Positions 1 to 64,000 of a DNA stretch of 64,000 nucleotides are shown here, one piece after another. A program made the translations under genes and the position numbers. The notes beneath the pieces are model-generated. The model ran no database searches. It saw nothing but the letters and a program-made list of their open reading frames with translations, and was not told where the DNA came from. The DNA lies in assembly GCF_964355755.1 (NCBI RefSeq), contig NC_092675.1:30094912-30158911 (forward strand), read 5' to 3'. The DNA is from Antedon mediterranea (lineage: Eukaryota; Echinodermata; Crinoidea; Comatulida; Antedonidae). Each line of letters begins with the position of its first letter. The first letter of the stretch is position 1.

Positions 1-1104
1 TAACAAGTTATTTCTATTGTATAATTCATAGTAAAAGTTTGGATGGCAGTAGAATTAATGGTTTATATGTATAATTTGGAAAAAAATTGATGTGAAGGTA
101 CAATTGAACAATTTAGTGGGAAAAGGTGCCATGCTTTGACATTTGTTAATATCATGTCACATGAGGTTTTTCCTAACTAACATCTTGATTTCCTGCACAA
201 AGCCTTATAGTAAAAGTTTAAATGGTAACAGCAGTAATGGTATGTAGAATTTGGAAAAATGTATGTGAAGGTAAAATTGAAAAACCAATAAATATCAGCC
301 TTTACTAAACATTGACAGTTGAATACCAACACTTTGTTGTTGTCTTTATATTAATTTATACTATCTAACAGAAATTCTCTTTGTGATTTTTACCATTTGC
401 CAAGGATAAATTTAAATAATAAATAGTAGTAAAACTGAGGGATTTACATATTGGAGACTGCATTTAACAACTGAATATTCTATTTGTCAAGGACCAAGTA
501 CAGTAACTCTGATTTAAAATATAGTATTGTAATGTAAGATAACAATTTTGTAAAATGCATGTTGTCACATTTATATATCAAAAAATAGTCCGTTCAAAAA
601 AGTGAAAAGGGTGTTTTCTCTCTCTATCCAACCGCATGCTCATACTACAATTATTTTCTACATGATATCATTATTGCAATTAGGACGACCTAAAAGACAG
701 TACTATAGTACCCCTGACACTAGATCAAAATATAGGTTGAGTTTAGGTAGTATGGCAGGTAAGAAAAAGTAAATTTTAACATTGTATGATTTCCTATTTG
801 TAAATTATCATATTATCTATGCTTTATGACCTTTTTTACACATTAATCATCTGAAATATGTAATTTAAAAATATAAATACAATTTTATGCATGAACAGAA
901 CTATAGTACAGTAATTTCAAATATCTCAATGAACTTATAATTTATAAGTTAACCCTAATGGTAAAATATATGTGTAATTAAAGAATAGATAAAAAGTATT
1001 ATAATAATACTAAGCATCGTTCATTATATTATACAAAGTTTCTTTTTAAATTAGAAAAATGAAAACTCAAAATTACTACTGTACTGTACAATATGGAGCC
1101 TGAA

Positions 1105-1275
1105 ATACACAAACCAGGAGTGTTAGTCGATGGTGTAAGCAGGCAAATACACAAACCAGGAGTGTTAGTCGATGGTGTAAGCAGGCAAATACACAAACCA
1201 GGAGTGTTAGTCGATGGTGTAAGCAGGCAAATACACAAACCAGGAGTGTTAGTCGATGGTGTAAGCAGGCAAATA
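1105..1275. repeat. 42-bp minisatellite, 4 copies
   Basis: Four near-identical 42-bp units (core ACACAAACCAGGAGTGTTAG). The period is a multiple of three, so both strands stay open and give spurious repetitive peptides. Confidence 0.9.
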
Positions 1276-2371
1276 CATTTAAAAATGTTGTTTTTTATCA
1301 ATTTTAACAATGAAAATGTGGTCACATGATAAATGTAAGTGTCCAGTAACTGGTAAATGAATGTCAAGAGGTAGTTAGAATGATAGATATAGACTCTTAA
1401 GAACTCTTAATAAGAGAATGAAGAGTGTCCAGGTGCCTTGTTGTCCAGGGGCTCATCCCATGTCTTCAACCCCATACCAATCATAGCATTCTATAGCCTA
1501 CACAAGGACCTACTTCCGCTATTGTATCCTGCTACTAGCAAATAAACTTGGACAATTGCCAACAAAGCTTATAAATATTAAAAATAATTTGCTTTACTAT
1601 ATTTTAATATGTATAGATTAGTAGTAACTGTAGTATAGCAGTCAAAAGGCAGAATAGCCTGAAAATGACCATTAAATCACTCATTTTCCAATGCATGCAC
1701 CAAGTAGTTTGCAACTAGTGATGACAAATAATACATTTTATTAGCTTTTTAGTAAAGTATGTTATTTAATCAATAAAATGAAAGTCTTATAAACTTTGTC
1801 CTCTTTCTCCTCCCACGACCCAATACGTGTGTATAGGGTACCTATTTATCAGGTTGCAGATTCATCACCAATTCATTATCTAGGCTAAGATGGTGCTGGC
1901 CCATTGGAGAGATAACCGCTAGTAGTCCCCTTTTACAACAGAACAGAAACAGCTTCACAAGATTCTATTTCCATCCAGGGTTACCTTCTATATCCCCGCC
2001 ATAAGAAATTCTTAACCTCCTTGTCGAAGCAGCAGTATTGTTTTTTGGCATACACCCATAAACTTAGCTGGCGCCTAAACTAGATATCAATTTGTAGTTA
2101 AATTCATGGCCACATTTTCTAGGGACCAACAGTAGGAAATGACAAGCAAAACAACCAATACTGATAATGTTGAATATTGGTTATAATATTTATGTGAACG
2201 GATTACAAAAATCAAGTACCTGTACATACAAGTTCAATCAAATGTTTCTTTAAGTAATAATATGTAATGAATGTTTATGAGTTGGATGGGAGAATATTTT
2301 TATGAGTTGAAAGACTGACTGTTCTAAATGAGGTGGAGCCAAATTAAATAGAACGGTCAGCCTGGGCGTAC

Positions 2372-2490
2372 TGTACAATAGGCTTACACTTTTTATGGGC
2401 CTAGGGGTACTGTAGACTTACACTTTTTATGGGCCTAGGGGTACTGTAGGCTTACACTTTTTATGGGCCTAGGGGTACTGTAGACTTTTT
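2372..2490. repeat. About 35-bp minisatellite, roughly 3 copies
   Basis: Direct repeats of a unit containing CTTACACTTTTTATGGGCCT followed by AGGGGTACTGTAG. Confidence 0.85.
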
Positions 2491-3030
2491 AAGCAGTAGG
2501 CAAGCTACTGTTGGATGGCGATTTGCCATCCTTCTTCAAGCACAATACTATTATTGTCTCCAATAATTGTAGCGCTGTATCCACTACTGAATCAAAATCA
2601 AACAAATTTCAAGCTACTTTAAGTAAAGCGCCTTTTTGGAGACGATACTGTTATCACTATCAGTATCAACAACGTACTGTTTTAGATTGATTAAACTATT
2701 ATGAAATTTATCTTCAACATCCGGCCTACTGTTTGAAAAAAAAACTCACAATTAACTAATCACCATCATAATTAATAAATTTTCCTGTTCAGTAAAACTA
2801 ATACTTGAATAACATAATATGCAATAGTTGAATGGCAAAGACACACTTGAGTGTGTTATGTAATCACTAATAATATTAATTGTTGTCCAAGGTTTGTTCA
2901 AATACAACTTCCAAGTTAAGCAGATCATCTATTAAACATTTTGCACAAGTTTTCAGGGTGATATTAAATATTGTTTCAATTGATGTCATAGCACAACTTT
3001 GAGATTATGTCACATCTTTGGTGAACCTTA

Positions 3031-3172
3031 GGCTCTGTCTACATTATCAAACTAGTTTGACAAAAAAGTGTGATGTGCCCAAACATGGTAGTGATGTGCC
3101 CCGGTATGTGATATGACATCATGTTCAAATATGGGCACATCACATTTTTTTTATAGTGTAGACGGAGCTTTA
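3031..3172. mobile_element. CTCTGTCTACACTATCAAAC-family MITE, copy 1
   Basis: Short non-autonomous element with terminal inverted repeats GGCTCTGTCTACATTATCAA and ATAGTGTAGACGGAGCTTTA. The interior carries the family words GATGTGCCCA and GGGCACATCACA. Confidence 0.85.
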
Positions 3173-4476
3173 GTAGATTTTTGTACACATTTACATTTTA
3201 CCTTAATAATATTCCTGGTACGGTAGTTTTTTAAACTCTTAGGAAAGTTTCTGTTGTAAAATGCAAAAATCATTCACATATCAAAACAATGTATTTGAAA
3301 TTTAAATCACAGACCTTTTAGACTATGAACAGCCAAACTTGATTAACAACATTTTCTGCTAAACTCATTTCAGAAAAAAGTGTTGCAAAGTCAAAACAAC
3401 ATGTGTTTTATTCAAATATTTTAACATATTTTTATGTTAATCTCAAAGTTGTAGTATCCAGATGATTTTAGTACATTTTCAGCTCAATATTTTTAGAATC
3501 AATTTACTTTCCATAAAGCCTACTAGGTCTATATTGTCAGCAAAGCTAAGTGAGCTTAAAATAGGACATTGATGTACTTATTGCATTTACATTAGATCGA
3601 CAGTAAAACCCCTCAAGTGCTGAAGGAGAAAGGAAGTGTATCCAAAATGAACAAACTCATATCTAGGACATCATTATAATCTTTCAAACATTGATGAGTG
3701 CATTTTACTTTATTAATTGGCAGCTTTTTCTGTGCTTTACTATCTGGAACATTTCATCAGTAGGCACTTATATGCATCACTATTTCTAACTTTGTCTAGT
3801 GCTCTTAAAGCCACAAATTTAAATATTACAGTTTTATGACTTTATTATAATAACTGTAGGATACCCATGCTCCCATGTTATTTTCAAACATAGTCATCTT
3901 ATTTGCTCTATACTGTTATTATTTTTTCAGTTACAAAACTAGCATGTTAACACTAAATTGTGCTAGCTATAAAAAATAAATAAATATTGATTCTATACTA
4001 TTTTTCAGCTATTTTAATTAGAAAAATGTTTTTGTGAATGTCTTCACCAACTTTATAAAATAATTTACATGTATTACATTATCATTAGAAAATAATATGA
4101 GTTATAAAAACAGTAAAATTATGTTATGGGACTCAATGGCCTCATAACTACCAGGATTCTCGGGTCATAGGTTGTGACCTATGTCTGCATTTTGTTATGG
4201 TTGCTAGGTAATATTGGAAGCCCACATGATGAAGTAGAAATGTTTTATATTCAACAATATCTTTATTTGTATTTTGAGGGAGTAATGAATCAGGGTTGTT
4301 TCACCCCAAGAAGACGTTTCAACCCACTTTTTTGCATTTGGGGACGGGGAGTTAATAGCGGGAGGGGGACATTTTGTCACAATTGCTATTGATAAACTAG
4401 TAGCAATCTCAAACTTGACATGTATACAGTATTACATGGACATTTGTCATAAATCTAGTAAATTTAGATTACTAAC

Positions 4477-4525
4477 CTCAGTTAACGCATGTAGTTGTCC
4501 ATTATGTACACACACTCCTTTGAAT
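4477..4525 (-). CDS. TESK: TESK exon C (49 nt, pre-hinge strand)
   Basis: This tiny exon lies between an acceptor TTATAG and a donor GTTAGT. It completes the split Arg codon from exon B and reads RFKGVCVHNGQLHALTE, the highly conserved TESK segment before the hinge. It ends in phase 0. The following exon, expected to begin Y-x-N-G-G, was not found in 1-4476 and should lie left of the window. Confidence 0.85.
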
Positions 4526-7500
4526 CTATAAATAACAACATTTTATTTAATCATAAATAACAATGTAGTATAAATGATAACAATCAGTCAAAGAAAAGAA
4601 GAAATTCCAGAAGCGCAATATAAAACTAGTTTGACAAAAAATGATGTGCCCAAATATGGTAGTGATATGAAATCATCATGTCCATACATAGGCACATCAC
4701 ATTATTTTTGTCACATAAAGTTTGATAGTGTAGACAGAGCTTTAAACTCATTCACCAGAGAGTTACTGTACATTGAAAGCATGTCATAGTAGAAATTTAA
4801 ATAAATATTTAACAGTACTATTCAAACTGTATACTTTTTGTTGGTAGAGTACATACTGTAAATGCAGATGCATTCTATAATAACTATGTCAATGTGTCAA
4901 AGGTTAACCTATAAATAGATTTTTATCTACTACTATTCATATTTTCAAGGTCATTTATTACTTTCAATTTATATGATGAAATGAAATAATGAAATTTGCA
5001 AATTTTGGCTTATTTACATTGTAAATTTATATATAGCTGGAAGTCATAAAACATGAATAAGGTTTGTTATTCAACATGTTTGGTAAAGCTGCATATATTA
5101 ATTATTATATTTAGGGCAACTTGTTTACATGAATCATGGAGGTATAAATTATACCTCCATGCATGGATGAAGCATATTTATCTTGTAATGCATTCAGTGT
5201 GAATACAAAATGTCTGTCATAACAAAAAAGTAAGGGCCTGTTCAGACTTTAGAATTTGCACATGTAAATGGTTGCGTTCGGAAATTAAATTGTTCTTCGG
5301 GTATAAATTTTGCAATAAACAACTGTATAAAAAACCGGACAAATTTGGTGGATTTTTCAATTACACTTTAAACTGCAAGCTTGTGTTGACAAGTTTACCT
5401 TACATTTGTAAAAAGATGCGCGGCCTAGCTTAGAGCTCTGAGCTGGCTTTATGTTCAAGGCACTACTTACTACTGTAGTAGCAAGCGACGCAATCGCTGC
5501 TTTGTTTTGACTGTATTCAGCAGCCACTGTTTGTGGGTGAAGAAGTAAATCATCCAAAAAGAAGCAAAATAAAACTTCTTGCTGGATTTAATATTGATAA
5601 TTTGTTGTCAATTTGTAAAGTTGGTAACTAAAGGGAATCATACTATAGTTCGTCAAAGGTCTGAACACCGAACATGGGATATGGGAATAGCATCATAGTA
5701 ACTTTTTTTTAGTCCATGTATGGTTACACGTATAATTGGGTCTATGTCCGTAGTTCAAACCCAAAATTTGAATTTTGTTACATACTGTTGCAAAGATAGT
5801 AAAAAGGGCAAATGTTTTAACTTGCCATTTAAAGTATGACCATTATAAACATCACATGGTTCCATTGAAATGAAAGTGACCACATACTGTATTTACATTC
5901 TAGTGTAAATTAATTTGAACATGACATATTTCTTTGTGTAAATGCTGCTTTGTTGTCCAATCATCTTGTTGTTTATACTATGTACTTTAAACCCAATCAG
6001 GACATTCTGACAGTAAATCCATATTCTTGGTTCTTTTTTGTATTTTGTCTCTTGGAAACTAGTACAGAACACTTACTGTTAAGCTCTGTCTACACATGGA
6101 GAAATCAGTTAGCTAACTGATTTCTCCATGGTCTACACTATCAAACTTTATGTAACAAAAAAATGTGATGTGCCCATATTGACGTGATGATGTCATATCA
6201 CTACCATATTTAAGCATATCACTACCATATTTGGGCACATTTTTTTGTCAAACTAGTTTGATAGGTAGACAGAGATTTACAGATATTCAGTTTGGAAACA
6301 AATTCATTTTTAATCTACCTTATTTGACCCATTTAATGCCATATCGCCCTTCTTAAATATCAGACTACCAACTGATTTCTCAGATATTTTGTTTCCTGTT
6401 GGCATGTAAATTACAAGGATGCATAAGATTTAAAAGGAAAGATTGCAATAAATTATTATTCTAACAATTGGTGGCCAATCAGAAGCAGTATGACGTATCA
6501 TTGAGTATCACTATCATTACGCCAGGAGCAGATGCAGATTTACTTGTATTATTTACTGAAAAGGTGTATGTTTGGTTTACATACTTGATGTATTGTGATA
6601 ACAAAAATGAATTTAAACATTACTTTAAAATTGTTAAAGATATATTGTCTCACTGGAAAAAATAATGATTTGTAGAATATTCTACTTTAACATCAATAGT
6701 AACATTTATTTTAAACAGTTTATTTTGTCTTATAATGAATGAAATTATTATTTTTGTTCGTTTTAACTAACTTTATTAATTATGCACTATAATATCACCT
6801 ATTCTATGTTCTTTATTATTTATGTTTAGACATCTTTGCATTCATCAAATTATTGTCATTGAAGAGTTTTGATTCACACAAACAAGGCGTTGGATTTGTT
6901 CATTCTTAAAAAATAGGATACATTTAATTAAAAAACAGTACAGTACTGTATGAAGGAAAACAGAATTCTGATATTTCATTCAAATGTTTTAAAATGTAGT
7001 AGTACACAGCCTTCACGTGTCACATAATTAAATTTTATTTCATGATATGCTGGCTAATGGGCATATATTTAATGTTTCCTTTAAATGCTTTTATGAGTTT
7101 GTCATGTGATTAGTTTGTCATGTTATGAGTTAAAATAGTATTCAGACATCAGTCATGTGGTAAATAGACTCTCGGCTGCTACTATGTCCTTTAAAACATT
7201 TAGGTAATTGTGCCACAGTATTTACCGGTATGTATTAAGAAGGGAATGTGAGGGGATAATAAAGAAAGGATAGAAAGAGAGAGGATAGAAAAAGAGGGGA
7301 TAGAAAAAGAGGGGATAGAAAAAGAAAGGATAGAAAGGAAGGGGATAGAAAGAGAGGGGATAAAAAGAGAAAAGATAGAAAGAGAGGGGATAGAAAGAGA
7401 AAAGATAGAAAGAGAGAGAGAGAAAAAGAAAAGATAGAGAGGAAGGGGATAGAAAGAGAGGGGATAGAAAGAGAGGGGATAAAAAGTGAGGGGATAGAAA

Positions 7501-10500
7501 CAGAAAAGATAGAAAGAAAGGGGATAGAAAAGAAGGGATAGAAAGAGAAATAATAGAAAGAGAAGGGGATAGAAAGAGAAATAATAGAAAGAGAAGGGGA
7601 TAGAAAGAGAAAAGATAGAAAGAATGGGGATAGAAAAGAAGGGATAGAAAAGAAGGGATAGAAAGAGAAATAATAGAAAGAGAAGGGGATAGAAAGAGAA
7701 ATAATAGAAAGAGAAGGGGATAGAAAGAGAAAAGATAGAAAGAATGGGGATAGAAAAGAAGGGATAGAAAAGAAGGGATAGAAAGAGAAATAATAGAAAA
7801 GAAGGGATAGAAAGAGAAATAATAGAAAGAGAAGGAATAGAAAGAGAAAAGAAACTGAAGAGAGGAAAGAATTAACTTTTAAATGTGAAGTAAAATAAAA
7901 ACGATTTACCTGACAATGTTTTTGTGCGTTAATCTATTGAGTAGTTCAACTTCATGTATAACATTAGCTCTGTTGTCATAGCGTGTATTCATCTTGAGCA
8001 CCATTACTTCTCCACTTATTCGATGCCAAACCTGTAAAATGAAGAAAATACGTCATACAGACTTCAATAACGTCATTCGAATGATAGTCCATTGCTCATG
8101 GTGCTGTTACTCATACAGCAAATTACATTGTCTTTATTAATATGCTTACAATTACATAAAGACACACCAAGACATTGTACAAAATGTGTATAGTACATGT
8201 TCAGTAATTGCAGTAAAGTACGTTTTGTAGTAAGTAGTCATTATTAATGAATGATTTTGTTCTGGCATTTTTAACGATCTATAATTCATGTAGCATCAGA
8301 TGGTTGAACGTTGAAGAAAAAAGATTAGAGAAAAAGGTCTACGTATATCTGCCAGAATTGAAAAATATATACATACATACATTGTTGAAATTAAACGCCA
8401 TTTATTTACCTATTTTCCTCTGTTTTTTTGTCAATTACTTTTGTTCTTACACGCAGATTATAAATTTAAGTATGAAAAGTGTATTCATATTTACTATACA
8501 GAGTTTACAACAATAATTTTGGATGACATTTTAAAGTTTATTTTCTAGCGACAGAAATAGGCAAAACATTTTAAACAGTTAAATTTTAAATTTATTTTTA
8601 TTCTGTCTCAATTATAGTAAATACTTGTTGTATCTGATTTTTTGGCCATTTATTATTGTAATACTAGGCATATTACAGTATATTGTACTTTATTTATTTT
8701 TTTTGCAATTTTAAGAACACTATTTTTAAAGAAATGTTATAAATTGATAAGGATAGATGAACTTCTGATCTAAGTGAATTAAGGAAACGATTTATCATTT
8801 TAACCATACGCAAGAGTGGATCTAATGCTATAATCTTTCACACCAGTAGCTAAAAAAGCAAAAGATATTTATTTAAGATAATTGAGTAGAAGTATATAAA
8901 GAGGCTATTTGTCTGATAACAGTTCAAGAGATAGTTACAATACCAGACTGTTCACAAGCTATGTATTATTCCTTCTAGTTTTCACTGTTTTATTTATATA
9001 GACTAATGAACCATTTCGAGACAAGTTTAGTATTTTGGTGTTCTTTGTGTTATGTAAGCGCACGCTTTATTGTAATTAACATGGATGATTTGGCTCTACT
9101 GGAATCTGATCAGCTACAGTACACTATCAAATGTTTGTACTTGAATCTAACAGAAACAGATAGATTTGATCGGCTACAGTACACTATCAAATGTTTTTAC
9201 TTGAATCTAACAGAAACAGATAGATTTGATCTGCTACAGTACACTATCAAATGTTTTCCTTGCATAAACAGAAACAGATTTGATCTAAAGGTCTGTTTCT
9301 GCTGCGAGCAAATAAACGATTAATAAACTTTGTGAATAAGTATCTAAGTATAAATAAGTATAAATATCCAAATGTCAACACTGGTTCTCATTTTGCTTGG
9401 ATGTTGTAAACTGGTTGCTATTCAGCTGCATTGCAAAATAATGGTTAATTGTTTGACAGCCTGAGCACATTGCATGTTGTTAGGTAATGCTAATGTTTTA
9501 TTGACGACCACCCACGGATATTAAACATTTTTTTTTAAATTCTATTATGAAATAAATGTTTGGTATGTAGCAGACAAGCCCTTACTGTACAGTACAAGTT
9601 GTCATACAAATATAATGTATACAGTATCTCAATAAAGAAAAAAAAACAATCAAAAACAGGTCATTTATAGAACAGTATTATTAATAATCCTCTGGTATAA
9701 TCCCACCCCTCTAGAACACGAAATTGGGCCGGCATGGAATAATCCCCGGGAGAACCTTGGTTCAGGAAAAAAATTATTAGTATTCGTAAGCATTTCTTGT
9801 AAAAACTCATCTGAACTGACTAAAGATAGGCCTATATCCAGACCAAAAGTCAATACTGGGACTATAACCGGAGATATGCCTGTTTGTGAATGAAACACAG
9901 AAGTAAGGGATGGGATTAGACCCGAAGTGGGATTAGACCCGAAGTGGGATTAGACTCGAGGATATACAATACCAGTTTTATGTGTTACTATAATTACAGT
10001 ATCATCATTATTACTTTCATTACCATGAAATCCTTATTTTATAAAATCTATTTTGTTAATAATAACAGCTTACTGGGGATTTGAAGAATACAATATAAAG
10101 GTAAAAATGAACTCAAGTTTATTGAACCAGTTAGATAAGCTGTCAGGTATTTCAAAATGAAATTGTGAGTAATATCTAAAACGGATTCATTGTTAGCCTA
10201 TCGGACATTGGAAGCATTATAGATATTGTTTGAAACTTTATAGGAATGAACCAGGAAGGGGGATGTGTTTATTTCCTGTTTCTAACAATATTGACGTGTA
10301 TAGCCTACGGTAATCATCACGATCTCTTTATATCTATTGTACACATTGTGTTGTTACTTCCAATATTAACTGATCTTTCAATTGATGTAGGCCTACTGGA
10401 CAAGTAGTAAACCAACAAAACAGCAATTTGAAAAGGAAAATTCTAAAGTAGTAAAATCATCTTTTATTTCAAATAAAAAAAAACATATAAGGTATAAACC

Positions 10501-13500
10501 AACATCCCAGGTCACAGCTTGGAGGTCAGAGCATGAAAGGGTAAGCAAGACAACCAATACAAAACACTTAAAATAAGAAGGTACAAATAGTAGAAAACAC
10601 ATCCAAAAGCCATAACATTAATAATAGATTGCTATTAAAAAAAATTGCTTCCACACAGTTACATTTCTTCTGAAATACCAAATCATTTTTTTTGTTACCA
10701 TATTCAGTAATTTTGCTCCCTGAAAAACTGGTGGTATTAGTACGCCATTCATATCATTTTTACTTTTATGTTGAACAATATTCATTTTGCAATATAGGGA
10801 TTTTTACGAAAAATGGTCAAAGGCACATAGCGTAAAACAATTACTGATTGGGTGTCTTTGATAGTTGATTTGAGACCATTTTATTTGTCCTGTTGGCAAT
10901 AAAATGAAGGTAATTCTATCAGTATTTACAAGTTATTTCCTAGCACAACATAAACGGGTCCAAAAGTCTTTCTATATGCGATTAAATTAGAGAAAAATGT
11001 CAAGGTCTACTACTAGTATACACCTTATATTAATATTAGTAATGCTGTTATCTTTATAGCCACTTTGCCAAGCAATCTTGTACCAAATGACTGATTTTTC
11101 ACAGTCGACTTTTCATTTAACAGACTCTCTGAAAACCAGAAACTCTCCCAATACCAGAATTTTCTTGAGGACCAAAACGTCCCAAATTACTTTTCAAAAA
11201 CACATTCCGAAAACCAAACATACAGTATTTGGCCAGCCGAAATGTGTCTGGTATTGGGAGAGTGGACTGTATACTGTACAGTGACACTGACCAGCAGCAA
11301 CACTGCTGTGCGGAGGTTTAATTCACAGAGTCTGGTAAACATGGCAATGACATTGACATTAATCAATAATTATCAATCATATCATTCCACCTACTCATTG
11401 CAAGTCTACAGAATGTCTGCCATTATTACTACAGAAAATTATGCCTACTGTAATTACAGATGTACAGAAATGTAGATTTAAGAGGAAAATAAATTATGAT
11501 TTGCTGTAAATTATGGGAAATTACAGTAAAACGTAATAATTATGGACGACACCATGAAAAGACTCGTTTCCAGGTTTTTTGTCCAGTGTGGAAGTGCCAA
11601 ATGGTAGACCGTTGGCCTTTCGCTTTCATAATGTGCCAAACAGTCAGAAAATCTGCTCCAGTCCACATGCCCAAACTGACATGTGTAAAAAAAAAGATAA
11701 TTGAACTTTTCTATATTCTTTGTTTTGCCTGGTTTTAACTTCACATATCAATATAACTGATTTTGATCAATGTTTATTTGGTATTATCTGATCTGATATT
11801 ATTCAGGAAGTTATTAATTAAAATTAATTATGAAGTTTGTCAGGATGGAGTATCAGTTGTAAACCCATTGTATGTTGACCTTTTGACCTTTGTATGTTGA
11901 CCTTTGTGTGTTGACCTTTGTGCTGACCTGTCAATCTGCCTGACTTTAAAATAAAAACATAATATTCAAAAGCAATAATCCTGTGGTTGAATTGGATTGG
12001 AAAATATGATAAATTAAATTCAAGTGTTTTATAAATCACAAGGAATTAAAGCAATCACTTTAAATAAATACGATGATTTAAATAGTGAGTCAATGGCCAA
12101 GTGGTTAGGTAAGAGATGTTTTATTCTGAAGACTCACTTTATGACAAACCCATTGGGCAGACAAGACATTCTATAGCCTAGCCTTATGGTTCTGGTGTTT
12201 CTTGGCAGGAGAAACTGGAAAATTTTCAATAAACCGGTCAAATCGCAGGGTGAAAATTCAACGAAAAATAACGGTTATGTGATTGACAAATGTAGTATCT
12301 CGGATGTTTGACTGCTTAATCTCATTGCATTTTGGATAATATTAACGTTTTTGACCACCCACAAATTTAAACGGCTATTGGCGTGTAGAAAATGTAGTCA
12401 GTCTAAAAATATAATTATTGAAATAAACGGTATATTTGGTGCTACAGCAGATGCAGGCCCTAAACATATATTGCCAAATATGTATTATTATGATGATTTT
12501 TGTGGTTAATGTATCCTTATTGGTGACATTAAAGTCTCCAAGGACATGTGGAGGTGCCATATCAAAGGGTACTTGGTGGAAATAAGCCAACATCTCACCC
12601 TCATCACAAACAAACAACTACTAACAATAGAACTTCAACAGAAAAACAGAAGCCACATCTATTAAACGGAACAGTTTGATAAGATAACAAGCTGATGATA
12701 GGCTGCTGAGAAAGAAAATGAAACAATAACTGAGAATATAACGAGGACATTCAAACGCTATAAACAATACAATGTTGTATTTAAACATCATTTAAATAAA
12801 CAATGTGAAATTGAAACTACAGTTTAGTGAAGTATAACAAAGGAATTGAATAACAACATTCCTGACTTCTGTAAACTTTGTTTATAAATATAAAATAGAA
12901 ACAATTGGTATAAAAAAAAAAGTTATTATTTTAAAATTTAAAAGTTAAGTGAAAACGTGATGTTTATGTTATTCCATAAATTTAGAAAGAACAAAGGGAA
13001 ATGAAGTTGACTATGTATTTTTAGCTCACATAATGTAACTGTATTGGATCATCAATGTTAGAACTAGTCTGGCTTTATTACCAAGTATCAGTAAGGCCCC
13101 GTTTCTGCTGCCAAAAATATACCGTATATATACGGTATATTTTATTTACGGTATATTTTTTGGCAGCAGAAACGGGTCTCCTAAAAAATATACCGTATAT
13201 ATATACGGTATATATACGGTATATTTTATTTACAGTATATTTTTTGGCAGCAGAAATGGGTCTCCTAAAAAATATACCGTATATATATACGGTATATATA
13301 CCGCATAAATATCCCCATCGGATATTATACGGTATATTCCAAAATATACCGTATATTTTGTACCCCGTTTCTGCTGCACTCAAAATATACCGTATATGTG
13401 ACCCGGCCCATGACACGAGGTCAAAAACTAACAGAGCGTGACGCGTTTGTTTGCTTTTTCTGCTGCATTGACACACACGTGTATAAGCAAGCAACAGATC

Positions 13501-16500
13501 AAAATATCACTGTGGACTGAAGAAATAACTATTTTTGCAATTCAATTGTGGGGAGAAGTGAAGGTTGGGGGGAGACTACATGGTAAGAGAAGAGATACCG
13601 AGATTTACAAAAGTATCTCAAACAAAATAAAAGCAGAATTTGTGGTAGACTTAATAACGCCAAAGTTATCGGCAAACGCCGTCGTCTTCTTTGCATAAAT
13701 CTAGTCAATGCCCATTCTACATTTCTAGATTGAAGTTGTGCGGTGTAAATTCGTTGCCACTTCTGCTCATTAAATTTAAAATAGAAAGCAATGCTACAAC
13801 GTTTTGAGAAACCATCATTGCTTTGTTTTTGTCATGTAACCTCACTACACGAGACTCTAGGTCAATCCATACTTCCGTCTCACGAAATTCATTTTGGGTA
13901 ATGAAAGCCAACTTTTTTACAGCCCACCCACGAAGTATGTGCAGCGGAAACGGTGCACGAATTTCATATACCATATATTTATACGGTATATTTATACGGT
14001 ATATTTGGGTTGGCAGCAGAAACAGGGCCTAACTTTTTGCTTTAAACAAATTTAGGGGAAAACAACTTTTTGTTGTTATAGAGGCAAACAACCATGTATT
14101 TTAGTATTTTTAGGCAACTTTATATCATAAGATGGTAAGTATGCTATCTTTGGTAGTTTATTATCATTATTTATTTCTGTAAATGAAATACTGCAAAACA
14201 TTCTGCAAAATAATTGAAGGTTGTGCAAGCTAGGCATGAAATGCACTAAAGGATTTTAAAGTACTCACCAGTAATTAGCTGTTGTTGAGTGTAGATTTCC
14301 AATCAAGGTTAAGAACAAAGATTTAATAGATTAGAAGATTAATTATATAGCATGGAACAGTACTCTGGTGCATATAATAACAATAATTCTAATGCACTGG
14401 CTGCAAAATGCAGAGTTTATTCAAATTAAGTAACCCGGGTATGGGACGATAAAATGAGGCATTACAGTCCAGTTTAAACAGTGTAAAAATATACTACTGT
14501 AGTTGGTACTACAGTAGTGTAGTGTAACTGTGCTTGTTGCAGCAATAATAATTATTTTAACAAATTGAATTTATTTTAATTTGTCGAACTGGTTGATTAA
14601 TTTTTAATTTTATAATTTTATTTTATATTAACTGTACATTCATTGTATTTTATACAAATTATAAAGTTCATTCATAATGATTTAATAGTTATTACGGTTA
14701 TTGAAGAATTTGTTTCAAAAATACAGCAGAATGGTTGATTGTTAAAATAGTGTGAGAAAAAAAATTGTATAATATTTATTCAGGAATTTGTGGAATTTAT
14801 TTGTGGAATTAAATATTATTACTGTACATACGTCATCAACATAGTTTTATTAAATTTTAAAATCTAAATCACAAGCATACATTTGTATTGGTCGTCAGTC
14901 ACTGTTCAGATTGTTCCCCTTCTTTATAATAATAATACAAACACACAATTCTATGAATATGTTTATTTATTAGCTGGCGGCTAAATGGCTGTCAAAAGCA
15001 TGGAATGAAAGATGAGAAACCAATTTGCAATGTAAATAACTGCTCAACCGTGACGTTTTCTTACAATGAATGACAGTTTTTTTTAACCGCTCCCCCTTAG
15101 GTGGATATTTAAAGTGCAATAGATGGCCCCTTTTGATCTCTAACTAGCGTCAATGAAAGGCCAGACCCAACAAGTTTTTGAAGAGCTAACTAAAAATATG
15201 TACAAAGTCAAAATAATCACAAGATTCATAAAATATCGCTATCATTATAAAGATCCAAGAAGTAAAACACGAAGTTGACACAAACAAACATAGATTTGTA
15301 TATATATATATATTTATTTTGTATATCTTTGTTAATTTTGTGTTTTTATAGTTTATTTTGTATTTACTGTTTGTATTGTTTGAGGGTCCCTAATGATCAG
15401 CTGATGCTGGATGGACCACCCTCATAAAATATTGTTGAAATAAAATAAAATAAATGTAAAACACATTTCAACATAAAACTGTGAGTGAGAAGGATGTTAT
15501 ATTCAGGTCTACTGTATGTACTAATGCATACTCTAACTTTATAAATTTGTACTAACTTTATAAAATGTGCAAACTTTAATGAACGTCTTCAAGTTTGAAC
15601 TTCAAATATTATTTGACTTCAAACTGGTTAAATTTTTTGGCAAAGAATCCGTCAAATTGTTTACGACTACTAGGATCTCTCTTTGACCCGAAAAAGTATC
15701 GTTTATTGAAATGACATGACAAGAAATGGATTTCAACAGTAAATATAATTTAAATAGTGTCCCAGGACTACTAGTAGTAAATATGGGAAAAATACAGATG
15801 TGTTTGAATTAGTATAGTACATTAATAAGAGGAATTTAAATAGAAAATCTATTGAAAACAACAACTGTTTTTTTTCCAACAATATTTAAGAATGGTGGTC
15901 CATTCAGCCAAAGCTGATCATTGCATTGAATGACCTAATAAGTTTATAATCTGTACTTTTAGTCTAATTGTGCAGTGCTGATATAATCTGATTGACATTT
16001 TGTATTGCTGTCGTCCAAGTACCATTAGATCAATTCTCTTCTTGTAGTTGGCATTTACTATGACATGTCCATGAGCACTTTAACAAATTATAAATGAATC
16101 AACGAATTTCACTAAATGTAACTTAACTTAACTTAACTTATTGATAGTAGCAGCAGAACAGTAGCAGTAGTCTAGCGAAACTACTTCATCAAAATACTTT
16201 ACTGCTAAGTACTATATAAAGTATTTAGAATGAATGTTTTACACTTTAAGTGCAAAAATAGAACATGTATATTCCTTCCACTCATTGTTTAATTAAAGTT
16301 TAAAGTATACTGTACAATTAAAGTTAAACTTAACTTTAAAAAAAATTATACCAAGGTTGGGATTTCATTAAAATAACTTTGCGATGAAAACAAATATTCA
16401 CGAATCATATTAAATTGAATATTCTACAACTAAAAATTAATTTTATATATAAAAATATTCATTAATTCACAGACCTGTTATGTATGGATTAAGATGAATT

Positions 16501-17759
16501 AAGTTTTTAAAGAGACACGTTTTTGTGGCAGAAACTGTTTAGTTGATAATAAAACAGATTTAATCAAGTGTGGAAATCTACAGGCTAAAACTGTACACCA
16601 AAGATATCAATTATTGTGGTTAAGTTATTAAATTAAATTGAGATTACCCTTTAATTATGGTTATTGCCAAACACATGATTGTGTCCCAAAATGAACAAAT
16701 AAAAAGAGGATCCAAACAACAATACAACAGGTACTGCACAGGTAAGCAGCACTTGGATCTATCAATCTATCTCAAGTTACAATTGCACATTCCAACACAT
16801 CAGCAGCAAGTAAACACCTTTCTTCAAAATTTTCTAAACTTGGTCATGCAAATATTGCAGACCGCTTGAAAAGAAGCTTAAATAAATGAACATATGCTTG
16901 ATGCTACCTTGTATACAGAATGAATTAAATTATAACTTATTAAGTTGCTCTTTTAAAGCAATCAATTTGATGCCTCATCCATCCAGTAGTCTACGGTTCA
17001 ATTACTATTTTCTTTTAAAGTAAATTGTTAATGTTAATTTTTTTTTTTGGTACAAATTGTTTTTTTTTAAATTTATGCTAGATACAGTAGTTTCTAACAC
17101 ATATTTTTTGTGAGATGCAAGGTAGAATTTTGTAATAACATGTCATCAATATGATGATGACCAGAATCTATATCCTCTAAAATGTATGAAACAGATTGCA
17201 AAAAAAAAGTATTGTGGCTAAAGATACTGTGTGACAACCATATCCAACCTGCTGACTTCTAAAGTACACTTATGTATTTTTTTTAAACTACATTGGCAGA
17301 AAATTTCTTTAAGCGGGCGCTAGCTGTATGAGCCCTGCTTTGCATGTCTTTACTTAAAATTGAAACACAAAAAATGTTGTTTTTTTTCACAATTAGCTAA
17401 AAAAAATACTCAAATCGTAATTTACAAAAAATAATTTAAAACAACTTACTTTGGATACATCTGAGAAAAAGCCTTTAGCAATTGGCTCCAAGACAAAGTC
17501 ATCCAAACGATTTAACTTGCTAAGTGCGGACACAACAGCTCCGTAACCTGGTGACAATGGCATCCGACCGGCAATACTGTTACGCTGTCTCGCAGGAGTT
17601 GCATTCCTATTCTTTTCTGTTGTTTTTCTTTGGACACAGCCATTAGGACTGGTTGATGGTGGGCTATCTGTTGTTGACTCATCAGATTCCATTGGTTGAA
17701 GCATCATCAGGCTACTGTATGCCTTGTATGCTATGTTTCAAGCTCTGACATCGTTATGC
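4477..17759 (-). CDS. TESK: TESK-family protein kinase, 5' part (3 exons; continues beyond left edge)
   Basis: Three exons were found on the minus strand. Exon A is 17450-17759 with the ATG at 17705-17707, an in-frame stop upstream and a 3' splice site at its 5' edge, so a 5' UTR exon lies further right. Exon B is 7910-8031 and exon C is 4477-4525. They join in frame to about 143 residues: a Ser/Thr/Pro-rich N-terminus, then the start of a kinase domain with a GFFSDVSKV glycine loop, the VMVLKMN lysine strand, an EVELLNRL alpha-C helix with its glutamate, and GVCVHNGQLHALTE leading to the hinge. The GFFS loop and the G-V-C-V-H-x-G-Q-L-H-A-L-T-E segment fit testis-specific kinases TESK1/2 better than LIMK. 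These are dual-specificity kinases that phosphorylate cofilin and act on actin. The catalytic loop and C-terminus are outside the window. The usual Tyr in the EVYKV position is Ser here. Confidence 0.85.
4620..4744. mobile_element. MITE family copy 2 (left end truncated)
   Basis: Begins inside the left arm (ACTAGTTTGACAAAAAATGA) and ends with the intact right terminus GATAGTGTAGACAGAGCTTT. Confidence 0.8.
5138..5164. repeat. 27-bp palindrome
   Basis: CATGGAGGTATAA and its reverse complement around a single central base. Confidence 0.8.
6079..6279. mobile_element. MITE family copy 3 carrying a 36-bp perfect palindrome
   Basis: Ends TTAAGCTCTGTCTACAC and GATAGGTAGACAGAGATTTA. Within the left terminus, positions 6095-6130 form a perfect 36-bp palindrome (CATGGAGAAATCAGTTAG and its complement), and the GTCTACAC word is repeated on both sides of it. 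Confidence 0.85.
7251..7865. repeat. Purine-rich tract of GGGATAGAAAGAGA-type units
   Basis: About 600 bp of almost pure A/G on the plus strand, built from imperfect 14-16-bp units such as GGGATAGAAAGAGA, with a larger duplicated block around 7540-7640 and 7650-7760. It lies 45 bp past the TESK exon B donor, inside the intron. Confidence 0.9.
7910..8031 (-). CDS. TESK: TESK exon B (VAIK-type lysine and alpha-C helix)
   Basis: This 122-nt exon has an acceptor TTTTACAG and a donor GTAAAT and ends in phase 2. It encodes VWHRISGEVMVLKMNTRYDN and then RANVIHEVELLNRLTHKNIV. It supplies the ATP-binding lysine (VLKMN) and the alpha-C glutamate (HEVELL). It contains no ATG-initiated open frame of useful length, so it is easily missed by ORF scanning. 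Confidence 0.85.
9109..9273. repeat. About 60-bp minisatellite, nearly 3 copies
   Basis: Units start GATCAGCTACAGTACACTAT and contain TGAATCTAACAGAAACAGAT. The period is divisible by three, so a plus-strand frame stays open by chance. Confidence 0.85.
9908..9960. repeat. 19-bp tandem repeat, 3 copies
   Basis: Three copies of GGGATTAGACCCGAAGT, the last slightly diverged. Confidence 0.85.
11101..11285. mobile_element. Pogo/Tigger-like MITE (inferred)
   Basis: Imperfect terminal inverted repeats: ACAGTCGACTTTTC at the left and GAGTGGACTGTATACTGTA at the right. Inner arms are CTCTCCCAATACCAG and CTGGTATTGGGAGAG. The ACAGTCGACT-type end is reminiscent of pogo/Tigger elements. There is no transposase. 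Confidence 0.5.
13100..13400. repeat. Array of ACCGTATATATACGGT palindromes and internal element termini
   Basis: At least six ACCGTATA...TATACGGT palindromes alternate with two copies of GGCAGCAGAAAYGGGTCTCC in about 250 bp; a shorter version lies at 13970-14006 by the other terminus. Confidence 0.8.
13438..13698 (+). pseudogene. Myb/SANT-like DNA-binding domain remnant of a Harbinger element
   Basis: An 86-codon open frame inside the TAA-flanked element. It contains WTEEITIFAIQLWGEV, then GRLHGKRRDTEIYKSISNKI. The spacing W-x-E-E-x6-L-W, then an R-x2-E-I-Y-x-S-I-S-x-K-I helix, resembles the Myb/SANT-like domain of the accessory protein of PIF/Harbinger transposons, which helps bring the transposase to its DNA ends. 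Sequence before and after it does not look conserved, and no gene-like splice signals were identified. The family call is from memory of the domain pattern. Confidence 0.5.
17450..17707 (-). CDS. TESK: TESK exon A (start codon, N-terminal tail and glycine loop)
   Basis: This exon encodes 86 residues from the ATG at 17705-17707 to a GTAAGT donor just left of 17450, ending in phase 0. The first 55 or so residues are Ser/Thr/Pro/Arg-rich and look disordered. The last part reads LSKLNRLDDFVLEPIAKGFF and on to DVSK, the beta-1/glycine-loop start of a TESK kinase. The splice position inside the glycine loop matches the VWHR start of the next exon. Confidence 0.85.
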
Positions 17760-19435
17760 TAGAAAAAAGTGAACTTTTATAGAGTAAATGTACATATTAA
17801 TTGTGAGTAAAATCATAGGTTTATTTTTTGAGGATTAGTAAGTGAATCTACTATATACTAATAGTAATACTCTACCATTATGCTACTGTTACTGCTGCGA
17901 TTAGTTATGTAATTTGTCGGTGACGCAATGAAATGACGACACTTCAGTTCATTTTATGACCTGTACTGATGAGTAAATATAGACTGTAGAAATTGATAGT
18001 AGGCCTACTGTAGAAGTACCTAGCAGACAATACCTGATAACACTGCTTACTGGAACTTCCTATGTAAATTTCTGTAGCTATTGGGTGATGTTTAGTTAAT
18101 ACAATTGCATTGTATTGTTTTTATTTATCCTATTATTTTTTGGGTTGGTTTACTGATTTTGTTTTATTACCCTGTATAAATACAGCCTGTTGTAGTGCTG
18201 TTAAATTATTTAGATTTTTAAATTGCTATAAAAAAAAGAATAATTTTTTTAATAAAAAAAAATAAGTAAAAAAACTGTGATGATTCAACAGGGAGAGGAG
18301 CACAATAGTAGGCCTATTCTACTGTACAGCAGTACTTTTGGCTAAAAAAATGTCAAGTTATGTAAAAAACATATTTATTTATACAAACATAGATAAAAAA
18401 TGTAATTGTCCATTCATAATGCACGAAGGTACAGTATCCATATGGCTTTCCTCTAGGCCTAGAATAGTAGTAGTAGTACTAGGCCTAGTAGTACTCAATT
18501 GGGCACCTGGCTGGTCTACTTAACCCTACCATTGGCCTAGTCTACCACACACACACACTAAATAAATGATTGGCGGCTAGAGCCTAGAGGCCTACTAGGC
18601 CTAGCTAGCCTTGCTAGGAGAGCATAAATAGGCCTAGCATGTTTTAAGCTACAACACTTAATCTACAAATACGTCTAGGACCCGGTCAATTAAATAGAAG
18701 TAGAAGTACCTGTTTCACCGACTTCTGATAAACAAATCGCATATGTAGTAGAATTGCCACAATTTCTAAGTTATAGGCCTAGGCTGCTTCCGCCAAAACC
18801 AACATATATGTCCACAGACACCGTGTTGATGTTGTTTTTGTGTATGTGCATTTTGGTTTGTGTAGATTATAGAGGGGGTTTCAACAATTTCAATTTTGGA
18901 TAAGATAAGATAAGATAAATTTATTGAACGAACGCTTTTGTATCAGCGGCACACGTTTATAAGACGGTGCGTTCATTTACAAGGCAATGTAAAAACAAAA
19001 AGAAAAGTATCAAAAAATAACATTTAAGTCTTAACTAAGAAGCGAATTATACAAGTAAAATGAAATTAGTAAAAACAAGGTAATCTTACATATCGAACAA
19101 TACTTAACCTATATAATGGAGTTAATGTTATTATCTATTTATTATCAGTATTATTAATATTTTCAAGTTTTAAGCGAATATATTATCATTATTATTACTA
19201 AAAATATATATATATATATATATATATATAATTGCTAATTGATTTATTATACTGTTATTATTAAAATAAATGCAACTTTTATATGATTATTTGTTCTTAT
19301 TATATTTAATATTAATAGTTATTTGTAATTTAATTAAATGTGATACAATTTTTATTATATTATTTAGTCTTATTTTTAGTACTGTATTATTTATTTATTT
19401 TATTTAGATTTAGGTTACATTATATAATTTTAAAG

Positions 19436-19473
<38 letters not shown>

Positions 19474-20049
19474 TATATATAAAAATATAATATATTATTG
19501 AATTAGATAAATGGTAGATAATATGGTGGGCGGTAAATATTTATATATTATATATTAAGTGTAGTCTTTCTATGTCTCCATGCAGCAGTTAAGTATTGTT
19601 TACAGTGATAGTCTACAATTTCACCGATTCTCTCAAATGGAAATTCTAAATAAAGGTCATCAAGTAAAATATGATGTTGGTATTCGATTGTACCACTTCT
19701 AAAATTCTCCCAGAATGTATCATAACCACAATACAATAAATCCATTTTTAGTAAGTTAAAATGGACATAATGGTCTTTTTAAAATAAATAATGATAATTA
19801 TTCAGAGAAATAGTTTGGTCTGGTGGCACTTAGCTAATGATGAGTTTCCACATTTTAACTAAATTATGAGTTTAACCAAGACAAATATTTACTGACAATT
19901 TTTTATTTATGATTATGATTTTTAAACTGTTTTTTTTTACGCACTCTGCGGAGACAAAAGTGACCGCTCAATAATATTGAACTTTCTAATTTATGTTATT
20001 GTTAAATTCATAATATTAATAAATTTGCTGACAAGATTGGTCTCATAGC

Positions 20050-20515
20050 CTACTTTTCTTTGTGTGTTTTAGGCAATCCGTACAAATGAGCTAACCTTGA
20101 TCCGGTTTGACAAATTGATTTAGCAATTTCTTTTGGAAGAATTTTATGAACCGTTGAAATCATATCTTTCTCCCTTTTCAGGAGTGGATGGTAATGTGTC
20201 ATTGGTCTTCCTCTTGTTCTTGGTTGTTCAGTAGAGATTGGTATAAATTTGGAAACATTGTTGACCGATGCTTCACATAATAAATGTTCATACTCACTTC
20301 TATCCATGACTACTACTCCTGATCCTTTGTCTACATAATAAATGTTCATACTCACTTCTATCCATGACTACTACTCCTGATCCTTTGTCTTTGTAGTCAT
20401 GGATAGAAGTGAGTATGAACATTTATTATGTGAAGCATCGGTCAACAATGTTTCCAAATTTATACCAATCTCTACTGAACAACCAAGAACAAGAGGAAGA
20501 CCAATGACACATTAC
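20050..20515 (-). mobile_element. Penelope-like retroelement fragment, rearranged into an inverted repeat
   Basis: The minus-strand frame at 20050-20355 reads DKGSGVVVMDRSEYEHLL, then TRGRPMTHYHPLL, ILPKEIAKSIC and GSRLAHLYGLPKTHKEK. This is the conserved N-terminal part of Penelope-like reverse transcriptases, just before the RT core. The core itself is missing. The segment 20191-20313 is repeated in inverted orientation at 20393-20515, and about 58 bp between the arms (20274-20331) is directly duplicated at 20332-20390. The fragment cannot make a functional enzyme. Confidence 0.8.
20191..20515. repeat. Inverted repeat with 123-bp arms
   Basis: Arms 20191-20313 and 20393-20515 are reverse complements (the outer end reads GTAATGTGTCATTGGTCTTC) around a spacer of about 80 bp that includes a direct duplication. 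Confidence 0.85.
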
Positions 20516-20580
20516 AAGGGGGACGTATAATTCTGTGAACCCCAAACACAGTGGTCGCATACCTTTAACTCTATTCCACC

Positions 20581-20652
20581 GACCAGCGTGGGAATCGAAC
20601 CCAGGACATACATGTTGTCAACACGACGCTCAGGCGACTGAGCTAACTGGCC
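20581..20652 (-). tRNA. tRNA-Val(GAC)-like sequence, probably a SINE head or pseudogene
   Basis: On the minus strand 72 nt fold as a full cloverleaf: acceptor GGCCAGT/GCTGGTC, all seven positions paired counting two G-T wobbles; D arm GCTC/GAGC; anticodon loop TTGACAA (anticodon GAC); and T arm with the loop TTCGATT. Box A (TAGCTCAGTCG) and box B (GGTTCGATTCC) are intact. GAC anticodons are not normal for eukaryotic valine tRNAs, and the position beside retroelement debris suggests a tRNA-derived SINE head rather than a working tRNA. Confidence 0.5.
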
Positions 20653-20742
20653 ATTGTGGTTTTAACAAGGTTAATAGGATATTTATGAAGTAATGATGAA
20701 TTACGTAATACACGTATAAATAGACTATTATCAGCTGTTACT

Positions 20743-20840
20743 ACTGTGGCGTAACGGGTAATGCCCAGGTTTGGGTGCTCTCAGGTCTGTCAGATTGGGT
20801 TCGAAACCTCTATGGATATTTTTTTTTTTTTTGGAATTGA
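20743..20840 (+). mobile_element. tRNA-like SINE head (second type)
   Basis: Plus-strand TGTGGCGTAACGGGTAATGC (box A-like) followed 50 bp on by GGGTTCGAAACC (box B-like), then a T-rich stretch. The body is not defined. Confidence 0.45.
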
Positions 20841-21065
20841 AAATAAATATTGTTTTTCTTTGATTTTGAAAGAGATATATTTTGAGGGTTATAAAACAAG
20901 TGGACCTTTTTTAAAATCCGAAACAAAGTTGCATGGCATTATTTTCCATTAAATAGACTGCCATAACCTCGAAAAGAAGCCCATGTGCTCCTTCCTTTAT
21001 AGTACTTTTGGGTGGGTGGGCTTCTTTTCCCCAGTTCTTTTCGAGATTACTTTTGCAAACTAAAA

Positions 21066-21600
21066 GAGAAGAGCTGCTAGGTTCCCGCCCGGAAAATGTT
21101 TTATTAACATGATTTGAACAAAATAAAGATTAACATTATTTTGGAAAGCAGTACTGCGTTTATACTGAAAATGCAATCCAGTCAAAAGAAAGAATAACAG
21201 TGTGGCGTGTTGACCGCGTAACTAACATACCATCTTTCCCATAATACACCTGCACAAACTCATTTGCATAACAACGCACGGCATACCAAACTGTTTAAAA
21301 TAGAGTTGCAAGGTCCCCGGAAATGACATCTATTATTTTTTCAAATAACATGTATAAGAATCTTCAGTACCCCACTATGCTTGGGGCTGAGCAAAAACAA
21401 TTTTTAAAAAAGAGCTGCATAGCTTCCCGCCCAAAAACTTTACATGATTTTAAATTATATGAAACAAACTATATAAGAATCACACCAGGACAATAGAGCT
21501 TGTCCCCGGAAGTGCACCTTTTCATTGAAATATGAAATTAAAGTCTCCAGTACTAGCCCACCGTTGGGGCAGAGCTAAATAATGAAAATAGAGCCCAGAA
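21066..21600. repeat. Diverged tandem repeat array around GAGCTGC...CCCGCCCGGAAA
   Basis: Related starts at about 21069, 21300, 21411 and 21495 share AGAGCTGCWWRG, then (C)CCCGCCC or CCCCGGAA, then an AT-rich tail with YAGTACCCC/CTAGCCCAC and GGGGCWGAGC. Confidence 0.45.
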
Positions 21601-23366
21601 TTGCACTATACTTATAACTATACATAATCACCTATGATAATTTTAAAATTTCAACTATCCAGATGCGACAAAATTTTAGATGGGGTTTTCTACTTTAAAA
21701 ATTCGACTTCGTATATCATGTCAATGCCGGCGGCGGAATTAGTTTAACTTCGAAATTGGTCTAGAAATCGGCATCGTTGCAAATGTTCTATATTTTGTCT
21801 TTTTTCACTCTCCATTAACCCCATACAAAAACCATCGGAGACAATTAACTATCTGTTTAAAACATGTTTATTATTATTACCAACTACCATAAACGTAATA
21901 ACATTGTAATATTATTACAATACAATGAATTGGACATTTTGCTACCAATGTAGCAACCAGGGAGTTACAACTCCCTGGTAGCAACATTGATTAACAACAT
22001 CAAAATTTAACTATCAGATCACCTTTCCCACTACACGATTGCATAACAACGCACGGCATTATGAATGTGAACACCGTGCACGGCGCCGGGTGGAAATACA
22101 TTTGAATTTAGTGATTTGAAGATGCAGTTACACGGACAGAAGGGTGACTCAGACATGATATGATTGACGATGATTAAACACATTTAGAGATAAGAACGTG
22201 ACACAACGAAACGAGAAGTTATTTGAAAATAGAGACACACCGAGAAATGTATTATACATTATGATTTATTCAACATTTTTGGCGTATACAAATAAATGGC
22301 AACTTAAAAAAATTCAAAGACTGTAAATTAATGTAGTGATAAATAATTTAAAACAATAATTGAGTAGCCAGATAAATCCACGCATCATAGTTCCATGCTT
22401 AGACTTATTAATATTATAAAGTATTAAAAAAAAATTGATTTACTATGGTCAATAAATATAGTATCTTTGTATTTTCGTTGCTCAATATAATCTTTATGTC
22501 GGTCGCACCGACCAGAACGTCTACAATATACACAGATATTCCAAAAAGTTTCGATTATACTAACAGTGACGATTTAGTTATGTGAGGTTCTCCAACAATT
22601 GATTATTCTCATTTATCTCAAATACTGGTTCGATTTATTGGTTTGATGGAGGTTCGATGCAAATAATTCGTTTCTACAAAAATAAAAAGTATTGGTTAAA
22701 TTTGTGCACAAAATAAAATATTATCAGGGCGCCCTCATTTGTTGACTTTCCAGACGTCACACAGTTGTCATCTCAACGCGAAAATCAATCAAGCTTTAAG
22801 TTCGAGCTTATCTCTACCAAGAAGAAACCATTATTATAGATAAACTAAGATGGCGTAGTGGATTGTAATAATGATGTTGAACTGTCAACAATTCACAATG
22901 CGAACTCACATATCAGAGTACCACTCAGATTGAAGGTATTCCATCCCACCATGTAAGTAGGAGGACATTTTATTTCACTAATAAAATAACAGGGTGTTTC
23001 GACTAAGTCTAAAGGACCTAATTGAAAGCAAAGGAATTGTATAGTAGTGCTATTCTCCTGGCTATATCGCCGGCAGAGTATGGGACGCCACACAGGAAAA
23101 ATTTTGCAAAATGTATCTATTTTAATTTATAATTTTCCGTAGTAGTCTTGATAAAAAAAATTCCTGTTGTAAATATTTTTTTTTTTTAAACATTTTGTGC
23201 ATGTGCTGTGTGAGCGTGTGCAAGACGATAGTCGCATGTCAGAGGCGGAACCAGCATTATAGACTAGGCCTAGCTAGAGGGAGCTAAATTATATTTCAGA
23301 ATATTTGAAGATATATTTTCTATAAAAATAAATGAATGACGTTTTCTTTTGTTTCATTTGTTTCAG

Positions 23367-26300
23367 ATGACTGACAATATGTGATTATATATTCACAATG
23401 CAATTCCACAGGATCCATGGTAAAAGCATTGACCTTTCACAAGATGATACGTGTGTGAAACGAACGCAAAGCTTTAATTATGGCATCGTGTTTGGCAAAG
23501 TGCCAATCACAGTGGAAGAAAAGGTTACCGTTGAGATTACAGAAACAATTTCGGAATGGAGTGGCGGTTTGCGATACGGGTTCACAAACATTGATCCCGA
23601 TACGCACGATGCGGAGAAACTTCCGCCATACGCTATCCCAAACCTCAGCAGGGAGCCTCAGTACTATTGCGTTGCTCTGAATGAAGCGGACGCCAAGACA
23701 GGGAATCGTTTGTCCTTTTACTTTACCAGTCAATGTACGTGTATATCTTTAGTTAATAATAAACCATCAACTGAGAAAAAAATGGACAAGATAGATGTTA
23801 GCAAACCTGTGTGGTTTGTGATGGATGTGTATGGCTGCACTAAAGGCATCAAGCTCGTTATGTCTGGTAATTCACTTATTTTCTTCTTTTTTGACCATAT
23901 TTAATGAGGGTAATCCATCCAGCAATTGCTAATTATTAGAGTGGAGTTGTAATTTTGTCCTTAGAAAAAAATCATGACACGTGACAGAACTTGAACCCAG
24001 GCTACTCGGAGTGGTAGCCAAGCATCAAGCGTCACCACCAAGCCACAACCCCACTAAGAAAAGATAAACTGTTGCATCATGTTTGTATTTTTCCATTACC
24101 TTATGTATAAATCAATTTTCCTATTAAAACATTTTTAAAACATATCAATTATTAATAATAAATTAATCAAAATGTAACCAATCATTATTACATTGGTAAT
24201 GTTTCAACCAGTGTACAATGATTTGAAAATGTTATTATTACTTTAATCCAAGTGAATTCAAGGGTCTGGAGGTAAGTTTTCAACCTGACCACTTTTTCAC
24301 AGAGGCTTTTGACAACTCGGTGGTTTTTGAACAGAGATTGTTCCTTTATCTTACGAAAACCGCACCACCTTATTTCTCGTGGCTACACCACTGGTCTTTT
24401 GTTATTGCAAATCTGACATCTCAATTTTCTATAGATTCTGAAGCTGCTCCAATAGAGATTTTTGTCAGAGGGCGTGAAGCTATGGAGGCGTTTTTAGTCG
24501 CATCAAGAAAAGGAACTAAACCGGTGTACCGGACCCGTTTGATGTTGGTGGGCCAGGATCGAGTTGGGAAAACGAGCCTGAAAAGATCACTGACAGGTCG
24601 AAGGTATTTTAAATTTAAATTATTAAGTAAATGTTCCATTGTTTAAATATTTGTCCAATTTTCTAGTGAACTATTACAGTAAATCATCGTTGCTGTATAT
24701 TTGTACTGTTTTTACTGAAACGGTATTGATACAGGAAATTACACATACTTCAGCAGCACCTGCCACACCTCAGATCATGTGACCAGCATGAAAAATCGAA
24801 ATTACTTTATCGTTTTTCTTTATATTATAGCTTTTTACTTTTTTTGTTATCTATTGAGATAGTCATTAAGATCTAGCCATTTGTTCAGTAATTTGCCTTT
24901 GGATTATTATTAAATTCACAAATGTATAACAGTTACCACTAGATCTCATATTTCACACAACAAACTGCATGAACAATAAACTGTTGGTCTTGTTGAATAT
25001 ATCATTTAACAAATTTTTCTTTCCCTAACATTTACTCTTTTTATACAATTTAGATATTTAATAACTTGTCACACTTGATTGATTTAACACTTTTCTTTTT
25101 AGCATATTGATTCTTGTTAGTGTTTTGGATGTTTACCCACCGGCTATCTTAGTTCGTCTGTGATTATAGATTTGCGTATACTATATACAGTTATCTTTTG
25201 TTTCTTTATGACATCACAAAGCTTATACAAACAATACATTTTCTTTATGGATTTTAATTTCTATACATTGATTTGTTTTCAAATTAATTTGTACTTGACA
25301 TACATTGTTAATTAATATTTAGGTTTTCATGCATCAAATCCAATTAACATTCCATATCTTCTATACACTGTATAACAATTTATTTATTTTGTTGCTATTA
25401 AACTAAAACAAAATTAAATTGTTTATAAGATCCTTGCCATTTCATTGGTTTATTTTGGTGCGATTCATAATTTTCTCCTATTCCAACGATTGAAGGTACT
25501 ATTGCATGATATTTTGTATTCTGTAATATTTGTTGTGCAACTTGGTAGGTCTTAATATTTCATGACCGACTTGTACAGTAGTGTGTGCCGTCTATTAATC
25601 TACACTTTGCTTCGAGGCCATGATCTGAATGCCAAATTTATGCATGGCCTAGTTTTAGACATTCCATTCAAGATATAAATTAATATAAGGTATAAGATTA
25701 ATTGATTAAAAATTTATGGATTTATATTGTTCTTGAATTAGATGTGTTTTGTTTGAATTTTTGGTAATATTTGAATATTTTTGTTTATTAAAAACCTCTC
25801 CCATTCAAATCAATATAACTTGGTTTTTTGTTTTCAGACATGACGCAAAAGAAGTGAGTACAGATGGAATTGACACTGCCGATATTTGTAAAATTACAAG
25901 TAAAGATTCTAAGCCATGGAAAGTGTATGCAGCAACTAACGAAGATGATCAAGAGACAAAAACATCATCAGGTAAGTTGATAATAATAATAATATTTGTA
26001 CAGAAAAATTACTGATGAATAATTCTAGGAAAAATTGTGTGAAAATTATAATTTTATTATTATTCTGATTGCTTAAAAACTATTAATTTGATGTGTCTGA
26101 GTTTATGCATATATATGTCTATCCATCTATATGTCTATCCATCTATATGTCTATCCATCTACATGTCTATCCATCTATATGTCTATCCATCTACATGTCT
26201 ATCCATCTACATGTCTATCCATCTACATGTCTATCCATCTATATGTCTATCCATCTACATGTCTATCCATCTACATGTCTATCCATCTACATGTCTATCC

Positions 26301-29300
26301 ATCTACATGTCTATCCATCTACATGTCTATCCATCTACATGTCTATCCATCTATATGTCTATCCATCTATATGTCTATCCATCTACATGTCTATCCATCT
26401 ACATGTCTATCCATCTATATGTCTATCCATCTATATGTCTATCCATCTATATGTCTATCCATCTATATGTCTATCCATCTATATGTCTATCCATCTATAT
26501 GTCTATCCATCTATATGTCTATCCATCTATATGTCTATCCATCTATATGTCTATCCATCTATATGTCTATCCATCTATATGTCTATCCATCTACATGTCT
26601 ATCCATCTACATGTCTATCCATCTACATGTCTATCCATCTACATGTCTATATGTCTACATTTCTACAGTATGTGTGTATGTGTATACATGCCTATGTGTC
26701 TAATGTCTTTAAGTCAATGTGTCTACATGTATATATGTTTACATGCCTATGTGTCTAATATCTTTAAGTCAATGTGTCTACATGTATATATGTTTACATG
26801 CCTATGTGTCTAATGTCTTTAAGTCAATGTGTCTACATGTATATATGTTTACATGCCTATGTGTCTGTCTTTAAGTCAATGTGTCTACATGTACAGTATA
26901 TATGTTTACATGCCTATGTGTCTGTCTTTAAGTCAATGTGTCTACATGTATATATGTATACATGCCTATGTGTCTAATGTCTTTAAGTCAAAGTGTCTAC
27001 ATGTATATATGTTTACATGCCTATGTGTCTAATGTCTTTAAGTCAATGTGTCTACATGTGTATATGTTTACATGCCTATGTGTCTAATGTCTTTAAGTCA
27101 ATGTGTCTACATGTATATATGTATACATGCCTATGTGTCTAATGTCTTTAAGTCAATGTGTCTACATGTATATATGTTTACATGCCTATGTGTCTAATAT
27201 CTTTAAGTCAATGTGTCTACATGTATATATGTATACATGCCTATGTGTCTAATGTCTTTAAGTCAATGTGTCTACATGTATATATGTTTACATGCCTATG
27301 TGTCTGTCTATAAGTCAATGATGTGTTTATGTGTTCGCATGCGTCTGTCTATTCGTCTGTGATTACATAAATTATCTATATCAATGTAATAATAAGAATA
27401 AGGCAATTTTAAAAGCTCTTTGTTATTAAAATGTAATGATAACCTTCAATAGGATTGATTCATATTATACTAGTCTATTGTCGTGTTGAGCTAAGTTCCA
27501 TTATGCTTAGGTTTAGCCATGTTTACTTCATTGTATATGCTAACAAAGTCCTACAGTATGTACCATGAATAAAATGATAATTAAGTTAATGGTTATGTAA
27601 GCTGTTTTTGGAACACTACAAACTGAAATTAAAGTATATTTCACATTTGTTTTAATTAATTATAACAGTGAATTTTTATTCATTTGTTTTTTACTGGAAA
27701 TTAACTTATATATGTATAAATGCCCACAATATAATTTAACTGATTTACTTTAAAATTTTTAATTTAAAATTATAATGAATGCAATGTTTCAATGATATAT
27801 TCTCCCCTAGCTTCATATCAGTGCAGTCAAATAAGGTGCTTTTTCCCCTGTTCACTACACTGGCTTTGTGTGTACAACAGATAAGGCAACAGGCCCTATC
27901 CATCCCGAGTTTCATATGCAGTTTATAGGCCTTATTTGATCGTTCTGCCACTAGAAAGTGTGATATGCCCAAATATACTTAGTGATATTGTCTTATGGTA
28001 GTGATATGACACCATCATGCCCATATATGGGCACATCACATTTTTTTGTCACTTAAAGTTTGATAGTACAGTGTAGATAGAGCTTTATGATGTTACTGTA
28101 CACTGTCTTATCTGCTTTGCCACTCTTAAAATATAAATTGTAGTGATAGGAATTGAATGACTACATTCTTGAATAAAGATATTTAATATAATTAATGGTT
28201 ATTGTTTAGATGTACCTTCAGCAGAGGATGAGTTTGCAAGAGCTATTGCTCATAATATCGTGCAAGAGTTGTGGAATAAACGATTACGGAAGAAAAATGA
28301 TGACAACACACAGATGTCAAGTCAAGTCATAAACAAACAACCTAATCAAAACCAGGTTTGTCTTTTTACTTGTCTAGCAAATTCATTTGTCTCTTTACTG
28401 TTAACTTGAATATTTATTTTCTTACTTGCACATTAATGCACTACATTCACTTTTTCTCATACATTATTAATATTTTTACATTTTAAAAGAATTAATATTT
28501 GTGTCTATTTCGTGCCTAGCTTACCTGGATAAACCGATTAATGCCATATTTCTCCTCGAAGAGCGAGATATACTCGAAAAGTAGAAAATTCATTGAATGC
28601 CCCCCCTCTAAATGGTACAGTCCACAATTCACCATCATCATTTCTTTTTGAGAAAGGTTTGTGGACTGTACCATTTAGAGAGAGGGGTGTTCAATGAATT
28701 TTCTACTTTTCAGGTATATCTCGCTCTTCGAGGAGAAATATGGCATTTATCGGTTTATCCAAGTAAGCTAGCATTTATAGACTGCCAACACCATTTCTGG
28801 TTTGTGTAATTATTGTGTTATAAACACTATTTATAGCTTATTGACGGTAATCAACATAATTTCCGTTTTATTTCAAATTTTCGCAGTCACATACTGTAAA
28901 TAGAAAAATATAATTTGTAAATATATACTGTACATGTATACATTGAACATTACTGTGCAAAACATGGGCTGGCCGTATTACTGTATGCAGCTGAGCTAAT
29001 TTATTTATTAAATGTTGTAATAGTGGAATACTATTATTTATAGCTTTTTGTGGTTAAACATATTGACAGTAATAGTTGATGTCTTCATGTTTTGTGAAAC
29101 TAATAAATAAAATAATACATTTAAAGGTTACATAACTGGTAGTAGTTAGCTATCAGTCAATAGCTAATCGAATATACATAAACTTTGACTTGATATTTAC
29201 AGTAAAAGCAAAAGACATAAAACAAAATCAATATTCATATAGAATTATTTTTTTTTGCAAAGTGAGTTGCTAAAAATTTTGGCTTAATTTTCCGATTAAA

Positions 29301-32021
29301 AACTGGCAAATGGAAGACCAATCAAATTAATAGCTTAATTATATACGTTACCATAGCAATGGTAGTGGTATAATTTTAACCCTGAATTGTCTGTCATGTT
29401 TGTAAAGAACACTTGCAATTTACTCTGCATGCAGATGCATAATTTATTCGATAGAGATGCTGTGTGCGAATTGAGACTAAAAAGCACAATGTGAACTGAG
29501 CTAGGTGGGGTGGTGTCTATTTTTGTGATTAATTTATCTTTGTTGATATGATTTTTTTAACAGTAAGTTTCATCAAAATAGGATTACATAACCTACCAAA
29601 TACAGTATAGACAAGCTGAGTTAAAAATTTTAATTGTATTAAGTCATGCTTAAATATTTTATATAATTCACTAGATATTATAGTGATGCCAATATGAACA
29701 TTAATTTTTTTTAGTACATTTTCACACAAGGATAATATAAGATTCCGTTCTCGTGCTGATAAGCTCTCTGCACCACAGTGGTGTATGAATGAGTAGGTGA
29801 ATTTTGACTGTCATATAATATGATTGAGAGATGTGATGTAGACATGACATGACATGACATGACATGACATGACATGTGATGTAGACATGATACAGTATTC
29901 CATGGTTTTTTATTGTGAATCACGTTTGGAGCAGATTGATGCAATAATTTCCTCTGCGATAAATTTAAAATACATGCAACATCAGTAATGAAGTAAAATG
30001 CTTCAAAAATATTGTCTGGTTTTATAATCAATTTGCATAATTTACATAAAAGTAAAATACAATACTGTACATGCAAATTTACCTAACTTTGCATTTGCAT
30101 AAAGTTATTAAGATCCTCATAAATTATTTTATAGGCCTACGTATAAAAATTGATCATTTTTTAACATTGTTATTATTTTATTATTATAGCGGAATACAAT
30201 ACACTCACTGATAACAAAACAACTCTCAAATGTCAGCTGACATTTATAGAAACAAGATTTTGTTTTCTCGGTTTGCATTCTGTTATTTCTATTTTAGTAT
30301 CTTTGTTGTTCGGTACAATATAGTAGCTTTGTGGGAGACATGTATTGATTTTCTTTTTGTTGAGTAAGAAATCCAAGCTAGACATTAGAAAGTAGTTACA
30401 GAGAGTTGTTGCTACATGGCAACTCAAGTGTAGGCTTTTTATATGATAATTAACAACAGTATAATATGCAAATTAAGAATGAATCAGGTATTAACTTTAG
30501 ACTGTCATTAGAAGGTTTCACATTTCGGTGTAAAAGATTCTTATTTTATTATCACTGGACAGAATTTTAATAATTGTCCCTCAAGCTAACAAAAATAAAC
30601 AATATAAAATCCAATGAATTTTCTTTACACAATTTACAAAACATTAATAAATACAATTTAATTTTCTTTCTCCACTTTGAGGCCTTTTATTGGAACATAG
30701 TTGTTTATTTATTTTCTTGGCAATTTTTATTTTATACTTATATTAATGTACATGAACGACACTGAAAGTGTTAATTCAATTAAAAAAACAGAAATACTGT
30801 AAATCAAATAAATTTAAAAAAAATATAAGCTAGGTGTGTTTAATCATACATTTTTAATAACCAACCATAGATCAAATAGGTTCTACAAATTGTCTATTTT
30901 TGTTTTTATTTCAGAACCAAACAAAGGAAGGTAAAGAAGAAAGCAAAATATCAACTATGGTAATTTTTATTTTATATGATACTGATTTATCTTGTTGACT
31001 ACCAAATCTAGTTATGGTTTTTACCAGGCTACTGTGAGCTATGTCTTAAACTTTATTGGTAAAAAATGTAAGATAGTCAGATTACATTTTCAGTCTTCTC
31101 CTGTGAGTTCTGTTTTGTGAAACTCTTATTGGGTAACTTACTACACTATCAAACGTTGTGACAAAAAATGTGATCCATATATGGACATGATGATGTCATA
31201 TCTCTACCATATTTTGTCAAACTAGTTTGGTAATGTAGACAGAGCTTTAAAGTGCTGGAGAATGGAACAGTGGCCGTTGTTCCTCTGCATCCTTTTGCAT
31301 TTACCTTTTGGTTAATTATAGGATATTGTTTGGATTCTTATTTTTGTGTATAATAACTATTATTATTATTATTATTAACATCAAAATAATGTAATGCTGT
31401 AACTGTAAATGTTCTTTTTCTGGCAGGAGGAATCATTTACGGGTCAAGCTGATGCAAGGAACAAAACAAAATTAGTAATGAATGACATCACCGAGCAGGT
31501 GAAAGAAGCTGTTGGTCAAGAACTTGTTGATCGAGTCTTGACAATGGTGAGTGAGATGCTAAAAAAACTTGAGAGTGGTCAAGAGGTCATCGAAGTAAGC
31601 AAAACTGAGCAACAAGAAATAATGATGAGTATCTGGGATTTTGCTGGTCAAAGTGTCTATTACACAACTCATCAAGTATTTTTGACAACAAGAGCGATTT
31701 ACATCATCGTTTTTAACTTGACCCATGACCTTAACAGCCAAGCTATCGTACAAGTTCGCCGTGGAGAAGGCCACAGTAATGTGAGTAGGTTTTAATGTCA
31801 TTAGTATCATGTAGGTTGCTGTAGTGAGGTTTTTCATTTCCACTACTGTAGGTGAATGCATTGGTATGAATCTTAAGGATCAGATTATGCACATGTGTAT
31901 TCATATCTCCTTCCAATTTTCTTTTTGCAACGAATTATAGTTCTTGGAATTTGATTCAACAAAATTAGTAATTAGTTTCTTACAGGTTTCACATTAGGTG
32001 CTTTACAGTATAAATCAAGAA

Positions 32022-32058
<37 letters not shown>

Positions 32059-35000
32059 TTTTGCAAAGCAAATTGTGCAATCAATCACAACTCAGGAAAT
32101 GAATTATGATTAATTAATCATAAAAGGTCTGCAGGCATGTTAGGCTATTCATTCTTTGTGGTAGAAAATAATAGAGTAGCATGATTTTTCCTATGCAAAA
32201 ACTTTGGTTTCGCACAAATTAATTTGTTAATGTTGCAATCTTTATGATTGTCTGCAAGTATTTTTATTTGATAAATATTCTTTACAATGTTAATCAATAA
32301 ATTTGGGGTTTTTTCAGATTGAATGGAAAAAAAGTGAACTTACAAATATAGACTTCATCAATTTTTGGATAAACTCGATTCACACACACACGGCAGAATC
32401 TGGAGCTAGCGCGCCATATGACAACAATGATCCGTACAACACAACATCACTTTCACCTTCTGTGTTCTTAGTCGGAACACATCGAGCTAGTCTAAGTGAC
32501 GACAAGGAGACCCAGTGGAAGATTGTTAGTAACTTTATTTTATCAAATTGTTTATAAAAAATAATATTTTAGTAAATTAAGTTCACTTAAGTTCAAAACA
32601 GGTACTCTAAAGCTCTATATCTACATTATCAAACTAATTTGAAAACAATTGTATGATGTGCCTAAATATGGCAGTGATATCCCCAAATATGGTAGTGATA
32701 TGCTTAAATATGGGAGTGACATGACATCATCTTTGTCCGTATATGGGCACATCACATTTTTTTGTCGCATAAAGTTTGATAGTGTAGACAGAGCTTTAGA
32801 CTTGCTATTTTAATTTGGTGACATCAAATGCACAAAAAAGAATATTTCGTTCACTACATTTTCAGGTAAAAGAGAAGTTTAAAGTTATTGCTGAAAGTTT
32901 TCGAGACAAGGTGTACAGAGGTCATTTTGTGGGTCAATTCTATGCTGTTGAGAATAATATTGATGACGAAGAAGATGAACAGGTAGAATATCAGTTACAT
33001 TTATTATCTTATTGCTAATCATTGTTGTATTTACGACCTATCTGATGACAGTATTCATTTCATTAATGATGTTTAGGTATATTTTTTATCTAAATGACCT
33101 TTAAAGCCTCATTAGCAGGCCTTTTGTTAGTTGGTTCTTTTATTGTTATATGTCTATTTGCAAAAAGTAATAAACGCCATCAATGTTCATTTTATTGTTC
33201 CTCATAAAGTAAAAAAAAAAAGATCATAAGAAAAAACCTTGTTACAGTGTGTGGAATCTAAAGTAAGCCAAAAAAGGCTTTAAGGCTGAGTTTTCAAAAG
33301 ACATCAAATTATTATATGTTTTGGTTTTTTATCATTATTTTATTTAATTTTTCTGTTGTCTTCATTATTTGAATGTGTGAAGAATAAAATTGTTCTGCAA
33401 ATTATTGATATTTTGACTAAATATTTATTTTGTAGGTGAAGTTGCTACGGAAACACATAGTAAGCATAGCATCTAAAGAGCGTTACATGGGTGAACACAT
33501 GCCGGTGTCGTGGCTGCAGTTTGAGCAACAAGTTGCAGAGATGATTGCCAGAGGGATTAACTTTATACCTATAGATCAGGTATTAAATAAATTAGATTAA
33601 CTCCCAACTGATCAACCAATTTTACACCAATTGACAAACATATGGTAGTAATACCGTATGCCTAATTATGGTAGTGATATGATGTCATCGTGTCCATATA
33701 TAGGCACATCACATTTTTTTGTCATATAAAGTTTGATAGTGTAGACAGAGCTTAAGTTGACCGCATGTGCCTATACAGATAGACACATTTTATCGAAAAT
33801 TGTACTTCCAGTATAAGAATTGTTTTTATTTTATCATCTTTTTTATTAGGGAAAAGATATCTGCTCTAGATTTGGCATAGAAGAGGATCTACATTCCATG
33901 TTACACTTTTATCATGATCTTGGCGTTATCATCTATTACGGACAAAGTGGTGCAGTTGATGAATCATTGCGCAATACTATCATACTAAAGCCACAGTGGC
34001 TAATTGATGTTTTTAAGGGAGTTATCACAACTAAAGACATTGACGGACAAGTAAGACTAATAGCATTTTGTTTTTGTGTTGAAATAATACTATCAATATA
34101 TATTTTCAAAATTTGTTTCATTCCTTTCAGTGGAACGAAAAGTATTGAACACTGGGGAGAAACAAACGCTGTAAACTATTGTTAAAGTCTCCAACTCTAG
34201 ATAAACAAACAGTCTGTCACATGTCTACCATGTTTTAATTTACCCACCTAACTGACAACAAATAGTCTTACATCTTGTTACAATACATAAATCCTTCTGG
34301 ATAATTGTTTGGTTTTATTAGAAAATTGATTAGGGAAGTTTGAAATAGATGAACAACATATTGTTGCATAATTTAGGTATTAAATTAAATTTAACTCCAA
34401 ACTGATCAACCAATTTTACACCAATTGACAAACATAAGAAAATTTAAGATTACTTAGTTTTCTCTTTTTACACCAATTGGCAAACAATTAAGAATGATTA
34501 ACGTTACTTATGTTTCGCTTTGTTGAGAATTCTTGATGACAACTCTGGTGGAGGTGAGAAATAAAAGAAACACCAACGCACACTCTTCTGTATAATTATC
34601 CTTCCTAAATCTCTGTCCACACTATCAAACCAGTTTGACAAGTGTGATTTGCCCCAATATGGTATATTGTTACAATACATAAATCCTTCTGGATAATTGT
34701 TTGGTTTTATTAGAAAATTGATTAGGGAAGTTTGAAATAGATGAACAACATATTGTTGCATAATTTAGTTTGATCACGTTACCACCTCTATTTGTTTTTT
34801 TTTTCAGTGGGAAAGGTTTGCTGAAGCATGGCACCGCTTAGACAAAGAAGGAATTCTGGAAGACTCACTTATCAACCACATGTGGTGTACGATAATTGCT
34901 CAGAAGCCAACCCTCATTGGCCTCATGAGCAAGTTTGATCTGCTCTGTGAGAGAATCAAGCCAAAGGTATGAGTTTGTACTTTTCACTGTGTTTAGCCCA

Positions 35001-38000
35001 GCTAGCATACACAAACATTGTTGTGTAATAAAGAACTATGAAGTAACCAAGTTTTATTTTTATTTTTGGTTACACATCTGATAAACATTATTGTGTTTTG
35101 TACATCAGTTTAAAAAGAAAGTCTTAAAGTGAACACAATAAAATGATAACAGTGTAAAGCACTTTCTTCTTGTTTTTTTTCTAGACACTGAAGTCAACTG
35201 ATAAATGGGAGAAGAGTTACTTTGTGCCATCGCGGCTTAAGGACTCAGTGGATCCTAACGATGTCTATGAACCATCCAACAAGGACATTGTCTTCTACAT
35301 CACCTTTGGGGGCTTCCTACCAGGTCAGTTCTAGTCAACAAATTCAATTGTCATGTTCTCATATTGAGTAGATTAGGATTTTAAAATAAATACGTTTACA
35401 GATTGTGAATGGCCAACAGCACTCTATCTCAACTACCCTACAAATGTTTATAATTTCACTTTACGCCATTCAAAAGCAGATACTATAGATACTTATATAC
35501 ATTCCTTTTATATTACTGTAAGTAAGATAATCTTTAAAAGTGCCTCGTAGATATTAACTAATATTTCTTTCTATAGATGGACTTTTCCAAAGAATCATGA
35601 CACGAGCCGTTCGTTGGTCACAGGAGCAAGGAGGACATGAACCAAAGCTCTACTACAGACAGGCACGCTTCTATGTTGACGATGAGCATGATCTCATCCT
35701 CCAGATGGCGCCCTTCAGATATGCCTGCATAAAGGTATAGGTAGCATTTTAGTGTCCTTAACCAATATTAACATGACGTTATAAAATGTAAAAAGTGTTA
35801 ACGCATTATTTTTATTATTTAGGTAATAGTATCAGAGGTTGAAATCTTAGATGATAGTGATGGCAGCACACATGCTGGTGAGTCTTCAGTAGAAGTGCTT
35901 AAGGTCCAAGAGCGACATCAGGTGGCATGCTCTAAGGTCCGCCACTTCCTTGAGTTCACCCTCTCTGAATTGCGACAACTGTGGATAAAACGAGTGAAAT
36001 TCACTTTCTCTGTTGCGTGCCCGTGCAATAAGACATGTGAGCTTCATGGCAAGCCTGGATGCAAAGAGGAATCATGCCGCCATTTTTTGAGTCTTGATGA
36101 ATGTCTGGCAACAAACATCATTACTTGTGACCATCGACGCATCAAGACTACCAAGTACAAGAGGTGGTTTCCAACTGACAAACCAGCTCCTTGTAAGTTG
36201 CTTCTTAATGATTTTTAGAAAATACAGTCAACTCTCTGGACACTTTTGGCTGAAACCTAATATGTCTGGTTTTCTGGAAATTCTGGTATTTGGAATGTGT
36301 TTTTAATGGTAAAAATTAATTTTTTTTTTTTTTTTTTTATTTTTTTATTTCATACTCATCCAACAGCGAGTAACCCGCCAATTACAGGATGGATAAACTA
36401 TTTAAAATTTCACAAGACAAACATATACACAAGATGCTCTACATAAACAAAGACTTATTATTAAGTCTTTGGGAGTGGAGTTGTAAATTGTCATGAGAAA
36501 AAAACCCTGACATATGACAGGCCTTGAACCCAGGACCCTTAGATTGGTAGCCAAGCATCATAACCACCAAGCCACAGCTCCACTCCAATTTGAGACCTTT
36601 TAAGAAAAGTCTGGTTTTGGAAGAGTTTCCAGTTTCCAAAGTATTGGAAGAGTTGACTGTATATACAAATTGAGTGACTTGGCCAGGATCCAAAGACAAT
36701 ATTCAAATGCATCAATGTTATTTTACAATACAATTTCGTCTAAACAAAGGCATTGTCAGCAGTTTTCCATACAATTGAAAATTGTAATGTTTGAACTCTA
36801 CTGTACTATGAAAACTGTCTATTGAATGTTCCCTATTTTTTATAGTGTCTGTACCAGCCCGAGCACCAATATCCAATGAGAAAGACAAAGAAGAGCAGCT
36901 TCCTGATTGGATCAAAGCAGCAGCAAAGCTTCTTAACGCTGGCCCAAGTGGTAGAGACTGGAAGGCGTTGGCAATCATGCTAGGTAATACATCATTGGGA
37001 GCAACCTTTAGAACCTCTTTCTAATTTAAACCTGTTATTAGTAACTACACGTTTGTGTACACAAACTACTGTATACTATAGGTTAAACTTTGCAATAATT
37101 TGTGAACACCTTTTATCTAAGAAAAGTGAAATTTTATCGTTTTATGTCACATTAGATGTTTTCGTTTTTGCAGTGTGTGGTGAAGGAAATGGTACCATGG
37201 CATTAACCAGCAAAGATCATTGATATTGGAACAATTTCCAAAATGTGTCTTGTAATATTTGTAACTTTTCTTGTGTTGTAGGCTACAAGCGTGTAAAGGT
37301 AGATAACTTCTCTGATGAGGTGAATCCAGCACAGGAGTTGATTCTAGACTGGATCTACAGTAGTGGGAACACTAACCTTTCTGTAGACATGATGTTGTCA
37401 TACCTTGAACAGATGCAGAGAGAAGATGTCATTGAGGTCATCCACAAGGCAGAAGGTTTGACCTCTTTAATAAGACTTTTTTACATATAGAACTTAATAG
37501 TACGCCTAATAAGTTTATTATCGGTTCCTAACAATCATGCATTAATAGAACTACTAATGAAGAAAGGCGGACTTGAAGCAAATTTTACTATGAAGAACAG
37601 CCTCTGAGCCCATAAGTAGGCTACACACATACCAGCTAGCTTCTGGCAAAGTTGATACCACCTCTACATTGAATTCAGACATGTATCCTCAAAGAAAATT
37701 GCAATACTATGGTTGAAAATCTACCTTATATATTAACCAATCAGATGTTGTAAATTTAAACATGTGGTATATAGTATCTTGTATTCATCTTTCAGGGTCT
37801 AACGCACCACCACCCTCGGTATTCATCAGCTACAACTGGGGAATCCAGGATTCTGTTAAGCAGTTACGCGATCGGATTGAGAGGGCGGGCTTTAGTTGTT
37901 GGATGGATATCGGTCAAATGGGAGGTGGAGATAGCTTATATGCAAAGATTGATAGTGGTATGAGGAATGCCAAGGTATAATGAACTTTGTAATGTCCTGT

Positions 38001-39163
38001 ACTTCTAAACTGAAAATGACAATAATGACATGATCTGTTTGCCCAATACAAATTTCAATATATTTTTATTTATTCAAAAAAGCCTCCAGAAATAGAGATA
38101 TATTAATATTACAAAACAAAAGCAACACATTACTATACATTTAGAAAGCTTGCTATATAAATGGCACATTTATTTAACAGATTGTCTGTTTTATGCAGGT
38201 TATTCTGTGCTGCATCACACCAAAGTACATTACGTCTGAAGTTTGTAATCGTGAAGTCAGCCTAGCAGACCTTCTTAAGAAGCCTATTATCCCCATTATG
38301 TTTGATGCAGTGCCTTGGCCTCCACCTGGAGGCATGGGCCTAGCATTTGCTAGGCTCTTATATGTGCAAATGAAAGGTAGCAATTTGTTAACGCTTTTGT
38401 ATATAATTCTAACATCAAACACTATTTATGACATCTCAACACTTCACTTTTTGTTGTGAACTGTGTATTGCTGAAAAAAGGGCACTTAAGATGCTAAAAG
38501 TTTTTAAAGCCACACTGCAGCCCTTCAAAATCTAGCACGCCCCAAATTTTGGCCGCTGCCCATAGTTTGCAGACCATTGTATTATACATATACATACTCT
38601 AATGCTCTGTCTACACTATCAAACTTTATGTGACAAAATATGTTGTGGCCATATATGGAGATGATGATGTCATATCAGTACTACTTGGGAATATAATATA
38701 CCATATTTGGGCACATCACACTTTTTTTTGTCAAACTTGTTTGATAGTGTAGACAGAGCTTGAGAATTGAAATAAACACAATAGTGAAGGTTCAGTATTT
38801 CAACATTTATATTTCATTGTTATTGTTTATTTTAAATTTAATTGTTAATAATTGTCTGAAATGATTGTCTTAGGTGTTGGTGGTCATGGTGGATCTGGTG
38901 CGCAATCTGACCTTGAGCTTAAGTATCATGATGTCATCAACCGTATTAGAATACACTGTCAACCAAAACAAACCGACGGTATCGTGAATGTCAACAGCAC
39001 AAAATCAAGTGATAAAACATTATCACATGATACAATATCAAGAAATAGAGGCGGGAGATCAGTGAGTAGCAGTGACCAGAGTCTGCAGAGGCAAGGCAGG
39101 TCAACTTCAGCGCAGCTACCGAGGTCAGGGGTTAGGAATTGTTTAGTATGTGCAATATTATAA
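23367..39163 (+). CDS. NHR-Roc-COR-Death-TIR protein (Roco family), complete, 1256 aa
   Basis: CDS exons: 23398-23866, 24435-24603, 25838-25971, 28210-28355, 30915-30959, 31427-31780, 32318-32524, 32866-32982, 33436-33579, 33850-34050, 34808-34966, 35185-35323, 35577-35734, 35823-36192, 36846-36983, 37282-37455, 37796-37974, 38199-38376, 38874-39163. They total 3771 nt and stay in frame to the TAA. Exon 1 has a 5' splice acceptor before the ATG and an upstream in-frame stop, so a 5' UTR exon exists. Domains: Neuralized (about 1-156), Roc GTPase (about 186-505), COR (about 509-820), a Cys/His-rich stretch (880-918), Death (about 955-1040), TIR (about 1048-1160), then a Ser-rich tail. No kinase, leucine-rich repeats, signal peptide or membrane segment. 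Roco proteins dimerise through COR; Death and TIR domains recruit signalling partners. An intracellular immune or death-signalling scaffold is inferred. Confidence 0.88.
23398..23866 (+). other. Neuralized homology repeat (NHR) exon of the Roc-COR gene
   Basis: One exon encodes a whole NHR, residues 1-156. It opens [20 protein letters not shown], continues with [30 protein letters not shown] and LPPYAIPNL, and ends with [18 protein letters not shown]. This is the Neuralized beta-sandwich pattern (H-x2-G-x-x-I-x-L, R-x-x-S-F-x-x-G-I, W-x-G-x-L-R-x-G-F). NHR domains bind protein partners, for example Delta in Neuralized. The donor leaves phase 1. Encoding in one exon suggests gain by exon shuffling. 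Confidence 0.85.
23940..24056 (-). mobile_element. tRNA-derived SINE, copy 1 (intron 1 of the Roc-COR gene)
   Basis: On the minus strand GTGGGGTTGTGGCTTGGTGG (box A-like) is followed by TAGCCTGGGTTCAAG (box B-like), then TCTAAGGAC...CAACTCCAC. It shares its layout with 36471-36588. Confidence 0.65.
24807..24905. repeat. Dispersed repeat CTTTATCGTTTT...CAGTAATTTGCCTTTGGAT (copy a)
   Basis: Shares ACTTTATCGTTTT at the start, GAGATAGTCATTAAGATCTA in the middle and TCAGTAATTTGCCTTTGGAT at the end with the repeat at 63765-63873. Confidence 0.6.
26113..26650. repeat. 16-bp minisatellite, about 33 copies
   Basis: Perfect to near-perfect units of ATGTCTATCCATCTAT or ATGTCTATCCATCTAC. The period is 16, not a multiple of three, and no unit has a stop in any frame, so all three plus frames stay open and encode the same 16-residue cycle. 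It lies in intron 3 of the Roc-COR gene and is not coding. Confidence 0.95.
26660..27320. repeat. About 55-bp minisatellite, about 12 copies
   Basis: Units contain TCTTTAAGTCAATGTGTCTA, then CATGTATATATG and TTTACATGCCTATGTGTC. It directly follows the 16-bp array. Some units lack the AATG of TCTAATGTCT. Confidence 0.9.
27956..28086. mobile_element. MITE family copy 4 (left end lost)
   Basis: Contains GTGATATGCCCAAATATACT, GGGCACATCACATTTTTTTG and the right end GTGTAGATAGAGCTTTA. Confidence 0.8.
28516..28771. mobile_element. 256-bp foldback element
   Basis: Long terminal inverted repeats of about 100 bp: CTAGCTTACCTGGATAAACC at the left and GGTTTATCCAAGTAAGCTAG at the right. The homology runs inward through TATTTCTCCTCGAAGAGCGA and TCTAAATGGTACAGTCCACA around a 40-bp loop. 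There is no coding content. Confidence 0.85.
29840..29876. repeat. ACATG pentanucleotide repeat
   Basis: About seven copies of ACATG, flanked on both sides by TGTGATGTAGACATGA. Confidence 0.9.
31141..31250. mobile_element. MITE family copy 5
   Basis: CTACACTATCAAACGTTGTG at the left and TAATGTAGACAGAGCTTTA at the right, shortened interior. Confidence 0.8.
32609..32798. mobile_element. MITE family copy 6
   Basis: AAAGCTCTATATCTACATTA at the left, TAGTGTAGACAGAGCTTTA at the right. The internal AAATATGGYAGTGAYATG word is triplicated. Confidence 0.85.
33640..33754. mobile_element. MITE family copy 7 (left end lost)
   Basis: Interior TATGGTAGTGATATGATGTC and right end GATAGTGTAGACAGAGCTTA. Confidence 0.8.
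34278..34768. repeat. Direct repeat pair of about 99 bp around MITE remnant 8
   Basis: Segment 34278-34376 (TTACAATACATAAATCCTTC to TTGTTGCATAATTTAG) recurs at 34670-34768. A truncated MITE left end (34608-34664, CTCTGTCCACACTATCAAAC) lies immediately before the second copy. The sequence ACTGATCAACCAATTTTACA is also shared between about 33606 and about 34398. Confidence 0.85.
36226..36663. mobile_element. Pogo-like MITE interrupted by a tRNA-derived SINE
   Basis: Ends TACAGTCAACTCTCTGGACA (left) and GGAAGAGTTGACTGTATA (right) are inverted repeats. The interior pairs GTCTGGTTTTCTGG and GTCTGGTTTTGGAAG. A SINE occupies 36471-36588. Confidence 0.6.
36471..36588 (-). mobile_element. tRNA-derived SINE, copy 2
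   Basis: On the minus strand: GGAGTGGAGCTGTGGCTTGG, then TGGTTATGATGCTTGGC and CTGGGTTCAAGGCC (box B). The end CAACTCCACTCCC mirrors the start. Same family as 23940-24056. Confidence 0.7.
36846..37455 (+). other. Death-domain exons (15-16)
   Basis: Two exons encode about 85 residues rich in amphipathic helices: [13 protein letters not shown], then [53 protein letters not shown] and a final IHKAE. The pattern D-W-K-x-L-A-x-x-L-G-Y...I-L-D-W and a last helix R-E-D-V-I-E fits a Death domain. Intron 15 splits the G-Y pair. Confidence 0.75.
37796..38376 (+). other. TIR-domain exons (17-18)
   Basis: Exon 17 starts with [20 protein letters not shown] (strand A and helix A), then [20 protein letters not shown] (BB-loop side, residues 1073-1092). 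Exon 18 continues [20 protein letters not shown], then [19 protein letters not shown] and a final ARLLYVQM. The CWMDI-x-QMGGGD and WPPPGGM words are typical of an invertebrate TIR group often fused to Roc-COR or Death modules. No Glu is visible in the [10 protein letters not shown] segment, where NADase TIRs carry the catalytic one. Confidence 0.85.
38600..38762. mobile_element. MITE family copy 9
   Basis: GCTCTGTCTACACTATCAAA at the left and TTTGATAGTGTAGACAGAGC at the right; last intron of the Roc-COR gene. Confidence 0.85.
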
Positions 39164-42100
39164 GGTTTGGGAAACAAGTTTTGTAATTGAGTGATCTGGA
39201 GTTTTTTAATGCTGGAGGACTAAGTATGTATTTTAAAAAATATATTTTTCAAATTAATTAATTAAATTTCAGTATATCACCGGGCAGTTTAAAATGAATT
39301 TCTATGCCTATTATGTTTATATATTAGGTATAATATATAATATTTTTTATCTATGCATTCAATGATTTACTGTGAAGGATGTTTATAAAAATGTTGATGG
39401 AACTTCATTAACCATTTGGCGTATTAAATCGGCACTTTAACGTTGAGTATAGTTTTCCATTGAGTATTAAGTTATCAGAATATATTCAATTTTGTTAACT
39501 AACTTTTGGAATGAAAAGAGAACAGTAGATTTTCTGTTGAGAACTAGGTTTCTAAATTGTGTGATTAAATGGGAATAGGTTATTACTAAGTCCTCTAGCA
39601 TTCATTTTATTAACTCAATGCAATCATGTTTTTATGCAAATATGAAGGAAGTTTGCAAGGCCATATTAGGTGCTGATTGATACAAATAACAATAGATTGT
39701 ATAAAATATTGTTTGTAAAAAAAAAAAAATTTTTTGGTTGAATGAATATTTTGTTATCATGCAATCATGTGTATTTTAACATTCCTTTTCTATATATTCA
39801 AAATCATATTAATAATGGTAAGATTCAAACCAGGTAACTTTCAAAAATTATTAATATATAATATTATAGATTTCATTGCATTTTGTATACAGGAATTCTT
39901 TAAACTGTGAGAATCATTATTCTTTATTTTTATATACATATGTTTTTACTTGCATAACTAAACTCTTTTAAAGATAGATTGATTGTTGTTGGGCCAAGTT
40001 TCTAATGTCCACAAGAAATAATTATATATTTAGGCCAAACATCTGAATTTTAATTAAGTAGATCCACTTTATTGGGACACTTCTATTCAGTGGACACATT
40101 CCTATGAAACAAATGAATGGCAATATATTTTTTCAATACGGGACCATTGGTTGAAACTGAAGGCATCCATATTAAATTCCATTTCTACATTCCTCACTCA
40201 GGACAGTTCTTTTGATGATTTCCGACTAGAATTAAAATCAAATACCATTGTGCCCATTCCATGATGTATTGATTGATTATACAAACATTTGCAATACAAA
40301 AGAGCATTTATACAATATATTTTTGTTTCTTTAACCATTTTTACACAGCTGTATAGTATTGTAGCCTATTTTATGGAAACTTGTTATATTATATTTTCTA
40401 TTATTTAAAATCTATAATTACATCTACTTTTCTTGTGCTTTCAACACATTTTCTAAATATATTTTCTTTTATAGGTTAATTTGTACTGTATATAGGCGAA
40501 AATACTACATATATAATTTTATTAAGGAAAACATGTGTACAGTAGTAGTGACAACAAAAGACATACATTTAACGTTTGTATATATAGTATATTATTTTAA
40601 GGATATGGTTTTAATTGATTCTTCTCCTTCATACTGAAGTGTATTCATTTTAAATGAATGGGTTTGTTTCATTTGCAATGCATTATTTATGTTCAATTTG
40701 TAACTTCCACCGATTTTATCCCAGAAAACCTTGATGATACAAATGTAATATTTATAAAGATAACTGATTTGAGAGAAATCCTTACTTGTATTTGGGTCTT
40801 GAAGTTTTGCCTACCTGTCATGGAGACTTCGTCAAGAAGACAGGTAGACGAAAATTCAAATACATTCAAGACAATACGGTACCATGGAGCTATGATACAA
40901 TTATTAAAGTTATTGTTCCACTACATTAAAATTAATTATCTTTTCCACGTTAAATTGAAATCCGATGAAAATTTCCACAACTGAAGAAACATTTTACTAT
41001 TTTCTTTATCATTTATGAAATTTATTTTCTAAAACATAGAATTAAGCCTCTTGTCTCGGTTTCAATTTTCAAAGAATTTCATTTTTTAAAATTTAAAAAA
41101 AAAATATTTTTTTTTGGTTTTCGAAAAGCACTAATAGTTGATCTATGATTATAGATTATTTAACTTCTTAGCATCAGTGCGTGCCAGTGTAAAATGACAA
41201 CGATATGTACTTAAGTAAGATTAAGTTACTTACTTAAGTAAGATTTAACTTAAATTAGCGAGGCTAATTAATCTTGAGAATTTAAAAACAAATTCTTAGC
41301 TTTATCCGTCCGTATAATTATTCCGGCCTAAATGCGTGTTTTGTAGTCGTACTGTGCCTTGAGGAATACCACCGTTGTTGTACCTCTAATTACGTCATAA
41401 AATGCGTGGTATACGTGCTTAAATTATGATGACGTCACCGAGAGTATGTACTATTTAGTAATTTCCTTTGGTAAAGAGCCTACTCATGTTTATATAGATG
41501 TATCTAATTTATATTTAATGTTGTATTTTGTATGTTAAAATGTTAACATTCTGTAATAATGTTCTAAATTTAGGAAATACAAACACGATTGCGTTATTAT
41601 TTACTAAAATACATTTTACAATCGAAATTCACTGCCACTAAAATGAAACATGACCAACAGAATTCTGTGTTTCTGCACACGTGACATACAACATGTGTGA
41701 TGGTTCACATGGCGAAAATTAGTATGTGATAAAGTTTACGGTAAATCTACACGTAACGTGTAATTCCTTAAAAGAACTGCATACAGATTGTGTACCACAA
41801 ACGTACATGTACGTCACCTGCTGATACGTAATTTACCAGCTCTGACATAGTCTAATAGAGCTAGTAATGCTTGATTCAATGATTTGGTTGAATGATTGAT
41901 AATGGGACTACAGAATGTCCTCTAGTTATGATACTAGACTCTAGTACCATTGGTGCATACTGTTACGATGCTAGAGCAATACTATTGGAATCCACATGAC
42001 ATTAATGTTAAGCATGAGTATAGGCCTACGGATTTGAACGACTTTTGATATACATTCACAATGTGATTGCACGACCTGTGAAGGTGTACGTTTTGCCATA

Positions 42101-42243
42101 TTGGTACAGTTATTGTTTGAAAATAAATACTTAAAAGTAAAAAAGTAAGAGTTTTTATTTTGTAATTTCACGTATGATGTAAATTCTAAATCAATTTATG
42201 TCACCGACGATTGACAACCATTTATGCATAAATAAATATTAAA

Positions 42244-42550
42244 GCCAATTTACACAGACGAGCGGTAACGGACGGTTTCCGCTTAGGAGATACAGAATCT
42301 GGCTTTGGACAAGCTACGCGGTTTCCGCTTTAAGCGTGCTTCCCACTAGCGACGCAACGCAAGAACGTAACGCAACGCAAGTGAATTGACCAATCACAAG
42401 CGATGGCTTATTCGCTTGTGATTGCTAACTGTCTATAACTTCGCTTGTCATTGGTTGGTTAAAACGCTTGCGTTGCGTTTACGTCCTTGCATTACGTTCT
42501 AGTGGGAACCAAGCTTTACCGTTACCGCTCGTTTGCGTAAATTTACGGCC
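42244..42550. mobile_element. Nested foldback element
   Basis: Outer inverted ends TTACACAGACGAGCGGTAAC and GTTACCGCTCGTTTGCGTAA enclose inner inverted ends GCTTCCCACTAGCGACGCAA (42339) and TAGTGGGAACCAAGC (to 42514), with inner arms rich in CGCAACGCAAG/CTTGCGTTGCG. Confidence 0.75.
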
Positions 42551-42768
42551 AAGATGTCAAAGTGACTGAACTGCTAGCCAATAATAATTTACCACGAATA
42601 TACACAGATATAACGTTTTCCGATACGATATACATTAAGATATAGCTGGCCTCTATAATATCAGATATCAGAGATAGGCTATAATAATCAGATATACTTT
42701 AAATCTACTCAAATAAAAATAAAAACCGTCATGGAAAATTGGAAGCCACACAATTTCAATTTATGAAG

Positions 42769-42774
42769 TTTATT
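42769..42774 (-). terminator. Poly(A) signal AATAAA for the CBM39-GH16 gene
   Basis: AATAAA on the minus strand, about 165 nt past the stop codon at 42939-42941. Confidence 0.5.
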
Positions 42775-42938
42775 TTATTTAAATTTCTTTTTAATTAAAA
42801 TATCATTTTTTATAACAATATCGTTCTTTTCAGAAAAAAAGTGTTAATAAGATATGTTAACAAACGATGTTACATTTAAATTAGTTTTAATCACCCAATG
42901 CGAATATGTTAATAGAATTATGTATCGTTACTTTATGC

Positions 42939-45900
42939 TTAACGTTGCCACACTCTGACGGACTTGACCTGCATGGCTGCGTCCTCGCCATTGTTAGTAT
43001 CAGGGTTCCAAGTTGGGTACCATTTGTCTTTAGCCAACCAGAAGTCCTTTGCTGCAGTCGGCGAGTTGTTGTTCCACGGTTTAGGATATGGAGAATTTAT
43101 GTCCCAGTCGCTAAAGTATGCGGTGCCTCCAACAGCCACGTTCATGACGATGTAGAACTATAATAAACGCAATAATGAATATTAAAGATGTATTGTCCCC
43201 CAAAAACATGAAAAATGAAGATTAATTAAATCAGACTTTGAATACGTTATTGTGTAGTTTTAATCAAGTTAATCACTTCAATAGAAAAAAACCGGGAAAA
43301 AAAATCACGTTTTCACCTATAAAATGACAAAATAAATGGTAAAATTCAACCAAAAATCTATTGGCTGGCAGCCAATTTGACCATTTTTTGCTTTAAATTA
43401 CACTTTTTCAGGTAAATACATTTTTTTTCGATCCATTTTTTTGTGAATAACTATTATGTTATATTAAAATGGAATATTTAACAATATTTTTTTTAATAAT
43501 AATTTTTTCAGGGGTACAATACATCTTTAATTAAGCATTAAATAATATACATGCTTTGATTGAAACCGGTACTGTGACAATATTTAAGTTTACCTGTTGG
43601 TCGAATGGTACCAGTTTGCCTTTACTGTGTTGCCATGGATTGTCGATACCTGGAGCGTTCTGTGAAAATTCACCAAGATTCCAGAATCCCTCACTTCCTG
43701 GATCAACATCCAGAATCAACTCATCATCAACATAAAACCTGAAATAACAAATCTATCAAGTATTAGGCCTATACATTTTTAACGAGAAATATCGAACCGC
43801 CATTCACAATCAATGTCTTAATATTATTTTTACCACCGACGTCATCGTAATTGGCTTCATAATTGTCGTCTTTGTAATCCGTCATCGTAATTGTCGTCAT
43901 TGTAACTGCCGTCATCGTAATTACCGCTGTCGTCAGTGACAAACTGCATTACTTTACTAAAACTAGTAATTTTGTGTAATAATCTTTGAACACAAGTATC
44001 AATTATAACCGAGAACGGGATTCACTACTTTTCTAATTGAGTCTCGTAATCATAGTTCGAATCTAGCCTTTCGAAATTGCATCTCAGTCATCATCTACAT
44101 TGATATTATTTATCGTCCTCGGTTTTCTATCGCTCACCATACTGATACCATTGTTTTTGACATGCTCCGAAAATGCGTTCTGTCATTGTCGTATGCACGT
44201 CGTACATTGAACATCCATGTCGTCATCAGTTTGGTCGTTTGTACTAAAATCGTAATTTCCTTGTTGCTGGTGGCATCAGCCACCATATTGGATGGAGTAT
44301 TGACTTACTGCATCTTGTCAGCTGTCCACTCCATGGCGTATTTATGGAAAGAATCTCCGAATGTACCGCTAGACAACCGTCTAAAATAGAATAGTTTCTT
44401 TGTCAACTATATTTAGATGTGAACAAAAGTCGTAGAATGAATTAAGAATGCTTGAATAGTTTGAAATATTAAGTAATTTCATGTTGGTTTCATTCTTACT
44501 TTGTAGCATGTGTTCTGGGATATCCATTCAATGGCCAGAAAGGACCCCAATGAAGCGTGGATCCCATCATTTGTACGCCGACATCGTTGCCATGGTAGTC
44601 TTTCAAATTCTTATTTCCTATTATTCAACAAAATTGATTTTGTTTGATTGTACATAAAAACACTGTTAATATATTTTGAAACGCAATATGACTGAAATAA
44701 GAAATAAATAAATGAGAAACAAATTTCATTGTTAAGATAATTACTGTAATGTTTTCAGATCCTTTCATTTTCTTAAGCTCTGTCGACACTATCAAACTTT
44801 ATGTGACAACAAAAATGTGATGTGCCCATATATGGACATGATGATGTCGTATCACTAGCATATTATTTGGGCACATCACATTTTTTTGTCAAACTAGTGT
44901 GATAGTGTAAACAGAGCTTAAAAGTGAAATAATGTTATAGGTTATAAGATTATGCAATAACACTTTTTACTACCTCTTGATTCAATAAGATCAATCTCTC
45001 CAGATGCTGGCCAACCTCCGTAGGAATTGTGCTTTGGCAGCAACCAGATAGCTAAGAAGAATGTTAAAAGTTACAAATCAACTTTATTTAGAAATATGTT
45101 TTGATATTTGTCTAGGACTAGGCCTATGTGATAATCACCATCAATGTACAGTGCTAAATGTCGATTTGTCACTATTCCAGGTTGTAACACTTCCCAAAAT
45201 CTACTTAGATTATGCCTAGGTATAATGAATGGGATGGGAGTCTTGAATAAGTGAACTGAATGTCTACAAATGTTAACACCTATTTTCTAAGGCAATACCA
45301 AAAAATAAACATTTCAGGAATTGAAGCAGTGGACCGTAACACACATTGTATTTTTAGAGGATAAAATAAATAACATTTTCAAGGACATACCTGGCCAAAT
45401 CCAATCACCAGTTGGCATCTTCGCTTCAACTTCCAATCGGCCGTAAGTGAAGGAAAATGAATTTACAGTTCTAATTCTAGCAGATTGGATTGGGTTGATG
45501 TAGTTGGTGTCGCTACCGCCACGCTCACACCCATAGTAACTGTTTCCGGTACACTTATCAGCCGGTGATGCTCCTAATTATCATAAAGTAGAGACCTATA
45601 TATTATAACGTCAAACTGTATGAACAGAAATATGTAAATTATCAGTTTATTGCGTCAATCTCCAATATGAATTAAGTAAGTAAGTAGTTCTACTTAATAC
45701 TTATATATACTGGTATATAGTCTGGATTCCAGGCGGAGTTTTGTCTTAATATTAGTAAAAAGATAAATATTTTGGCACCTACGGCGTTTCATACGTATAC
45801 TACAACTAAATAAAAAAAGTCAATACTTGGCAGTGCATAACCATGGCATAACTAAGTTTACTCAACTTACCCCAGAGGTTTAAAACGCCGGTGCTTAAAA

Positions 45901-48900
45901 ATCCATCACCAAACATATCTTCCGTTAATGTCTAATAATGAAGAATAAATCGACAATGCTTGCAATCATTACGTCACAATAGTTAGGCCTATATTTATTA
46001 CATTCGTTTGTGCATGCATGCATTTTCTGGATTTATTTCTTGTTTAATTTTCGAAATGTACTTTAATCCTACAAATCATAAAAGTGACGGAAGTAATTCA
46101 AAAACCGAAACGATGCATTTTATACGTAAAATATATATTCAAGTGTGTGTTCTAACTTACTGGCTTGATGAATAGTGTACCATCTCGCACGTAACTGTTT
46201 GTACGGTTGTTGTCATAGTATTGAAATTCCCAATTCTACAAAAAAAAAAAAAAACATTAAATAGTCGTATTCATTTTGAATAATCAACTTGTTGTTCCTC
46301 ATTTTATATTCAATAATGAATAAATCGAAAGACTGATATTTATTGTAATCAATTGTTCCCCGAGCCTGATGACTCGGTGTTAGTATATTGAAAAGCAAAA
46401 TACAGAAATGAAAAACTTATGAATAAATTTAAATATATTTATCTTAATTCATGGCATATTTAAGTGCAACTAAATTAAAATTTTAACCAAAAAAAAGAGG
46501 AATTACCCCTCCTCCACCTGCAGTAATTTCGTGTTCCCATGTATCCAGATCAAATGTTTTAAAATCGTCTTCAAAGATCAATGTTCCTAAATAAAAAAAA
46601 TGCTTATATAAATCATAATTTATAAAAACAACAACAGAACAAGAAGAAGAAGAAAAAAACCTCGTCGATTCGCATTTTTGTGTTGTGATTTACATAAATT
46701 TGCATATTATTGGTTTGGAGACGCTTTAGTACTGCGTTACAGAGCGTGGATTTTAGTCACGCTCGAGATCAGGGGAGGCGGCTGCTTACCTTGTGCACGT
46801 ACTAATTTGTTACTGAATAAATGAGTTGGTTTACTGTAGTTTAGTGTAGTGCATGTTGTTTTATTGTGGCTAATGTTTTTGGGACGTCACATCAAAAAAA
46901 AGAAACCTCATTTACACTGGCTGTTGTTGCCAATACACAGTGATACATCATTTAAATGATAGTATAGTCTTTGAAATAGAAAATTAACCAACAAATGCAA
47001 CCTTTGTTTATTCAATAAAACAATAATACTAGATTGCAATAATTATCATTTTTACTTTACCCGGTGGTGCAACAGTACCAGGATTTGGTGCTGCCGTCTG
47101 AGGTGTGTTGTCTCCATCTCCGGGACTTGGTGCTGATGTAGTCTGAGGTTTAGGCGGATCACTTACTACAATTAAAAGAGAAGCCGGCTGTGAACATCAT
47201 GCTACATGAAACATGATCTCTTTGCTATGCCAATACAATTGTTGACTGGAAAATCAGCTATCAGTTACTACTGCATCAGAATGTTTTAAAAGTTTCTATT
47301 TTTGTAGAAGTTTGATTTTTAGTTTATTAATCTTGATATTAATAAACGATCGCTGAATAAACATTAGGCGCATTTATTCTCTCTGATCCAGCTGTGTGTG
47401 AGTGATTAGTTAGGTGGAATTTAGGTCTGTCCCGGTGTGGTTACTTTTTATGATAATAGAATAACTATTTAACTGCTAATGATTCAATTTATAGTTATTA
47501 ACGACTATAGTGATAACTTTTGTTTAGAATTTCGACAGTCGGTATAGTTTCAATTAATGCATTACATACTAGAGAGGTATAACTGGTCAGATTATTCTAA
47601 AATGAAAGTAGGCCTATACATAAACAAAGCAATATACCTGGTGGTGAAACCGTAGTGACGTCATCTCCATCACCAGGATTTGGCGCTGAAGTTGGAGGTG
47701 CCGGTCCAGACGTAACTGCTATAAGGGATAAAGCATTTATTACGATACATATTTTGATATAAAAAACGTTAAACTTCTTGGGCTTAGAAAATATAACATA
47801 AAAACTATTTTATCCCTATTCCACAACCGACACATACTCTAATCGAACATACAGGACAGTTGATCAAATCATGGAAACAAATATGGACTTGTTTGGAAAC
47901 TACCAGGTGGTGAAACATTTGAGTTGTGTAAAAAATAATTAATAATAACCTTTTTTTAGGTTAACCATATTGTTGTGGAAGTGCACATGAAAATTTAAAA
48001 AGTATAAGTTTAATATTACCTTTCCAAGACAAATTGAGTTCTTGGTATCCAAATCCATTATAAAGTACATAAAGCCAGTAATTAACCACGTCTCCCTCCT
48101 TGATTACGACATTATTGTTTTCATGAACCCAATAACCATCTAGTTTAGGACAAGGTAAAAAACGAATAAAACATGATTACAAAAAACTCAAAAAAACACG
48201 CACAATTCAAATAATACGGTTATACAAAGGCATAAGTATAAAGTATGAACTTTATTATTCGTCAAGCGAATTACTGACGACACTAAACACTTTTCTTCAT
48301 TTTTATACAAAACAACTAAAACATAGAGTTATTAATTAAGGACTTACTTGTGGGATAATTAACGTCAAAGTTCCAATCTCCTGCACTTACTCCTGGTAGT
48401 GGCTTGTTAACGCTGTAGTGTACAGCGAACAGATTTATACCTGCCTCATCTGACAATTAAACATAATTGTAATCATGGGGTTGTTTTCATTCTCACAGAT
48501 TTACTCATCTTCATCTTTAAATCATTTTTAATATAGACCTATCACTACAGACAATATAGACCAAATATTTTTCAAGAGTATAAGTGTATATAGGAAATGG
48601 TTAAGGTATTGTTAAAGTGTTGTATATTGTACACATCATTGGGCAGTTTCTTGGTTTTGCAGGTTAAATGTATAAAGTACCTCTCTCCCTCTCATTCATT
48701 ATTATATGCAGCAATGACCATACATGTCAGTAAAATATTTATTCAAAATGGAAAAAGAAAAACTCAAAATCAACATCAACAATGCTGAAATAAATTAAAG
48801 TTTAAACGATAAAAACAAAAAAGCTTATGAAAAGGGGAAAAAATGTACCATCTTTTAATGAAACTATGCACACAAAATACACACATACCTGGTATTGAAA

Positions 48901-49003
48901 TCCTTAGCCCTTGTGAGGATAGCAATGACAATTGAGCGGGAGGAAGGGTGTAGGCTGAAACTGATGCCAGGACTAAGACCACTAAAGCAATTTGTCTCTC
49001 CAT
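42939..49003 (-). CDS. Secreted CBM39-GH16 beta-1,3-glucanase / beta-glucan recognition protein, complete, 517 aa
   Basis: Exons on the minus strand: 49003-48889, 48449-48348, 48139-48020, 47718-47638, 47165-47061, 46586-46507, 46235-46161, 45931-45871, 45573-45391, 45051-44974, 44617-44500, 44380-44309, 43738-43594, 43157-42939. They total 1554 nt in frame. The start MERQIALVVLVLASVSAY is a signal peptide; the upstream ATG at 49028-49030 would precede the predicted TATA-driven start site. CBM39 is at about 20-112 (AGDWNFDVNYP, GYWVHENNNVV, VVNYWLYVLYNGFGYQ), a Pro-rich linker at 113-174, and GH16 at 175-517 with catalytic E326-I-D328-L-I-E331. The active site is intact, so it should cleave beta-1,3-glucan rather than only bind it, unlike catalytically dead insect GNBPs. 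A digestive or antifungal/antibacterial recognition role is inferred. Confidence 0.92.
44773..44922. mobile_element. MITE family copy 10 (GH16 intron)
   Basis: TTAAGCTCTGTCGACACTAT at the left, ATAGTGTAAACAGAGCTTAA at the right. Confidence 0.85.
47061..47718 (-). other. Duplicated Pro-rich linker exons
   Basis: Exons 47638-47718 (81 nt) and 47061-47165 (105 nt) are both phase 1-1 and encode related linkers: APNPGDGDDVTT and APSPGDGDNTPQT followed by APNPGTVAPP. They join CBM39 to GH16 and look like a tandem exon duplication. Confidence 0.75.
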
Positions 49004-49038
49004 CCTCGAAGGTTTACCAGAGTCACTCAAACATATGG

Positions 49039-49046
49039 CTTATATA
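49039..49046 (-). promoter_or_regulatory. TATA box of the CBM39-GH16 gene
   Basis: TATATAAG on the minus strand. A start site about 30 nt on would fall near 49016, leaving a short leader before the ATG at 49001-49003 and excluding the ATG at 49028-49030. Confidence 0.55.
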
Positions 49047-49403
49047 GTATTGTGTGCGTTGATATAGAGGCCTACAGTAGTATTATAATAACCCAAATTA
49101 GCATATGGATTTTCATAATTAATTTATTAGTAATATAATGATAAGCTATTTAAACAATGGAGTTCTTTGATATGATAATAATAATTATTTCGTCATCTGG
49201 AAACGTTTCCCAACATGTACAACAATAATTTGATATATGCGATATTCGGCTAAAATGACCATCAAAGTGAAAATGGACATTTATATGTTAACAATGACCG
49301 ACGACAATGCAGTATTGTGTATTAAATTATTGATGGATGACAGTGGTATGCCTACTTTCCAATAACAACAACAGAAATGCTAAATATTGTAGTGTTGATT
49401 CTA

Positions 49404-49805
49404 ACGTTGTTTTTCTAAAACATCCAAATGTAAATGTTGTTTCTCTAAAACATAGAAATGTATTTCTAAAACATCCAAATGTAAATGGTGTTTCTGAAAC
49501 ATCCAAATATAAATGCTGTTTTTAAAACATTAAAATGTCAATGTTGTTTCTAAAACATCCAAATTTAAAATGTTGTTTCTAAAGATGCAAATACAAATGT
49601 TGTTTCTAAAACATCCAAATGTAAATGTTATTTCTAAAACATCAAAATCTAAATGCTGTTTCTAAAACATTAAATGTAAATGTTGTTTCTAAAACATCCA
49701 AATTTAAATGCTATTACTAAACAATAAAATGTAAATGTTGTTTCTAAAACATCCGAATGTAAATGTTTCTAAAACATAAAATTTAAATGTTGTTTCTAAA
49801 ACATG
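49404..49805. repeat. 28-30-bp minisatellite upstream of the CBM39-GH16 gene
   Basis: About 13 imperfect units of TGTTTCTAAAACATCCAAAT followed by GTAAATGT. Its final unit with ACATGCAATAGGTGCATGCT is repeated once more at about 51052-51095. Confidence 0.9.
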
Positions 49806-50668
49806 CAATAGGTGCATGCTATTCACGTGTTGGAATATTTGAAAGTATATAATGTCAACAAATACTAATTCAATAAAATATATCTTATCACTCTTGTTTG
49901 AGTACCAAGCAGCTTATCAGATTGTTAATTTAATTAAGAAAATCCATATGTTAATTTAGGTTATTATATAATATTTGTATATAGTTATTACTCTATCTAT
50001 ATTAATATAATAGCGCACTCCTATCATTAATTAATTATGATTAGTTTTATATGGTAATGATTTATTATCATTAACTCTAAACTATTATTATGTTTTGAGA
50101 TCGGTGTAAAAATAGATTACTGTGTCTTATTCTCTAACTATCGCGTGATATCAGCAGTAAAAAATGTTAATTTAGGTTATTATATAATATTTATATAGTA
50201 TAAATGATGTATCAAGTACACATTAACACTAAACGTATCACCCTTAATTGATATAATAGAAAAAACATCCATATGTCTGTACTACAATGTTATGTTTTGA
50301 GACGGAGCCTCTTATTGAAATCGGTGTTTAAGGACAACACGTGAAATGGTTGGCTGTGGCTCTAATTACCGCCGATACCAGAGCAGTCAAAAAGTACTTT
50401 TTCACACTCTCTGCATTCAAATTTACAGGCATATTATGGAGTAGTTATTTCTCATTAATTATAATCTTATATAAAGTAATGATCACTGGCCATGCGCACA
50501 TACTGTATTGTACTAAACGTGTCGAGTTGGGTTGTGAGAATGGGGTGTATGAGGAAAACAAAAAAACAGAGGATGATGCAAAGTTTAAATAAACTTAGTT
50601 CTTAATACAGTGAGCATTCGGTTATACTGTATTAATAAAATAATGCAAGGGCGAATACTAAAAATGAC

Positions 50669-50787
50669 ACTTTATCGTTTTGATTTACCTTTTATTTTTC
50701 TTATTTCATTTATACCTTCATTGACATCCAGTCACTGAAGGTATAAATGAAATAAGAAAAATAAAAGGTAAATCAAAACGATAAAGT
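50669..50787. repeat. Perfect inverted repeat, 52-bp arms, 15-bp loop
   Basis: Left arm 50669-50720 (ACTTTATCGTTTTGATTTAC to TATACCTTCA), right arm 50736-50787. The start and the loop word GACATCCAGTCACTG resemble the dispersed repeat at 24807 and 63765. Confidence 0.9.
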
Positions 50788-51125
50788 AAAGAAACTAGAA
50801 CGAAATTACAGAGTGCAAGTAAGATCTGACATATGTGGTGTACCACAAACTAACTGAAAGTCAGTTTATGGTACACCCATAATTGGAGATAAGCAAGAAT
50901 ATATAACGTAGACATGAGCTCCCTGGTAATTGGGATAAAAGAAAGTAACAAAAGATGGTGAATAGGGGGTTGAGAGAGTAAAAAAAATGAAGATAGCTTA
51001 ATATAAACAAGTAAAGATGTAAGATAATTGTATGTTGATAACAGTACTTTTGTTTCTAAAACATGCAACAGGTGCATGCTATCTACGTGATTGGTACATG
51101 CAGAACGACAGACAATAATTTTTTC

Positions 51126-51310
51126 ATATGCCAAAGATAACATCATTACACAAAAAAATAAATACAAATAATCTCATGAAATTGCGGTCTTTTCTCAAAT
51201 TGTGAAAGTTTTCAAACAATTATGCCAAAGATAATAAATTATCATTACACAAATAAGGAAATACAAATAATATTATGAAATTGCATTTTTTTTCTCAAAT
51301 TGTGAAAGTT
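51126..51310. repeat. About 95-bp tandem duplicate
   Basis: ATGCCAAAGATAACATCATT...CAAATTGTGAAAGTTTT occurs twice in succession with small indels. Confidence 0.8.
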
Positions 51311-51445
51311 TTGATTTTTAAATGTCGGCCAAACACATTTATTGTAAACTGTGGCCTTTCCCATAAACTCGTATTTCGTATTAATATAATGCCTGTCCTC
51401 CTTTTTGATGTCCATGTTTGAAATGATTTCCTTTTCATGAATTTT

Positions 51446-53700
51446 AAATGGAAATTCTTTAGTTTATGAAATTCCTGATGATGATCAAATAAAGATAGAC
51501 TTTCCTCTCGTTATTTAAACATAATCAGTGCATTTTATTGGTTCAACTAATTCCAAAGTTGCAATAAAATGATTCTTATGTTAAAAGTATACCGATTTTT
51601 GAAAAAACAAGGCCAACAGCCATAAGTCGCGTGCTAAAACGCATAGTGATACCGGACCGACAGACAGACCGACAGACCGACCGACCGACATTATGGTAAA
51701 AGACAGTAAAAAAAGTAGGCTGCTGTAAAATGATTAACTTTATCACCTTTACTGGGTTTGCTTGTTTGTTAAGTCATATCTACTTCTTTTAAGCCTTATA
51801 ATCATAATTTTGGTTTAAAACATATGAATTGCAGTCCAAATTAAAGTAAATTAAGTAGCCTAAGTAAGTAAAACCGATCGATCAAATCGTAATACAACGT
51901 GTTTACGCTGCGATACCTTGTTCTAGCATTTCGAGGCATATTTTCTAAAAACTATTATATATTCAACGAATTTTATTGATTTTTTACTTGTAACATCACA
52001 CGACAAGAGCATAACGATTGTTGATTATTTTATATATTGAGATTGGGGGCGTTCTAAATCATATAATAGAAGAACGACCACTTTGCAATCCATCATTCCA
52101 CGGAATCGAATAAATGAAAAATTGGTCGAATGCTATAACTTGGTTTATTTCAAGACCTTTGGTTATTATATTAATTCTGTTTTTTTATATGAGAGGGTAA
52201 TTGGAACATTCTTCCAGTGACGTCACATTATGTTGTTCAGTTCCAATCACGATATTAGCATGCGTCTATTGCATGTTTTTAAAAGTAGAACACATTTTCA
52301 TCACAATTATACATTTTAAATCTTCTCCTAGTGTTTTTATTGTGTTTTTAAAATAGAATTTATTCTTATGAATTTAAAGAAAACAATTTTTTAACATGTT
52401 CTAACATTGTTTGATAAAATAAAAACTTTTGATTGAACAACCTGCACATATAATATATAACTTGAAGAGCGAACACTTGGCGATCCATCATTCCACGGAA
52501 TGGAATTAAAGAATGAAAATTGGTCGAATGCTATTTTCTATTTAGGCTTGCTGTACTTGGTAATTTCAAACCTTTGATTATTATATTATTTGGAAATTCT
52601 TTAGTTTTAAAATGTTTATCATAATTTAACTGATTTCAGATGATCAAATAAAGATAGAAACGTTTAAACATGACTTTCCTCTCGTTATTTAAACATAATC
52701 AGTGCATATTATTGGTTCAACTGATTCAAAAGTTGCAATAAACTTATTCTTATGTTAAAAGTATACCTAACTTTTGAACAAAAATGAAATTATGGTAACT
52801 GACAGTAATAAAAGTAGGCTGGTGTAGTATAATGATTAAGTTTATCACCTTCACTGGGTTTGCTTGTTTGTTAAGTCATATCTACTTCCTAAGTCTTATA
52901 ATCATAATCATATCCAAGTAAGTAAGTTGCCTAAGTAAGTAAAACCGATCGATCAACGTGTACGGTATATGTGTTTACGCTGTATGACACCTTTTGTAGC
53001 GCCGTTTGAGGCATATTTTCTAAAAACTAATATATATTCAACGAATTGCATTGATTTGTTTATGTGGTAACATCACAACGACAAGAGCATAACGATTGTT
53101 GATTATTTGATATATTGAGATAGGTGGCGTTCTAAATCATTTTCTAATAGCCATTTACATCATCATCACTGTCATCATCATTGTACACATCAACAGCATT
53201 TGTAGCATATTGGTTACATAATGATAACTGTAGATTAAACTTAGAAAAATATGCAATGTTATGTGTTGTGTTAGTTTTGTATGATATCATCAAACTAACA
53301 TATGGGACATTCTTCCAGTGACGTCACATTATGTTGGTCCGTTCCAATCACGATATTAGCATGCATCTATTGCATGTTGTTAAAAACACTTTTTTATCAA
53401 AATTATATTTTAATTTTTTGTAGAATTTGTTTTTATGAATTTAAAGAAAACAATCTTTTAAAATTGTTCTAACATTGTTTGATAGAATAAAAACTTTTAA
53501 TACCTACACACAATATAATATATAAACTAATTGAAGAGCGAACACTTGGCGATTCATCATTCCACGGAATCGAATGAATGAATATTTATACATATAACTT
53601 TATTCACAATCTCAGATTAATACAAAGTACATACAAAATTAATTTGTCGAATGCTATTTTTTATTTAGGCCTGCTGAATTTGTTTATTGCAAGGCCTTCG
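51446..53700. repeat. Diverged tandem duplication, period about 1.1 kb
   Basis: Shared blocks in order: CTTTCCTCTCGTTATTTAAA (51500 and 52674), GTTTGCTTGTTTGTTAAGTC (51768 and 52858), CATTCTTCCAGTGACGTCAC (52208 and 53306), and CATCATTCCACGGAAT (52090, 52487 and 53556). Confidence 0.8.
51655..51690. repeat. GACC/GACA microsatellite
   Basis: CCGACAGACAGACCGACAGA followed by CCGACCGACCGAC. Confidence 0.85.
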
Positions 53701-54405
53701 ATTATTCAAGGGTTTTTGTGATGAAATTCTATTTTATTGAAATCACAAGATAAATCAATAATAGTATCTGTTTTGTTCAACATTGAAATTTTCTTTTTTT
53801 CACTACCGTATATATTTATATAAAGCAAATCAAATGGGTAATTGTACTATAGCTTTTCCAGTCGTGTCTAGTCCCTATCACATATTCTTGAAGATTGAAA
53901 CACCTTTATGTATCAAAATCATCATTATAAATGAAATACTGTAACTTATATCAATTGTCTACATAAATCAATTAATACATAAATAAATAAAAAGATAGTT
54001 TTAAACGATGATCTATCACTCCGTAATTTACATTGTATAATTTTCTTCGTTTCTTCAGTCTTTCACATTCATATTCAATAGACCTAAATGTAGGGCTAAG
54101 TTGTTAAAGCAAAAAACCTCCCCAAAATATATAGCTTTATTAATTTTACGGGATTTCTATACTTTCAAGCAATATGGTAAACAACGGATTTTAAAACGGT
54201 GAAGATTAGGACACTAAACCTCAATAATAGATTATTATAATAACTGTATAAACAGATAATAAGTTATCATTTCAATATTTTGCATGTGGCTAATTTCCCA
54301 TCAAATTCAACTGATAAATAAAATGTAATAAATTGTCTTTGTTTAGTGTTATATCTTAGAAGTAAACACGTGATAGAACACGCGGTACGCGCATGAGCCG
54401 TGGCT

Positions 54406-54413
54406 TATATAAG
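54406..54413 (+). promoter_or_regulatory. TATA box of the plus-strand GH16 gene
   Basis: TATATAAG 69 nt before the ATG at 54482; predicts a start site near 54437 and a leader of about 45 nt. Confidence 0.6.
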
Positions 54414-54481
54414 TGCTGGTGTAGACCAGCAGAATTGATCAAAACAGGCTGTGTTTTGCTAAGTACCTGAACTAATTCAAG

Positions 54482-57400
54482 ATGCTGGCTAAGTTAGCAA
54501 CTTTCATCTGTTTCCTAGCTGTTGTTACAGGTAATTGTACATTAATTTAATTTTCAGAAAAAAAAATTTAGAAACAATTTTGTTTTGCTAAATTATTAAA
54601 TAAAATTTGTTTTGCTATGCATTAATTAACAATATTATGAATTGATTTTTGTTTTTAACATCTGTAGGGGAAACTTTAATTTTCGAAGACAATTTTGATA
54701 CCTTTAACTTGGATGTTTGGGAACACGAAATTACAGCCGGGGGTGGTGGAGTAAGTTTGAACAATGTATTTGCTTTAAATATTTAGTTACGGAATCTTTT
54801 GGTATGGTAAATTGAGAATCATACAATATAAACCAATTGCTAATTATTTCTATCTTATACTAATATTCTAATTCTGTTTTATCATATTATTAACTTATTT
54901 AATCAGAAATCATTTTTTTTTTCTTTTAGAATTGGGAGTTTCAATACTATACCAACAATCGATCGAATAGTTACACAAAGGACGGCAAATTGTATATTAA
55001 ACCGGTAAATATTGTTATCATTAATATCTTATTTTGATTAATGGAGTTTTTAAACAAAAAATACAAAATTAATGTAATAAGTTAGCTTTAAAGTTTTTTT
55101 ACAGACTGCAGAATCGTTTTTGGCGGAAATGATTGATTTTGACAATGTTTCACAATGCCAATATTGGCTGTCACGATAATTTTTTAGAGACCATTTTTCC
55201 CTCCGAATATTCAAATGTAAACAAGCCATATCCCATCAGACTGGATTATTCCTACAATTTATTGTTTATAATTATGTGTACCTTTTAATTGAATTTCAGA
55301 CACTGACTTCCGATAAGTATAACGAAGATTTTCTTTCAAGTGGGACTTTAGATCTTTGGGGTAAGTAAGCCTACATCGATTTAAGTGTAGCCTATTATTT
55401 CTATTAATTTAATTATCAAAGTATTGGAACACGGGAACGCCACCAATGGCAACATAACAAACTGTTCCGTCTTTTTTATTTTCTTCTTTCTTCCTATGCT
55501 GTATAGGTGCATCTCCTGCTGATTTGTGTACCGGAAACAACTACTATGGCTGTCAGCGTACAGGTAGCTCCGCCAACTACATCAACCCAATCCAATCAGC
55601 TCGTCTAAGAACTGTCAATTCATTTAGTTTCAAGTATGGAAAAGTTGAAATCAATGCTAAGTTGCCTACTGGTGATTGGTTATGGCCAGGTAAGTTTAAA
55701 GGCCAGTTTTTGTCCATCAGCTGTGTACGACGCTGACAAAAGCTTAACGTTCAAGTGCACGCGAAAGGAAACAGATGTGCTTAAATGAAAATAATTAACG
55801 TAGTAGTGTATTCTGGTTTTTTTTTTAGCAATTTGGTTGCTTCCAAAGCACAACTCCTATGGTGGATGGCCTGCGTCAGGAGAGATTGATATTATGGAGA
55901 GTAGAGGTTAGTAAAGAATACACTACGTAATAAGAGATTAGTAGTGTGATTACGGCCCGGATTACGGCAGAATTGCATCTTCTCCTAACGCATGTTTTAT
56001 GTTAGTCGTTTTAAGTACAGATAGATCGATTATCCTTTAATTTAGACTGTCCGAATATTACGTCCTCTATTAAAGTGGGATTAGCACCTTTATTAACGTA
56101 GGGTTGGTACATCCATTAACTTAGGACTACAGGCACTCTTTCTTCTTTTCCGTTGTGAAGGTCTTAGCATATTTTGAAGTTAAATTAACACATTTATAAA
56201 TTCCTAAACTTACATGTGATTAGTGTTAAAAGCATCAACAACGCACTTGTTACACTGACATAAGCTTCTTTTTTTTTCAGGAAACTTAAATTTAAAAGAT
56301 GAAAACGGAAACGATGTAGGTGTCAATCAGATGGGTTCAACTCTTCACTGGGGTCCATTCTGGCCTTACAACGAATGGCCACGCACTCACGCAACAAAGT
56401 AAGTCTATACCTTTGTTATAATATGCTTTTGTCAGCATTAAACACATCTTTAAATAATGAACCAATGCAACAGAGACGTACTCTCATGAAACTAAATACT
56501 GTAGTTCGTTTAGCATTAGATCTGTTGACCAAGCGACATAAGTAGTTTCTATATTCTATTTCGAAATTGAATATTGTTTTGTGTTATGTTACTCTTTCTT
56601 TTGACATTTTATATTGAAACATTAATAAACTTCGATATTTGTATTTGTGTTCCTTTGTGTATAGGAATGATAAAACTTTCCGGGAAACGTTTCATACGTA
56701 TGGCTTGGAATGGACAGAGCAAAGCATTAAGTATGTTATAATTTTAAGTATGTTCTAATTTTAAAACAATCAAGTACACAATCCGTAATAAGTCTACCTT
56801 TTGAATTGAAGAAATTATTAAGGATTTCTGTTCTATACTCATCAGTTATTCAATTAAAACAAAAATATAGGCCTAACTGGTTCTAAGAAAATGAAATTAA
56901 AAGATGATAAGAATTCAGTTACTACTAGTTCTTCTTTACCTGTACCGATTGAAACAAATTTAACATTTTATTTTAACAGATTGTACGTTGATAATGATCT
57001 TATATTGAATGTTGACCCTGGAGAAGGATTCTGGGAGTTTGGAGAATTTGCCAAACAAGCACCAAACATTGCAAACCCATGGGCAAACAGTGACAATAAA
57101 ATGGCTCCCTTTGACCAAGAGGTAGGTCAACATTGCATGGTGTAAATAGCGTTTCAATTATTTGATGATGCGAATTAAAACCTTTTAACAACGTTGAAGA
57201 GACACGCCCTTGTTTGCGATAGTGTTTACAGTGAAGGCTGCAACGAAAAAATTGTGAAACAACCCTCTATATGCTGATTTGGTAAATGATAATCAATAAT
57301 TATTATTGTTCATGAGATGCGTTTTCTTGTAATTACCAGCCGGACATACAATGTGGCTAACCACCTCATGAGAATGTATGTTGAGTCTGTTGTAGTTTCA

Positions 57401-57651
57401 AACATATAGTGCAATTTTATTCTATTTTCTAGTTCTATATCGTTATGAACGTAGCTGTTGGAGGCACAAATTATTTCAGTGACAGTTTTACGAACGGCGA
57501 TTATCCCAAACCGTGGAACAACAACTCTCCGACTGCACCAAAGGACTTCTGGAATGCTAAAGACTCCTGGTACAAAACTTGGCACCCTACTGAAAACAAT
57601 GGCGAGGGCGCAGCCATGCAGATCGATTACGTCAAAGTGTGGTCGCTTTAA
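54482..57651 (+). CDS. Secreted GH16 beta-1,3-glucanase, complete, 357 aa
   Basis: Exons: 54482-54530, 54668-54750, 54930-55004, 55300-55360, 55507-55689, 55829-55906, 56281-56398, 56665-56730, 56980-57121, 57433-57651; total 1074 nt in frame. The signal peptide MLAKLATFICFLAVVTG is followed directly by the GH16 fold (ETLIFEDNFDTFNLDVWEHE). Catalytic residues are E169-I-D171-I-M-E174. Other landmarks are STLHWGPFWP and FYIVMNVAVGG near the C-terminus. It should hydrolyse internal beta-1,3-glucan bonds (laminarin or fungal/algal glucan) outside the cell. It is a paralogue of the minus-strand gene: exon lengths 75, 61, 183, 78, 118 and 219 are identical, but it lacks CBM39 and the linker. The stop is TAA, with AATAAA 160 nt downstream. 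Confidence 0.93.
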
Positions 57652-57810
57652 AATGGCGCCAAAGATTGGCTGCGTTAGGCCTATAATAATAATAATTATA
57701 TCAAAAACAATATATTCAAAAGATAAATATTTTACACTTAATTACCTATAATTGCAATATGTTATGCTGGGCATAGCAATACTATTCATTGATGTTTAAT
57801 TGAAGTGAAT

Positions 57811-57816
57811 AATAAA
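57811..57816 (+). terminator. Poly(A) signal AATAAA for the plus-strand GH16 gene
   Basis: AATAAA within an A-rich run, 160 nt after the stop codon. Confidence 0.55.
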
Positions 57817-58361
57817 AATAAAAAAATAATTTTTTGATTTCTGAATTATTGTTTTTATTTTTTTGAATACTGTACTAAAATGCTTTACAATGTAAACACT
57901 CCTACGAAAACTCATAGTAATGTCATATCAGTATATTGACAGAAGCAGACCAGATACTAAACTCTAAATCTTTCAAAGCATATTTTATGAAGACGTCGTC
58001 CCGGATGTATGAAAAGAAATATCGCGTGCCGGATATCCACTTCTCTTTGAAGTACAGTAGAACACCTGTTTTACTTACTTTAGTTATAAAGTTTATAACA
58101 ATAGCGTGTGCGACGCATGGTGGGAAGGGATTCCCATTATGCACTGTATGACGTTCCTCGCGAAATAAATCTATTTGCAATAAACCTTGTATTGTAGACA
58201 GCGAATTTATGAGCACATCAATATAACACACACTAAGTCTACTAATGGCGACTTTAATTATTAGAATGCTTTAAAAAAAAAAAAATTATATTTAACATGT
58301 CTCCAAATAAGACAAACAATTTATATTATGAAATAATGTTCATTAATAATTTTTCAGTTTC

Positions 58362-58485
58362 TTAAGCTCTGTCTACACTATCAAACTTTATGTGAAGTGC
58401 CCATATATGCCCATGATGATGTCATATCACTACTATATGTGGGCAAATCACTACAAACTAGTTTGATAGTGTAGACAGAGCCTTA
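58362..58485. mobile_element. MITE family copy 11
   Basis: TTAAGCTCTGTCTACACTAT at the left, ATAGTGTAGACAGAGCCTTA at the right; interior shortened. Confidence 0.85.
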
Positions 58486-58550
58486 CAGTTTATAAACTAG
58501 AAACTCAAAAAGTTAATTATTAATTTAAATAGTACTATCAATTATATTCA

Positions 58551-61500
58551 CTAAAGCAGTTTTGGCAGTTGTTTTAAGCGATTAACATCAAGTATGTTAC
58601 TAACAGCTGCACTATCAGATTGGATACCTTGTGTACCCCTATGCTGTATACCTTGTTCTGCTTTGTTTGTAATAGTTTGAAGCGGTGTTCTTGGTGAGTT
58701 TACATTCCCAATATTCCATGAAATGTTCTTAGCATCTCTTAAATCTTTTTTCCTATTACCAAACACAAGTATAGGTTTAGGCGTGCCTGTGATTTCTTCT
58801 CCTTTAGTGTTATTGATTTGTGGAAATGGTTCAACCATACTCTCTTGTTGTCCAATAATTGAATAATCATCTTCGCTTGTTTCAACTCGCTTCCTCTTCT
58901 CAATTTTCTTTTCCTTCAGTTTCTTTTTTATCTTCTTTTTCCCTTTCTTATCTGTCTTATTATTAAGATTCATAGATGTGTCAAGTAGTCCATATTTTTC
59001 CATATATTTCTTGCTTGCAAATGACCAGTTGACCGCACCCGCAGAGCTGATATCAACTGCACTTTTCTCAGATAGCTTATTAAGCATTGTTGTCTTTGAA
59101 AGTTGGTTGTTAGAACTCTGGAATGCTTCAGATAAAGTAGTAAGTTGCTGATCACTTAGGTACTTCATGGCTATTGCGTTTGCTTCCATACTAAGATTGC
59201 TACTGTCCATTGAGTAGTCCACCATAGAAACATCAATGATCTTTGGAAAGACTGTTGATAAATACATGCTTTGTCTAAAATAAACAAAATTAGAGGATTT
59301 AGTGTCAGATAAATCTATATAGTATTGATTGATTGAAATATATATTTATACTGGGTAACCTCTTCAGTCAAAGACTGGTCTCCCAGAGGGTCCAGTTGGT
59401 GATCAGTGGCTGTGATGTACTAATACACCGGGATAATCCCCTACTCGTCTCGAAAGATGTACTAGGTTCTTTAAAATGCACACGAGCTAGATGTGTACAC
59501 TGGACCTACAGTTTATAGTCCTTATCCGAGAAGACTCGTTCTACCACCAGAACCTTGGAGTGAGTGAGCCTCGAGCCCCTGCCGATGTTATGGTTACGTA
59601 ATTACGGTTCCACTGTCTTAACCGCTCGGCCACTCACTCACTCACTCCTGTTTTGTCTATTGTCTACCTAAATAAAGATGTATTCACACCATTAGTTTCA
59701 CTAACATTATCCAATTGTTAAAAAAAAACAACAAACAGTTGATTTCAAATTTGATTTCACTTATTAAAAAATACAAAATAAACGCTTAAATTCAACTCAA
59801 AACTGACTTTCAGAAAATTTTTGTTCACATACAGTTTTAGCAGGTAAATACATTTTATGTTAATTAACTTTCTGGAAATTAATTTTCTTAATATTCACCT
59901 GGTAATATAAAAAAATGAAAAAGAAGAGCAGTTAATAGTTTTAAGAACATACCCAGCAGAACCAAACATCATCTCATCGTCAGCCGCCGCCTCTTCTTCC
60001 GTATCACCATCCTCATCATTTGTATCATTTTCATCACTGTCACTATCTTCCTCCTTTAACTCTTTATCTTCCTGTATTGGTTTATTCTTTGTTGTGACTG
60101 TGTCTTCACTTCCTTTCAGCATCTGTTTGACTTTTCCCTGAAAAAAACCAACAATGTCAAAAAAGTAACAATACCAAGTGACATTTTAATAATTGTACTT
60201 TGTACTGCAGGCTCCTGGGTCAATTCAGTGACAATTTATAGCTTTGAATATTATTATTTTGTTTATTGTCATAAAAATAACTAAATTTAATTTAAAAATT
60301 AATACTATGTTTACTAAATGTGGTTGAACAATATTCAAACAATTGTCAAAAACACTCATAAAAGAACAAAACAATTAAGTATTTTACAATTATTGTATTG
60401 TATAAATACTATTTTGTGGTTTATATATAATTATAACCAATAACATATTTGTAAGACATACATTGTAATACCTTCAAAAACGGTATTATTGCAAAAAATT
60501 GATAATCTAAAACTTACCAGCAAGTTGTCGTAGAATTTAGCTTCATCTTTGTAAAGTAAACTATCTGCTTGATGTAATACGCTGCCCTCAACGAAGGCAT
60601 CGGGTTTCCGCATGAGCATACTTGCACTTTCACCGAGTACAGGACTCACAATACTGTCATTAACAAATGCAGCGTCACTACAATAACAAATTTGCAAAAA
60701 TAAATAATTCAGTACCATTTGTATGAGTCAAGTTGCATTAGACAGCTAGAACATAAACAGCAATAAAAGTACTTCTGATAAACTCTAAACCTCTGTCCAC
60801 CATCAAACTTGATGTGACAACAAAATGTGATGTGCCCATATATGGACACGATGACATCATACCACTACCATATTTGGGCACATCACACTTTTTTGTCACA
60901 TACAGTTTGATAGTGTAGACAGAGCTTTAAAAAAGTTTAAAAAGTTTACCTTTGGCTTTTTTTCTTTCTTACAACTGTTTTTTTTAAATTCAATATTGAA
61001 TAACACTTTTAAAATAGTTTGTAAGGTCAATGCTAGTTAAAAGAGAATGTGTACCTTTTTGGAGATTTAACTTGTTCAACCGTACTGCTACAAAAACTCT
61101 GAAGATCAACAGCAACAACTGAAGATGCTAGACTTCTTGTGTCATTCTGAATCTGAGGATCAGGTAGAGTGTCATCCAGGTTTGTGGCAGTGCTTTCTCT
61201 TGCAGATAGATCCTCTTCATTACTTACAACATCTGATCGTGAGATCTGATGATCTCTTGCATGGTGTACAGGAGTAAAATTTTCTTTGTTTTTCTGACGG
61301 CTGGGAGAACTTTGTAAAGTGCTACTTCTTTCTTCATTCATCATCTGACATTCTGAAGTAAATGCCTTCTTAGATTCATCCAGATGATTTCCATTGCCTT
61401 CATTCGACCAGCAAAGGCTAGCCCCAGTGTTTACGGAAGTGGTACACATTTGTTTCTTGTTAGATGAAGAAGGTTTATCAGGATGCGATGTCTGCTGTTG

Positions 61501-63610
61501 TGGTGGTTGAACTGGTGTTGCTGGTGGTGTGAGCGCTGTTGGGATTTTAGAAGCTTGAGCTAATAATAAACTTTGAACCTGGTAACAATAACACAAAATG
61601 AATATAAATTTAACAAACCGATTTATAAATTGTTACCTTTTAGAATTGTTAAACATTTGAAATGATAAATACATATTTGTGAATTGCATTCTATAGTTTG
61701 TGCTGTCAATTATAATTTACTTACTTGAGCTTGAAGATCTTTGATTAGTTGTTCTTGTCTTTTCAACTGTTGAAGAGTGTGTTCATCAGGCCCAGGTCTG
61801 TAAGCTGCCTGATTGTCCAACTGTTGAAGAGTGTGTTCATCAGGCCCAGGTCTGTAAGCTGCCTGATTGTCCAACTGTTGAAGAGTGTGTTCATCAGGCC
61901 CAGGTCTGTAAGCTGCCTGATTGTCCAACTGTTGAATAGTGTGTCCAGGTCTACAAGCTCCATCATTTCCCATGCTCTGAATCGAGGAATAATTCCTAGC
62001 GTCACTTATCTGATCTGATGAAGGATTAGAATGTTGAACCTCTCTATGATGTTCTGACACTTGAGTATAGCCAAGTAAATGGCTGTCATGATGCATTCCA
62101 GAACTTGGAGTAGAAAGGTCAGTAGAATTTACTGTATGCATACCTGTACTGTATCCTCTATCTGTCACATTGTTTTCATTAATATAAATTTGGGTGCTTA
62201 AAGGTCTGTCATCAGAGCCATACTGCATTGTATTTTTAGATACAGTTGATTCAGCAGGATTCGTATGAAACATGCTTTCTTGATTTGAACTAGGACATTG
62301 GATCGCTGTAGGTGCACTCATTCTCCGATGTTCTGTAGAAGATGTCTTGTGAGAATTCTGCTCAGACATTCTCCTTGGATCTGGTCTACTATGTACATGA
62401 TCATGCGATGTCATGAAAGGAGCACCGGTATACATGACAGGCAATTTATGGCACTGATGAACTGGATGTGACGATGTCCTTCCCAACATCATCCTACCTG
62501 ATTTCATATCCATTATTACAGGATGATGTGGAGTTTCAGTGATTGGAATTTCTCTTCCAGAAGGTATCCTATGAGCACCGGTATTTTGCATACTTCTCCC
62601 ATCCAAAAGAGGAGTTTCATCTGTGTTTGGTAACCCTTTTGGAACAGCTGGAACTGTAACTTGAGGACCACTATTGAGCATTATTACACCTCTTTTCACA
62701 TCAATGCTTTTTGAGGACTGTTCTGGTGGAGTACCAAGAGGAGTGTGCATGTTTATCATTCCTCTTCCACACACCGGAGGTTGAGAGGTTGCAGTATTCT
62801 GCATAGTTCTTCCAGAAATTGGACGAGGAATATGTGGTTGACAATGCTGCCCACTTTGGTAGGAATGATGTCCATGGAAGACGGGACTTTGTAACTTTTG
62901 TTGTTGTAGTGGTTGATGTTGCTGCGTGTAAGAATGGGAATGGTTTAAACTTCCTGCAGAGGTAAATTGATTTAGCAGTGTTGGAGCAATATTTAGTCTC
63001 GCTTGATGTTGCTGTATTGGAGGATTATTTGGCAGAGATTGATTTAGTTGCATATGAGGAACACTTGGCATAGACTGATGTAGCTGTACTGGAGGAACAC
63101 TTGGCATAGATTTATTTAGCCGTATTGAAGGATTATTTGGCATAGATTGATTTAGCTGTACTGGATGAACACTTGGCCTAACTTGATGCAGCTGTATTGG
63201 AGGATTATTTGGCATAGGTTGATGTAGCTGTATTGGAGGATTATTTGGCAAAGAATGATTTAGCTGCATATGAGGAACACTTGGCATAGACTGATGTAGC
63301 TGTATTGGAGGATTATTAGGCATAGGTTGATGCAGCTGTACTGGAGGATTATTTGGCATAGATTCATCAAAAAGTACAGATAAATCAGGAACTGAGGGCT
63401 TCATGCTTGCATTCTGTAATTACATAAAACAAAGATGTGGACAATAGTTTTCATCCTTGTTTTACTGCCATGAACATTTGATAAGGTATTTGGGGATAAG
63501 ATAAACTTACCTGATGAAGCAGAGGCTTGGGACTTGGCAGTGGTTTTGGTTCCTCAATTTCACCTGTTGATAATGATCTGGCGGAGGATGATCTGGATAA
63601 AGAAGTCTTT
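58551..63610 (-). CDS. STIL: STIL (centriole duplication factor), C-terminal part; 5' exons beyond right edge
   Basis: Exons on the minus strand: 63610-63511, 63413-61725, 61578-61055, 60677-60518, 60137-59953, 59274-58551 (stop TAG 58551-58553). They join in frame to about 1126 residues. The sequence is disordered and Pro/Gln/Ser-rich except for three conserved elements. One is a short coiled coil, QEQLIKDLQAQVQSLLLAQ, formed across the 61725/61578 junction; in STIL/Ana2 it binds PLK4. The second is a STAN motif in the last exon (LSMEANAIAMKYLSDQQL, then SFASKKYMEKYGLL), which binds SAS-6. The third is the C-terminal ILDVNRLKQLPKLL. An acidic stretch (EEDSDSDENDTNDEDGDTEE) and a Lys-rich run (KKGKKKIKKKLKEKK) precede and follow the STAN start. 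STIL scaffolds SAS-6 cartwheel assembly under PLK4. The N-terminal globular half lies outside the window. Confidence 0.88.
59350..59650 (-). mobile_element. tRNA-Leu/Ser-like SINE in a STIL intron
   Basis: The minus strand starts GAGTGGCCGAGCGGTTAAGA (box A) with box B-like GGGGCTCGAGGC about 40 nt further, then a body through GGTTCTGGTGGTAGAACGAG and TCCAGTGTACACATCTAGCT. A head with a long variable arm suggests a class II tRNA origin. A run of CACT repeats marks the 5' side. Confidence 0.6.
60787..60929. mobile_element. MITE family copy 12 (STIL intron)
   Basis: CCTCTGTCCACCATCAAACT at the left, GATAGTGTAGACAGAGCTTT at the right. Confidence 0.85.
61725..63413 (-). other. STIL: STIL large exon with two coding tandem repeats
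   Basis: A 1689-nt phase 0-0 exon of 563 codons. Near its start (about 62975-63362) lie about eleven 12-residue units of the type SMPNNPPIQLHQ. Near its end (about 61767-61945) lie three near-identical 18-residue units, LDNQAAYRPGPDEHTLQQ, preceded by a partial one, directly before the PLK4-binding coiled coil. Confidence 0.85.
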
Positions 63611-63613
63611 CTA

Positions 63614-64000
63614 AAAACACATTTATATATATATTTATTTCTATTAAAAATTAAACGAAAAAACCCAAGTAAATGATTTTGACAATATATATATATATTC
63701 CTTCACTTGCACTGATGAAGTGCTAGTGTTGCCCGAAAGCTCTGCTAACTTTTCTGGCTGTTTACTTTATCGTTTTGATTTAGCTTTTCGCTTTTTATTT
63801 TTGTATCTCCATTGAGATCCAGCCACTGATACCCACAGCATTGTCATTTTTTTCAGTAATTTGCCTTTGGATTTATATATTATATATATATATAAACTTT
63901 ATTTATTCACGAGACTGATGTACAGTACAACTTGTTCAATAAACATTATTTGTTTTTACAAACTTGTGATATTACAAAAATATGGTTTATAAAAGAAAAC
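63614..64000. other. STIL intron sequence with a dispersed repeat
   Basis: No exon seen. TA-rich microsatellites lie at 63625, 63690 and 63877. A dispersed repeat at 63765-63873 (CTTTATCGTTTTGATTTAGC to TTTCAGTAATTTGCCTTTGG) is shared with 24807-24905. Confidence 0.5.

Follow-up and report, generated by a model that had tools for sequence, protein, structure and literature searches.

A Neuralized-Roc-COR-Death-TIR chain was confirmed to be encoded as a single gene model in the window, that is, the whole stretch of 64,000 nucleotides analysed here (C6:30094912-30158911 of the Antedon mediterranea genome, which comprises 354,431,138 bases in 18 contigs). As judged from its predicted sequence, the product is a Roco protein and, with all five domains in one chain, it belongs by architecture to a Neuralized-headed Roc-COR-Death-TIR class that is already in print. 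New here are the CaaX tail (by a narrow literature search), the absence of the G4 Asp in paralogues as well as in this protein, the Macro-headed and Death-TIR-TIR paralogues, and an exon-2 boundary that one of the paralogues shares.

Gene model and splicing

The gene occupies positions 23398-39163 on the + strand, from the start codon ATG at 23398 to the stop codon TAA at 39163, and its 19 exons amount to 3771 nt including the stop, or 1256 aa. Exons were rebuilt by eye from the raw sequence, with earlier end points and totals known, and the joining was scripted. The preliminary description had treated the 19 exons as one gene of 1256 residues, and this was upheld: all 18 introns have GT-AG borders, and the coding frame of the joined exons contains only the terminal stop, while the other two frames contain 67 and 130. 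Splice sites were scored by a leave-one-out procedure against 968 GT and 796 AG decoys from the gene span, and 13 of the 18 donors and 15 of the 18 acceptors ranked within the top 6%. The weakest pair belonged to intron 7 (donor 19% and acceptor 25% in decoy rank), and the other sites ranking beyond the top 6% were the donor of intron 6 (14%), the acceptor and donor of intron 18 (12% and 7%), the donors of introns 15 (10%) and 13 (8%), and the acceptor of intron 1 (9%). AATAAA and ATTAAA are present in several introns of the gene; neither occurs in 35386-38770, the stretch that includes the COR-Death and Death-TIR introns.

At the 5' end, exon 1 probably includes a part of the 5' UTR (23367..23397, + strand), which follows an acceptor at 23366/23367 that outscored all 796 AG decoys; a candidate upstream donor (CAT/GTAAGT, score 9.0) lies at 22952. 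Every reading frame meets a stop no more than 18 bases past this acceptor, and therefore no coding exon can be spliced to the Neuralized exon there. The ATG at 23398 directly precedes the Neuralized domain.

A tblastn search of the window with the predicted protein did not find a second copy of the gene, as only four matches lay outside it, all with E >= 1.7. None of 20 neighbouring ORFs had a Pfam match. Genes of a glucan-recognition type are among the neighbours of the gene, a weak kind of context. A search of viral contigs for relatives of the whole protein gave 19 pattern matches and no relatives, with a single-protein query that detects close relatives only.

Domains of the predicted protein

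Pfam matches were found in the order Neuralized, Roc, COR-A, Death and TIR_2, each above the Pfam cut-off (2.6e-33, 4e-15, 3e-17, 1.7e-8 and 7.1e-22, respectively), which agrees with the five domains and the order given in the preliminary description. Detection of the Neuralized (NHR) and TIR domains by profile search had been stipulated beforehand, and both were detected. The stated lack of leucine-rich repeats and of a kinase was also borne out, as Pfam gave no match to either at E 0.01; NACHT and NB-ARC were likewise without a match at that threshold, and RING was absent from the Pfam matches of the protein.

Coding exon 1 (23398..23866; this and all features below are on the + strand) contains the start codon and the entire NHR domain (residues 3-154, PF07177). 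In phmmer searches the domain aligned end to end with the PDB chains named 'Protein neuralized' (2yue, 7.2e-27; 4kg0, 7.5e-27), and it was 38% identical to a Neuralized-like stretch in the same genome (C4:125588-126043). This head may well be the partner-binding part of the protein.

The Roc domain begins in exon 2 (24435..24603), which encodes a linker and the P-loop GQDRVGKTS (residues 196-204; 24551..24577), the latter aligned to the P-loop of 4wnr. As judged from the joined exons and the PDB alignment, exon 3 (25838..25971) carries the switch I region. Exon 4 (28210..28355), in which no domain was recognised, and exon 5 (30915..30959), the 15 codons of which could be skipped in frame, belong to a long insertion that separates the P-loop from G3 (exons 3-6). 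Exon 6 (31427..31780) encodes a helix ahead of switch II, followed by G3 (WDFAGQ, residues 391-396; 31634..31651) and the next strand. Pfam matched Roc in two stretches, the better of which (residues 377-422) falls in exon 6 and was recovered in the genome-wide search as G000:C6:30126503-30126646; Pfam also matched Ras (4.8e-7), in overlap with Roc. The second half of Roc, with the G4 region GTHRAS (residues 492-497; 32474..32491), is encoded by exon 7 (32318..32524), and its end (FYAVEN) by exon 8 (32866..32982). COR-A (residues 570-730) begins in exon 9 (33436..33579), continues through exons 10 (33850..34050) and 11 (34808..34966) and ends in exon 12 (35185..35323), where COR-B starts. The COR-B match (residues 752-908, E 0.0066), to which exon 13 (35577..35734) also belongs, was below the cut-off of 27 bits, at 16.7 bits in the whole protein and 21.5 bits when the segment was searched by itself. 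PDB matches of the Roc-COR region were 4wnr (9.5e-18) and 3dpu (1.5e-11), which we take to be MbRoco2 and CtRoco, and LRRK2 (3.2e-10). Roc is thus followed directly by COR, both above their cut-offs apart from the weak COR-B, as in the Roco family. Residues from about 718 to 815 were 43% identical to the paralogue at C3:37.71 Mb (L041) and 39% identical to locus L043.

The nucleotide-binding motifs G1 and G3 are both present in this Roc domain; the usual Asp of G4, in contrast, is missing. The consensus Asp at G4 confers guanine specificity and is not a defining feature of the Roco family. Decay of the GTPase was considered as the cause of the loss and rejected, because both paralogues with a readable G4 share it (GTHRES in L041 and L042). 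With this Asp missing, a guanine switch is uncertain in the predicted protein. In addition, CtRoco is described as mainly monomeric in its GTP form and dimeric in its nucleotide-free form (PMC6337361), and for this reason it should not be assumed that GTP makes dimers. The 'GTP-switched dimeriser' of the preliminary description is therefore unproven.

After COR, exon 14 (35823..36192) encodes the end of COR-B and a Cys/His-rich segment (CPCNKTC...CDH, residues 880-919; 36018..36137), which is possibly a metal site; by eye, a Cys-rich stretch after COR was also seen in loci L040, L042 and L043. The two halves of the Death domain (residues 965-1039) are encoded by exons 15 (36846..36983) and 16 (37282..37455), and this domain matched the PDB chain of TNFRSF16 (p75NTR) at 6e-8. 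The TIR domain (TIR_2, residues 1050-1160) is likewise divided between exon 17 (37796..37974), in which FISYNW is encoded, and exon 18 (38199..38376).

Exon 19 (38874..39163) encodes a Ser/Arg-rich tail that ends in CAIL (residues 1253-1256; 39149..39160) before the stop codon. This C-terminal Cys-aliphatic-aliphatic-X sequence is a CaaX-type motif and predicts prenylation only. The strict CaaX pattern was found at 8 of the 2016 ends of six-frame ORFs (at least 20 aa) in the window, CAIL of the present protein among them. CAIL has been described as the CaaX box in Cdc42 of yeast (PMC11304957) and as a valid FT motif in vitro (PMC1175975). Candidate donors within the coding part of exon 19 score up to 4.4, and CAIL is the C-terminus only if exon 19 is the last exon. 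With this proviso, the CAIL box probably allows a membrane location.

Published relatives and paralogues in the same genome

The chain had been called unusual in the preliminary description, which cannot be maintained. Van der Burg et al. (2016) describe a sea-anemone protein, 'Novel Gene 3', that combines a kinase and SH3 with Roc/COR, Death and TIR, and the most similar combination, as stated in a sentence of that paper, has 'neuralized' replacing the kinase and SH3 and occurs in Strigamia maritima and Crassostrea gigas, while the purple sea urchin has a less similar combination (PMC5094078). We read this sentence as meaning that the oyster and centipede proteins possess all of Roc, COR and Death. 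Their likeness to the window protein, with which they share the 'neuralized' head, is by description only; 'Novel Gene 3' shares Roc-COR, Death and TIR with it and differs in having a kinase and SH3 in place of Neuralized. In Aplysia, two TLR-like proteins, two MyD88-like proteins and a further TIR protein are reported to carry ROCO domains, and the legend of the TIR/COR figure (Fig. 6) includes NHR, ROC, COR, Death and TIR among its labels (PMC9334734).

Other known systems resemble the window protein in part. NLR or STAND receptors are built on a NACHT or NB-ARC ATPase, and an NLR-type receptor was rejected because Pfam matched neither domain at E 0.01. MyD88 consists of a Death domain followed by TIR and, to our knowledge, has neither Roc-COR nor NHR; we also know of no TIR in DAPK1. 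The DAPK1 group shares Roc-COR with Death and lacks LRR (PMC6337361), but DAPK1 has a kinase before Roc-COR, where the window protein has Neuralized. The proposed prokaryotic conflict systems in which AP-GTPase-COR is followed by variable C-terminal domains (PMC8195603) are similar in logic, which does not imply membership.

Searches of the same genome yielded best candidates, and genome-wide statements here concern the matches listed: at least 128 for Roc, at least 19 for Neuralized and at least 69 for TIR_2. These counts are lower bounds, since the paralogue at C3:37.71 Mb is missing from the Roc list. Among the matches listed, inspected by eye, Roc lies within 20 kb of TIR_2 at the window gene and nowhere else, and this gene also has the only same-strand pair of Neuralized and Roc within 20 kb. 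Neuralized and Roc matches on opposite strands, about 12 kb apart, were seen at C6:30.54-30.55 Mb.

In L041, Macro-like exons (1.1e-6 and 1.6e-4) are followed by Roc, then by COR-A (3.5e-9), a stretch rich in Cys and the Death domain (1.7e-9), and no TIR match was found in about 4.5 kb downstream. Its Roc is known by tblastn to the window protein; the P-loop exon alone gave a Pfam value of 0.01, below the cut-off. The equivalent of exon 2 in L041 ends at the same residue and in the same phase (2) as in the window gene, and its start, the acceptor of which is ambiguous, could be in phase 1, the phase seen in the window gene. COR matches are also present in another paralogue, at C3:7.21 Mb, together with a Cys-rich stretch and Death (3.5e-12). 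At C11:5.646 Mb, a gene combines Death (4.1e-11) and TIR_2 (4.8e-18) with a second TIR; it is the one gene analysed out of four in a tandem group, in which TIR matches begin at 5616392, 5628113, 5645994 and 5662501. Its first TIR was the closest among those listed to the window TIR, with 61.3% identity over 119 columns; AbTIR reached 31.6% over 76 columns, and the ten top-listed TIR_2 matches 19-25%. As predicted domains, the Roc-COR-Death core and the Death-TIR end thus each recur in this genome beside other neighbours. The protein was probably assembled by domain shuffling, and the common exon-2 boundary in the window gene and L041 suggests an exchange of heads.

TIR affinity and competing explanations

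The TIR domain had 14 PDB matches with E of 10 or less. Of these, the four highest-ranking were of bacterial type and included the NAD(+) hydrolase AbTIR (3.0e-6 to 5.5e-6), and they were followed by Cat1 (0.0029) and SARM1 (0.003 to 0.023). The only Toll-type matches were two chains of Toll-receptor-related 2 (0.11 and 0.13), the remaining four, TcpB included, were at 0.29 to 0.52, and no chain named MyD88 was among the 14. Apart from AbTIR, which is so named in its record, these nearest solved relatives are presumably NADases. In sequence, the TIR resembles bacterial TIRs, Cat1 and SARM1 more closely than it does Toll-type TIRs, and its earlier designation as an immune-adaptor domain does not agree with this. 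PADLOC matches were to TIR-type defence proteins, and NCBIfam gave three matches, two of them to anti-phage families, all far below the cut-off. Among prokaryote genomes, 57 pattern matches and no relatives of the TIR were obtained, with a single-protein query that detects close relatives only.

The explanation we prefer, although we would give it only about half of our confidence, is that the protein is a membrane-tethered, Roc-COR-regulated platform for Death/TIR assembly, a member of the animal Roco family built by shuffling and acting in cytoplasmic signalling. The Neuralized head would bind a partner, and the conformation and oligomeric state of Roc-COR would shift with the bound nucleotide, as in its relatives. 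Neighbouring molecules could then bring their Death and TIR domains together and nucleate a Death/TIR assembly, which may recruit downstream Death/TIR proteins as MyD88 does, while the C-terminal CAIL probably seats the protein on a membrane. The comparison with MyD88 is weakened by the fact that the best TIR matches are not of the Toll kind. The immune role proposed in the preliminary description is an inference.

Alternatively, the TIR could be an enzyme: Roc-COR and Death would cluster the TIRs, and NAD+ would be cleaved, with cell death or a nucleotide signal as the outcome, as in SARM1 or the TIR defence proteins of bacteria. We consider this possible but doubtful. The ranking of PDB matches and the defence-type matches described above are in its favour, as is the alignment of Ser1053, Asp1079 and Glu1120 (38253..38255) with S140, D167 and E208 of AbTir, mutation of which inhibited the NADase (PMC11374754). 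The Glu stands at the position of the catalytic Glu in WxxxE and is not diagnostic. In a control with the ten top-listed TIR_2 matches of the same genome, presumably Toll-receptor-like from their SEWC(N/Y)FE motif, Glu, Asp and Trp were present in all ten; Ser was found in just two, and the Lys at the position of AbTir R151 in eight. Since all ten Toll-like TIRs carry both the Glu and the Asp, these residues are not diagnostic of an enzyme, and the idea that they prove NADase activity was rejected. The alignment does not include the second, partial TIR of L039. Moreover, the Trp of WxxxE is replaced by Val1116 (38241-38243) at the position of AbTIR W204 (Asn in the nearest paralogue), R151 by Lys and V193 by Cys. 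Ala mutants of AbTir at R151 and V193 were inactive and W204A was inhibitory, though the change corresponding to W204A left TcpC active (PMC11374754).

It is improbable, in our view, that Neuralized makes the protein a trafficking or ubiquitin-related regulator, with Death and TIR as structural adaptors only and without an immune role. The end-to-end alignment of the NHR with Neuralized chains and its 38% identity to the C4 stretch speak for this explanation, but no RING is among the Pfam matches, the remainder of the protein resembles Death- and TIR-bearing paralogues, and the glucan-recognition-type neighbours, weak as this context is, also point away from it. It is far less probable still that the model has fused two or more genes, such as one for an NHR protein with a following one for a Roc-COR-Death-TIR protein. 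Because the NHR lies wholly in exon 1, it is the splice junction and comparative evidence that connect it to Roc; there is an in-frame Met in exon 2 (residue 173), and the acceptor of intron 1 is only in the top 9%. However, the donor of exon 1 is usable (top 1.2%) and the frame continues across the phase-1 intron, L041 too has likely coding (Macro) exons ahead of its exon-2 equivalent, and the matching oyster and centipede combination is in print (PMC5094078). Two separate genes were rejected on the basis of this continuity of splicing and frame, the layout of L041 and the printed combination.

An elaborate combination of these ideas, which we regard as a long shot, is a membrane-anchored immune executioner in a head-exchange family, with Neuralized as a ligand sensor, a Roc-COR of altered nucleotide preference clustering on a membrane through its prenyl tether, and a SARM1-like TIR destroying NAD+. 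If this were true, heads (Neuralized and Macro here, kinase-SH3 in sea anemones) would be swapped at one phase-1 intron ahead of a Roc-COR-Death core that stays constant, and the proteins would form a receptor family that arose by exon shuffling and uses GTPases in place of NLR ATPases.

Based on the results of this study, a complete gene model on a large contig is available for a class of animal proteins that is little studied in the open-access literature, and in which Parkinson-type Roco GTPase machinery is joined to Death and TIR signalling. The window gene and its paralogues suggest the points at which heads and tails were swapped while the core stayed fixed. An active TIR would mean that SARM1 and the proposed bacterial Roco conflict systems have a GTPase-gated counterpart in animals.

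Paralogues and Roco arrays elsewhere in the genome

In the genome of A. mediterranea, paralogues of the Neuralized-Roc-COR-Death-TIR gene carry other heads or tails. A Macro-Roc-COR-Death gene lies on the minus strand of contig C3 (37703001-37717000; stretches L041/L040), and at least two Macro-like exons precede its Roco-Death core. A Death-TIR-TIR gene, one of a tandem group, is located at C11:5640001-5648000 (stretch L039). Of the open reading frames of L039, one upstream resembled adaptins weakly, at 0.0016 and thus short of the cut-off, and another was coiled-coil-like in appearance.

Among the Roc matches listed for the genome are two arrays on C11, at 4574278-4687354 and 17546311-17602884. 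Many of these matches are contained in open frames of ~950-990 codons, which are apparently intronless Roco genes; their COR identity to the window protein was 24-27%.

Glucan-binding-like gene pair

A divergent pair of genes, at 43534-49039 (-) and 54646-57648 (+) of the window and spaced by ~5.6 kb, look like beta-1,3-glucan-binding/GH16 proteins in their sequences. Pieces of the minus-strand gene matched CBM39 (6.1e-18) and GH16 (6.2e-6) in Pfam. The plus-strand pieces, visibly similar to those of the minus-strand gene, gave no Pfam match when joined by X as a query.

Repeats, putative mobile elements and other features

Several open frames occupy 58554-63419 (-), one of 569 aa with repeats, and none had a Pfam match. 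A tRNA match at 20580-20652 (-) scored 37.8 bits, exceeding the Rfam gathering score, and may represent a SINE head. Long tandem repeat arrays, of 16-bp and then 55-bp units, lie at 26104-27320 within intron 3 of the Neuralized-Roc-COR-Death-TIR gene. Short elements bounded by the inverted ends AAGCTCTGTCTACACTATCAAAC / GTTTGATAGTGTAGACAGAGCTT (<=3 mismatches) occur across the window, at 3030-3170, 4720, 31225, 32774, 33731, 34608, 38602-38761, 44775-44919, 58364-58483 and 60905, several of them within introns of the gene; they probably constitute one MITE family.
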